64,000 bases of DNA from Closterium sp. NIES-65 (Eukaryota > Streptophyta > Zygnematophyceae > Desmidiales > Closteriaceae). Below, piece by piece: positions 1 to 64,000 of the stretch (position 1 is its first letter; each line of letters begins with the position of its first letter). A program made the translations under genes and the position numbers. The notes under the pieces were generated by a model. It saw only the letters and a program-made list of their open reading frames with translations. It had not been told where the DNA came from and ran no database searches. The stretch lies in assembly GCA_948144175.1 (NCBI GenBank), contig CANXME010000418.1:1-64000 (forward strand), given 5' to 3'.

Positions 1-577
1 CAAAGAGCGGCCTCCGAGATGACCCTGTGCTGCCGCGAGAGGCGCCTTGCAGGCCGCCACTCTGGACCGAGCCCTTGAAGCACGATGTTGACAAATTCTC
101 TTCTGAATCGAGCTTCCCAACTTCGCGATTTGATCGCGAAGGCTCCGACAGCGATTGATGTAACTATTGGCCTTCTCCCGAGGGCATTTTGGTTTCCTTT
201 AGCTGCTAGAGCAGCCGGCTCTAAGAAACAGAGTCCTTCAGCTGATACACGCCGTTCAGGTGGCGGCAAGCGTCGAGGGCTGGAGCAGCCAATTGTCTTG
301 TATGAACGAATGTTCAACTGCTCCGCGGTGTCATGTTGCGCAGGAGGATGCCGTACGCCATCAGGGACTCGTTGTAGTACCTTGTCCTAGCGTCGTCGGT
401 GTCCTTAGCGGGCTCCGCGTAACTCCCGTCGAAGTAGTGAAAATCTGAGCGTTCGCAGCAGGAGCTCCAGCTCGAAGCTCCAGGTTATAGAAGTCTTTGC
501 CATCAAAACACGCACTTGTCTTTATTTTGATATGCTGAGAAACCTTGATTGCGCAGAGAGAACTGCCTCTTTACTGG

Positions 578-708
578 TGTCAGAACATTATAGCTTATGC
601 ATTTGTGTAGGCTGTAGTGGGGTAGCCCATAAGGGGTACAACCCAATCAGGGTTAGTACTTGTACCCAACTGTTTCATAGTCCATTCATTCTCGTTTCAG
701 TTTTCTCA
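578..708 (+). repeat. Element A 5' LTR (131 bp)
   Basis: It runs from TGTCAGAACATTATAGC to TTTTCTCA. The target copy ACTGG is directly before it and the primer site directly after. Confidence 0.93.
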
Positions 709-829
709 TGGTATCGAGCAGGTTCCCTCGTGGGAACTGTTCCTAGGGCCCACCAAGTCGATTTTTTTTTTTCCTGCCCGGAGCGCGCTCAGCCCTAGCC
801 CGAGTCGCGCTCCCCTCTCTCGACACAGT

Positions 830-1710
830 CGTGCCGCCCTAGCGGCCCCGTCGCCTACCTCGCGGCCCTCACGCCGCCCTTCGGCCTCTGTCGCCTACGC
901 CGCAGCCCGCGCGCCGCCCTTTCCCGGCCCGATCCGCCGCCTTGCGGCCTCGTCGCCCACCCTGCGGCCCGCGCGCCGCCCTTCCTGGCCCCGACCCGCC
1001 GCACTGCGGCCTCGTCGCCCCGCCCGCGGCCCGCGCGCCGCCCTTTCCCGGCCCCGATCCGCCGCCCTGCGGCCTCGGCGCCTACCCTGCGGCCCTCGCG
1101 CCGCCCTGCGGCCCTGACGCCGCCCTTACCTCCGGCCCCGCCACCTAACATCGGCCCCGTCGCCCTCACCTGCGGCCCCGTCGCCCTCACCTGCGGCCCC
1201 GCCGCCCTTACCTGCGGCCCCGCCTCCCTTACCTGCGGCCCCGCCGCCCTTACCTGCGGCCCCGCCGCCCTTACCTGCGGCCCCGCCACCCTTACCTGCG
1301 GCCCCGTCGCCCTCACCTGCGGCCCCGCCGCCCTTACCTGCGGCCCAGCGCCCACCACTACGGCGCAGGCGCCGTCGCCTGCTGCAGCGCCGCCCGCCAC
1401 CTGAGCTGCCCGAGCCGCCTCACCCAGCCGAGCAGCCGACCGCCGCGCCGCCTTGCAGCCGCACCACCGAGCCGCCCACCAGCCTAGCCGCCGAGCCGCC
1501 GAGCAGCCGAACCGCCGAGCAGCCGAGCCGCCGAGCGCCCGGCAGCCGAGCCGCCAAGCCATCAAGCCGCCAAGCAGCCAAGCCGCCGAGCCGCCCAGCA
1601 GCCGAGCCGCGAGCCGCCCTCCCGCCGCCGAGCCGCCCAGCAGCCGTGCCGCCGAGCCGCCCAGCAGCAGAGCCGCCCTACCGCCGAGCCGCCAGAGCAG
1701 CCCTGTCCGG
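830..1710 (+). repeat. GC-rich tandem-repeat leader of element A
   Basis: The untranslated leader holds degenerate repeats of about 20-22 bp built on CTTACCTGCGGCCCCGCCG (clearest at 1140-1345). A second tract follows, built on AGCAGCCGAGCCGCC (about 1480-1690). Long open frames here on either strand are products of base composition. Confidence 0.75.
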
Positions 1711-1777
1711 TAAGAGCAGCGCCTCTTTCACCTGCACTGCCCTTACCCTACTGTTTACACTGCTAGTTACTGTTGTC

Positions 1778-4700
1778 ATGGCTACCCCTAGTGTCCTCGC
1801 TTTGACGCTAAGGGTTGGGCCATTGACTTTGACGTCTGGATAGATAACCTGCAGCTCTTCTTAAAGTGCGATAGGGCAGACGATCTCTCCCTCTTTGACC
1901 TCACCTCTGGTGCCTCTCCTGCCCCTGCTGCTGATGCTGACGCCATTGCTCGCTCCCAGTGGGCCCACGCGCGATGCTGTTGCACGTCTTGCTGTGCGTC
2001 GCCACCCCCTACCTCTGAGCGTGCGCACTTTAGTCAGTACAAGAGTGCTCAGACCTTGTACGACGCGTGTAGTTGCACGCTACTTCTCCCCTGCCACTGC
2101 TGCACTGAGCCGTCTCATGCTACCGTACCTCTTCCCAGACCTTGCTGCCTTTCCCACAGTTGCTGACCTCATTACGGACCTTCGCACTAGTGACACTCGC
2201 TACCGCGCTGCGCTTCCTGCTGAGTTTTGCGCCAAGAACCCCCCCCCCTCCATGTATATCACCCTCTATACATAGTCACCCGGCTCCTGACTACCTTCGC
2301 GTAGTCAGGGACCACTTCCTCGCAGTGTGCCCCACCACTCTCACCATTGACCTCGTCGAGAAGGCCCTCCTAGCAGCGGAGAAGAGCATAGTCGCTGTAG
2401 GAGCCTCTCGTGGTGACCCCCGCACCCCTGTCTTTGAGGGGTGTTCTCCCTCCCCCCTCTTGCCCTCTGTTGCTTCTGCTGTTGCGGCCGACCTCGTTGG
2501 TTTTGAGTCGGTCGGCGCTGCGTCTGCCCCTTCGGGGAAGCGCCGCACAGGCAAGGGCAAGGTGGGCAAGGGCGCTGGAGGAGCGGGCGGGGGCGGTGGA
2601 GGCGGCGGTGGAGGCGGCGGAGGGCAGTGGGGGTGGGGTGGGAGTGGTGGCGGGGGTGGGGGTGCCGGTGGCAGCGGTGGAGGCGGAGGCGGAGGCAAGT
2701 GGTGGCGGAGGGAGCGGAGGCGGCGGTGGTGGCGGAGGCGGCGGCGGTGGCGGAGGCGGCGGAGGTGGCGGTGGAGCAGGTCGCGGTTCTGCACAGAGGA
2801 GTGGCTCAGGTGGTGGTCCGCGCCAGCAGCAGCAGCGCGGGCGTGAGACCCTGTCCCCTCAGCAGCTCCGTGAGTGGTACACTGCACGCCAGCGGGGTGG
2901 GGGTTTGGTCCGTGCACCTACGTCCTGCGCACCGGCGACCGTGCAGGTGAGCAGTGTGGGGGTGCGCACCCCAATCAGCGCTGCTTTGGCCGCCTGACGG
3001 ACGCTTGGCGTCACCAGTTTCTGGAGGCCACGGAGATCCCCCGCTGGGGTGAGCTGTCTAGGGCGGAGTAGCTATCTTTGATCTTGACTTTGATGCTATC
3101 CTTGCTGCCATGTATGCTTTGACTATTAGTGATGAGGGTGACTGTTACCGGTGTTTTTCGCCCACCCGGGCATTGAGACTGCTGCTCTAGGTACTGCTCT
3201 AGGCCCGCTGCAGACGCTTCACCTTGACGTGTGGGGCCCCGCCCGCGTCCGTGGACAGGGTCACGAGCGCTATCCTACTGGTGGTTGACGACTACTCGCG
3301 TTACACCACATTCTTCCCCTTGCACAGCAAGGGTGATGTCACTGAGGTGCTGATCGACAGATCCGCGCAGCTCTCTCCAGCTCAGGCAGAGCTTCGGCTC
3401 GGACTTTCCTGTTCTGCGTTTGCACTCTGACACAGGCGGAGAGTTCTCCTCTGGCCTTCTGCGAGCCTACTGTCGTGCACGAGGGCATCCACCAGACCTT
3501 CACGCTTCCGGACTCTCCACAGCAAAATGGGATTGCTGAGCGCCGCATTGGCATGGTCATGGACGTCGCTCGTACGCCCATGATGCATGCGGCTGCCCCC
3601 CATTTTCTGTGGCCGTTTGCGGTTCGGTACGCGGCGCATCAGATCAACCTCCACCCCAAGGTCTCCCGGCTGGAGACCTCCCAGCCTTGCTGTGGACGGG
3701 GAAGGTTGGCGATGCGTCTGCGTTCCGTGTCTGGGGATCTTGAGCGTTTGTTCGCGACTTGTCTGCAGACAAGCTGTCCCCTCGTGCTGCTCCTTGCGTT
3801 CTTCCTGGGTTTCCCCCCTGACGCGCCAGGGTGGCAGTTCTAACCCCACCTCTCGCCGTGTTCTGTCCTCCCAGGACGTCATGTTTGACGAGTCGGTCCC
3901 CTACTACCGTCTCTTCCCCTACGCACTCCGTCCCCCCCCGCCGCCGCTCTTCCTTGTACCAGGTCCCCCCCCGGTAGACCCCTCCCCCTCAGGGTCCTGC
4001 CCCTTCAGGTGTGTCCAGGTAGACGCAGTCGAGCTGTCGAGGTCACTGGTGACTCTGGTGCTACTATGAGGGTGCTGAGCCTGGGGGTGCGACTCTGCGG
4101 GTGCTGACGTGTGCGTGCTGCGTCTGGGGGTCCTGAGACTGGGGGTGCTGGAGCCTGGGGGTGCTGAGCCTGGGGGTGCTGTGCCTGGGGGTGCTGAGCC
4201 TGGGGTGCTGCGCCAAGGGGTGCTGAGCCTGGGGGTGCTACGTCTGGGGGTGTTGCGTCTTGAGCCTAGGGGTGCTACTGGGGTGCTACGTCGTGGAGGT
4301 GGTGAGCCTTGGGGTGTGGAGCCTAAGGGAGCTGGGCCTGCTTGTGAGGCGTCCGGCAGTGCTGGGCCTGGAGGTTCTCCGGGTGCTTGTCTCGGCAGGA
4401 GCCGCTCTCTCCACCAGAGTTGCGCGAGTGGTTTGCCCGGCGCTGGAGGCGTACTGCTGGAGCTGGAGGTTCTTCGGCTGCTAAGGGTGCTGGTGCCGTG
4501 GGTTCCGGAGGTGCTCGTACTGGAGGAGTACTGGAGCTGCTGGGCCTGCGGTACGACTGGAGCTAGAGATGCTGCGGTTGATGGCGCTGAGGCTACTGCT
4601 GTCGGTGCTGGAGGCGTCTTCTTGCTGGGGGTGCTACTGCGTGCTGCTGGAGGTAACTGAGCTGGAGGTGCTGCTAGCGCTGGTGCTGCCACTGGGGTGC

Positions 4701-6605
4701 TGGTGCTGTCCTGATGTGTCTGGAGTCGCTGCGCGGCCTCGGCCGTACTTCGTTCCGCTCCTTCAGCAGGTTCTTGGTCTCCGCCGTCTACTAGTCCTCC
4801 TCCTCGTTAGAGTGTCCACAGCCTGTCCCGTCACAGTTACAGTTACAGCCCGCCCTCCCCACTGCCTGCTCCTTCTCCCTACACTGGTCCTACTGGAGGT
4901 TCTTGCTGAGCGTCGTCGAGCCTGCGTCTCGTCCTGCGCTGCCTGTCCATGCTGCTCGCCCTAGTGGTCGCGGTTCGCAGTGAGCGTCCTCCTCCTGTCC
5001 CTGGCACGCACCGGATGTCTCTGCATCCGTCCACTGCTCCTCTGCGTGCCCCTTTACCCTCTCCTTCTGGAGTCCTCTCTTCCTGCTCTTGCCGACCCGG
5101 AGTCGGACTCTCTCGTGCTGCCAGTCCTACTGTCACGCGTCTCCTTGCTACTGTCGTCACTTACCCTTCCTTTGAGTCCACTGTTGCGTCTGCTCTTGTT
5201 GCTGAGCTCGTCGACTTTGCTGCTCGCTGTCGTCTAGACTTCGCTGCTAGTCTTGTTGCTGAGTCTGAGTCTGCCTGTCCTCCGTCCGTCGGGGGTAGGT
5301 GTGCCCTTGGCACGGACGTCCTTGAGGACAGGCAGGAGGAGTTCCAGTGTCTGGCAGCTGCTTCACCTCATCTCGTGTCCGTACTGCTCACCCCTGAGGG
5401 AGACCCAGATGCACTTGACATCCCGACTCCGCGCTCTTATGCGGAGGCGATAGAGGGTCCCTACTCCTCTCAGTGGCAGGCAGCTATGGACGTAGAGATG
5501 GCTTCTTGGAAGTCCACAGGCACCTACCTTGACGAGGCTCCCCCCACCTGGGGCGAACATCGTCAGTGGCATGTGGATTTTCAGGGTGAAGCGGCCGCCG
5601 GGTTCCCCGCCTGTCTTAAAGGCGCGGTACGTGGCTCGTGGCTTCAGTCAGCGGCAGGGAGTTGACTACTTTCAGACCTTCTCTCCCACCCCGAAGATGA
5701 CCACTCTTCGGGTACTGCTGCACGTAGCTGCTCACCGTGACTACGAGCTGCACTCTCTTGACTTCAGCACTGCTTTCTTGCAGGGCAGCCTGCACGAGGA
5801 GATCTGGCTGCGCCGCCCGCCTGGCTTCACTGAGTCTTTTCCTCCTGGCACCCAGTGGAGCCTCCGGCGGCCAGTCTACGTTCTTCGCCAGGCACCGCGT
5901 GAGTGGCACGACACACTGAGGACTACGCTTGCGGCTCTTGGGTTTGCTCCCTCTACTGCCGACCCGTCGCTGTTTCTGCGCACCGACACCTCTCTGCCGC
6001 CATTCTACATCCTCGTGTAGACTTGGTCTTTGCCACAGCTGACACTGCTGGACTCGCCTACGTGAAGTCCGAGCTGCAGAAGAGACACACGTGCACAGAC
6101 CTGGGTGAACTGCGCAGCTACCTTGGCTTGCAGATCACCCGGGACAGAGCACGCCGCACCATTACCCTGACTCAGACACACATGGTGCAGCAGGTCCTTC
6201 AGCGCTTCGGCTTCACGTACTCCTCGCCTCAGGCCACTCCTCTGCCTACTCGCCACTTCGCTGTCAGCTCTGCCTTCGGATGAGTCCGTAGAGTCGAGTG
6301 GCCCGTACCCAGAGCTTGTTGGCTGCCTCATGTACCTGATGACCTGCACTCGACCTGACCTTGCATACCCTCTTAGCATTCTCGCATGCTATATTGCTCT
6401 TGGGAGACACAGACCGGAGCACATGGCTGCAGCGAAGAGGGTGTTGCGCTACTTGTGCAGTACGTCGGGCATGGGGCTAGTGCTTGGAGGGCGGAGTCCA
6501 GTGGTCCTCATTGGGCACGCAGACGCTTCTTGGGCTGACGACCAGGCTACGCAGCGGTCGTCACAAGGTTACACCTTCAGTCTTGGTTCCGGCTCTGTTT
6601 TGTGA
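1778..6605 (+). pseudogene. Element A gag-pol region, fossil
   Basis: This is the remnant of one gag-pol region. The start MATPSVL matches MATPTVL and MATPNVL in B and D. Gag still shows the SRLMLPYLFPDLAAFPTV block and a Gly-rich tract at about 2580-2780. Integrase, reverse transcriptase and RNase H blocks follow. It is heavily broken and cannot encode a working polyprotein. Confidence 0.85.
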
Positions 6606-6687
6606 TCCACCCTGAGCATTGCTTTGCTTTGCTTTGCTTAACTTGTCTTGTGACCCCTTGTTCTCCCCCACTTTGTCTATGGGGGTG

Positions 6688-6817
6688 TGTCAGAACATTA
6701 TAGCTTATACATTTGTGTAGGCTGTAGTGGGGTAGCCCATAAGGGGTACACCCAATTTGGGTTAGTACTTGTACCCAACTGTTTCATAGTCCATTCATTC
6801 TCGTTTGAGTTTTCTCA
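6688..6817 (+). repeat. Element A 3' LTR (130 bp)
   Basis: It follows the G-rich tract TATGGGGGTG and ends TTTTCTCA, then comes the target copy ACTGG (6818-6822). Confidence 0.93.
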
Positions 6818-7185
6818 ACTGGACGGGGAGTCTTGGGGGTCGAACCATTTGTGTCGAGGGAGAAGGTGTGCGGGGCAACGTTCTGGCCATTTGGGGCCGG
6901 TTGAGAAGGTTGCGAGGAGGTTCCCGCGTCGCCATTCCGCAATGTTTGGAGCCCTTGCTCCAAGCTGGTGAGTCGCTGAAGAAGTTGTGCGAGGACTTCG
7001 GTCCCGATAGTCGTCCTTTCCCTCGTTTGTCGCAACCGGGTTGGGTTGCGCTTCAGCCGTCAGATTTGTCTGACCACCAGATCCTCCGGCCATTCTTACA
7101 CGCGAGCGTGTGCCGGACGCCACTTCCCGAATGTCGTAGATTTCGGAGTGGCAGTGCGAAGGATTCCCGAGCCACTCCCATACCA

Positions 7186-7494
7186 TGTTACGATCGTAAA
7201 TTGATCGTTGCCAGGATCTCCTCGGAAAGGTTCGCACAGAGCTAGGTAGAGTTGGCGGGCCCTTGACCTCAATAGCAGAGTGAATGTAAAATGCTTGAGA
7301 TAATTAAAACATGCAAATACAAAGCTATAAATATGAGTACAGGGGAATTCGAAACGACCTAGCTAGCCATGTACTCTAACGGGTACATTCCCAACCGTGC
7401 GGCGCGTACAATTACGAAACTGTTCCCCGCCCAATTCCTCCTGACTGCAACTGCCCGATGTCGTCTGCTCCGACGGTCCAGATCCACTCTAACC
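7186..7494 (-). repeat. C1 5' LTR, first part
   Basis: It starts TGTTACGATCG next to the primer site of C1 and is cut by the insertion of element E after the target TAACC (7490-7494). The remainder is at 30101-30211. Confidence 0.75.
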
Positions 7495-7618
7495 TGTCAG
7501 AATATTATGCTCTAGCCTGTAGTGGGGTGCTCCATAGCGAGTACAACCCTTCTAGGGTTTGCTATTTGTATCCCCATTCTTGCTAGTTCAACCCTCTTCT
7601 CTCTTCTAAACTTTCACA
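7495..7618 (+). repeat. Element E 5' LTR (124 bp)
   Basis: It runs from TGTCAGAATATTATGC to CTTTCACA. The primer site TGCTATCAGAGC starts at 7619. Confidence 0.92.
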
Positions 7619-8809
7619 TGCTATCAGAGCAGGTCGATCCTCTTGGATTGTTCCTGTGGGTGGGCTCACCACCTCGTTGCTTCCGCTGCAACTGCTACTG
7701 CTACTCTCTGTGCCGCACGCCCCGTGGTGTGCGGCAGTTTTTTTCTTCCCGCCGTGCGCCCCGAGGCGCGCGGCGGTTTTCTGCCCGCCGTGCGCCCCAA
7801 GGCGCGCGGCGGTTCTCTGCCCGCTGTGCGCCCCGAGGCGCGCGGCGGGCTTCTGCCCCGTCACTTGGCGCGTCGCCCTCGGGAGGCGCTGCGCCGAGCG
7901 ACGGGGACCCGCGCGTCGGCCCCGTCGCCGCCCGCATCGGCCGCGTCGCCGCCCGCAGCGGCCCCGTCGCCGCCCGCAGCGACCCCGTCCCCGCCCGCAT
8001 CGGCCCCGTCGTCGCCGCCAGCGGCCCCGTCGCCGCCACTTGCGGCCCCGGCCCCGCCCCGGCCATGCCTCGTCGTCAGCCGCGGCGCACCGAGGGCACG
8101 TGCACCGCCCCGCCCCCCCCCCCCCCCCCCCTCTTTTCCCGTCGCCTGTCGAGGCGACCTGAGGGGGCCGCGATGGGAGGGGCGATGTGGGGGTGGGGGT
8201 GAGCGTCGCCCCTTCTGCCGCCTACTTTGGCGCCCAGGGAGGCCGCGCGTCGGCCCCCCCCTCCCCCCCCCCCCATAACCTCCCTACCCGCCATCCCGCC
8301 CTGCCCTGTGTTCGGGTTTGGGGGTGGCGAGTGGGGGGTTGGCGGGTGTGTGGTCTCCCCTGCTCCTCCTCCTCCTCTGTCTCCCACTGCTGCAGCTGCC
8401 GCTGAGGGGGGTGGGTGTGTGGGAGTCGACGGAGTTGTGCTAGGGGGTGGGGTGTGAGTGACCCTAGGGGTGCAGTAGGGGGTGTGTGTCAGGGGGGGGT
8501 GAGACTGTTTGGGAAGCTGAACGAAGGTTGTCGTCGTGTCGCCAGCAGCACCTGTAGTCCGGGGAGTTGCTCCGGTAGCCCAGTCGTAGCCACCTGTGCC
8601 AGTCGCCCGTGGGTCCGTTGCTCGTCTGCCGCTACTTTAGCCGCGGGGCCAGTTACTCCAATAGTCCGGAGAGTTGCTCCGGTAGCCACTGTGCCAGTGT
8701 GCCTCCTGTTGCCCGTGTGTCTGCAGCTTCAGCCGTCGCCTCCTATCTCCTCTCCTCTCACTCTCGCCTCCTCCTCCTCACTTGCCCTCTGCGATAGCCT
8801 CTAGCTTTG
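7619..8809 (+). other. Element E interior, no coding domain seen
   Basis: This is GC-rich sequence with tandem units on GCCCGCCGTGCGCCCC (about 7740-7860) and GTCGCCGCCCGCAGCGGCC (about 7920-8050), plus C-runs and G-runs. Open frames exist on both strands but are repetitive and carry no copia motif. It corresponds in position to the repeat-rich leaders of A, B and D. Confidence 0.6.
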
Positions 8810-9244
8810 TGTTGGGCTGAGAAGGCCCTTAAGGATCTTTGCAGAGGATAACTCTGGGTAGGAAACTTGTAATAGCGGAAGCGTTTAATGAAACTTGTGA
8901 ACCGACCTTGCACTAGTGTGTGAGAGCAAAGTAGATTAAATTAAACAAGCAAATACAAGGTCTTATATAAGGGTACAGGGAATATGAATAGATAGATAAC
9001 TGTATTGCTGTTGCGATTCGATACAGTGCGACTCGGGCAACTGCTCTGCAACGAGTCAGTTGTGTGTCCTTAACTGTCGCGCTGTAATTGTCGAGTCAAA
9101 GGTCGCTGACCTTTGACTTTCTCGTAACCTCCAGGCGGTTACCCTAACCTCCGAGGTTTGACTCGATGCTTCGATTCGGGCTGCTTCGCTAGTGTCTTGG
9201 GTTTTGACACGACAGAAGCGCACTAAGACTTATTGTTTCCAACA
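8810..9244 (-). repeat. C2 3' LTR (435 bp)
   Basis: It runs from TGTTGGGCTGAG to TTTCCAACA on the plus strand. It lies next to the purine tract that primes plus-strand synthesis (9245 onward). Confidence 0.92.
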
Positions 9245-12200
9245 CTCCCCTTCGCTTCTGGAGTGTCGCCGCAGGTGACGTGGCCTTGTCCAGTCAGCAT
9301 CATGCAGTATTCGAACTTCTGCTTTCCGAGATTCTTGGTCAAGTAATCGGCTGCCATCTCAGATGTTGGACAGTATGACAGATCGAGTTTCCCCTTTTCA
9401 ATCTCGTCCTTCACGAAGAAATAGCGCAGGGCGATGTGTTTCGTCCTGTTTGCGAAGCCGTTCTTGTTGGCGATGCGAATTGCTGACTGGTTGTCGCAGA
9501 ACACGGTGAAGCTGGGTAACTCGGCTAGCTTTGCTTCTTCCAGTAGTTCGCGAAGGTAAAGTCCCTCCTTGGTGGCTGAGAAGAGTGCAATATATTCCGC
9601 TTCAGCTGAAGACAGTGCGATTAACTCCTGCTTACTCGACTGCCAGGAGATAGGACCGATAGGTTCGAGGCGGTAGACATAGCCGGTGCGTGAGCGTCTG
9701 TTATCGGTGTCGCCGGCGTGATCGGCGTCGACGTAGCCGATTAGCTTGGTCGGTGTAGTTGCGTTTTTGTGATAGGTTAATCCGATCGTCGCGGTGCTGA
9801 CGAAATAGTGGAGAGCGCGATCGAGTTCCGCCAGATGCTCTGCTTCACGCTTCTTGAGATAGGTGGCGAGCTGGCTCGCGGAGTAGGATAAGTCGGGACG
9901 GCATGTGAATGCTGCGAAGAGAAGACATCCGAGCTTCTTCTGATAGTCGCGTATGCCGGCGGGCTTGAGTAGAGTAGATCGTCCCTTTTTGGTTCCTGAC
10001 GTGTAGCGGTAAGGCGTGGAGATGGTGCTTGGTGTGAGGCCGAAGCGTTTCGTGATGGTGTCGGCGTACTTCTCGGCGCTTAGATAGATTGTGTTTTCTT
10101 CCTCGCGGATGTTGAGCCCGAGGTACTGCGTAACGGTAGAAGAGACCGTAAGCGTGAGGTCTTTCTGAAGCTCCCCTTCGAACCACGTGGCGATGCCGTC
10201 AGTTGACCCAATGTAGAGGAGATCGTCCACGTAGACGATTAGGAGAACGTAGTCGCTTCCCTTTGTGAGGCGATACATGCCCTGGTCGTGCGGGAGTTGT
10301 TTGAAGCCGATGCGGATAAGGCGGGCGTGTAGGTACTGCTGCCACAGTCGCGGTGCCTGCTTGATCCCGTAGAGCGATTTAAGCAGTTGACAGACTCGGT
10401 TGGGTTCGCCGTGGGAGCCGTGCGGGAGCTCGACGAAGATTTCTGCATCTACAGGTGCGTAGAGAAATGCGTTTGCGACGTTGATTTGTCGCAATTTCTT
10501 TTTCTTCATGGCGGCGACGGCGATGAGGATTCGGAGTGAGGTGTGACGGCTGACCGGAGCGAAGGTTTCGGTGTAATCTCTTCCGTGCTCCTGGTCAAAG
10601 CCGCGTACGACCTAGCGAGCTTTGAATTTGTCGATGGTGCCGTCGGCTTTCGTCTTCACACGGAAGACCCACTTTCTGGTAAGGATAGTCTTGTTTTGTG
10701 CTACGCCGATGGGAACGATTTTCCAGGTGTTGCGCTCCTCCAGTGCCTTCAGTTCTTTGTCCATGGCTTCGCGCCATTTCTCCCTGTGTTCCCCCCCCAG
10801 AGCCTGTTGAACCGTCGCAGGCTCCTTAGGAATGGTGGCGCCATGGACTGCGGTGACGAGACCAAGGATTTGCAGCCCAGTCTGTGAGTATCGAGGGAGT
10901 TCTGGATCCTCGGGATAAGCTGCTTCGTCTCCCGCTTCTGGGTCGGGTATGAAATTCGGCCCTACCCTTTCTGCTTCGTTGGTGTTGACTGTCGCAGGTG
11001 TTACGTAACCATTGTCGGCGAAATGGTAGAAGACTTCGGCGTTGTTACTGTCGCGAGGGTTATCCTCATCCATGGGCACGTTGACGGAGCAGTACGGAAG
11101 AGGTCCGGCTTCCTCCGATGCGTTGTCGACGTTCTGCTCATCCCAGTCTGCTTCATCCGCTGCTGACGCAAAGGCTCGGTCACCACGAAAACCACTGGTG
11201 AGGTCCCGATTCTCGTGCAAGTTGGCGAGGTACGTCTGAAGGGTGAGGCGTTCGTAGAAGATCACATCTCGTGCTGCTACTGTTTCTTTTGTGTGGACGT
11301 TGAAGATTCTCCACGCGTTGTTATTTTTCTCGATGCCGAGGTTTAGTCCCCACTGTGCCCGTTGCGAAAATCTTCCCGCTCGTGCTTCTGGGGGTCTGTA
11401 CTGTACCATGCACCCGAAGACTCGTAACATTTTTGTGCTGCCCTGCTTCCCTGTCCACAGCAGATGCGGTGATGCGTTGTTCGGGAGTGACGACGACGAC
11501 AACAAGTTGTGCAGCATGACAGCATGGTCCATTGCTGCTGGCCACTGGTGGTTGGGTAGCCGCATGCCACGTAACAGTTTGCGCATGCTGTTCTGCAGAG
11601 TCCTGTTCATTTGTTGTGCGACACCTTGCTGCTGATGTGCGTAGGGAAGGGAGAGGAGTTGCTTGATCCCCCTTTCCGCCAGGAACTGCTTGAAGCGCTG
11701 AGAGGTGTACTCGCCACCTCCGTCTGACTGGAAGCTTTTCAGTTGCGTTCCAGACTCTCTCTCTGCTATCGGTAGCCAGGCGGCGAATGCTGCGAGTGCC
11801 ATGTCGCGGCTGGGTAGGTTACGATGCCAGACATATCGAGTGGCGGCGTCGATGAAGGTGATGGTGTAGTTGTAGTTAACTTGTCCTGGTTCGCGATTGT
11901 AGAGGATGTCGCTGTAGACCTTTTCGAGTGGTGCGTACGCTGGAGCGCTCGGGTTGTGATGTGGAGCGAACGGTCGATGAGGTAAGTCAGCTTCTGGACA
12001 TATAAGGCAAGTCCCTCGTGCCTTCTGGAGTTCTCTGCCATCGGGTAGAAGTAGGGAGTCTTTGTCAAGAACTCCTGCTCTTATCGTGTTATTTAAAACC
12101 GTGTTGCTTGGATGTCCTGTGCGTGCGTGCCAGATCTCTTCAGAGGCGCGGTGTCCGGGTGAACGTTGGTATGCGTCGGAGTTGGAGTAAAAACTGGCGA

Positions 12201-12629
12201 CGAAGTTGGCGCTTCGGTGGACTTCACGTTGAGTCGGATTCAGCTGTTGCGCGGGTGTTGGTGGTGCTTCGACGACTGTGACCGGTGTCGTTGTTCCTGC
12301 TGCTGTTGAAATTGTCTCTGCTGCCGATGTTGTTGCTGCTGTCGATGTTGTTGCTCCTGCCGATGTTGTTGCTCCTGCCGATGTTGTCTCTGCTTCTGAT
12401 GTTTGTTGAATCGTCGCTAACGCTCTTGTTCGTTCTGCTTCAGGGATAGTGTGGGAGTACCAGAAACCTCCCGGGCTGAAGTCGGGGTCGAGATCAGGAG
12501 GGTGTGTCCAATCAGTAAAATTCACGATGGCGTCGCTGTCTGCAGTGCCCAGGTCAGGAACGAAGTCGAGGACGAAGACGTTGTTCTTCAGCACTGCCTT
12601 CCCGATGTAGAGACCGCCTCTCCCGTGGT
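9223..12629 (-). pseudogene. C2 pol region (integrase, RT, RNase H), fossil
   Basis: Read on the minus strand, integrase blocks come first (IWHARTGHPSNTVL, then FQSDGGGEYTSQRF and AHQQQGVAQQMNRT). Reverse transcriptase follows (KWVFRVKTKADG, INVANAFLYAPVDAEIFVEL, YVDDLLYIGS), then RNase H (GYVDADHAGDTDNRRSRTG and ALSSAEAEYIALFSATKEGL). The end of the reading frame runs past the purine tract into the 3' LTR by about 20 nt. The region is cut from its gag part by element B and has about one further break. Confidence 0.9.
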
Positions 12630-12634
12630 ATAGC

Positions 12635-12765
12635 TGTCAGAACATTATAGCTTACTTGTTTGTGTAGGCTATAGTGGGGTATCCCATAGGGGTACAACCC
12701 AATTAGGGTTTCCTATTTGTACTCACCTCGTTCGTAGTCAATTCATTCACGTTGCTTTCTTCACA
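12635..12765 (+). repeat. Element B 5' LTR (131 bp)
   Basis: It runs from TGTCAGAACATTATAGC to CTTTCTTCACA, followed by the primer site. Confidence 0.94.
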
Positions 12766-12859
12766 TGGAATCAGAGCAGGTCCCATCCTAGGGACTGTTC
12801 TTTAGGGCCCACCGAAGCGCGCCCGAGGCGCGCGCTTTTTTTTAGCGACCCTTCGAGTC

Positions 12860-13740
12860 GCCCTGTTCCTACTCGCGGCCCGGCCGCCGCCCTACCTTAG
12901 CGGCCCACCCGCCGCCCTCGCTAGCGGCCCCGCCGTCCCGTCGCGGCCCCGCCACCCAGTCGCGGCCCCGCTACCCCTAAGCGCGGCCCCGCCACTCCGT
13001 AGCGGCCTCGCCACCCCCTTCGAGCGGCCCCGCCCCTACGTCGCGGCCCCGCCACTCCGTCGCGGCCCCGCCACCCCTTCGAGCGGCCCCGCCACTCCGT
13101 CGCGGCCCCGCCAACCAGTCGCGGCCCACCCGCCGCCCTACCTGCGGCCTCCCCGCCGCCCTACCTGCGGCCGTCCGCCGCCCCTACCTGCGGCCGTCCC
13201 GCCGCCCTACCTGCGGCCTACCCGCCGCCCTACCTACGGCCTATCCGCCGCCCTACCTGCGGCCGTCCGCCGCCCTACCTGCGGCCGTCCACCGCCCTAC
13301 CTGCGGCCGTCCCGCCGCCCTACCTGTGGCCTACCCGCCGCCCTACCTGCGGCCGTCCGCCGCCCTACCTGCGGCCGTCCGCCGCCCTACCTGCGGCCTA
13401 CCCGCCGCCCTACCTGCGGCCTACCCGCCGCCCTACCTGCGGCCGTCCGCCGCCCTACCTGCGGCCGTCCCGCCGCCCTACCTGCGGCCTACCCGCCGCC
13501 CTACCTGCGGCCCGCCCGGCCGCCCTACCTACGCGGCCCAGTAGCAGCCGAGCCGCCCGGAGCCACCAAGCCGCCCAGCAGCAGCCGCGCCGCTCGGAGC
13601 AACCGAGCCGCCCAGCAACAGCCGAGCCGCCCAGCAGCAGCCGAGCCGCCCAGGAGCCGCCGAGCCGCCCCAGCAGCAGCCGAGCCGCCCAGCAGCAGCC
13701 GAGCCGCCCAGCAGCCTAGCGGCCGTGTCGTCTGGCGACC
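12860..13740 (+). repeat. GC-rich tandem-repeat leader of element B
   Basis: Three tracts follow each other: GCGGCCCCGCCACTCCGTC-like units (about 12900-13120), 19-23 bp units on CCGCCCTACCTGCGGCC (about 13128-13540), and GCCGCCCAGCAGCAGCCGA units (about 13550-13720). Confidence 0.8.
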
Positions 13741-13839
13741 TTCCTCCCGAGCCGCCCGACCTGCCCTGCCCGGTGAGCACTGCACTGCTGTCACTGCGTA
13801 CCCTTCCCCTACTGCTTGCACTGCGCCACTGTCGTCGTC

Positions 13840-16800
13840 ATGGCTACACCCACTGTCCTCACTTTTGACGCTGAGGGTCGAGCCATTGACTTTGAGGTCT
13901 GGCTCGACGACCTGCAGCTGTTTTTACAGTGCGACAGGGCCGACAGTCTGTCTCTCTTTGACCTCACCTCTGGCGCTGTCCCTGCCCCTGCTGCTGATGC
14001 TGACGCCACTGTTCGCTCTCAGTGGGCCACACGCGATGCTGCTGCACGTCTTGCTGTGCGTCGCCACCTGCCTACCGCTGAGCGCGCGCACTTTAGCCAG
14101 TACAAGAGTGCTCAGACCTTGTACGACGCTGTAGTTGCGCGCTACTCCTCCCCTGCCACTGCTGCACTGAGCCGCCTCATGCTCCCCTTCCTCTTCCCTG
14201 ACCTTGCCGCCTTTCCCAATGTCGCTGATCTCATCACGCACCTCCGCACTAGTGACACTCGCTACCGCGCTGCACTTCCTGCTGACTTCTGCGCCAAGAA
14301 CCCCCCCCCCATGTACATCACTCTCTACTTCCTAGTCACTCGCCTCCCTGACTCCCTTCGTGTAGTCCGGGACCACTTCCTTGCGGTCTGTCCCACCACC
14401 CTCACAGTCGACAGCCTCGAGAAGGCCCTTCTTGCAGCAGAGAAGAGCATAGTTGCTGTAGGAGCCTCTCGAGGTGACCCCCGCGCCCCCATCTTTGAGG
14501 GGTGTTCTCCTTCCCCTCTCCTGCCCTCTGTCGCCTCTGCCGCTGCGGCCGACCTCGTTGGTCTTGAGTCGGTCGGTGCGGCGTCTGCCCCTAGCGGGAG
14601 ACGCCGCTCTGGCAAGGGCAAGGGGGGCAAGGGAGCGGGTGGGGCCAGTGGGGGCGGTGGCGGTGGAGGTGGAGGCGGCGGAGGGAGTGGGGGTGGCGGT
14701 GGAGGTGGTAGTGGGGGTGGGGGTGCTAGTGGCAGCGGTGGCGGCGGGAGTGGCGGCGGCGGTGGCGGTGGTAGCGGAGGTGGCGGAGGTGGCGGCGGTG
14801 GAGGTGGAGGCGGGGGCGGTGGAGGCGGAGGCGGGGATGGCGGAGGTGGAGGTGGTCGGAGTGGGGCTTCGCAGCGGAGCGCCACTGGTGGCGGTCAGCG
14901 CCAACAGCAGCAGCAGCAACGTTCTCGCGACGTCCTCACCCCTCAGCAGCTCCGTGAGTGGTACACGCAGCGTCAGCGCGGTGGGGGTTTTGGTCCCTGC
15001 ACCTACGTTCTCCGCACTGGCGACCGCACTGGAGAGCAGTGTGGGGGTGCCCACCCCGCTCAGCGCTGCTTTGGCCGCCTGACAGACGCTTGGCGTCAGC
15101 AGTTCCCGGAGGCCGCGGAGATCCCCCGCTGGGGAGAGCTGTCTAGGGCTGGTGTAGCTATCTTTGATCTTGATTTTGATGCTATCCTTGCTGCCATGTA
15201 TGCTGTGACCACTAGTGAGGAGGGTGACTGTTACCGGTGTTTCCCGCCCGACCCGGGCATTGGTACTGCTGCTCCAGGTGCCGGTGAGGCTTCTGCTCTA
15301 GGTGCCAGTGCGTCTGTACTCTCAGGTACTCGTGAGACTGCTCTCTCAGGTACTAGTGCGTCTGCGCTCTCAGGTACTGCGGCGGCTTCGGCCTCCCACA
15401 CCTTCACTCTTGACTCTGGAGCGTCTCGCTCTCTCTTTCGGGACCGCACCACACTTACGCCGCTTAGTCGGCCGGTTGCGGTTTCCCTGGCTGACCCCTC
15501 TGGGGGTCCTGTCCTGGCTCGCTTCTCCACGGTCCTGCCGTGTCCGGCGGCTCCCTCTGGCACCCTGTCTGGTCTCTACCTCCCCTCGTTCTCTACGAAC
15601 TTGGTGAGTGGTGCTGACCTACAGGATGGGGGAGTCCACCAGTTCACCCCTGCTAGTCAGCGAGTGACGCACTGCACGGAGGCTAGCACGGGTCGTCACC
15701 TGGCTACGTTTACATGTCACCCAGGGTCGAGCCTGTACACACTGACCACAACTTCTCCTCCAGGTGCTGAGTCTGGTAGAGTCCCTTCGTCTGGTCAGGT
15801 GTTTGCTGCAGCGTCCAGGTCTGGTCCTGAGTCTGCCCCCTGTTCGTGTCGCCGTCTGTCTCACGAGACCCTCCTCTGGCACCACCGTCTTGGCCACCCC
15901 TCTCTGCTTCGGCTCAGAGGCATGGCCTCCCGTCTTCTTGTGTCTGGTCTCCCCTGGTCTCTACCTCCCCTTCCTCAGGGCCCTGGCCCTGCCTGTGTCC
16001 CCTGTGTAGAGGGGCGCCAGCGTGCTGCCCCCCACTCCTCCCAGTTTCCTCCGACAGAGGCTCCGTTGCAGACGCTTCACATGGACGTGTGGGGCCCTGC
16101 CCGCGTCCGTGGACTCGGTCACGAGCGCTACTTCCTGCTGGTGGTTGACGACTACTTGCGTTACACCACAGTCTTCCCCTTGCGCAGCAAGGGTGATGTC
16201 AGTGAGGTGCTGATCGACTGGATCCGCGCAGCTCGTCTCCAGCTCAGGCAGAGCTTTGGCTCGGACTTTCCTGTGTTGCGTCTGCACTCGGACAGAGGCA
16301 AAGAGTTCTCCTCTGGCCTTATGCGTGCCTACTGTCGTGCGCGTGGCATCCGCCAGACCTTCACGCTTCCGGACTCCCCGCAGCAGAATGGGATTGCAGA
16401 GCGCCGCATTGGCATGGTCATGGACGTCGCTCGTACGTCCATGATGCATGCGGCTGCCCCCCATTTTCTGTGGCCGTTTGCGGTCAGGTACGCAGCGCAT
16501 CAGATCAACCTCCACCCCAGGGTCTCCAGGCCGGAGACCTCCCCAGCGCTGCTGTGGACGGGGAAGGTTGGCGATGCGTCGGCGTTCCGGGTCTGGGGAT
16601 CTTGGGCGTTTGTCCGCGACTTGTCTACGGACAAGCTGTCCCCTCGCGCTGCTCCCTGCGTCTTCCTGGGGTTCCCCCCCGACACCCCCGGGTGGCAGTT
16701 CTACCACCCCACCTCTCAACGTGTTCTGTCCTCCTAGGACGTCACGTTCGACGAGTCGGTACCCTACTACCGCCTCTTCCCCTACCGCACTCCTTCCCTC

Positions 16801-19800
16801 CCCCCGCCCCCGCTCTTCTTGGTACCAGGTCCCCCCCCGGTAGACCCCCTTCCCCCTCAGGGTCCTGCCCCTTCAGGTGTGTCCCAGGTAGACGCGGTCG
16901 AGCCTGTCGAGGTCACTGGTGACTCTGGTGCGGCTGCGGGAGCTGAGCCTTGGGGTGCTGAGACTGGAGGTGCTACGCCGGTGGGTGCTGAGCCTGGGGG
17001 TGCGGAGTCTGGAGGTGCTGAGCCTAGGGGTGCTGTGCCTGGGGGTGCTGAGCCTGGGGGTGCTGAGCCTGGGGGTGCTGTGTCTGGAGGTGCTGAGCCT
17101 GGGGGTGCTGTGCGTGAGGGTGCTGAGCCTGGGGGTACTGAGCCTGGGGGTGCTGAGCCTGGGGGTGTTGAGACTGGGGGTGCTCCGCCTGGAGGTGCTT
17201 CGTCTCGCCGAGAGCCACTCTCCCCTCAGGAGCTACGTGAGTGGTTTGCAAGACGCTGGAGGCGTGCTGCTGGTGCTGGAGGTTCTTCGGTTGCAGGCGG
17301 TACTGCTGCCGAGCGTCCCGGCGGTGCTCGTACTGTGGGTGCTGGAGCTGCTGGGTCTGAGGTTTCTCCTGGAGCTGGTGCTGCTGAGGGTGTTGACGCT
17401 GAGACTGCCGCTGGAGGTCCGACTGGCGGTGCTCCTGGTGGTGCTGCTGGAGGTTCTGGAGCTACTGGAGGTGCTGCTGGAGCGGGTACTCCTGGTGAGG
17501 GTCCTGGTGCTGTCCCTCCTGTTTCTAGCGTCGCCACGCGGCCCCGGCCGTACTTCGTTCCGCTCCTGCAGCAGGTTCTTGGTCTTACACCTTCTCCTGG
17601 TCCTCCTCCTCCTCCCTTAGAGGGTCCACAGCCTGTCTCGTCACAGTCACAGCTACAGCCTGCCTCCCCTTTGCCTGCTCCTTCTCCCTACGCTGGTCCG
17701 ACTAGAGGTCTTACTGAGCGTCGTGAGCCTGCGTCTCGTCCTACGTCGCCTGTTCGTACTGCGCGCGCTAGTTGTCGCGGTTCGCGTCAGCGTCCTCCTC
17801 CTATCCCTGGCACGCACCGGATGTCTCTGCGTCCGTCCACTGCTCCTCTGCGTGCCCCTTTGCCTTCTCCTCCTGCTTCCTCTCTTCCTGCTCTTGCCGA
17901 CCCGGAGTCGGACTCTCTTCGTGCTGCCAGTCCTACTGTCACGCGTCTTCTTGCTACTGCTGTCACTGACCCTTTTTTCGAGTCTTCTGCTGCGTCTGCC
18001 CTTGTCACTGAGCTCGTCGACTTTGCTGCGCGCTATCGCCTAGACTACGCTGCTAGTCTTGTCGCTGAGTCTGAGTCTGCCTGTCCTCCGTCCGTCGGGG
18101 GTGAGTGTGCCCTTGGCACGGACGTCCTTGAGGACAGGCAGGAGGAGTTCCAGTGTCTGGCCGCCGCTTCACCTCATCTCGCGTCTGTATCGCTAGCCCC
18201 TGAGGGAGACCCGGATGCACTAGAAATCCCAACTCCGCGCTCTTACGCGGAGGCGATAGAGGGTCCCTACTCCTCTCAGTGGCAGGCAGCTATGGATGCA
18301 GAGATGGCTTCCTGGAAGTCCACAGGCACCTACGTCGACGCTGTTCCCCCTCCTGGGGCGAACATCGTCAGTGGCATGTGGATTTTCAGGGTGAAGCGGC
18401 CGCCAGGTTCTCCGCCTGTCTTCAAGGCGCGTTACGTGGCTCGTGGCTTCAGTCAGCGGCAGGGGGTTGACTACTTTCAGACCTTCTCCCCCACCCCAAA
18501 GATGACCACTCTTCGGGTACTGCTGCACGTTGCTGCTCACCGTGACTACGAGCTGCACTCTCTCGACTTCAGCACAGCTTTCTTGCAGGGCAGCCTGCAC
18601 GAGGAGATCTGGCTGCGCCGCCCACCTGGCTTCACTGGGTCTTTCCCTCCTGGTACCCAGTTGAGTCTCCGGCGTCCAGTCTACGGTCTCCGCCAGGCGC
18701 CACGTGAGTGGCACGACACACTGAGGACTACGCTTGCGGCACTTGGGTTTGCTCCTTCTACTGCCGACCCGTCGCTGTTTCTGCGCACCGACACCTCTCT
18801 GCCGCCGTTCTACATCCTCGTGTACGTCGACGACTTGGTCTTTGCCACAGCGGACACTGCTGGACTCGCTTACGTGAAGTCCGAGCTGCGGAAGAGACAC
18901 ACGTGCACTGACCTGGGTGAACTGCGTAGCTACCTTAGCTTGCAGATCACCCGGGACAGAGCACGCCGCACCATTACCCTGACTCAGTCACACATGGTGC
19001 AGCAGGTCCTTCAGCGCTTCGGCTTCACGTACTCCTCGCCTCAGGCCACTCCTCTGCCTACTCGCCACTCGCTCTCAGCTCTGCCTTCGGATGAGTCTGT
19101 AGAGTCGAGTGGCCCGTATGTAGAGCTTGTTGGCTGCCTCATGTACCTGATGACCTGCACACGACCTGACCTCGCATACCCTCTCAGCATTCTCGCACGC
19201 TATGTTGCTCCTGGGAGACACCGACCAGAGCACATGGCTGCAGCGAAGAGGGTGTTGCGCTACTTGTGCAGTACGTCGGGCATGGGGCTAGTGCTTGGAG
19301 GGCGCAGTCCAGTGGTCCTCACTGGGCACGCGGACGCTTCTTGGGCTGACGACCAGGCTACACAGCGGTCGTCACAGGGTTATACCTTCAGCCTTGGTTC
19401 CGGCTCTGTCTCGTGGCGGGCTACTCGCTCGTCTTCTGTTCTCGGCTCCAGTTGTGAGGCTGAGATCTACTCCGGGGCTATGGCTGCTCAGGAGCTTCGC
19501 TGGCTCACCTACCTGCTGACCGACCTTGGAGAGCCGCCTCGTTCTCCTCCAGTCCTGTACGTAGACAACAAGGCCATGCTGGCCTTGTGTCGAAAGCAGC
19601 GAATTGAGCACAGGACAAAGCACATTGCTCTCCGCTACTTTCTTGCTCGTGAGCTGCAGCAGCGTGGACAGTTGCGACTTGCGTACGTGGCCTCTGAGGC
19701 CAACACTGCTGATGTCTTCACCAAGGCACTTGCGCCTTGTGATCATCAGCGTTGCTGCACGCAGCTGGGTCTTGTGCCTGTCTTGTCTCACTTGCTCACT

Positions 19801-19806
19801 TCTTGA
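13840..19806 (+). pseudogene. Element B gag-pol region, fossil
   Basis: Gag opens MATPTVLTFDAEG and includes WLDDLQLFLQC and SRLMLPFLFPDLAAFPNV. It then has a Gly tract (about 14630-14865) and a zinc-knuckle-like motif with wide first spacing (C-X13-C-X3-H-X4-C, about 14998-15070). Protease shows TLDSGASRS. Integrase shows HHRLGHPS with CVPC, then DVWGP, HSDRG and NGIAER as the D, D, E positions. Reverse transcriptase shows YVARGFSQRQGVDYFQTFSP and YVDDLVFA. RNase H shows GHADASWADD and SCEAEIYSGAMAAQELRWL. There is about one break over the whole length. The family normally makes one polyprotein. Confidence 0.93.
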
Positions 19807-20018
19807 CCTTGCTTGTACCTTGACCTATATATACTCTTGCTCTTGCTTGCTTGACTCTTGTATATCTCTATATGTGATCTTGCATGCGAACTGGCCTTGT
19901 GGCCCTTGACCTTGTGCTCGGAATGTGTGGTGACTTTGTGATCCACCCTGAGCTTTGCTTTGCTTTGCTTGACTGGTCTTGTGACCCCTTGTTCTCCCCC
20001 ACTTTGCCTATGGGGGTG

Positions 20019-20150
20019 TGTCAGAACATTATAGCTTACTTGTTTGTGTAGGCTATAGTGGGGTATCCCATAGGGGGTACAACCCAATTAGGGTTTCCTA
20101 TTTGTACTCACCTCGTTCGTAGTCAATTCATTCACGTTGCTTTCTTCACA
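20019..20150 (+). repeat. Element B 3' LTR (132 bp)
   Basis: It is the same as the 5' LTR except for one extra G in a G-run, and ATAGC follows. Confidence 0.94.
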
Positions 20151-20155
20151 ATAGC

Positions 20156-21809
20156 TTGAACTCCTGGGTGGTGCTGTCGTTTTCCAGGTGAATCCCCTTC
20201 GCCATCAGCTGGCTAACACTCAGTAAGTTGTAACCGAGTCCTTCAGCAATGAGTACCTTAGACATGTGCAGTATGACATTTGTTTCTCTTGACTGAAGCT
20301 GTACCACTCCTTGTCGTCGTGTGCGCAGGTTTTGATTGTTGGGGACCGTGATGATCACTTCTCGTTGGAGTCGATGTTCGCGTTGTACGAAGCGCCCGGA
20401 CGAGCACATGTGTTGCCCGCAGCAACTATCCAAGAACCAAGTGTCTTGGCCAGACGGTTCACTTTGAGCGATGGCGGCGTAAGTCGGATTCGGGTGGAGT
20501 GATTCGCGGCGAGGCGTCCTGTTGTCGAGCTCCTCTTCTGGTGAGTAATGGGGTGGTGACTCTGTTATGCAAGAGTCGTTTATCTTTACCATGCAGTTGA
20601 CTATGTTTCTTGCTCCTTGTGCAGGTTGTCCAGTTGAAGTCGTTGAAGCTTGAATCGTTTTTGTCGGACTTGCTTTCGTTGAAGCAACTTGTGAGCTTGA
20701 AGGCCGCAGTTGTCGCTGTGGTGTTGTCTGACGGGACGGGCAATGCGTGCGGGGGTGTCCTGATGTTTTGCAGATGTGACAAAACGGAGGTACTAACTTC
20801 GGCTGCTGCTGTCGGTTGTTGTAGTTGTTGTGTCGTCGCTGAGTGTGGAAAGCGAACTCCGGTGCTAATGCCCTTTTCTTGTGCCTTTCTTCTTGCAGGT
20901 CCATATCCTGCTGCTCGGCGTGGATTTCGGCGCAGAGTGCCGCTTCGGAGATCCTCCCGTGTGCTCGAAGAATTGCTTTGGTGGCGCGCCACTGAGGACC
21001 GAGGCCACCGATGACGACTGTTACGAAGGCGTCTTCAGAGATTGATCCTCCGCATCGAAGAAGCTTGTCGCGCAATTCGCGACATCGGCTGATATACGCC
21101 AACCCCTTTTCTCCTGGTTTCATTTCAACTGTTGTCAACTGCGCCATTAACCTGCTCTGGTTTACACTGTCTGTTGCCTGATACAGGTTCTTCAGATGGC
21201 CGTACGCAAGTTCCGCCGAGTTGCCGAAGTTCCGGTAAGAGCGAATGTTCTGCTGCTGGGTTGGTGTGATGTTTCTCAGTAGAATATTATACGCCATCAT
21301 CGATTGATACGTATACTGCTGCTTCTCATACTGTGTGCCGTTTGCTAGATACTGCAGGGATCCGTCGAAGAAGCCGAGTATCTGCGCGCCCTCCATCATC
21401 AGCTCGAATTCAAAGGACCAGGTGAAGAAGTCCTTTCCGTCGAAAGGTCTTGACGTTTGTAATTTCAAAACATGCGCGAATTGCGACTGAACTTGTAACG
21501 CGTCCATTGGTTTGTCTTGCGCAGGTGAAGGTTGAGGCAGGAAGCTGATCGACCCGGGCTCGTACGGGGCGAAGGTGGGCTGCTGCTGTTGATTCCCTCG
21601 CGCATATGACGACCCATCAAGGCTCATGGGTGTCGCTCCGTTGTTGCTGTTGTGTGTCTGTGCAGGTCCCGACTGCTGGTGTTGCTCGTAGAAGGACATG
21701 AAGGAGAAGAATTTCTCCATCATGCTCTGGTCGAAGTCAGAAGGGTGATTCGTGGGGGTCTCGGTTGACGTTCCCCTTGGTCTTGCTGCCGTGCCTTCCT
21801 CTGTCTGCA
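20156..21809 (-). pseudogene. C2 gag and protease region, fossil
   Basis: On the minus strand gag carries the FDGKDFFTWSFEFELMM block and a canonical zinc knuckle, C-X2-C-X4-H-X4-C (FCHICKTSGHPRTHC), which A, B, D and F lack. Downstream is the protease signature TWFLDSCCGQHMC. The N-terminal end of gag lies at 29254-29330, on the other side of element D. Confidence 0.88.
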
Positions 21810-21814
21810 GGCCA

Positions 21815-21946
21815 TGTCAGAACTTATAGCTTACTTGTTTCTGTAGGCTATAGTGGGGTATCCCATAGGGGGTACAACCCAATTAGGGTTTCCTATTTGT
21901 ACTCACTTCGTTCATAGTCATTCCACTTCTCGTTCGTACTTTCTCA
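21815..21946 (+). repeat. Element D 5' LTR (132 bp)
   Basis: It runs from TGTCAGAACTTATAGC to ACTTTCTCA. It differs from the B LTR in the last third. Confidence 0.94.
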
Positions 21947-22039
21947 TGGAATCAGAGCAGATCCCTTCCTAGGGCCTGTTCCTAGGGCCCACCGAAGCGC
22001 GCCCCGAGGCGCGCATTTTTTTTTAGCGACCCTCCGAGT

Positions 22040-22940
22040 CGCCCCTCCCGTCGTGCTCCCGCTTAGGCCCCTCGTCGGCCCCCGCTTAGGCCCCTCGTCG
22101 GCCCCGCTTAGGCCCCTCGTCGGCCCCGCTTAGGACCCTCGTCGGCCCCGCTTAGGCCCCTCGTCGGCCCCTGCTTAGGCCCCTCGTCGGCCCCGCGTAC
22201 CCCTCGTCGGCCCCGCGTAGGCCCCACGTACCCCTCGTCGGCTCCGCGTACCCCTCGTCGGCCCCGCGTACCCCTCGTCGGCCCCGCGTAGGCCCCGCGT
22301 ACCCCTCGTCGGCCCCACGTAGGCCCCGCGTAGGCTCCGTCGGCCCCGCTTAGGCCCCTCTTCGGCCCCGCGCCGGCCCCACCTACGCCCTGTCGGCCCC
22401 GAGCTGGCCCCGCTTAGGCCCGCCACCGGCCCCTGCTACAGCCCGCCGCGTCGGCCCCGCCTACAGCCCGCCGGCCCGCCTAGGCCCCACTTCGGCCCCT
22501 CGTCGGCCCCACTACAGCCCGCACCGGCCCCTGCTACAGCCCGCCACCGGCCCTGCTACAGCCGCCACCGGCCCCTACTACAGCCCGCCGCCGGCCCTGC
22601 TACAGCCCGCCACCGGCCCTGCTACAGCCGCCACCGGCCCCTGCTACAGCCCGCCACCGGCCCTGCTACAGCCCACCACCGGCCCTGCTACAGCCGCCAC
22701 CGGCCCCTGCTACAGCCCGCCGCCGGCCCTGCTACAGCCCGCCGCCGGCCCTGCTACAGCCCGCCACCGGCCCTGCTACAGCCCACCACCGGCCCTGCTG
22801 CAGCCCGCCGTGCTGCACGTGAGCAGCCCCAGCAGCCCGCGCCGCCCGTGAGCCCCTACGCCACCCGAACCGCGCGAGACGCCCGAGCCGCCCGAGCCGC
22901 CCGAGCCGCCCGAGCCGCCCGAGCCGCCTAAGCCACGCGA
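22040..22940 (+). repeat. GC-rich tandem-repeat leader of element D
   Basis: Units on TAGGCCCCTCGTCGGCCCC (about 22060-22420) give way to 21-22 bp units on CTACAGCCCGCCACCGGCC (about 22430-22810). A short 9-bp array on GAGCCGCCC follows (about 22875-22930). Confidence 0.8.
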
Positions 22941-23035
22941 GCCACCTGAGGAGCCGTGCTGCTGTCCCTGAGCTGTGTTCCTCTACTGCTGACCTACCCG
23001 ACTCTTCCAGCCCGGTGAGACTTTCAGCTGCTGCC

Positions 23036-24058
23036 ATGGCCACCCCCAATGTTCTTACTTTTGACGCTGAGGGGAGGGCCATTGACTTTGCCGTCTGGAT
23101 TGAAGACCTGCAGCTGTACTTACTGTGTGATGCGATAGATGAGGTCTCTCTCTTTGACTTTGTCTCTGGCGCTGTCCCTGCCCCGCCTGCTGATGCTGAC
23201 TCTGCCGTTCGCTCCAAGTGGGCGACCCGCGATGCTGCTGCACGTCTTGCTGTGCGTCGCCACCTCCCTTCCTCTGAGCGTGCCCACTTTAGTCAGTGCA
23301 AGACCGCTCAGGCCTTGTACGACGCTGTAGTTGCACGCTACTCCTCCCCTTCCTCCGCTACCCTTAGCCGCCTCATGCTACCGTTTCTCTTCCCTGACCT
23401 CGCTTCCTTTCCCACTGTCGCTGACCTCGTTACCCACCTCCGCGCTAGTGACGCTCGCTACCGCGCAGCCCTTCCTGCTGAGTTCCGCGCCGCAAACCCT
23501 CCTCCCATGTATATCACTCTCTACTTTCTCGTCACCCGTCTTCCTGAGTCCCTTCGTGTCGTTAGGGACCAGTTTCTCTCTGTCTGTCCCACCACCCTCA
23601 CTGTCGACCTCCTTGAGGAGTCCCTGCTAGCGGCTGAGAAGAGTATAGTCGCTGTAGGGGCCTCTAGGGGTGACCCTCGCACCCCCATCTTTGAGGGGTG
23701 TTCTCCTTCCCCCCTGCTGCCCTCTGTCGCCTCTGCTGCTACGGCCGACCTTGCTGGTTTTGAGTCGGTCGGTGCGGCGTCTGCCCCCAGCGGCAGACGC
23801 CGCTCTGGCAAGGGCAAGGGTGGCGGGGGGAGTGGGGGTGGCGGTGGAGGTGGTGGCGGGAGTGGAGGTACTAGTGGCGGCGGTGGAGGCGGAGGTGGCG
23901 GCGGAGGTGGTAGCGGAGGAGGCGGTGGGAGCGGTGGGAGCGACGGTCCTGGTGGGGGAGGTGGCGGTGGAGACGGGGGTGGCGGTGGAGGCGGGGGTGG
24001 TGGTGGAGGCGGGGGTCGGAGTGGCTCGTCCCAGCGGAGCAGCTCTGGGGGTGGTCAG

Positions 24059-24096
<38 letters not shown>

Positions 24097-27000
24097 GCAG
24101 CAGCAGCAGCAGCGCTCTCGCACCGTCCCCGGCCCTCAGCAGCTCCGTGAGTGGTACTTGCAGCGTCAGCGCGGTGGTGCTCTTGGTCCCTGCCCCTACG
24201 TTCTTCGCACCGGTGACCGTGCGGGGGAGAGGTGTGGAGGCGCCCACGCAGCCCGTCGCTGCTTTGGCCGCCTGACCGACGCCTGGCGTCAGCAGTTTCC
24301 GGAGGCCGCTGAGATCCCCCGCTGGGGAGAGCTGTCTAGGGCTGGAGTAGCTATTTATGATCTTGACTTTGATGCTATTCTCTCTGCTATGTATGCTGTG
24401 ACTGGTAGTGATGAGGATGACTGTTACCGGTGTTTCCCGCCCGACCCGGGCATTGGTACTGCCGCGTCAGGTACTAGTGAGGCTGCTGCTCTAGGTGCCA
24501 GTGCGTCTGTGCTCTCAGGTGCTGGTGAGTCTGCCCTCTCAGGTACTGTGTCGGCTTCGGCCTCTCACACCTTCACCCTTGACTCTGGAGCGTCTCGCTC
24601 CTTCTTTAGGGACCGCACCACTCTCACGCCGCTGAGTCGGCCGGTTGCAGTGTCCCTGGCTGACCCCTCTGGGGGGCCGGTCCTGGCTCGCTTCTCCACT
24701 GTCCTCCCGTGTCCGGCGGCCCCCTCTGGCACCCTGACTGGTCTCTACCTCCCCTCGTTCTCGACGAACTTGGTGAGTGGTGCTGACCTCCAGGATGCGG
24801 GTGTCCACCAGTTCACCCCTGCTCGTCAGCGGGTGACCCACTGCACGGAGGAGGATACAGGTCGCCACCTGGCTACGTTTACACGTCGGCCAGGGTCGAG
24901 CCTGTACACACTGACCACTGCTTCTCCTCCAGGTGCTGAGTCTGGTAGGGTCCCTTCGTCTGGTCAGGTGTTTGCTGCAGCGTCCAGGTCTGGTCCTGAG
25001 TCTGCCCCCTGCTCGTGTCGTCGTCTGTCTCACGAGACCCTCCTCTGGCACCACCGCCTTGGCCACCCCTCTCTGCTTCGGCTCAGAGGCATGGCCTCGC
25101 GAGTCCTTGTGTCTGGTCTTCCCCGGTCTCTCCCTCCCCTTCCTCCGGGCCCTGGCCCCACCTGTGTCCCCTGTGTCGAGGGGCGCCAGCGTGCTGCCCC
25201 TCACTCCTCCCAGTTTCCTCCCACAGAGGCCCCGTTGCAGACGCTTCACATGGACGTGTGGGGCCCAGCCCGCGTCCGTGGACAGGGTCAGGAGCGCTAC
25301 TTCCTGCTGGTGGTTGACGACTACTCGCGTTACACCACAGTCTTCCCCTTGCGCAGCAAGGGTGAGGTCACTGAGGTGCTGATCGACTGGATCCGCGCAG
25401 CTCGTCTCCAGCTTCGGAGGAGCTTTGGCTCTGACTTCCCTGTTTTGCGTCTGCACTCGGACAGAGGTGGAGAGTTCTCCTCCGGCCTCCTGAGTGCCTA
25501 CTGTCGTGTGCGAGGCATCCGTCAGACCTTCACGCTTCCGGACTCACCGCAGCAAAATGGGATTGCTGAACGTCGCATTGGCATGGTCATGGACGTCGCT
25601 CGTACGTCCATGATGCATGCTGCTGCTCCCCATTTTCTGTGGCCGTTTGCGGTCAGGTACGCTGCGCACCAGATCAACCTTCACCCCAGGGTCTCTCGAC
25701 CGGAGACCTCCCCAGCCCTGCTGTGGACGGGGAAGGTTGGCGATGCGTCGGCGTTCCGGGTCTGGGGATCTCGGGCGTTTGTTCGCGACCTGTCTGCGGA
25801 CAAGCTGTCCCCTCGTGCTTCTCCCTGCGTCTTCCTGGGGTTCCCCCCCGACGCCCCTGGGTGGCAGTTTTACCACCCCACCTCTCGACGTGTTCTGTCC
25901 TCCCAGGACGTCACGTTCGACGAGTCGGTACCCTACTACCGCCTCTTCCCCTACCGCACTCCGTCCCTCCCCCCACCCCCGCTCTTCTTGGTACCAGGTC
26001 CCCCCCCGGTAGTCCCCCTCCCCCCTCAGGGTCCTGCCCCTTCAGGTGTGTCCCAGGTAGACGCGGTCGAGCCTGTCGAGGTCACTGGTGACTCTGGTGC
26101 TGCTGCGGGAGCTGAGCCTGGGGGTGCGGAGTCTGGGGGTGCTGAGCCTGGAGGTGCCGAGTCTGGGGGTGCTGAGCCTGGGGGTGCTGAGCCTGGAGGT
26201 GCTGTGCCTGGGGGGTGCTGAGCCTGGAGGTGCCGAGTCTGGGGGTGCTGTGCCTGGGGGTGCTGGGCCTGGGGGTGCTGAGCCTGGGAGTGCCGTGCCT
26301 GGAGGTGCTGTGCCTGGGGGTGCTTCGTCTCGCCGGGAGCCACTCTCCCCACAGGAGCTGCGTGAGTGGTTTGCCGGGCGCTGGAGGCGTGCTGCTGGTG
26401 CTGGTGGTTCTTCGGCTGCAGAGGGCACTGCTGCTGCGCGCCCCGCCGGCGCTCGTACTGTGGGTGCTGGAGCTGCTGAGTCTGAGAGTTCTCCTGGAGC
26501 TGGTCCTGCTGAGGGTGTTGGCGCTGAGCCTGCCGTTGGCGGCCCGACTGACAGTGCTCCTGGTGCTGCGGCTGGAGGTTCTGGTGCTGCTGGAGGTGCT
26601 GCTGGAGTGGGTGCTCCTGCCGGGGCTGCTGGTGCTGTTCCTGCTGTTTCTAGCGTCGCCGCGCGGCCCCGACCGTACTTCGTTCCGCTCCTGGAGCAGG
26701 TTCTTGGTCTTACACCTCCTCCTCCTCCCTTAGAGGGTCCGCAGCCTGTCCGGTCACAGCCACAGCTACAGCCTGCCTCCCCTTTGCCTGCTCCTTCTCC
26801 CTACGCTGGTCCGACTGGAGGTCTTACTGAGCGTCGTGAGCCTGCGTCTCGTCCTGTGTCGCCTGTTCGTACTGAGCGCGCTAGTGGTCGCGGGTCGCGT
26901 CAGCGTCCTCCTCCTGTCCCTGGCACGCACCGGATGTCACTGCGTCCGTCCACTGCTCCTCTGCGTGCCCCTTTGCCTTCTCCTCCTGCTTCCTCTCTTC

Positions 27001-28919
27001 CTGCTCTTGCCGACCCGGAGTCGGACGCTCTTCGTGCTGCCAGTCCTACTGTCACGCGTCTCCTGGCTACTACTGTCACTGACCCCTCCTTCGAGTCGTC
27101 TGCTGCGTCTGCCCTTGTCACTGAGCTTGTCGACTTTGCTGCGCGCTGTCGTCTAGACTACGCTGCTCGTCTTGTCACTGAGTCTGAGTCCGCCTGTCCT
27201 CCGTCCGTCGGGGGTGAGTGTGCCCTTGGCACGGACGTCCTTGAGGACAGGCAGGAGGAGTTCCAGTGTCTGGCCGCCGCTTCACCTCGTCTCGCGTCTG
27301 TACTGCTAGCCCCTGAGGGAGACCCGGATGCACCAGACATCCCGACTCCGCGCTCTTACGCGGAGGCGATAGAGGGTCCCTACTCCTCTCAGTGGCAGGC
27401 AGCTATGGATGCAGAGATGGCTTCCTGGAAGTCCACAGGCACCTACGTTGACGCTGTTCCCCCTCCTGGGGCAAACATCGTCAGTGGCATGTGGATTTTC
27501 AGGGTGAAGCGGCCGCCGGGTTCTCCGCCTGTCTTCAAGGCGCGTTACGTGGCTCGTGGCTTCAGTCAGCGGCAGGGGGTTGACTACTTTCAGACCTTCT
27601 CCCCCACCCCGAAGATGACCACTCTTCGGGTTCTGCTACACGTTGCTGCTCACCGTGACTACGAGCTGCACTCTCTCGACTTCAGCACAGCTTTCTTGCA
27701 GGGCAGCCTGCACGAGGAGATCTGGCTGCGTCGCCCACCTGGCTTCACTGGGTCTTTCCCTCCTGGTACCCAGTGGAGTCTCCGGCGTCCAGTCTACGGT
27801 CTCCGCCAGGCGCCACGTGAGTGGCACGACACACTGAGGACTACGCTTGCGGCACTTGGGTTTGCTCCTTCCACTGCCGACCCGTCGCTGTTTCTGCGCA
27901 CCGACACCTCTCTGCCGCCGTTCTACATCCTCGTGTACGTCGACGACTTGGTCTTTGCCACAGCTGACACTGCTGGACTCGCCTACGTGAAGTCCGAGCT
28001 GCAGAAGAGACACACGTGCACTGACCTGGGTGAACTGCGCAGCTACCTTGGCTTGCAGATCACCCGGGACAGAGCACGCCGCACCATTACCCTGACTCAG
28101 TCACACATGGTGCAGCAGGTCCTTCAGCGCTTCGGCTTCACGTACTCCTCGCCTCAGGCCACTCCTCTGCCTACTCGCCACTCGCTCTCAGCTCTGCCTT
28201 CGGATGAGTCCGTAGAGTCGAGTGGCCCGTTTGCAGAGCTTGTTGGCTGCCTCATGTACCTGATGACCTGCACACGACCTGACCTCGCATACCCTCTTAG
28301 CATTCTCGCACGCTTTGTTGCTCATGGGAGACACCGACCAGAGCACATGGCTGCAGCGAAGAGGGTGTTGCGCTACTTGTGCAGTACGTCGGGCATGGGG
28401 CTAGTGCTTGGAGGGCGCAGTCCAGTGGTCCTCACTGGGCACGCAGACGCTTCTTGGGCTGACGACCAGGCTACGCAGCGGTCGTCACAGGGTTACACCT
28501 TCAGCCTTGGTTCCGGCTCTGTCTCGTGGCGGGCTACCCGCTCGTCTTCTGTTCTCGGCTCCAGTTGTGAGGCTGAGATCTACGCTGGGGCCATGGCTGC
28601 ACAGGAGTTACGCTGGCTCACCTACCTGCTGACCGACCTTGGAGAGCAGCCTCGTTCTCCTCCAGTCCTGTACGTAGACAACAAGGCCATGCTGGCCTTG
28701 TGTCGAGAGCAGCGACTGGAGCACAGAACGAAGCACATTGCTCTTCGCTACTTTCTTGCTCGTGAGCTACAGCAGCGTGGACAGCTGCGACTTGCGTACG
28801 TGGCCTCTGAGGCCAACACTGCTGATGTCTTCACCAAGGCACTTGCGCCTTGTGATCATCAGCGTTGCTGCACGCAGTTGGGTCTTGTGCCTGTATTGCC
28901 TCACTTGCTCTCCTCTTGA
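23036..28919 (+). pseudogene. Element D gag-pol region, fossil
   Basis: It is laid out as in B. Gag begins MATPNVLTFDAEG and has a Gly tract (about 23815-24020) and a run of Gln residues (CAG repeat at about 24063-24112). Protease (TLDSGASRSFF), integrase (HHRLGHPS, DVWGP, HSDRG, NGIAER), reverse transcriptase (YVDDLVFA) and RNase H (EAEIYAGAMAAQELRWL) follow. There is about one break. Confidence 0.93.
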
Positions 28920-29116
28920 CCTTGCTTGTACTTTCGCATATATATACTCTTGCTCTTGTATATCTCTATATATGATCTTGCATGTGAACTGGCCTTGTGG
29001 CCTTTGAACTTGTGCTCGGAATGCGTGGTGACTTTGTGATCCACCCTGAGCTTTGCTTTGCTTTGCTTGACCGGTCTTGTGACCCCTTGTTCTCCCCCAC
29101 TTTGCCTATGGGGGTG

Positions 29117-29248
29117 TGTCAGAACTTATAGCTTACTTGTTTCTGTAGGCTATAGTGGGGTATCCCATAGGGGGTACAACCCAATTAGGGTTTCCTATTT
29201 GTACTCACTTCGTTCATAGTCATTCCACTTCTCGTTCGTACTTTCTCA
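29117..29248 (+). repeat. Element D 3' LTR (132 bp)
   Basis: It is identical to the 5' LTR as read, and GGCCA (29249-29253) follows. Confidence 0.94.
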
Positions 29249-29253
29249 GGCCA

Positions 29254-29379
29254 GAGGTTGGTGGTGGAGTAGGAGTAGGAGTAGTGCCCGAGGAGCCATT
29301 AGGGGAGCTCCTTTCCTTGTTTGTTGCCATGTCTTGTAATATAAAAAATTTAGAGTTTCCCCTGTCAGCTCTCATACCA
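29254..29379 (-). other. C2 gag start and leader
   Basis: The minus-strand start codon is at 29330-29328 and opens with MATNKERSSPNGSSG, rich in Pro and Thr, before D cuts in. Between it and the LTR lie a short leader and the primer site. Confidence 0.7.
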
Positions 29380-29834
29380 TGTTGGGCTGAGAAGGCCCTT
29401 AAGGATCTTTGCAGAGGATAATTCTGGGTAGGAAACTTGTAATAGCGGAAGCGTTTAATGAAACTTGTGAACCGACCTTGCACTAGTGTGTGAGAGCAAA
29501 GTAGATTAAATTAAACAAGCAAATACAAGGTCTTATATAAGGGTACAGGGAATACGAATAGATAGATAACTGTATTGCTGTTGCGATTCGATACAGTGCG
29601 ACTCGGGCAACTGCTCTGCAACGAGTCAGTTGTGTGTCCTTAACTATCGCGCTGTAATTGTCGAGTCAAAGGTCGCTGACCTTTGACTTTCTCGTAACCT
29701 CCAGGCGGTTACCCTAACCTCCAGGCGGTTACCCTAACCTCCGAGGTTTGACTCGATGCTTCGATTCGGGCTGCTTCGCTAGTATCTTGGGTTTTGACAC
29801 GACAGAAGCGCACTAAGACTTATTGTTTCCAACA
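29380..29834 (-). repeat. C2 5' LTR (455 bp)
   Basis: It has the same ends as the 3' LTR. It is longer by one extra tandem copy of a 20-bp unit (CCAGGCGGTTACCCTAACCT) near 29700-29740. Confidence 0.92.
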
Positions 29835-29971
29835 CTTTGCTCATAATTGTTAACTTTAAACTATTGCTTCTTGAACTTGTGCTCAGAATGTGTAGTGACA
29901 TTGTGATCCACTCTGAGCTTGTACTGCTTTGCTTGCTCTGCTGATTACACCCCACTTTGGCTATGGGGGTG

Positions 29972-30095
29972 TGTCAGAATATTATGCTCTAGCCTGTAGT
30001 GGGGTGCTCCATAGCGAGTACAACCCTTCTAGGGTTTGCTATTTGTATCCCCATTCTTGCTAGTTCAACCCTCTTCTCTCTTCTAAACTTTCACA
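29972..30095 (+). repeat. Element E 3' LTR (124 bp)
   Basis: It is identical to the 5' LTR as far as I can compare, and TAACC (30096-30100) follows. Confidence 0.92.
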
Positions 30096-30100
30096 TAACC

Positions 30101-30211
30101 GTCTGACGCTTCGAGTCAATTCTGACTCCTCGCATTCGTTCTCGTTACTTCATGCTTCCTTAGTTGCGGTGAGGGCTGCACTGTAATGTTCATACATTAC
30201 TATTCGTAACA
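30101..30211 (-). repeat. C1 5' LTR, second part
   Basis: This continues the LTR after element E and its target copy (30096-30100). It ends in TTCGTAACA, the inverse of the start at 7186. Host DNA follows. Confidence 0.75.
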
Positions 30212-31283
30212 GCACCCCCCTCGAAAATCACATTTTATTACAAGCGAATGTGCGCTTATATCCGGGGTCTTACGGTAGTATCCCTTATTTCGTTTTTTCA
30301 TATCTCATTATTTTTCCTACAGTCTTCGTTTTATACGCTCTCTCCTCCTCTCCTTTATCTCTCCACTCAAGTTCCACTCCTCTCTTTCACAATAATTTGA
30401 TTTACTCCCACTTCTCTTCACCCCTCCATTTCTCCATACTCGTTAATAGCAATATGTAAATAACATGTATTGTACTTTTGTTACGGGTGCAATGAATCGA
30501 AGTAGCGAGAATTGCACTAAAGTGTCAAACGAGTACAAAATGTGAGCGAAGGCATGAGCGAACATTTATACGCGAAACATGCAAACGGTAACGCGGTGCG
30601 TGCGAGCTAGCTAGTGCTACGCTGGAGCGAGGCTCGGGCTAGTCCCAAAGCGTATGCCGACACGGCCGGTCCAGCAGTGCGAGGTTTGGGAAAACAGTGC
30701 GCGCTAAGTCGGCGAAGCCCTGTTAGTAGTAACGGGCGAACAACGGCTGCTGCTGTACGCGATGTTGCAGGGTGCGCTAAGGAATATCAAGAAAATTCCT
30801 TACAACTCTCCTTTTATTGAATGAGCAGCAGCACCCCTCACCAGCCTCTGCACCACACCAAGATTGAACAATTTCCGATATACGCTCACTGATGACCCAA
30901 CCATACTGCTCCATCTACGTCTCTGGCAGGCCAAGCCTCGGGAATGTCCAAGAGTCATCTAATGTTCCCTGGATTCCTCTAAACCTAATAGACGCCGGCA
31001 GCCATACTTCGTAGGAGCACTCCGCGAGGAGACCAACGCGAGCTCGAAAGTCCTTATTTTGAGAGCGATTTTCTGCACGTTTTGGTTTCGCGCGGCGTCG
31101 TCCCTGCCGTAGGAGGTAGCTCCGTAACTCCGAGTGCGCCATATCTCCGTCAACATGGCGAAACCTCCGTCCTTAGCTTCGTAACATCCGCATTGGTGAT
31201 GCATTCAGTCATTCTCCCGACTTGATTTCCCGCTCATTTCTGCCTAGTCAGTCACTTCCCATCGCACACACTAAGCAGCGCAC
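30212..31283. other. Intergenic region upstream of SCD1
   Basis: This is host DNA between the C1 LTR and the SCD1 start, presumably including the SCD1 promoter and 5' leader. I find no recognisable gene. Two short overlapping minus-strand frames (30959-31204 and 30915-31142) encode basic peptides I do not recognise. A divergent small gene is possible but unsupported. Confidence 0.4.
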
Positions 31284-34200
31284 ATGGCTGCTGCAGCTGG
31301 AACCGCGGCAGCGCCAGCTGTAGCGACCGACGGGCCGCTATGGAAGACGCGATTCCTGGACTATTTCGTGGTGTGCGGCTTAGGTCTGGACCTGCGGTTA
31401 ATGGACGGCACTCGCGGATTCCACGGCATGAAGAGCCATGGTGTGCGCATTTCGTACATGCCTGTGCTCATCGACCGCCTGCCGGCTGAGGAGCACAAGA
31501 AATTCAAGATCCCGGAAATGTTACCGTTGGTGCGACATCCTCTCAATGAGAGCTTCCTTTTTTTTCAAGCTCTAAGAAATCACATTATGCTTTTAGGCGG
31601 AGTTAATGCATTAGAGTAGCGTTCCGCCTAGGTTGTCAGCCGCACGCCTGCTTCTGTCACGCAGATTCCGCATTCCGCGTCAGCTGTGCGTACATTGTTC
31701 GCGCGCTTCGCTTTTCGCATCGACCCTCCTCTACTCTACAGCTCCTCTTGCTCCCGACATTCTTGCCCCCGCGTCCAACCACGTGGTTCCCTGCGTCCCC
31801 GCGCGTCCCCCTGTGCCGTCCCCCTGTGCGCGTCCCCCTGTGCCGTCCCCTGCTCCGCTCCCCTGCGCCATCCCCTTGCGCCGTTCCCCCCAGGCCGTGC
31901 TCCCCGGCGGGCTGCGCTTCTACAGCCATGGCGCCAACCAGGACGAGCCGCTGTCGTTCCCGCGATCCTACCCCATCATCCTCACCGGTACGCCCCTCGC
32001 ACCCTCCCGCACCCTTTCGCCCTCACATCCATAACCTGGGCTGTCGCAGTTCCCGCGCCCATGCGCGAGTGCCAGAATATCAAATCCACTTGTCCGCACG
32101 CAGCGTCGCGGTACGCCAGGGAGAGTCGTCACGCCTCAGCTGTCTCGTCCAGAATCCCGTTCTCCGCGCCTTTAGAGCCCTTTGCTCCTCCGTGCACCAT
32201 CTCACGCTCTGCCTACTCTTTTCCTCCCCACACTACCTCTCCTCCCTCCCCGCCCCACCCCCCCCCCCCAGAGGGCGACGGCACCAAGGTGTACGTGTCA
32301 GTGCTGGCGTTCCGCGACCTGGTGGACGATGACGTGGCGCAGGCGTACTCCATCCCGCCCAACTCGTACGCGGACAAGTGTCTGTGCGTGGTGTCGCACT
32401 ACCCCTTCCTCGACACCTTCGCCGACCTCCTCACTGAGATCCACCGCCTCGCCTTCCAACCGCTCGGCAGCCCGTCAGTGCCCTACCTACCTACCCACTC
32501 TTCCCTCCCTCACAGCCCTGCCTGCCCTCCCTCCCCTCGCTGCCCTTCCTGCCCCACCTCCTCTCCCTCCCTCCCTTTCCTTCCCCCCCTCCTCTCCCTC
32601 CACTCCTATTTTGTTGCGACGCTTGTGTTCTCTCTTGCCCCTCACCGATGGTCCATTCTCATGCCTTGAATAATCCCCTCCTACTCGGGTGCAAAGCTGC
32701 TCCTTCTCAGCGTTCTCTGCCCATCACATGGCACAAAGTCATCAACCCTATCGAATGCTCTGGTGTGGCTTGCTGGCATGTCACTGCATGGCATGGCTTG
32801 AGGCTGGCATGGTTTGGAATGTCCTGGCATGGCATGGCATGGCAGGCGGCCGATATGGGACATAATTGCGGGGGTGATGTCGGTGCCGCTGCCATCAAGC
32901 CCGCAGCAGACGGTGGTGTTCAGCGTTGAGAGCGTCGTGCTCTCCACCACCCTGCCTGACCCCAACGCCCTCCCCTCCTCGCACGTCAGTGCCCCCTCTT
33001 CCCACCCCACAATATCCTACAATGCCACGGCCTTGCCTCCCGCTGCCATTGCCCCGTCTCACACTCTAGAGCAACCATGACGCTTGGTGCGTTATGCACC
33101 ACACCAGCATGTACGTGCTGCTGCCTGGCACCGCACCTGTAGCCCCTCTTCCTCCCACACCTGCATTGCACCCCCTCAGAACCGCCTTGCGTCGTCACAT
33201 CACATGGACCTGTGCCCGCATCTCACCGCACACACCATTGCAATCGTTCCCTCGACTCTGCCTCCTCTTTCCCTGCCACTCCTCTCTCTTGCACCTCAGG
33301 TGTCGTTTCTCCCCCTTGTAAGCTGTCTCGACATTGACAACATCATCCAGCTCTTCACAGCCGTGCTCCTGGAGAGAAGAGTGCTGCTGCTTGGGGGCAT
33401 GTGAGTATTTCAATATGGAATCTATGGCTTGTTCTTGCACATTTTTCTCCCACTTTCCATTCCTCATTCTATCTGCGCCTGCTCCTCGCTTCCCCCTGCT
33501 CGCCTCTCCTCTCGTCTGTGCTGCCCGCCCTCATATCCCTGCAGGCTGAAGATACTGACAAACGTGGCGGAGGCGGTGTCAGGGCTGCTTTACCCCTACA
33601 AATGGATGGTAAGCAGTGGTGACAGTAGGCCGGAAGGGAAGGGAGGGTGAGCACGGGCTGTGGTGGCTGAGTCGCCTTGTGGGGCGTGGCAGTGATGCTT
33701 GTCGTGGGTGGCTGCCTGCTAGGCTGCCTGCTGCGCACGTCCTTTCTTACTGTCAGCGTTCTCTTGTTCTCACCACCAGCCTCACACTTGAAAGCATTCT
33801 CGTACAAAGTCTTGTCAACTTTATGCACACGCAGTGCAAAAGACAAAGTGTCTGTCTGCTGTGCACTCCTCCTCTTCTCTCTCGCCGCCTTCTCCCTCAC
33901 AACCACTCCTCCACCTCCCCACCTCCCCCCCGTGCCGCAGCTGCCGTACATCCCAGTGCTGCCGCTGCCACTGCTGGAGCTGCTGCACGCGCCGGGCATC
34001 TTCATCTACGGCATCAACACCTCCGAGTTCGAACTGCAGGACGAACTCGATGGGGTCAGTAGCCAGTGTCATTGACGACTCGAGAGTTGCAGACTCATGG
34101 CGCTGGGTAGCAGGCAGGCGCACATTAGGGCTGATAGCTGCCAGAAGGGAGGGTGGTGAGCAGTCAAAAGGAGGGCTGTAGCCGAGCAGTCAGAAGGTAG

Positions 34201-36215
34201 TGTTGCGAGCAATCAAAAGAGGGCGAGTTGTTGGTGACTGTGAGTCAGCCCACGCTTGAAAGGTTTAGTGTGCTCCACTCTCTGCATCTCATTGCAACCA
34301 ACCCCCCCTCCCATCCCTCCACGCCCACATCCCCTGTGCCAGTGGGTGCTGGTGTGCCCAGACAGACACAAGATGTGTGCCGACCACAATACAGACGCGT
34401 TGAAAAATACGCGAATGCACATCTCCCTTCAACCAAACCCTCCCTCAATCCCCATCCCACCTCACCCCTCCTTCAACCCCCCCTTACCCGCTCCCCGTGG
34501 CAGGTGGTACTGGTGGATCTGGATTCCAACCGCGTGCGCATGATGAGTCTGGAGAGCGAGCAGGAGGAGGAGGACATCCCGCCGCTGCCCGAGCCCGAGG
34601 CCTCCGAGCTGAGGGCGGCACTGCACGCGCTGATCCACCCGCACCTGGCGGTGCTGGAGTCGGTGAGGCACCACCGCTCGCCGCTGCTGGCTGCGGGCGT
34701 GCAGCAGTTTGACGAGAAGACGTTCAAGACGTGGGGCCGCCACCACGACGAGCAGTTCCGGTGAGGGCGGTAGCACTGGCAGTTCGGGTGGGAGTGTGCT
34801 GGTGGATTTATCACTGTGTCCTTACATTCAGTTGTGATATGCTTGCTGTTGTAATGTGACCCACCCAGCAGCATGGCACCCCTCCTCCTGACGCTCTGTC
34901 TTGGTGCGCATGGTTGCTCTCGCATGTGCTTGAATTGAACCCATCCCACCGTGCTCAACAAGTTTCTGACACGACCCTGACATGTTCCCGCTCTCACGAC
35001 CCTGACATGCTTGTCACATGCTCCCCTACATGCTCCCGACATGCCCACATCATGTGCTGCTCACCATGTGCAGGCAGCTGTTTCTGCGCTTCCTGGCGTC
35101 CGTGCTGCATGGCTACAAGGACTTCGTGGTGCGTGCTCCTGCTCTCTCACACGCTCACACACTCGTACTCGCACACTTACACACGCGCACACTCACACGC
35201 TCACACAGTCACACACCCTCACACTCTCACACTCCCACACCACACTTTCCTCCTTCCACCTGCTGCCTGCTTATGTGTGTTGCATCACCCACTGTGTTGC
35301 CCCATATAGAGTATCGGTTTCGCTTCTGCCTTGCACCTGCTCCACTCTCCCACACAACCCCTTCATCGTCCTCCCCCCTTTCCAACCGAACCTCCCTCTT
35401 CCCCCTTGCTTGCTCCCTGCGTGCGGTGCGGTGCGGTGCGGTATGGCAGATGGAGGATCATTTTGAGGCGGGCAAGCTGGTGTTTGACAAGCTCAGCTTC
35501 CTGCTGCGCCGCTCCGAGCTCTACGATCACGCCACCGAGCCCTTCGTACGTCCCCTCTGCCATGCCCTCCACCACCACACCCTACCACACCCCGGGCACA
35601 CCCACACTCGTCACACTTGACAAGCAGTTGGATCGTTTCCAGAGAATCCAGATAACAAGAAGTGCTCAAGTGTGAGCCCGCAGTCTGTGCCGTGTCTTAC
35701 AACCGAAACGCCAGCATCCTACTCTCACCCCCCAACCCCCCTCCGCTGCTTGCCCCTTCCCTGTTACCCACACCGCGTCCCGCCCCTACACCCCGCTCTC
35801 CCGCCCCCTCCCTTCTCCTTCCCTCTCGTTGCTACGTGTGAGGCAGATCGAGGCGATGCTGACAACGCTGGGGTGGCACAACCTCTTTGAGTGCGAGCTG
35901 GCGCACTCACCACCCGCCCCCCTCCCCGTCTTCACAACCAATCTCCCCTTGCTCCTCCCATTTCCCTGTTGTCTTTCTTCCTCCCGCGGTTTCGCCTGTG
36001 GCACTGGTGATGCGTATATGCGAGGCAGATAGAGGCGATGCTGTCGACGCTGGGGTGGCACAACTTCTTTGAGTGCGAGCTGGCGCAGTCGCCCGAGGAG
36101 CTGACGCAGTTTGACGCCATCATGCAGCGCGCACACAACAAGGACCCCCACATCACAATCCCCCCGCTGCCTCCCACCGACTTCCTCACCGTCGACATCT
36201 ACCAGGCGCTGCCAG
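31284..36215 (+). other. SCD1: SCD1 DENN module (exons 1-11)
   Basis: Residues about 25-500 hold the three-part DENN region. The u-DENN part starts FLDYFVVCGLGLDLRLMDG. The core DENN part includes FPRSYPIILTEGDGTKVYVS, PIWDIIAGVMSVPLP, SCLDIDNIIQLFTAVLLERR and GLLYPYKWM. The d-DENN part follows VVLVDLDSNRVRM and includes LFLRFLASVLHGYKDFV. DENN domains act as Rab exchange factors; activity here is inferred from the family. Confidence 0.85.
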
Positions 36216-37595
36216 GTGTGTGCTGCCAGGTGCTGCCAGCATTGCCAGGTGTGTGCTGCCAGGTGCTGCCAGCATTGCCAGGTGTGTGCTGTCATATAGG
36301 TAGGTCCCGCCATCACGCTCCCCACGCTGCCCACGCTTCCCCCCTGCTTCCCACCAAGTTTCTCACAGTCGACATCTACCAGGCGCTGCCAGGTGTGTCC
36401 TGTCATATCGGTAGGTGCTCCCATGCTGCTAGGTGCTCCCCCCCTGCCATCACGCTCCCCCCCCTGCCTCCCTCCAAGTTCCTCACTGTTGACATCTACC
36501 AGGTGCTGTTGGCGCTGCCAGGTGCTGTTGGCGCTACCAGGTGCTGTTGGCGCTACCAGGTGCTGTTGGCGCTGCCAGGTGCTGTTGGCGCTGCCAGGTG
36601 CTGTTGGCGCTGCCAGGTGCTGTTGGCGCTGCCAGGTGCTGTTGGCGCTGCCAGGTGCTGTTGGCGCTGCCAGGTGCTGTTGGCGCTGCCAGGTGCTGTT
36701 GGCGCTGCCAGGTGCTGTTGGCGCTGCCAGGTGCTGCCACCGCTGCCAGCCAGGCGCGCGCTGCCATCTAGGTGCTGCCTCCGTGCCAGGTGCTGCAAGC
36801 TCCCACCTCTGCTAGGTGCTGCCACTTCCTGCCAGATGCTGCTAGGTGCTGTCAGGTGCTGTCAGGTGCTGCCAGGTGCTGCCAGGTGCTGGCTGCTGCG
36901 ACTCAATGAGCCCAACCAGAAAGGTTCAGCTCTGGTAATGAGCTGAAATATGAGGCAGCAGTTAAAGCCACTCGAAGGTGCAATCAGCAAGTGCCGTGCC
37001 ATGAGCTGACCCGCCCAACTCAATGTGTCCAGTTCATGCATTCTCGAAACCGCAGCTCAACCCTTCCCTTTCCCTCACCTCACGTCCCCCTCCCCATGAG
37101 CCCCTCGTCCCGCCTGCCCAACCGCAGCGGCGAAGCGGGGAGCAGTGGGGCGGTACGTGTACCAGCGCTTCCCCAACAACGAGAAGGCCGGCGGCGAGCA
37201 GGAGGCCAGAAGGTGCGTGCGCACGTGTGTGTGCATGTGTGTGGGTGCTCAATGTGTGTGTGAGTGTGTGTGTGCGTGCGCGGGAAGGGGAGGGGAGGTA
37301 TCAAGCTGCTCTGCTGTTACCCTGCCGTGCCCTCTGTGTCCGCTGGATTGGTGTGGAGTGTTGGCCCAGGCATGAAAGTACAGTAGCAGCACGTTTTGGG
37401 CCACCTTTACCACCTTTACCACCCCTCCACCCCCCTGTGTGTGTGCATTGTTCCCCTCCCACACACTCCTCCCCCACAATCCCCTCTCCTGTGCACGCGG
37501 GGGGCAGTCTGGCGGTGGAGAAGGCCATGAGGGCGTGGCTCAAGGAGCGGCGTCTGGGGCGCACGCGCAGCTCCAAGGAGCGAGGGGTGCGTGGA

Positions 37596-37653
<58 letters not shown>

Positions 37654-40600
37654 CGGGGGGGTTTGTGGGGGTGTGTGGTGGGCGTGGGCGGGGTGTGGTT
37701 GAGTGCGTGCATGTGCAGATGTGTGCGTCTGTTTGTTGTGTGTGTGAGTGAGGATGGGATGCGATTAGGCCATGGCTGAAGGAGATAGGGCTGGGTGCGG
37801 GAAGTGGGGATGGGTAGGGAGTGAGATAGGCAAGGGGAAAGGGAGAGTGGAGTGTGGGGGGGTGGAAGAGTGAGAATTCAGGTTGATAAGCTTGAGCAGC
37901 TGCCTCTGCTTCTATACAACCCCCACTCTCCCCTTCCGCCCCCCTCCCCCTCTCGTCCGTGCTTCCCTTAGTTCTTACCACAGCGCCTGAGACTTGTGTT
38001 CTTCTCGTGTCCCTCCCTTTCTCATCGCCCCGCTTTCTCGTGTGTTATGTGCAACGTGAGCAGGCACAAAGGGAGATGATGAAGGTGGACACACAAGTGC
38101 GCCTCTGTGTGAGTGCTCCCTGCTCCCCCCCCCTCTCACCGCGCCCCTGCCTATTCTTGTGAACCACCTTCCTCTCACCTCATGTAGTCACATTTGTTGT
38201 CTAGTCCGTGCATTTCAGTGTTCACCTGTGTGCCTGTGTATGTGCATGCACGTTTCATGTGGATGTGTGCATGTTTGCCTCTGTGCTTGCTCATGTGCAT
38301 CCATGTTCATACGCATGTGCATGTGTTGATGTGCGTGCATGCACATGTGCAGCAACTATGGGACCAACTACGAGGGCTTCCTCCCGGCGAGCACCCCATG
38401 GGCTCAGAGCATTACGGCACTATCTACGGTATCAACCCTACCCCACCGCACCCCACCCCAGCCCAACCCTCAACTCCTCCCCCACAACTTCGCTTTCCGC
38501 TTACCCCCCCCCTCCTTGCTCCCCCCATCTTCCCCTGGATCCTGACCTCTCAATCCTCACCGTTCAATGCGTCACCCATGCTGTCCTATGCGGTGCGGTG
38601 TGGTGCTGCATGCAGGAATGATCGAGTCGGACCCCGAGGGCTTTGGGGGCTCCAGCTTCCTCGCGTGCCTGGAGGAGAACATCACCATCGTATGCCACTA
38701 CCCCATCCCTCCCCTCGCCTCCCCTCCTGCTCTTCACCCACCAACCACTGTCTGCCTATCTCCCTTCCTTAATGCCTACCTTTCTGCCTCCATCGCAACC
38801 CGCTGTGCCGTTCACATCCGTCCCAATCTCTTACTCACACCCCCCACCCAATCTCCCCTCCCCTCGCTCGCTCTGCCTGCCTGCCTGCATGCCTGTCTGC
38901 GTGTCTGTCTGCCTGTCTGCCTGCCTGTGTGGGTGCATGCAGGGGTGGTCGGGCGAGCTCACTCGAGAGATGTTCATGGCGTGTCGTGAGCTGGTGAGCG
39001 CCTGGGAGGGGGTGGGTGAGGAGCTGGGGCGAGGGGTGCAGAGGGGCTCAAGCATGGGGATGGTGATGATGGTGAGAGGCTGGGGAGAGGGTTGGTGTGC
39101 CACATGGCTGGGGTCAAGGGCATGATTGGTTGACCTGAATCAGTCCCATTCCATGTTTTCTAGCTCCCACTGTCTCTTTTTTCCCCATTTTCTCCAATCT
39201 CCCTCTTCGCTCCTCTGTTGCCATCTTTTCCCCTCTCTTCGCCCCTTTCCTGTCCCGCATCAGATGCTGGTGGCAGCGGCGAGGGCGGGGGAGAGGAGGG
39301 ACTACCAGGTGGCGGGGGGGCTGTTGGAGATAGCGGGGCGCATCTACTTCCGGGACGAGTTCGGCATGCTCGACTTCATGCGCCGCTACCTCGGCTCCCT
39401 GCACGTCTGGCACTCGCAGGCGTGAGTCAATGGCAGGCATGACTTTCTCGCATGGGCAAAGCTGCAAAGTTGCAAAGCTGCTTGTAGAACACTCATACGC
39501 AGAAGCGCCTGGCACTCCTTCAATTTCTCCAACCGTGCCCTGCCGTGTTCCCCTCCCCCCCTCTCCTGGTGCTCCTCGCTCCTCCTCATGTTGTCTCTGC
39601 AGCCTATGGGACGAGCTCTTTGAGCAGCGCATGCAGGAGCTTGGAGAAGAGTAAGCCATTTCCCCTCTCTCGCCCTTATCTCTCATCTGCACTGCCTCTT
39701 CTACGCTCTTCTTGCGATTTCGTTCAAACTTTGCAACGTCTCTGTCTGTCGTGCTGCCCTCCATGGCATCATCCTCTGGTCTGCCCACTGCATCGTTTTC
39801 CCCCACCACACCACACACATGCCCCACCCCTCACCCTCACAGCTTTCCCACCTTTGCTCCAACCCCTTCTTGCCTCCTCGACTCCTCACCTACTCACCTG
39901 CTCATCTTCCCCCTTCCCCCCTTCCCCTTTTCTCCTTCCCCCTCTACCCTCTCCCATTGCCCCCATCCCCCTGGTCTCTAACAGTTCCTTTGGCAACTAT
40001 TCACAGATGGTCATGCTCACACTCAAAGCCTGCGCCTTCCACATGGTACCCGCCCCGCCCCACCTCCCTTCCCCCACGCACCACCTCCCGTCTCCTCCCG
40101 CCCCACCTCTCATTTCTGTCCATCCCACTTTCCCCCACCCATTCCTCCACCCCCCAGTCTCTCTGTGGTTCTTCTCTTGCTCTGCTTCTCCGCAACCACG
40201 AAGTCCATGCCATACCTACTCTGCAGAATCTCGCCCCCCATGGGTCGCTACCTGTGCTCAGCTTGTCACAACATCGCATGCTGCCTCCATATGCCCCTCC
40301 TCCCCTCCCCTCCATCCCTCAGTCTGTCCATCCGTCCGTTCTCTCCCCTTCTGTTTCTCTCCCCTCCCCCCTCATGGCAGGTGGAGTTGGGCATAGCGGA
40401 CAAGGAGACGTGGAAGATGCTGCTGCACCTCGCCAGCGAGCACGGCCTGCGGGAGAAGCGCCAGGTGCCCTGCTGCTGGAGGGAGGGGAGAGGGCGAAGG
40501 GACGGTACCCCGTGCTGCATGGGGGAGATGGTGGCGCTGGGGAGGGGGTTCTGGATTAGTGAATGGCTTGATGGGTGAATGGTGGATGGGTGGAGCTTTT

Positions 40601-43600
40601 ATTGATTGCAGGGAGCAGCTGTCAATGCGTAGTGATGGGTGCGCAGCACAACACTCACACATTCCCCCTGAATTCCATTCCCCCCCTCGTTCCGCTTCTA
40701 TCAGCCCGTCACACCACCAACCAGCACCATACTCGCCCAAACACCCCCCCTACGCTCCCCTTCTCCCGCCTTCTCCTCACCACAGAACCTCCTGCGAAGC
40801 CATCTGTCCCTGATCCAGCTCAAGTGCCATCTGCGGCCCGCCACACCACCAACCAGCATACTCTCGCACACATTCCCCCTACCCTCTCCCTATTCCGCCC
40901 TCTCCCCTCTCACCACCCCCACCCCACTCCAGAACCTGCTGCGCGGCCAGCTGTCCCTGATCCAGCTCAAGTTCCGCTTCTATGGCCCGCCACGCCTGGC
41001 GCTCATGATGGCGCTGGCGCCGCGCATCGCCCCCAAGATGGAGCAGGCCACGCGCCTCAAAAGCGCCTCCATTGCTGGGGGGGGCGGGGCAGGGGCGGAC
41101 GGTATGGCGCGTGTGGACAGTAATAACACTCTGGAGGGGGAAGGGGGGGGTGCGGTGCAGCATAAGGGTCTGTCACGGAGTAAGAGCAAGGCGGGGCGGC
41201 GGGGGGTGAACTTTGATGTGGGGGGGAAGGGTGCGGCGACCACGACGCCCAAGGGCGGGGGAGGAGGGATGACGAGCCCGAGAGGCAAGGGCAAGGCGGA
41301 TGGGCTTGACCGCCGGACAGACCGCCTCGTGAGAGCAGGTGCGTGCAGGCTGCTTGCATCACTCGTGCCGTGGCATGTGATAAAAGTGCTGTTTTGAGAC
41401 GTCTCAAAACGAGCCCGAGAGGCAAGGGCAAGGCGGATGGGCTTGACCGCCGGGCAGACCGCCTCGTTCAAGCAGGTGCGTGCAGTGCAGGCTGCTTGCA
41501 TTATCTGCAAAACTTGTGCTGTGGCATCTCTGTTCTTGTCCTCATTCAACAGCAGCGTGGTCAGCACCATTGGTGTTAGCACGTGTCAGCGCCATCGCTG
41601 TCAGCACCGTCACATCACAATCACACCTACCCAGATCAGCCCTCTCAACGCCTCTCCCAATCCCCTCACCATCCCCTCAAAGCCTCCCACCCTCCCACAT
41701 TCCGCCATCCTTGCCACTACTCCCATCCTCCCTCCCTCCCTACCCTCCACCCCCGTGCGCCTGCCCCTCAGAGCCGGTGCACCATCAGGCGAGGAAGGAG
41801 GGCGAGGCGGGCGTGAGGGTGCTGAGGGGGCACAGTGCAGCGGTGACAGCGCTGCACGTGGGGTCCGTGAGCGACCTGGGCGACCTGCTCTCCGGCTGTG
41901 ATGACGCCGGCTACTTCGTCTCCGGCTCCGCTGACCGCACTGTGAGTCCCTGATTGCGCTCATTGCAGTCCACTGTCTCACCATCCTCCACTCTATCCTC
42001 CACTCTATCCTCCACTCTATCTACCCTTCTCCTCTGCCGTTCTCCCATTTCCTCTGCCCTGCCCAATCCCACTGTCTCCCCCATGTCCACATGTGTGTGG
42101 GGATGGCAGGTGAAGCTGTGGAGTGCGAACCGTGTGGGCGCAGAGATGCGTGCCACCATGCGAGGTCACGAGGGGTGCGTGCCGGGGGCTGATGGGGAGG
42201 AGAGAGCATGGGGAGTGGGTGGGGTGCATGGGAGGCTGTGCGTGAGGGAGGGGGCGGGGGCATGAAGGGAGAGGGTGTGGAGTGAATTCGGGGGACTGGG
42301 GCGATCAAGTAGAGAGTGCACTCAGTGGTGGTGCCTACCCTGCCCTTTCAGCCTCACACTCACACACCGCCACATCAGATCTCCCGCCCATTCATTCCTG
42401 CGGCCTCATTCCCGCTCTCCCTGCCACCACACACTGTCTCACCCCGTGCTCCAACTCCTCACTTCCCCTCTTCCGCTCTTCTCCCCTTTCCTCCATTTAT
42501 CCCCCCAGCACGGTGCGCGCCATCTCGTCAAATGCGAGCAGCATCCTGTCAGGTGGAGACGACTGCAAGGTGCTGCATTTCGACAAGCGCACCTCGCTAC
42601 CCCTCGCCACCCTCGACGCCCACACTGCCCCTGTAAGCGCCTGTTCTGATTTCTGGCGCACCTCAAAAGTAGAGATTCTCACCGCCCCAGTGTGTGTGTG
42701 TCCGTGTTGGGAATCCGCCCCCGTGAGTGAAAGCGTGGTGTGCTTTTCCCCCTGCTCCCCATCCCACTTTTCCACCTCCCCCCCTCCCCAGGTCTCCTGT
42801 GTGCGCTTCCCGTCGAGGCCCACTGTCACCCCTGTGTGCAGCAGTGACAGCGGGCCTAGACGGCCTCGTGGAGGTGTGGGACATGCTTCTCATGCCTCTC
42901 ACCCGCTCTCTCCCCCCCCTTTTTTCCATCCCACTCTCCCCCCTCCCCGCTTCCTCCTGCCTGTCCACCCACAGATCTCCTGTGTGCGATTCCTCTCCGG
43001 CTTCGCGCGCAGTGCAGCAGTGACAGCAGGGCTGGACGGGCTGGTGGAGGTGTGGGACATGCGCTCGCACCGCCGCGCTCTCACCGCGGCGCAGCCCGCA
43101 CAGGGTGCTGCCGTGCTGTGCCTCAGCTGGCACGAGGACGCGGGAGGGCTCATTGCCACAGGGCACACTGACGGGTACGCGCTGTGACTCGTACCAAAGC
43201 TCGTTATGGCCAACCCGCACATGATGCTGTGGCGCTTTGCTCCAGTTATCACGAGGACGAGGGGGGCTTATTGCCACAGGGCATGCCGTCGTGTACATGT
43301 ATGTGTATGTGTGGCTAGGTTGGGCATGACGGTTGTCTTGAGTCGACTCCAAACACAGCCTGCACGGGGCGCTGCAGTGCTGTGCCTCAGCTGGCACGAG
43401 GATGGGGGGTCCTTGTTGCTGGGGGGTACTGCATGTGCTGCTGGGGGATACTGCATGTGCTACTGCTGTGTGGTTCTTAGCAGAGACCTCTCCATGCCTT
43501 GTTCCGACTCATCCCCTTCCTCCTCTTGTTACTCCTCTCCTCACTCCTCTCCTCACTCCTCTCCTCACTCCTCTCTTCACTCCTCTCCTCACTCCTCTCC

Positions 43601-45499
43601 TCACTCCTCTCCTCACTCCTCTCCTCGCTCCTCTCCTCGCTCCTCTCCTCGCTCCTCTCCTCACTCCTCTCCTCACGCTTCGCCTTGTCGCCCTCCTCGC
43701 CTCGCCCCTTGCTCCTGAGCTGCACCTCCCTGGTGCTCAACCCCGCTTGCCCACTTTCAGCTCTACCCCCACCTCTCATCTTCTCCTTCCACGCATTCAT
43801 CAGTCGTCGCTCCACTCACCTTCTCCCCTCTCGCCTCCTCTCGCCCCGTCTTTCCACCATGTCCTCTGTGCATGCGGCAGCACGGCGCGGGTGTGGGACA
43901 TGAGGGCGGGCAGGGAGATGCACTTCCTCGAGGCACACAGCAACTGGGTCAGGTGCGCCCTCCCTCAACCAGCCCTGTAGCCGGCATACCATGTGATCTG
44001 CCCTGACTCTGCTCCATGCACCCGCTTTGCCTTCATTGGCTTTCACCTCTCATTGCCTTCGTTCGCTTGCCTGCTCTTGCCCTTGTGTGATCTCCCCCGT
44101 TCTCCCGCACCGGCATGGCCACGTGGCAGCTGTGTGTTGGTCAACAAGGACATCATCATCACGGGCAGCCACGATTGGACGGCCAAGATCTGGTCCGTGG
44201 AGACGGGCGACTGTGAGAAGATCCTGACCGCACACGGCGGGGCAGTGAGCACCATGGACTACTGCACATCATCGCACCGCCTTGCCACCGGGTCGGCAGA
44301 CGGCATGGTCCGCATCTGGAAGAAGGAGGACGGTGAGTGAGTGTGTGCTACGCCGTGTTTTGAGACGTCTCAAAGCACGCTACGCCTTGGATTCAAGGAG
44401 AGCGACTCAGTGGCGTCTTCCGTGCTAACAGTCCCAACAAGGCAGATAGGTCAGTTATCATTGGCGCGCTGCCACTTGGATTTGGGCCGGTTGTGTCGCG
44501 GCCCAAGTCGGAGATCCTGCAAGAAGCCATACCGGCACAGCGCATGATCCTCATTCCCCTCCCTTGCTCCGCCACCCTCTTCACACCCCACGCCACCAAC
44601 AGACCAGTACATTCCGCAGGAGACGAGTGGGTCATCGTCATTGGAGGCGGTGGTGGCATACTCAACTCCCATCTCCCACTCTCCCATTACCCACACTGAC
44701 CTCCTTCCTCGTCTCCTTCCCCCGGTCCCCCCCGCAACAGACCAGTACATACCGCAGGAGACGAGTGGGTCGTCATCATCAGAAGCAGTGGTGGCGGTGC
44801 GGCTGATGGACGAGGTGACAGGCGTGGCCACCGCCAGCAACCAGCTCATGTTCCTCGAATTCACCGACGCTGATGGCCGCGTTGGTGGCACCGGCAGTGG
44901 CGGCGGTGACCCGTCCACGTGGGCCGTCAGCAAGATGGTTGCCAACATGCCCGATGTGGTGAGCCAAGATGCTCCTCCCTTGTACAATTCTCTGTTGCGA
45001 TTTATCACTCGTACACTCACCCCTGCTCATGCCAAATTTTCTGTCACTGCCACACAGCCTGTGCCCACCACTCCCTCCAACTCCCTTGCCATTTCCCTTG
45101 ATTCTCCTACCTGTCCTTCTCCCCACCTGCCTCCCCACTTTCTCCCCCCACCCTCCCCTCCTGCCTTTCTTTCCAAAGGTGCGGCACGTGGCAGTGGATC
45201 TGGACTATGGCCGCGTGCGCAGCGGCTCCCACACCCACCCATGCCCCCCTCTTCTCCCCCCTCCCCTGCCTTTCCCCCAAAAGGTGCGACACGTGGCAGT
45301 GGATCTGGACTATGGCCGCATGTGCAGCGGCTCCCACACGGGCGCCATCCGCATTTGGGACGCATTCCCCGAGGCCGCAGGGGCGGCAGCGGCGGCTGTA
45401 GCAGCAGGGCTGGGTGGCGTGCCGGCTGCAGCAGCGCCCAGCAAGTATGACCTCACTGGCGTGTGGGACATCTTGGATTCCTCTGCAGCGCCGGCGTGA
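31284..45499 (+). CDS. SCD1: DENN and WD40 repeat protein, SCD1 type (30 exons)
   Basis: This is an orthologue of plant STOMATAL CYTOKINESIS-DEFECTIVE 1, a DENN protein known to act with Rab GTPases in vesicle traffic and cytokinesis. Exons: 31284-31529, 31894-31987, 32272-32473, 32846-32984, 33300-33400, 33545-33608, 33941-34054, 34504-34760, 35074-35128, 35450-35545, 36029-36215, 37128-37212, 37508-37586, 38064-38096, 38353-38428, 38616-38689, 38943-38993, 39264-39421, 39603-39650, 39985-40045, 40381-40464, 40933-41338, 41772-41941, 42110-42174, 42509-42632, 42975-43174, 43881-43952, 44130-44332, 44741-44958, 45284-45499. All introns read GT..AG, phases agree, and the total is 3978 nt (1325 residues, against about 1190 recalled for Arabidopsis). 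Recognised blocks are FVVCGLG, FPRSYPIILTEGDG, YADKCLCVVSH, VRVLRGHSAAVTALH and SHDWTAKIWSVETGDC. The extra length is largely a Gly/Ser/Lys linker in exon 22. The exon 21 donor (GTGCCC) is weak. No break is seen. Confidence 0.92.
35847..35910 (+). pseudogene. Truncated copy of SCD1 exon 11 (5' part)
   Basis: It encodes IEAMLTTLGWHNLFECELAH with its own AG acceptor, about 180 bp before the real exon (IEAMLSTLGWHNFFECELAQ). It then loses similarity and has no donor in a fitting place. It is a partial tandem duplicate in the intron. Confidence 0.8.
36303..36502 (+). pseudogene. Two truncated copies of SCD1 exon 11 (3' part)
   Basis: The end of exon 11, encoding FLTVDIYQ, recurs at about 36357-36395 and about 36478-36502 in the following intron. 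The first copy keeps a GT donor context (CAGGCGCTGCCAGGTGTGT). Alternative use of that copy cannot be excluded. Confidence 0.7.
36503..36730 (+). repeat. 19-bp minisatellite, 12 units, SCD1 intron 11
   Basis: Twelve units of GTGCTGTTGGCGCTGCCAG span exactly 228 bp with few differences. Related, shorter GTGCTGCCAG motifs flank it on both sides (36216-36300 and 36730-36900). The unit resembles the last bases of exon 11 and its donor. Confidence 0.92.
37601..37652 (+). repeat. (TG)26 microsatellite in SCD1 intron 13
   Basis: A pure TG dinucleotide run begins about 15 nt after the exon 13 donor. Confidence 0.95.
40784..40851 (+). pseudogene. Truncated copy of SCD1 exon 22 (5' part)
   Basis: AG followed by the coding for NLLRSHLSLIQLK lies about 150 bp before the real exon (NLLRGQLSLIQLK). 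The copied block includes intron sequence (ACACCACCAACCAGCA recurs), so the duplicated unit spans intron and exon. Confidence 0.8.
40933..41338 (+). other. SCD1: SCD1 exon 22, low-complexity linker
   Basis: This 406-nt exon starts with the conserved helix NLLRGQLSLIQLKFRFYG. It then encodes about 100 residues rich in Gly, Ser, Lys and Arg (poly-G runs in the DNA) that separate the helical middle region from the WD40 repeats. It is probably disordered. Confidence 0.75.
41391..41410. repeat. Perfect 20-bp palindrome in SCD1 intron 22
   Basis: GTTTTGAGACGTCTCAAAAC is its own reverse complement. It sits directly at the start of the duplicated exon 22 end. A near copy is at 44357-44376. Confidence 0.95.
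41411..41480 (+). pseudogene. Copy of SCD1 exon 22 3' end with donor
   Basis: It repeats about 65 nt of the exon end (GAGCCCGAGAGGCAAGGGCA) and the donor GGTGCGTGC, 130 bp downstream. It starts exactly after the palindrome at 41391-41410. A splice to this second donor is conceivable only with an acceptor that I do not see. Confidence 0.8.
42792..42890 (+). pseudogene. Truncated copy of SCD1 exon 26 (5' part)
   Basis: After a CAG acceptor it encodes VSCVRF and, in another frame, carries the bases for a VTAGLDGLVEVWDM-like stretch. The real exon 26 begins at 42975. The frame is not maintained, so this is a decayed duplicate. Confidence 0.8.
43246..43413 (+). pseudogene. Truncated copies of SCD1 exon 26 (3' part)
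   Basis: Two pieces of the exon end recur in the next intron: one at about 43248-43290 (GGCTTATTGCCACAGGGCA) and one at about 43354-43413 (TGCTGTGCCTCAGCTGGCAC). They lack proper splice sites. Confidence 0.75.
43531..43676 (+). repeat. 12-bp pyrimidine minisatellite in SCD1 intron 26
   Basis: About twelve units of ACTCCTCTCCTC, with a later group carrying G for A. One strand is almost pure pyrimidine. Confidence 0.9.
44357..44376. repeat. Second copy of the palindrome, SCD1 intron 28
   Basis: GTTTTGAGACGTCTCAAAGC matches the perfect palindrome at 41391 in all but one inner base near its 3' end. It lies 24 bp after the exon 28 donor. Confidence 0.9.
44601..44656 (+). pseudogene. Truncated copy of SCD1 exon 29 (5' part)
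   Basis: Acceptor AACAG plus coding for QYIPQETSGSSS-like residues recurs 140 bp before the true exon 29 (44741). It then diverges. Confidence 0.75.
45179..45238 (+). pseudogene. Truncated copy of SCD1 exon 30 (5' part)
   Basis: It encodes VRHVAVDLDYGRVRSGSHT after an AAAG acceptor and stops matching at the point where the true exon (45284) continues GAIRIWD. It is a 105-bp offset tandem copy. Confidence 0.85.
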
Positions 45500-46456
45500 G
45501 TGGCGGCGCTGCATCGGCAATTGAAGCGGACGAGGGAAGATAAGGTGGTGGGAGATGGCAGGCAGAATTTTGAGAAGGTGGTGGTGGGGGAATTTTGCGA
45601 AGTTCCTAGTTTAGCATGTAGAAGCAAAGAGCTTCTTGTCCAGTGAAAATATCACTCATTGCTGTTACCAAATCGATGGTGGTGGTGGTGATGTTGAATC
45701 ACTAGCCTAGCCTAGCCAGTTTCATGTCAGCCACTGTTTTCCATGTAGCTGTGCTTTGATACGGTGTTCAGTACTCGAGATGGATACTATCGATATTGGG
45801 GCGCCCATACCGCAAATTGGTCAAACAGAGTCGTGCGGTGCGCATCCAACTAGCTCGGCCAGTAAAATGGCTTCAAATCGCATTGCTGGCCCAAACCTTG
45901 TCCCGTCAGCATGAATTGCCAGAAGGGCGGCGTCATGTGATGAATAGTGGACATTCAAAGCGGTCCGGCCAGATGCGGTGCGTGCGAGCAGTGGGCGATG
46001 TTGCGGGTAAACGTACCGAATCTGATGTGGCAAGGCATGAGGAGGGGTCGTTTGACAGGCTGCTGTCGAATGTGATCGGAGCAGTTGAATACGCGCTTGC
46101 TGCTCCCCTCTTGCCTCCTCAAGGAGGGGATAGGGGGGATGTGAAATGTTTTTTGCTTCACAAAGCATCACCACCAAGGAATACGCACACATAGCTGCTG
46201 TTCATTCTGGTAGGACGTCAAGCTTGCTCTTTGTTTACGATGGCGGGACGCATGGAGGCTCTTGGTTTAAGATATGGCACGCGCTTACTTTTCTTGACAG
46301 CCCATCTTGGCGCGTGTTTATTCTCGAATTCCTGGTTTATATCCCAGCGTCGTAGCTCTATGCCTTTCAGCAGAGGCTTGCGTCTACATACTGCGATACT
46401 CGAGATTTCCAACCTTGCAAAACGATCGTCGTCTCGGCGAAAACCGCAGCCGTGCC
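45500..46456. other. SCD1 3' flank and upstream region of next gene
   Basis: SCD1 3' untranslated and intergenic sequence. I see no convincing gene. An open frame runs into the next gene from 46307 in the same frame, but I prefer the start at 46457. Confidence 0.4.
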
Positions 46457-47488
46457 ATGGCTACCGTAGGACTCATTCAGAAAGGAAAGGTCCCTTCCGA
46501 CGCTTTAGTTAACCTAGAAGGCGACAATCGCACTCAGTGCGATGCGTCTCATAAACCGTCGAATTTCACAGTTCCCCGCGTTCGCAGCCGCGTTGAGGAC
46601 GTCGAGGTGCACGCGCTTGAGTGTCGCTTAGAGCTTCTCAACACGCAACGCGAGCTCACCGCCATGCGATGCCAGCAGTTCATACGCTCGCTGCGCGACT
46701 CGTTCGAGGAGGCTGCTGCGGCCAACGCGCAAACCTCATCCGCCGATGTTTCTGCTTTCAACTGCAGCGCAACCGTCACGGAGAGGAGACGGGGCGTCGC
46801 CGAGCGTCCATCCCCGCGCGTCGATAATTGCTCCAAGAACGCGTTGAACGGCGCTTCGTGCTCCGCGATGGAGAGTAATTGGGAATCAGATAGCACCTGC
46901 TCATCGACTGAGGGCAATTCAGACGACGAGTTCGAGCGCGCCAATCGACGAGCCTTGGCGTCGCTCTCGTCCTCGCGAAGTCTCCACTCCGGTGCCACGT
47001 CATCATCTTCGTCCTTCCCCGTCAGAAACCATAGCGTCCGATTCGCGTTCGCTAAGCCGCTCTGCGAGTCGTTAGACTGCCGCGGTGAGAGCGGGCACTG
47101 CATTGTAACCCCGTCAGTGCGAAGCCGGTCGGCCCGGTGGATGGAAAGTGCTGCAATGCCAGGGGAAAATCGTCCTGATGGCGGTTTGGAGTCTGAAACT
47201 GCCTCACCTGGCGTTGCTGTTGGGCGCTGCCAGTCCGCGCGATGGGCGGAAGACCTTCGGTTTTACGACAACCCTCTTCCTCGTCGCCGGTGGACTTCGC
47301 CAGCATCTTCCCCGTGCGAATTATCTCACACACATCGCACGCTTCGCTCATGTAACACGTCGCCCAGCCCTCATCTCGATAAGTTCAATGTACCTCGGCC
47401 TCGAATTTCAAGCAAGAGATTACACCAACGTACAAGCTTTCAGTTCCCTAGCGGTGCCAGCAAATTAAGTCAATTTGGGTTTTCATAA
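46457..47488 (+). CDS. Unknown intronless gene, paralogue 1 (343 aa)
   Basis: I do not recognise the family. The start at 46457 is chosen for its good context (GCCATGGCT) and because the paralogue at 49692 also begins MA-; an in-frame start at 46307 would add 50 residues. Residues 41-84 form a likely amphipathic or coiled-coil helix (core VEDVEVHALECRLELLN, then TQRELTAMRCQQFI) with few Pro or Gly. Residues about 90-260 are Ser- and Arg-rich and probably disordered, with an acidic patch (GNSDDEFE). Residues 262-270 hold WAEDLRFY. The helix and the W-x-EDL-x-FY motif both recur in the gene at 49692. No signal peptide or membrane segment is evident from the chosen start. The role is unknown; a scaffold or regulatory protein is a guess only. 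Confidence 0.7.
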   Translation: MATVGLIQKGKVPSDALVNLEGDNRTQCDASHKPSNFTVPRVRSRVEDVEVHALECRLELLNTQRELTAMRCQQFIRSLRDSFEEAAAANAQTSSADVSAFNCSATVTERRRGVAERPSPRVDNCSKNALNGASCSAMESNWESDSTCSSTEGNSDDEFERANRRALASLSSSRSLHSGATSSSSSFPVRNHSVRFAFAKPLCESLDCRGESGHCIVTPSVRSRSARWMESAAMPGENRPDGGLESETASPGVAVGRCQSARWAEDLRFYDNPLPRRRWTSPASSPCELSHTHRTLRSCNTSPSPHLDKFNVPRPRISSKRLHQRTSFQFPSGASKLSQFGFS

Positions 47489-49691
47489 GCCGCTTTTTCC
47501 AGATACTACGATTATTCAATTTAGTATGATCTGTCCTACAGAGTTGCGTCCTGATGTGAAAGGCAGTGTCATTAACCATCAGAAGCAATGCGTTCTTCCC
47601 TTATCATAGTTTCCACTCTTGTAGTTCCAAACGTGTTCCCCATGCATTCTTCTACTCATTACATATCTGCATAGTTTAAAACTACATTCTGGAATTCGTT
47701 TAGCGGGCTTGACTTCAGTAGATTTCATGCTGAGACTCCTGTTTTCTGGTAAACACGCAAACACACATGAGCTGTCACCTCACGCTGCGCAAAATCGAAA
47801 TCACTGCCGAAACTCGACGAGCGCGGCAAAAGAAGCTGAGACTCGTGTTTTTCTGGTTATGAAACACAGAGCAGAAGAGTAAGACTCCGTCTTTTGGTTC
47901 AGAAAACGCAGAGAACGCACAAGGGTCGTTGAAACTCCTGCTCGATGTTTTTTGCAGGGTTCCGCGAGAACCGCTTACCAGACGCACAGATTCGTCCATT
48001 GGTGACGCTTGTAACACAGTTGCGGTATAATCGGGGCGCAGCATGGAAACATGATGACAGGCATAGCTACCGCATAAGCCGATGTGCGCACAACCTCACG
48101 CAACCTCGCGCAACCTCGAGATACGCCGAGGTAGGCTTCGGTGACGCTCGCGTCAGGGTGATGTAAGCCCCCCTTGCTCATCGCCTACCTCGCACATGTC
48201 TGCCGGTCGCCCCCCATTCCCAAGGCTGTCGTCGCATCTTGGAAGGATTGACCACCACGAACGAGCATCGGCGCCTATCGCGGGCTGTGACAAGCGTACA
48301 GTTGTTTCTAGACGCGGCGAATTTGTAGATTTTAGAAGCTCAATCCTTTCTTGCCGAGTCAGGCCATGTCAGGTCAGAGTCATCCAGACAATCCAGGTGA
48401 TTCCGTCGAAGTGCTGGTGGTGCTGACTGGTTCAGAACGAAGAATGCCTTAGTGTGTTGGAGCATAAACTGCAGGTCGCCTCAAGCGTCTACGGGGAACA
48501 GATGTAAGAAGCTGCGAGAGATTCGGCGGCTCCTAACAAGGGGATTCTGGCTATGGTGAGGTGACATGTGACCTAGTTAGCTCTTCACGTGCTGCAAGTT
48601 AGCATGAGGGTAGGAGGGGGAGCATGACTTATAAGATCGCAATCGAGTGCGCCTACGAGCTCCTTGCCTGGTTTGGTTGGTTCCTCCACTGGCACCTTGG
48701 GGCTGGGAGGAATTTGTGGGTGGAAAATCTCGTGAACTTCCGTGGCGGACGTTCAGTGGTTGCTTGATTCGAGAATTTTACGAATTCTGTGTTTGAGCCC
48801 GGAAGTCGGAAGTAGCTGTGCACATGATTAAGTTTGCCCAGGTTTGCCAAAAATTGTTGAGCCTAGGTTTCCATTGTGAGGGAGATTTTAGAACAGTAGC
48901 TATCTATACTCTTTTAAGTGTTACGGGCTGCAGTGAAACAAGCGTTTTGCATCCTTGGATATTTCTTTTGACTTTTTGCAGCCTCACATTCATGCTATGA
49001 TTAGTGTCGTTCGTCTTCCTCTTTCCCGCCAAATGGTGACCAATACGAACACTTCGCGCTCGATTGTTGTTGAGAGCATTTAAAGTCGAACCACACTACT
49101 AAACGTGCATAAATGTAAACACAGCTGGCGGCATGAATGCGATCGTCTCCTCTAACGGGATCGTGAACCTGGCGCACTTCATGATTCGTGAATCCCAACA
49201 GAAAACAACGCCCATGGTGCATGTGTGGGAGAGCCAAGCCCAAGGGCAATCAAACCGGTCGAAGCATCTGGCCTGATGAGACAAAATGTCGCCGAGTCAG
49301 CACAGTTTTGAGAAATCAGAAGCAAGGAGAAACAGAAGCCTGACTGGAAGAAGCTGACTTGGAGCAGATTGACCGCAGAATGCAAGCCACACAATGCCCC
49401 GCTGGTGCCAACGCAATCCCAGCCACCTTGCTGCCCTCTGTTTCGCGCGTCTCCTCGCCTTCCAACAGAAGCCCCTCCCCTCGTGCCTCGCGCCTTGGAT
49501 TGGCTGCCCCGTCGCGCCACGCCCTCTAGGTTCTTGCCCCTTCATATTCTAGATAAGACACACAACCTTCGTTATCCATTCAGCAGAACTCCAAAGAGCA
49601 TTCCACTCCAAAGCCCTCACAAACACCACTTTCTAGTCCATCAACGTATTAACGTGAATCAAGACTTCCTCTGAACCTTGTCAAACCAACA
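47489..49691. other. Intergenic region between the paralogues
   Basis: About 2.2 kb of moderate-GC sequence without a supported gene. Short frames on both strands (for example 47775-48044 minus and 49132-49278 plus) show no known motif. The sequence just before 49692 probably carries the promoter and leader of the second paralogue. Confidence 0.4.
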
Positions 49692-50141
49692 ATGGCGTCC
49701 TCTGCTACTCTCCTCTCCACAACCCACGACCTTAGCTGCCGGGCCGCCTCCCGAGTGATCCGGAGCACGCTGGAAGACGTCGAGATCCGCGCGCTCGAGA
49801 GCAAGCTGCAGCTGCTAGATACGCAGCGCGAGCTCAGCGCGCTTCACTGCCAGTCCTTCATTCAGATGCTCGAGTCCTCGCTCACTAACACCGACGACGA
49901 CGACGAGACCAGCGACAGCGCGACGCTTTCCCGCTGCTCGTCGCGCCGATCCTTGGACCTGGGCGCATCGCGCCGCAGCACGTGGGAGGAGGACCTTTCC
50001 TTCTACAGCTGCGCGTCGTCGTCCACCCGCTCCGCTCCCTCCGCCCGCCGCCTCCGCTCCACGCGCTCGCATGGGGCCTCCACTCGCCACCACTCCAAGT
50101 CGCTCCGCCGCCACTCGAGCCTCAACTGCGAGCTGCTCTGA
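49692..50141 (+). CDS. Unknown intronless gene, paralogue 2 (149 aa)
   Basis: I do not recognise the family. The start context is AACAATGGCG, typical for plant genes. Residues 21-64 carry the same helical block as the gene at 46457 (LEDVEIRALESKLQLLD, then TQRELSALHCQSFI). It is followed by an acidic run (TDDDDETSD), a Ser/Arg-rich stretch, the motif TWEEDLSFY at residues 99-107 and a basic Ser/Arg/His-rich tail. It is less than half the length of its neighbour, mainly because the disordered middle is short. The shared order of helix, acidic/Ser region and W-x-EDL-x-FY argues for a real coding pair derived by duplication. The function is unknown. Confidence 0.72.
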   Translation: MASSATLLSTTHDLSCRAASRVIRSTLEDVEIRALESKLQLLDTQRELSALHCQSFIQMLESSLTNTDDDDETSDSATLSRCSSRRSLDLGASRRSTWEEDLSFYSCASSSTRSAPSARRLRSTRSHGASTRHHSKSLRRHSSLNCELL

Positions 50142-50985
50142 GCATACATCGGCCATTCTGCTCCATTCACTGACCGGGTGCGCAATTGGCAAGTTCTATG
50201 AAGTTCACATCGACTCTTCGAGGCAGCGCTGATCTCAGCCTGCTCTCCTTTTTTTGGCCCGCTGCGGCCGCCTTTTGATGACGTCTGGGCGCTGCCAAGC
50301 GGCCGCATCTGCACGTCGGTACCTTTACCATGACATCAACAGCCTTCGGCTCGGCGCCGCGTTTTACATCCTCGCGTGAAGTAAGAGCGGGGATGAGATC
50401 GACTCACGTGTTTTTTAGCCCTCTCAGCGTCGCGCTGTGCCTTCTTCGACCGTTATTTTATGCGCGACGTGGACATGAGGTGGAAAGCCAAGGAAACCAT
50501 GGAGGTCTTCGCGAGTTGCGAGACCAGAGCGAAACTACTACGCAGCATCCGTCCAGCAACAGCTTCAGAAGCCAAGCTAGAAGTACTTTTCGCCGAGACT
50601 ACCAACTACAAGCAGCCCCTGCAGCTGCGTGCCTCTGCCTTCCGTTTTTTGGGGCGTATTCGCCCTTTCTCTGGAAGACAATGGCAACTGCTGCGTCTTA
50701 GTACAGCCTCTTTTTCTTCGTACTAATTTTTATGGTGGACATATGTATCCGCCTTTTTATGTGGAGCATCTGAAATTGGAATATCAAATTCCGGCTTCCA
50801 TAATTTCAGAAAAAAAGAAGCAAAATACACACATGCATACACTAGAAGGATCCGGAGCTGAACTGGCTGATCAAGGTCTCATAGTCATGAAGCCCCTGGA
50901 AGGAACTGTACATTATTTACACCCCTTGGGGTATGCAGCACCAAGCTCTGTACTAGAGATCTTGGGACATTTCACTCATTGTCGT
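50142..50985. other. Region between paralogue 2 and the peroxiredoxin gene
   Basis: Convergent 3' flanks. It must include the peroxiredoxin 3' untranslated region on the minus strand. Open frames such as 50460-50726 plus give no recognisable protein. Confidence 0.4.
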
Positions 50986-51045
50986 TCACAGGTCGGGCTG
51001 TGGTGTAGTCCTTAGATAAGACTTGCCGAAGGGGAGCTCAACCGT
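50986..51045 (-). other. PER1: Peroxiredoxin last exon
   Basis: 60 nt encoding TVELPFGKSYLRTTPQPDL and a TGA stop at 50988-50986. It follows a 124-bp intron. Confidence 0.87.
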
Positions 51046-51169
51046 CTGCAGCATGCACAAAGCAACCAACCTACAAACCAGGACATCACCTGAGAAATCC
51101 ACATGGAAAACTGGAGGGGTGTGAGAGAAATGCATCAGGTGAGAGGTTCATGCTGAATAGAAGGCTCAC

Positions 51170-51313
51170 CTTGAAGCCCTTGTGGAACTTTTCTTTGGTT
51201 GCCTCGTTGCTGACTGATGGAGCAACTATGACGTCATCGACGTGCTTCCAATCCACTGGCGTCGCCACGCTGTACTTGGCCGTCAGCTGCAGGCTGTGTA
51301 TCACCCACAAGAT
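51170..51313 (-). other. PER1: Peroxiredoxin C-terminal exon
   Basis: 144 nt between CAG acceptor and GTGAGC donor. It encodes the dimer and tail region with YSVATPVDWKHVDDVIVAPS. Confidence 0.88.
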
Positions 51314-51462
51314 CTGACACACGGCCGTTCAGATGGATGGGAGGATGAGCGGGGAAGAAAGGGAATGGAAGGAGAAGATAAAATTGGTTAAGAGAGGAAG
51401 GCCGTGAGCGGGGGCTGGGGCAGAAACGAGATGTGACAGACAAACATAGCATGCACAGATAC

Positions 51463-51572
51463 TGTGAGAATGAGGAATGGTGTATCCATTGATGTTGGTT
51501 GGGGTACATATGACAAACCCTAACTTCTGTACCCCCTAAGACAAACCTCACTACAGGCTACAACATTTGACA
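51463..51572 (-). repeat. Element F 3' LTR (110 bp)
   Basis: On the plus strand it runs TGTGAGAATGAGG to CATTTGACA. GATAC precedes it. Confidence 0.93.
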
Positions 51573-51775
51573 CACCCCCATAGCCTAAGTGAGGGGTGTC
51601 TAGCAAAATAAAAAAGAGTACGGTCACAAGACCAGTCCAAAAGAAAACAAAGCTCAGGGTGGATCACAACGTCACCACATACTCTGAGCACAAGCAACAG
51701 TGGCCACAAGGCCAGTCCAAGAGATCACAAGTATATATAGCAAGTGTACATACGAAGCAGGCAATAAACTCAAGT

Positions 51776-54700
51776 CTACACATGACTAGAACCTGTGTCA
51801 ACAAGGCCTAACTGCACACAACACCTCTGGTGGTCACAAGGCGGAAGCGCCTTGGTGAAGATGTCTGCAGTGTTGGCCTCGGACTCCACGAACTCGAAGC
51901 GAGCCTGTCCACGTCTCTGCAACTCTCGCAGAAGAAAGTACCTGACGTGAATGTGCTTCACTCTGCTCTCCAGTCGCGGCTCACGACAGAGGAGGATCGA
52001 CGCCTTGTTGTCAGTAAACAAGGTCGGTGCAGAGCTCGGCCGCTCACCAAGGTCGGCGAGCAAGAAGGTCAACCACCGCAACTCCTGTGCCGCCATGGCA
52101 CCAGCGTAAATCTCAGCCTCAGCTGTAGAGGTCGAGACAGAAGAGGAGCGCGTGGAACGCCAGGAAACAGCTCCAGAACCCAGACTGAAACAGTACCCCT
52201 GAGTAGACCTGTGAGTCTCAGCGTCGTCAGCGTAAGAGGAGTCACAGTGACCAGTGAGTACGACAGACTGCTGCCCTCCAAGAACTAGCCCCACGCCTGA
52301 TGTAGTCGCTAGGTACTTCGCCACCCTCACAGCTGCCGTCCAGTGAACAGGACGGTGTCTCCCTGGCGCAACAAAGCGCGCAAGGATGCTGAGAGGGAAG
52401 GCGAGGTCCGGGCGAGTACAAGTCATCAGGTACATGAGGCAACCCACAAGCTCTGCGTAGGGACCACTAGGCTCAAACGGCTCGTCAGGAAAGGGACCAG
52501 TGAGTCTGTGGTCAACAGCGAGAGGTGTGCGCTGTACGGTGGAGTGCTGAAGCCCGAACCGCTGAAGGACCTGCTGCACCATGTGTGACTGTGAGAGTGT
52601 AATGGTGCGAGCGGCTCTGTCCCTGGTGATCTGCAGGCCAAGGTAGTGGCGCAGCTCACCAAGATCAGTGCACGTGTGTCTCTTCTGCAGTTCGGACTTC
52701 ACGTCTGCCAAAGCAACCCTGTCCGGAGTGGCGAAAACGAGGTCGTCGACGTAGACCAGAACAAAGAACGGTGTGGAGCCACGACGAACGAACAGCGACG
52801 GGTCGGCAGAAGACGGCTGGAACCCAAGGTCAGAGAGGGTAGAACGCAGAGTGTCGTGCCACTCGCGAGGGGCCTGGCGAAGACCGTAAACAGGTCGCCT
52901 CAGCCTCCACTGGGTCCCAGGAGGGAAAGTGCCAGTGAAGGCCGAGGGACGACGCAACCATACCTCCTCGTGTAGGCTGCCCTGAAGGAAAGCAGTGGAG
53001 AAGTTGAGAGAGTGTAACTCGTAGTCTCTCTGTGCTGCTACGTGTAGTAACACCCGAAGAGTGGTCATCTTCGGGGTAGGTGCGAAGGTCTGAAAGAAGT
53101 CAACTCCCTCGCGCTGACTGAAACCTCTAGCCACGTAGCGCGCCTTGAAGACCGGGGGAGATCCCGGTGGCCGCTTCACCCTGTAGATCCACATGCCGTC
53201 GACTACGTTCGCCCCAGGGGGGGGAACCTCATCGACGTAGGTGCCTGTGGATCCGTAGGAGGCCATCTTTGCGTCCATGGCAGCTCTCCACTGAGATGCC
53301 CAAGGCCCTGACACTGCCTCAGCGTAAGTGCGAGGAGTCGGAATGTCAAGGGCGTCGGGGTCACCCTCAGGGGCGAGGAGCATGGCACAGAGATGAGGGG
53401 AAGCGGCCGCCAGGAACTCTAGCTCAAACTGCCTGTCCTCTAGGGCGTCACAGCCAAGGGCAGACACACCCCCGACGGCCAGAGGACTGGTAGGAGGAGC
53501 AGCCACAAGCGTGGTGGCGTAGTCAAGGCGGCGGGTAGCGGCAAAGTCAGTAACCGCGGCAGTAAGAGCAGACACAGAGGACACAGAGGCACGAGGGTGA
53601 GTAACAAGAGAGGCGAGAACACGAGAGAGAACAGGACGGTACGTGCGGTAGTAGTCAGTGACAGGAGCAGGGAGCGACACGGTGAGGGCCGACTCAGGAG
53701 GAGACGGAAGCACAGAGTGAGACGGACGAGGTGGACTGGAACAAAGTAAGGCAGTACGAAGGTCAGTGAAGGGAACAGGAGACGAGGGACGAGCACGAGG
53801 GGAGCGGCGAGTAGCCCAAGAACGAGACGGAGGAGGAGAGGACAAAGGCGGAGAACTAGAGAAAACAGCGGGGGAGGAGTCAGGCGGAGGAAACGTGGGA
53901 CCGTAGACAGGAGGAGAGGCGGAGGAGGGAGGAGAAGGGGAGGGGAGACCAAGGGCCCGAAGACCCGAGACAGGAGGAGGAAGTGGCTGCTGCTGCTGCT
54001 GCTGCGACTGCTGCTGCTGCGGACGCGGCTGCTGCTGGGACTGCTGCTCCTGCGGGTCCAGCTGCTGCTGCTGCTCCGCCAGCCGCTGTAACTCCCTCTC
54101 CTCTCTCTCCAACTCCAGCTGCTCGTCACGCGCACGGCGAACACGAGCCTGGTGCCTAGTCGGGTAGGGGTGGGGGGGCGGAGTAGTGTCCGAAGCAGCG
54201 GCAGCTCCAGAGTCAACCCCCGAAGAACCAGGCGCACCACCCCCAGAGGCAGCACTAACACCAGCTCCAGACCCAGGCGCACCAGAACCCGAAGCAGGCG
54301 CACCCTCACCCCCAGAGGGAGCACCCCCAGAGTCCGCGCGGCCAGCACCGGCTCCCGGACGACAAGAGTCCTCTGCACCCACCGGGTCAGCTCCAACTCC
54401 AGAACCAGAAACTCCAGCTCCAACTCCAGCACCCCCAGAACCAGAAACTCCAGTGCCTACTCCAGCTCCACCTCCAGCTCCAACACCAGCTCCAACTCCA
54501 GCACCCCCAGAACCAGAAACCGGTACAAGAACAGGCGCAGCACCAACCTCTCGAGAGCTAGCACCAGCGGCACGCTGCGAGGAGGACTGTGGGGAGGGAG
54601 GCTGTACCGGAGGGGCTACCGAAGGAGGAGGGGTAGCCTGGGACACACTTGACGGGGCTGGGCCAGGGGGGGGAGGCTGTACCGGGGGAGCAGGAGGGGG

Positions 54701-57700
54701 AGCGGCAGTCAGGAAGAGGGGGGGAGGAGGAACCGGGAGACCTCGACTGGGGTACCTGACGTAGTACGGAGTGGACTCCTCGAAACGGACGTCACGGGAG
54801 TCAAAGAACCGGTGAGAGGGAGGGTGGTAAAAGGTGAAGTCAGAGGAGTCCTCAGGGAAACCAAGGAAGACACAGGGGACGGCACGAGGCGAGAGCTTGT
54901 CCGCGGAGGTGTCGCGGACAAGAGCCAAGCACCCCCAGACACGAAACCGCGACGCAACACCAGGGGACCCTGTCCAAAGACTGGTCGGTGAAACCTCTGG
55001 TCGAGAGACACGTGGCCAGAGGTTCAGCTGGTGCGCGGCGTACCTGACCGCGTAGGGCCACAGAAAATGGGGGGCGCAGGCGTGAGTCAGGGAGGTGCGG
55101 GCGATCTCCATGACCAGGCCTATGCGGCGCTCAGCAACCCCATTCTGCTGTGGGGACTCTGGAAGCGTCCAGGACTGACGAATGCCCTGCTCGTGACAGA
55201 ATCCAGCGAGAATGCCGGAGCGAAACTCACCCCTACGGTCGGAGTGGAGACAGCTGACACGACGACCACGAGTGTCCTCGGTGGTGAGCAACCACCTGAT
55301 CAGCGTAGAAGTCACCTCAGACTTCTTCGCCAGTGGGAACACTGTGGTGTAGCGGGAGAAGTCGTCAACGACCACCAGAAAGTAACGCTCACGCTCAGGG
55401 CCTAGACGAGGGGCGGGGCCCCAGACGTCCAAGTGAAGCGTCTCAAAAGGCTCGGTGGCCGGACGAAGGGAGGAGGAGTGAGGGGTGGCGCGCAGCCTAC
55501 CCTCGACGCAGGGACGACACGGCGGCGCAAGCGAAGGCGGCAGCGACGGCAAGACACGTGGGAGGCCTAGGACAAGACGCTGACTAGACATAGCGCGCAG
55601 ACGAGGAAGGGACGGGTGCCCCATCCGGTGGTGCCACAGAACGGTGGGGTGGGCAAGCGACCGGCAGGAGCACGACGCAGCGACTGGAACAGACGTAGGA
55701 ACCTGACACGATACAGACACCTGGGGGGACGAAGCAACCTGGTGAGACACGGGGACCCGAACGGGGGGGGGAACCGGGGGCAGTGGCAGTAGGGGGGGCT
55801 GCTAGTGCGGCCGCTGGTGCTGCTGCTGCTGCTGCTGCTGCTGCTGCGGCTGCTGCTGCTGCTGCGGCTGCTGCTGCGGCGCACGCGGGCCAGTGTGAAG
55901 AGTGTAGAGACCCGAGCCCGGCTCAGCAGTAAAGGTAGCAAGAGGCTGGTAAGAGTCTCCGTCAACACACACCGCAGTCTCTCCAGAAGGCTCAAACCAC
56001 ACACCCACGTGCTGACTCACGAGGGGTCGCACGCCCACCAAGTTCCGGGAGAACGAGGGGACGTGAAACCCAGTGAGAGACCCGGAGGGAGCAGCAGGAC
56101 ACGGTAAAGTGGTAGTGTGACGGGCAGTGACTGGTCCCGTAGTGGGATCAGCCAACGCTACAGAAACAGGCGCAGGAAGTGGTGTAAGTGTCGTGCTGTC
56201 CCGGAAGAAGCAGCGGGAGGCTCCAGAGTCCAGTGTGAACGACAGCGAAGCGTCCCCTGAGGTAGTCGCTGGTCTAGAGTCTACACAAGTACCTACACTA
56301 GCAACAGGCAACTGAGCAAGACTAGTACCTAAGCTAACAACACCAGAGTAAACAGAGTCAGAAACACTAGAGTCAACAACAGGATACATAGCATGAGGAG
56401 CACTAATCAGATCAACTAACTGCTCAGCAGACATGCCCCACAGAGCGGAGCCGTAGCGCTGAACCAAAGGAAGCCAGTCAGGAGCAGGACCGCCAACCCC
56501 GTAGGTCAACCGGACCGTGTCAGTGAGCTGAGCAAAGCACTGACCAGGGGGGTGAAAGCGGCCACAAGGGTGGCCCCGACGAGGACCTGTCTGAACCTGG
56601 TAGGGGCAGGGAGGGTAAGCCGCACCGCGCTGGGGCTGACACAGCCCCGACCCCGGAGCCAGCTGCTGACGCTGCTGCTGCTGAGGCTGCTGGGAGGAAA
56701 GGGGCTGCTGCTGCTGCTGAAGGTGCTGCTGACGCTGAGCCTGGTACCACGCCGCTGCTCCACCTAGCGGGGCCGGCAGTACAGGAGGCGACTGACTAGC
56801 TCGAGGGTCGCCGCCACCAGCAGGTGCAGTGGAGTCTCCAGCCGCTGCACGAGGGGTCTCTCCAGACGCTGCACTCCCACCACCCCCAGTCGCAACAGCA
56901 CCCCCACTACCTCCGCTACCTCCGCCTCCACCTCCACCAGAACCACCTTTCTTGCCCCCCCTGCCGCGGGACCACGACGCAGTCGTAACAGCAGCCGCAG
57001 TCGCGTCAGTAGCGGCAGTGGCAAGAGAGGCAGTGAAGGTGGGTAACTGCGGGACTGTGCACCCGTGGAAGAGTGGGGGGGACACAGTACCAGAGGCGGC
57101 AGCTACCGAACGAAGGTTGCTCTCGACGTCCTTGAGTGCAGACTCAAGGACCTCGATAGTCAGCTCACTAGGGTGCTTCAGCAGAAGCGCGTCACGAACG
57201 GAGGCAAGGCGGTCAGGGAGGCTAGTGGCGATGAAATAGACAGTGATCGCCATGGGGGGAGGAAGCAGTGTAAGCTTGGCCTCAGTGCAAGCAGCGCGGT
57301 AACTAGCGTCGAGCGAGCGGAGGTGAGCGATCAAGTCAGCAGTGCGCTCAAACGAGGCAAGATCAGGAAACAGGAACGGGAGGAAAAGACGGCCAAGAGA
57401 GACAGTAGCGGGAGTAGAGTAGCGGGCCTTAATCGCAGTGAGGTACGCAGCAGCGGTGTGAACCTGAGTAAAGTGGACCTCCTCGGACTCAGGGAGGAGG
57501 CTGCCGAGTGCGATGCAGGCCGCAGCGTCACGCGACGTCCAAGCCGTCCGGTCAGCGCGCTGACGGGCAAAGCGAGCCGTAGCAGCGTCGTCAGGAGCAG
57601 GGCCTAAAGCAGTAGGCTCGGGGGGCTCAGGGAGGTCACCAGTAGCGTGTGACCAGAGGGTCTCGCCCCCCTGGACCTGACTCTCTAACAGACGGCGAGC

Positions 57701-57772
57701 GCGAAGAAGCCAGACGGAAAAGTCAAGGGGTCTACCGTCAGCGTCGAAACGAAGAACTCGCGGAGTCGCCAT
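51776..57772 (-). pseudogene. Element F gag-pol region, fossil
   Basis: Gag opens MATPRVLRFDADGRPLDFSV and carries SLGRLFLPFLFPDLASF, a short Gly tract, Gln runs and the wide-spaced knuckle CPYQVQTGPRRGHPCGRFH followed by C. Protease shows TLDSGASRCFF. Integrase shows HHRMGHPS, LDVWGP, HSDRRGEF and NGVAERR. A Gly/Ala/Ser-rich linker and Gln runs follow. Reverse transcriptase shows YVARGFSQREGVDFFQTFAP and YVDDLVFA, and RNase H shows TSTAEAEIYAGAMAAQELRW. There is about one break. Confidence 0.92.
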
Positions 57773-57839
57773 AGTGAGGACTAAAGCGAACGAACAGGCG
57801 AGTAACAACCGGGGGGGAAGAGGACTCAGTCGCAGCGGA

Positions 57840-58445
57840 AGAGCGGGCTAGAGCGACGGGCCAGTACGTAGGGTAGGGCAACGGGCCAGGGCCTAGGGTA
57901 GGTCGACGGGCCAGGGCCTAGGGTAGGGCGACGGGCCAGGGCCTAGGGTAGGGCGACGGGCCAGGACTTAGGGAGGGCGACGGGCCAGGGCCTAGGGTAG
58001 GGCGACGGGCCAGGGCTTAGGGCAGGGCGACGGGCCAGGGCGTAGGGCAGGGCGACGCGACGGGGGAAAGGGCGGGAGCGACGCGACGGGGCAGGGCGAC
58101 GCGACGGGACAGGGCGACGCGACGGGGCAGGGCGACGGGACGGGGCAGGGCGACGCGACGGGGTAGGGCGACGCGACGGGACAGGGCGACGGGACGGGAT
58201 AGGGTGACGGGACGGGGTAGGGCGACGCGACGGGACAGGGCGACGGGACGGGGGGGGAACAGGCGGGCACGACGCGACGGGGGGAACGGGCGCGACGCGA
58301 CGGGGGGAACGGGCGCGACGCGACGGGGGGAAAGGGCGTGACGGGGGGGGGGGAAAGGGCGCGACGCGACGGGGGGGGGGGGGGGGAGGGTGCGCTAGGC
58401 GACGGGGAGAAAGGGCGCTAAGCGACGGGGGAAAGGGCGCTAGGC
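57840..58445 (-). repeat. GC-rich tandem-repeat leader of element F
   Basis: On the plus strand, 25-bp units on GGGCGACGGGCCAGGGCCTA (about 57880-58050) grade into shorter units on GGGCGACGCGACGGGACA (about 58060-58330) and G-runs. Confidence 0.8.
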
Positions 58446-58552
58446 TCGGTAACAACGGAACTGGTACGAACGAGAGGTAGGATCAGGCTCGGGAGGTACG
58501 AACGGAGAACGGAGGAACGGGATCCCACAGGATCCTAACCTAGCTGATACCA

Positions 58553-58662
58553 TGTCAGAATGAGGAATGGTGTATCCATTGATGTTGGTTGGGGTACATA
58601 TGACAAACCCTAACTTCTGTACCCCCTAAGACAAACCTCACTACAGGCTACAACATTTGACA
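58553..58662 (-). repeat. Element F 5' LTR (110 bp)
   Basis: On the plus strand it runs TGTCAGAATGAGG to CATTTGACA, one base different from the 3' LTR. GATAC follows. Confidence 0.93.
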
Positions 58663-58716
58663 GATACACCATGCCGCATGTGCGTTTTCCGAATTGGGAA
58701 GCCATACCGCACGCAC

Positions 58717-58781
58717 CTCATGAAAATTGCGATCAGTGGTTGCGGGGTACAGGATGGAGAGCTTGAGCGTCTTATCCGGGC
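58717..58781 (-). other. PER1: Peroxiredoxin exon, part after element H
   Basis: It encodes DKTLKLSILYPATTDRNFHE and ends at donor GTGCGT. Counting the target sequence once, the ancestral exon is 186 nt, exactly 62 codons. Confidence 0.87.
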
Positions 58782-58978
58782 TATCAGAGTTATATTATTG
58801 TAACTGCATGTAGATATAGCAGTAGTGTAGTTATCACATTCTGTTTGGTGGATTACCCCCTTTCCTATCATATTTGTACCCTTAGCTCTATAGTGAAGTC
58901 CTCTTTCATTGCCAACTCCCTCACACTCTACCTCCTAGCATGGCTCCTAAGGCTAAACCCTAGCAACATATCCTGACA
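58782..58978 (+). repeat. Element H 5' LTR (197 bp)
   Basis: It starts at TATCAGAGTTATATTATTG and ends CATATCCTGACA. The primer site follows directly. Confidence 0.9.
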
Positions 58979-59871
58979 TGGTACAGAGCAGGAATTTCTC
59001 CTGAGGACCTATTTTTTTTAATGATCATGGGCCCACCCGTCGCGCCGCCCGTAATGCGCCCCGCGGGTCCCCCGAATCGCCCCGTGGACGAACCCCGCGG
59101 GTCCCGTTTTTCGCTTTCTGCAGGCCCTTCGTTTTGCGTCGCGCCCGTGCGCCCTTTTCGTCCGTCACGCTCCCCCTGTCGCCCCGCGATCCGCCTTCGC
59201 CAGCGCGGACGCCAGCGCCACGGCCAGGCGCGAGCGCCAACGCTGCAGCCAGCCGCGAGCGCCAGCGCCTGCGCGGACCGCCAGCGCCACCGCCAGCAGC
59301 TGCGACGGCCGCCAGCGCTAGCGCCAACGCGACCGTCAGCGCCGGCAGTGGGTGATTCCGCCCTTCCCTTCCGTCGTGGGGGGGGGTTTGGGGGGAGGGG
59401 GCGGGTGTGAGGAGCCTGCCGCTCCTCCCTCCCTTCCCTCTTCCTCTCTCCCTGCAGCAATTGTTGCTGAGGGGAGGGGGGGGGAGAGAGGGTAAGGGGG
59501 GATAAAGGAGGGTATGAGAGAGAGAGTGGCAGAAGCAGCAGCCCTGCATTTGCAACTGCCACCCCCTGCTCCTGTGGCATCTCCAGCTGCAGCCCCTGTT
59601 GCCACTTAATTCGTCTCTTTCGTTTGCTGCTGTTGAGCGGCAGGTGCTGCCGTTGAGCCTGCTGTGCCGCCGCTTGTTGCCGCCGCACGCCGCTCTCCAG
59701 GCGACCTGCGCCACATGCACCCTTCTTTTGTTTCTGTATTGGCTAAGGGGTTTCTGCTGTTGTTTCTGCCACTGCTGCACTGGTTGTCATTGCTCTTGCG
59801 TGCTAATGCTTTCAGTACACTTGCGGGTTGTGATTTATGCTTTGCTATTCCTGCATGCAGTTAAGGGGGGA

Positions 59872-60068
59872 TGTCAGAGTTATATTATTGTAACTGCATG
59901 TAGATATAGCAGTAGTGTAGTTATCACATTCTGTTTGGTGGATTACCCCCTTTCCTATCATATTTGTACCCTTAGCTCTATAGTGAAGTCCTCTTTCATT
60001 GCCAACTCCCTCACACTCTACCTCCTAGCATGGCTCCTAAGGCTAAACCCTAGCAACATATCCTGACA
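59872..60068 (+). repeat. Element H 3' LTR (197 bp)
   Basis: It starts TGTCAGAGTTATATTATTG after the purine tract and ends CATATCCTGACA. CGGGC follows. Confidence 0.9.
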
Positions 60069-60194
60069 CGGGCCCACCACGAACACGGCTCGCGCTGTCA
60101 GAGGCAGCCCCGCCACGTCCTTCGCCACTGCATCCAGCATGCCCAGCTTCACCGCGATGTCGCGACTCGGGTCCGCGATTATCGGATAGGTGAC
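60069..60194 (-). other. PER1: Peroxiredoxin exon, part before element H
   Basis: It encodes VTYPIIADPSRD to FVVGP. The first five bases on the plus strand (60069-60073, CGGGC) are the target copy made by H. The rest of the exon is at 58717-58781. Confidence 0.88.
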
Positions 60195-60233
60195 CTTGCG
60201 TAGGGAGCAGGCCCTCATATTCGTTTTTGGCCT

Positions 60234-62208
60234 GTCTGATTCGTCAGACTCTCTCTCTCATTATTAGTCTGAAATCCTCAAGAGTTGTCTAAAAAAAAAG
60301 TCTGAAACGTCAGAGTGTGTTTAAAAAAAAGTCTGAAACTTTCAGAGTACACTCAAGTAAAAGTCTGATTGTGCTTGTTGTAGCCCTAGTAATCATATTG
60401 AAGCAAGCCTACTCCACTTCTCATACAGCTTTGCCTACATTCATACTCGTACTACTACTACCAATGATGCTGCTTAGCCTTCACAAGATCACAGTTAGAA
60501 TAGAACTAACTAACTAACTACCCTACCTACATCCAGTCAGCAAATCCATCGTCATCATCACTGTCAACTGCATCTTTCTCAGCGTCTAAGTCTACCACTT
60601 CCATCTCGTCATCAACCTCCCTACTGTTCTTGCTCTGTTGCCTTCCTGCAGGCGGGAGTGGAGCGTTGCTTTGGGGCTTGCGCTTCTTGTAGCTCCTCCA
60701 GATGGTCACAATTTCATCCCACTTGGGCTCGTAGTCCATGAGACTCATGCACATGAGGTCTCCTAGGCGTGCATCTTTCAGCGCGCCTCTCTGCCACGAC
60801 TTGATGATGTTCTGGCGGGAGAATCCCCGCTCGCACTCCACTGTGCTCAGCGGCAGTACGGCTACTGCCACCCACAGAAGCACGAGGTTGGGGTAGTTGT
60901 CCCGTTAGTCGGGTGTCTTGAGCATGGCAGTGAGCCCGGCGTGGAAGCTGCGCTCGTTCTTCGTGGCTCCTGCAAGCACCGAGGAGAACATGCGCAGCTC
61001 CATTTCCGCACGACGCTTGTTGATTCCTGGTGGAAGAGTAACAGTAGACTATGCTTAGTGAATATACAGTGAAGCACAACATATGCAATGCCAATTGCAA
61101 CAGTTACATGAGAACTACACAAACATAAGCTTACCGGGGAGGATCTCCTCGGTCTGGTCGGCCTTGAAAAGGGTCACAAGCGACTCCAGCCACTCCATGC
61201 ACCTACGGTTCCTCTCTCCTCGATCCAGCGGGTACTCGTCGGGGGTGAATAGCCTTGCCCCAGACATCCCTTCCAGATCGTGCGCGCCGTGGTCAGAGGC
61301 GAATGCTGCGAGGCCGCACCCTCAGTTGGTTCCGCAGGTGTCTCTGCCACATGTTCGGCAGACAGTGAGATAACCGGTGCCGTCGGTTCTTTCTGTGTGG
61401 GGATCGTATCGGGTGTGGCGCGTGATGCCTTGTCGAGTTCTAACGTACTGAGAAGAAAGTCTAAGCCTGTTAAGGCAGGCTGGGAATCAGGGTCGGGATC
61501 GCTGGAGCCGGGATTGTCCAGCACCGCCATGGCGGGGTTCAGAAAGAGCCTGCCGAGCAGGAACAAGAAATGTGTTCGCGAGGCAGAACTAGGGACTGGC
61601 TGAGGCCAGTCAACACCAGCTAGGGGGTGTGGATGAAACCCTAGCTGAAAGGTGATGGCAATAGACAAGACAAGGAAGACCCGTTGAGGTGGATGGGTGG
61701 TTGCCTTGCATGCACGACAACGACGAGGCACGTCAGAAGTGCAATGCTGTCAGCGTTGTGTCGTGGGTGGCTAGTGCAGCATCGTGGGTGCAAGGCCGGT
61801 CAATGATGGCACACAGAAGCTGTCATAAGGACCAATCGGTGCTCTACCAGGGTGTGCGCAGGTGTTTACGTAGGAACAACCGCGTCGTAGGGCGGCCACG
61901 CCCACAAAACTTGACTGTTGATGTGTGGTCCCAGGTTACGCGTGATTGACCACCCAGGTACACTTACTAGCGCAAATCGTGGGTGTGGGTGCCAAGGTAC
62001 ATTGAATCAGTTTCAGAGTCCGTACGCATTTGACTCTGAATTATCAGAGTACACTCAAAAAAATCTCTGAAATTGCAGACTTGGCTTAAAAAAAAACTCT
62101 GAATTTAACAGACAACACTTAAATAAAAGTCTGAATTTAACAGACAACACTAAAAAAAAATTCTGAGAAATCAGACTTTTATAGGCAAATCAGAGAAATT
62201 TCTCTGAC
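60234..62208 (-). mobile_element. hAT DNA transposon remnant in a peroxiredoxin intron
   Basis: It is bounded by two AT-rich subterminal regions (about 60234-60375 and 62005-62208). In these, short motifs TCTGAA, GTCTGA and TCAGAG alternate with A/T runs, in inverted orientation at the two ends. Between them a hAT transposase C-terminus lies on the minus strand. Exact terminal inverted repeats and an 8-bp target duplication could not be fixed by eye. The BED zinc finger and the catalytic core were not seen, so it looks like an internally deleted copy. Confidence 0.72.
60527..61300 (-). pseudogene. hAT transposase C-terminal fragment
   Basis: Two exons on the minus strand: about 61300-61135 (FTPDEYPLDRGERNRRCMEW, VTLFKADQTEEILP) and 61026-60527, joined across a 108-bp GT..AG intron. 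The second has the hAT dimerisation signature LPLSTVECERGFSRQNIIKS and an acidic C-terminal tail. An in-frame stop (plus-strand TTA near 60905) lies in the second exon, just before RDNYPNLVLLW, so the fragment cannot be translated through. Frame usage upstream of 61300 is unclear. Confidence 0.75.
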
Positions 62209-62357
62209 TTCATGGGGCCTGGTGGGGAGAGGATGATGATTGAGAGGAAGCGGAACAAGAAAAAAAAAACTCTGGGCTGGAAATCTTTCTGTTGCCAATC
62301 TATCGAGGAGCATGGATTTCTATGTGTCGAGGATGCGCTTAATGAGGCATGACATAC

Positions 62358-62518
62358 CTTGATGCCTGAAGTGAAGGCCTCTATGCCGCTAATCCACGCG
62401 CGGTGCGAGTCTGCGCTGTCGCAGCTCAAAGCTGCCACCTTCACGCCCTTCTTCACGAAATTCTCTGCGAATTTCGCCACGCTGCCCAGCTCCGTCGTGC
62501 ACACGGGGGTGAAGTCAG
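62358..62518 (-). other. PER1: Peroxiredoxin exon with catalytic Cys
   Basis: Acceptor TTTGCAG and donor GTATGT flank 161 nt. It encodes DFTPVCTTELG through SHRAWISGIEAFTSGIK. The active-site motif is intact. Confidence 0.88.
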
Positions 62519-62743
62519 CTGCAAAGATGCACGCAGCGCGAAATCCGTGCCCACCGCAATTGACGGTCCATCTCAAAAATCACGAATGGGTTTTCGGTAT
62601 GCGGTTTCCCGCTCCGCAAACAGTAGGCGAAATGAATCCCCGTATGGTAAGTAAATGTGTACTCCATAGTTACCATAATTGGTTTAGTACCGTATGTAAA
62701 ACGCTACTGTAAAACGATTTTGTATATGCTAAATATATATATT
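62519..62743. other. Peroxiredoxin intron remnant before element G
   Basis: Sequence upstream of the catalytic-Cys exon on the minus strand. No start exon is found, so it should lie beyond element G. Confidence 0.5.
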
Positions 62744-62875
62744 TGAGAAGAAGTGAACGAGAATGGATGAACTATGAATGAAGCGAGTACAAATATGAAA
62801 CCCAAATTGGGTTGTACCCCCTATGGGATACCCCACTATAGCCTACACAACAACATAAGCTATAATGTTCTGACA
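62744..62875 (-). repeat. Element G 3' LTR (132 bp)
   Basis: It matches the B LTR in the half nearest the internal region (TGTCAGAACATTATAGC on the minus strand). ATATT precedes it as a possible target copy. Confidence 0.85.
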
Positions 62876-63087
62876 CACCCCCATAGGCAAAGTGGGGGAG
62901 AGCAAGGGGTCACAAGACCAGTCAAGCAAAGCAAAGCAAAGCTCAGGGTGGATCACAAAGTCACCACACATTCCGAGCACAAGTTCAAAGGCCAAAAGGC
63001 CAGTTCACATGCAAGATCACATATAGAGATATACAAGAGTCAAGCAAGCAAGAGCAAGAGTATATATAGGTGAAGGTACAAGCAAGG

Positions 63088-64000
63088 TCAAGAAGTGAGC
63101 AAGTGAGGCAAGACAGGCACAAGACCCAGCTGCGTGCAGCAACGCTGATGATCACAGGGCGCAAGTGCCATGGTGAAGACATCAGCAGTGTTGGCCTCAG
63201 AGGCCACGTACGCAAGTCGCAACTGTCCACGCTGCTGCAGCTCACGAGCAAGAAAGTAGCGGAGAGCAATGTGCTTTGTCCTGTGCTCAATTCGCTGCTC
63301 TCGACACAAGGCCAGCATAGCCTTGTTGTCTACGTACAGGACTGGAGGAGAACGCGGCGGCTCTCCATGGTCGGTCAGCAGGTAGGTGAGCCAGCGAAGC
63401 TCCTGGGCAGCCATAGCCCCCGCGTAGATCTCAGCCTCACAACTGGAGCCGAGAACAGAAGACGAGCGGGTAGCCCACCACGAAACAGAGCCGGAACCAA
63501 GGCTGAAGGTGTAACCCTGTGACGACCGCTGCGTAGCCTGGTCGTCAGCCCAAGAAGCGTCCGCGTGCCCAGTGAGGACCACTGGACTCCGCCCTCCAAG
63601 CACTAGCCCCATGCCCGACGTACTGCACAAGTAGCGCAACACCCTCTTCGCTGCAGCCATGTGCTCTGGTCGGTGTCTCCCAGGAGCAACATAGCGTGCG
63701 AGAATGCTAAGAGGGTATGCAAGGTCAGGTCGTGTGCAGGTCATCAGGTACATGAGGCAGCCAACAAGCTCTACATACGGGCCACTCGACTCTACGGACT
63801 CATCCGAAGGCAGAGCTGAGAGCGAGTGGCGAGTAGGCAGAGGAGTGGCCTGAGGCGAGGAGTACGTGAAGCCGAAGCGCTGAAGGACCTGCTGCACCAT
63901 GTGTGACTGAGTCAGGGTAATGGTGCGGCGTGCTCTGTCCCGGGTGATCTGCAAGCCAAGGTAGCTGCGCAGTTCACCCAGGTCAGTGCACGTGTGTCTC
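63088..64000 (-). pseudogene. Element G RT/RNase H region, partial
   Basis: This is the C-terminal part of pol on the minus strand, with its stop at 63088 and open to the right edge. It is nearly identical to the matching part of B (for example LVPVLPHLLTS at the end). Confidence 0.88.

Follow-up and report, generated by a model that had tools for sequence, protein, structure and literature searches.

In the 64,000 nucleotides analysed here (the whole stretch, referred to as the window, which belongs to contig C418), an exon of a peroxiredoxin gene is interrupted by a short LTR retrotransposon, named element H. The locus raises the question whether H destroyed a gene that was functional until its arrival, or whether it struck a copy that was already being lost.

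Element H and its empty site

The following features describe H and the borders of its insertion site:

58782..60068, plus strand (antisense to the peroxiredoxin gene): element H, non-autonomous LTR retrotransposon, 1287 bp, defined by LTRs, PBS, PPT and duplication
58782..58978, plus strand: 5' LTR, 197 bp, starting with TA and not TG, from the sequence
59872..60068, plus strand: 3' LTR, 197 bp, TG...CA, from the sequence
58979..58989, plus strand: PBS, TGGTACAGAGC, from the sequence and shared with sister copies
59863..59871, plus strand: PPT, AAGGGGGGA, directly before the 3' LTR, from the sequence and shared with sister copies
58777..58781, no strand: target-site duplication CGGGC, first copy, from the flanks and the empty site
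60069..60073, no strand: target-site duplication CGGGC, second copy, from the flanks and the empty site

With two direct LTRs, a duplication of fixed length, and both a PBS and a PPT, H has the characters of an LTR retrotransposon. The LTRs are identical at 196 of 197 positions, the sole mismatch being the second base (TA versus TG), and they enclose an internal region of 893 bp. Three of its eight ORFs with 80 aa or more were scanned against Pfam, and no match was obtained at E 0.01. The sequence-only reading of this DNA had placed the element at exactly these coordinates, correct to the base, and had described the CGGGC duplication beside it, which is indeed present on both sides; its view of H as a recent, non-autonomous LTR insertion agrees with the near-identical LTRs and the three Pfam-blank ORFs.

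A site without H, which that reading had suggested looking for, was found in the same assembly. Both window flanks match contig C1492, where they overlap by exactly 5 bases (344756-344760) with no H between them. A precise excision of H from C1492 was also considered and probably did not take place, as no LTR remains there. An assembly error at the H junctions is hardly credible, given the perfect 5-bp duplication, the typical family anatomy of the element and the match of both flanks to the empty site.

The empty site lies within an intact gene. It consists of six exons on the minus strand of C1492 (345765 to 344170, a span of 1,596 bp), separated by GT-AG introns of 124-269 bp, and encodes a protein of 237 aa with matches to AhpC-TSA (9.2e-31) and 1-cysPrx_C (1.3e-11). 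The PVCT catalytic motif is present, which together with these domains identifies the protein as a 1-Cys peroxiredoxin. Its closest solved structure is HORF6, human peroxiredoxin 6 (1prx, E 3.2e-86), with 140 identities over 218 aligned residues. Unlike this copy, the one in the window is split by insertions and is, by its structure, a pseudogene. Exon 4 of the intact gene (C1492:344696-344881) measures 186 nt, exactly the in-frame exon predicted upon removal of H and one duplication, and exon comparison bears out that the codons split by H are those of VVGPDKT.

A protein search of the assembly returned 13 exon-level matches, located on C1492, C418, C584 and C2353. The gene on C584 encodes a third 1-Cys peroxiredoxin, which reads complete (219 aa) and is identical to the C1492 protein at 132 of 219 aligned residues, while C2353 carries only an exon-5-like fragment. 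The suspected backup copy is thus found twice, as the near-identical intact gene on C1492 and as the more distant intact gene on C584.

Decay of the window copy and age of H

The window copy keeps all six exons in order, but it spans 53,721 bp compared with 1,596 bp on C1492. Its exons, all placed by comparison with the C1492 exons, and its insertions other than H, in introns 2, 3 and 4, are listed in gene order:

C418:104696-104706: exon 1
C418:104302-104453: exon 2
62569..64000, continuing to C418:104199, no strand: insertion of ~41.6 kb in intron 2, with its left end in the window, from alignment to C1492
62358..62518, minus strand: exon 3, with the PVCT motif
60208..62221, minus strand: hAT-like DNA transposon in intron 3, 2.0 kb, from duplication, termini and a domain match below its cut-off
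60069..60194, minus strand: exon 4, 5' part, 126 nt
58717..58781, minus strand: exon 4, 3' part, 65 nt including the 5 duplicated bases
51463..58662, minus strand: Copia LTR retrotransposon in intron 4, 7.2 kb, from 110-bp LTRs (1 mismatch), duplication GATAC and pol
51170..51313, minus strand: exon 5
50986..51045, minus strand: exon 6 with the stop codon

The gene on the window contig is therefore broken, as had been proposed, by H in exon 4 and by further insertions in three introns. A truncation of the gene at window position 62568 was rejected, since exons 1 and 2 were found further along C418.

In the intron 4 element, the pol ORF matches RVT_2 (1.3e-49) and an integrase core (2.5e-10), with the integrase ahead of RVT_2, the order expected of Copia; a second long ORF has no Pfam match. 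Near its right-hand LTR, a G+C-rich minisatellite of gacgggrcaggg-like units occupies window 57900-58440. The hAT-like element and the acceptor of exon 4 are 13 bp apart. The element is flanked by an 8-bp duplication, GTAGGGAG/GTGGGGAG, with 7 of 8 bases alike, has the termini CAGGCCC.../...GGGCCTG, and gives a match to a hAT dimerisation domain (E 0.00047) whose 20.3 bits fall just below the curated cut-off of 21.4. Intron 2 measures 149 bp in the intact copy. The ~41.6 kb inserted there in the window copy bear ATCTCAAA close to one of their outer borders and TTTGAGAT at the opposite one. In the part read, which excludes C418:84001-102707, they contain repeated units related to those of window 1-29 kb, which are taken to be LTR elements. 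Long repeated units also flank the gene in opposite orientations, at C418:62743-84000 and at window 1-29236.

The coding sequences of the window and C1492 copies differ at 15 codons, 14 of which change the amino acid and one of which is silent. Divergence is about the same in coding (15/714, 2.1%) and non-coding positions (59/2511, 2.35%). Furthermore, 68% amino-acid changes would be expected for this sequence under neutrality, and the observed 14 of 15 lies mildly above this value (P 0.027). As coding divergence approximates the non-coding one and the share of amino-acid changes is not below the neutral level, the comparison gives no indication of purifying selection. Comparison with two outgroups, the C584 paralogue and peroxiredoxin 6, places the changes mainly in the window copy: at the 14 sites the intact copy agrees with the outgroups 11 times, the window copy once and neither twice. 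At site 219 it is the intact copy, and not the window copy, that departs from the outgroups. Exons 5 and 6 (50986-51313) carry 7 changes in 204 coding bases, all of them amino-acid changes, against 1 in 272 intron bases nearby, an excess over what plain drift predicts.

An H of the same age as this decay should show ~8 differences between its 197-bp LTRs, whereas only one is observed (Poisson P about 0.002; P 0.016 without the 4 CpG transitions). However, dating is coarse at this length, gene conversion between the two LTRs would lower the apparent age of H, and the mutation rate of exons may exceed that of the A+T-rich LTRs. Given this deficit of LTR differences, the decay of the window copy most likely began before H arrived.

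The opposite order, in which H knocked out a functional gene that was intact until then and the other insertions and changes came later or were tolerated, has some points in its favour. H is young, insertions in introns can be tolerated, and the exons of the window copy contain no stop and no frameshift apart from H, so the copy may still have provided a weakly functional protein before the insertion. However, a ratio of 14 amino-acid changes to one silent change is too much decay for an element whose LTRs differ at one of 197 positions, and ~41.6 kb have been inserted in an intron that is 149 bp long in the intact copy. We therefore regard this order of events as unlikely. On the same grounds, namely the substitution pattern and the other insertions, H was rejected as the cause of gene loss, and the claim of the sequence-only reading that the host gene had been intact until recently is not supported. 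That claim relied on the restored frame of exon 4, which does not prove recent intactness in view of the other insertions and the 14 amino-acid changes. More generally, a frame that is restored once an insert is removed should not be equated with a gene that was recently alive.

Combined, these observations make it very likely that H inserted late into an already decaying duplicate, while the intact sister on C1492, presumably expressed, keeps the peroxiredoxin function. The proposed course of events is as follows. H would belong to a small family of non-autonomous LTR elements of ~1.29 kb that was active recently, and an autonomous LTR element probably supplied in trans the machinery by which it was copied. 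It integrated, in antisense orientation and with a 5-bp target duplication, into one of two near-identical 1-Cys (Prx6-like) peroxiredoxin copies, within exon 4. By then, this copy was probably free of purifying selection following the duplication, and its introns were already loaded, or being loaded, with transposons. H would thus be a late injury to a duplicate already in decay rather than the origin of the gene loss, and the broken copy presumably yields no protein. Such a locus would provide a clean, coarsely dated case of the dismantling of a redundant copy in a genome rich in duplications, in which selection relaxes, introns fill with transposons and an exon is hit late. As one assembly contains both the unoccupied site and the intact sister gene, it would be an ordinary but unusually well-documented case of duplicate decay.

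Relationship between the two contigs

C1492 300599-344646 is the counterpart of window 1-51462, with which it aligns at 99.1-99.3%; the exception is window 21815-29240, a sequence that is absent from C1492 at the corresponding place. The divergence is not uniform. Over window 30000-42300 (C1492 ~323170-335500), only 7 differences were counted across the 13 one-kilobase bins 30-42, compared with 5-12 per bin between 43 and 51 kb and 2-3% in the vicinity of the gene. This uneven divergence means that the history differs along the locus, and its stepwise form suggests that one stretch was homogenised recently, by conversion or recombination of the two copies. Recombination between sequences of different origin has been reported for strain NIES-4550 (PMC10407611).

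The two contigs could alternatively be two haplotypes of a diploid culture, with H as an insertion polymorphism between alleles. Homologous pieces are collinear over ~120 kb of C418. In addition, the AhpC-TSA family has 12 matches on 8 contigs in the assembly, and two further loci of this family are paired at 98-99% (C450/C1703 at 99.2% for the longest piece and C1266/C783 at 98.3%). On the other hand, haploid cells were sequenced from Closterium peracerosum-strigosum-littorale NIES-65, and this strain has duplicates for over half of the shared ortholog groups (PMC10407611). The 14:1 decay also fits a redundant copy better than an allele. Taken together, allelism is a possibility of some weight but not the probable one, and the two contigs are treated here as carrying duplicates.

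The H family and its splice-site potential

The family of H was searched for in the same assembly (874,075,685 bp). At least 40 matches to the LTR (40 of 951 first-look candidates scored) and at least 41 matches to the internal part (40 of 808 scored) were obtained. An exact 29-base pattern of the LTR start occurs 72 times in the genome, compared with no occurrence of the reversed control. As 71 of these 72 starts read TG, the TA of the 5' LTR of H appears to be a change confined to this copy.

Reading of 18 loci gave 13 rows with both LTRs, corresponding to 11 distinct copies, while the other five loci have one LTR only. A perfect 5-bp duplication surrounds 10 of the 11 copies; the eleventh, on C2202, is bordered on the left by a polypurine tract, as in a tandem array. 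The two LTRs of a copy differ at 0-2 positions, and the H family is recent, to judge by its sequences. Tandem-looking elements with common LTRs (LTR-internal-LTR-internal-LTR, at a spacing of ~1092 bp) were seen at L007/L057 on C2202 and at C718:232950-235163.

Among 68 rows of left flanks of LTR starts, 31 are not polypurine tracts, and 23 of these are distinct by our own count. The flank CGGGC of the window insertion occurs once. Six left flanks recur, each on two or three contigs, and one H-family insertion is shared by C270 and C1254, where it lies inside two near-identical segments. For two of the six recurring groups the neighbouring 1.3 kb were compared and showed 98.6-100% identity, and no match was obtained for an unrelated pair; these two insertions therefore predate the duplication of their segments.

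The PBS occurs in two variants (58979; L002, L055): nine of the 11 distinct copies carry TGGTACAGAGC, and the remaining two have TGGTATCAGAGC, which contains one additional base. With a standard tRNA end, priming at TGGTACAGAGC would imply a one-base bulge. Copies with the shorter PBS have nonetheless spread. No autonomous partner of H was found among its nucleotide matches in the assembly. C1914 was considered for this role and is probably not the partner, since its widely spaced LTRs fit an H copy that received another insertion and whose internal part is present as pieces 1-574 and 570-893. The LTR spacing is likewise wide on C1995.

Compared with known systems, H resembles TRIM elements in its short LTRs, PBS, PPT and 5-bp duplication and in that no coding capacity was found in the ORFs scanned. 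Its LTRs of 197 bp fall within the 100-350 bp given for TRIMs, but the element exceeds their total of 500-900 bp (PMC3281118), and is for this reason described as TRIM-like and not filed as a TRIM. The apparent tandem arrays of the H family recall the LTR-internal-LTR arrays of the plant TRIM Cassandra (PMC7215508). LARDs are likewise non-coding LTR elements thought to be moved in trans, but at over 8 kb (PMC3281118) they are far longer than H. The Ty1/Copia element in intron 4 is, like H, an LTR element with a 5-bp duplication. In contrast to H, it has a long pol ORF, and the LTRs of the two elements do not match. A partnership between the two is only conceivable. Among the titles retrieved for LTR retrotransposons or transposable elements of Closterium, only diatom-genome papers appeared.

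The insertion reads GGGCCC/GTGTCAGG...CTCTGATAG/CCCGGAT on the gene strand. Here, a GT is formed by the last G of the duplication and the T of the LTR, and an AG by the last A of the LTR and the first G of the second duplication. Splicing at these borders would leave 189 nt, open and in frame, with one extra proline, and H might then act as a new, ready-made intron. There is a published precedent, since introners are inserted in exons, take their GT/AG partly from target duplications and add a whole codon (PMC9860276), as in H. However, introner families have median lengths of 30-654 nt, compared with 1287 bp for H, which has weak sites; the term LTR does not occur in the main text of that paper (PMC9860276). 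In the intact gene, each of the five donors shows a G at both -1 and +5 and every one of the five acceptors reads CAG, whereas the donor of H has C at both positions and its acceptor is a TAG without pyrimidine tract. In view of these poor sites, and with the gene decaying anyway, splicing of H seems very improbable. If it did occur, LTR elements would offer a frame-safe route to new introns: whenever a TG...CA element creates a 5-bp duplication with G at both ends on the gene strand, GT and AG always arise, 3 nt are added and the frame is kept. Counted by eye, with the right-hand copies checked for a minority, 10 out of a maximum of 27 distinct left flanks follow this rule in either orientation, compared with ~18% expected at 60% G+C (P 0.015, from one look at a small sample).

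Lastly, an 18S pattern has a single exact match in the assembly, at L058 on C527, where the sequence is 18S-like. Its eukaryotic SSU match covers only 1363 bases over the full 1831-position model. An unusual stretch follows AACAAGGTT in this sequence. Zygnematophyceae have a known group I intron at this very site, which would fit the stretch, but no Rfam group I match was obtained, even at E 1.
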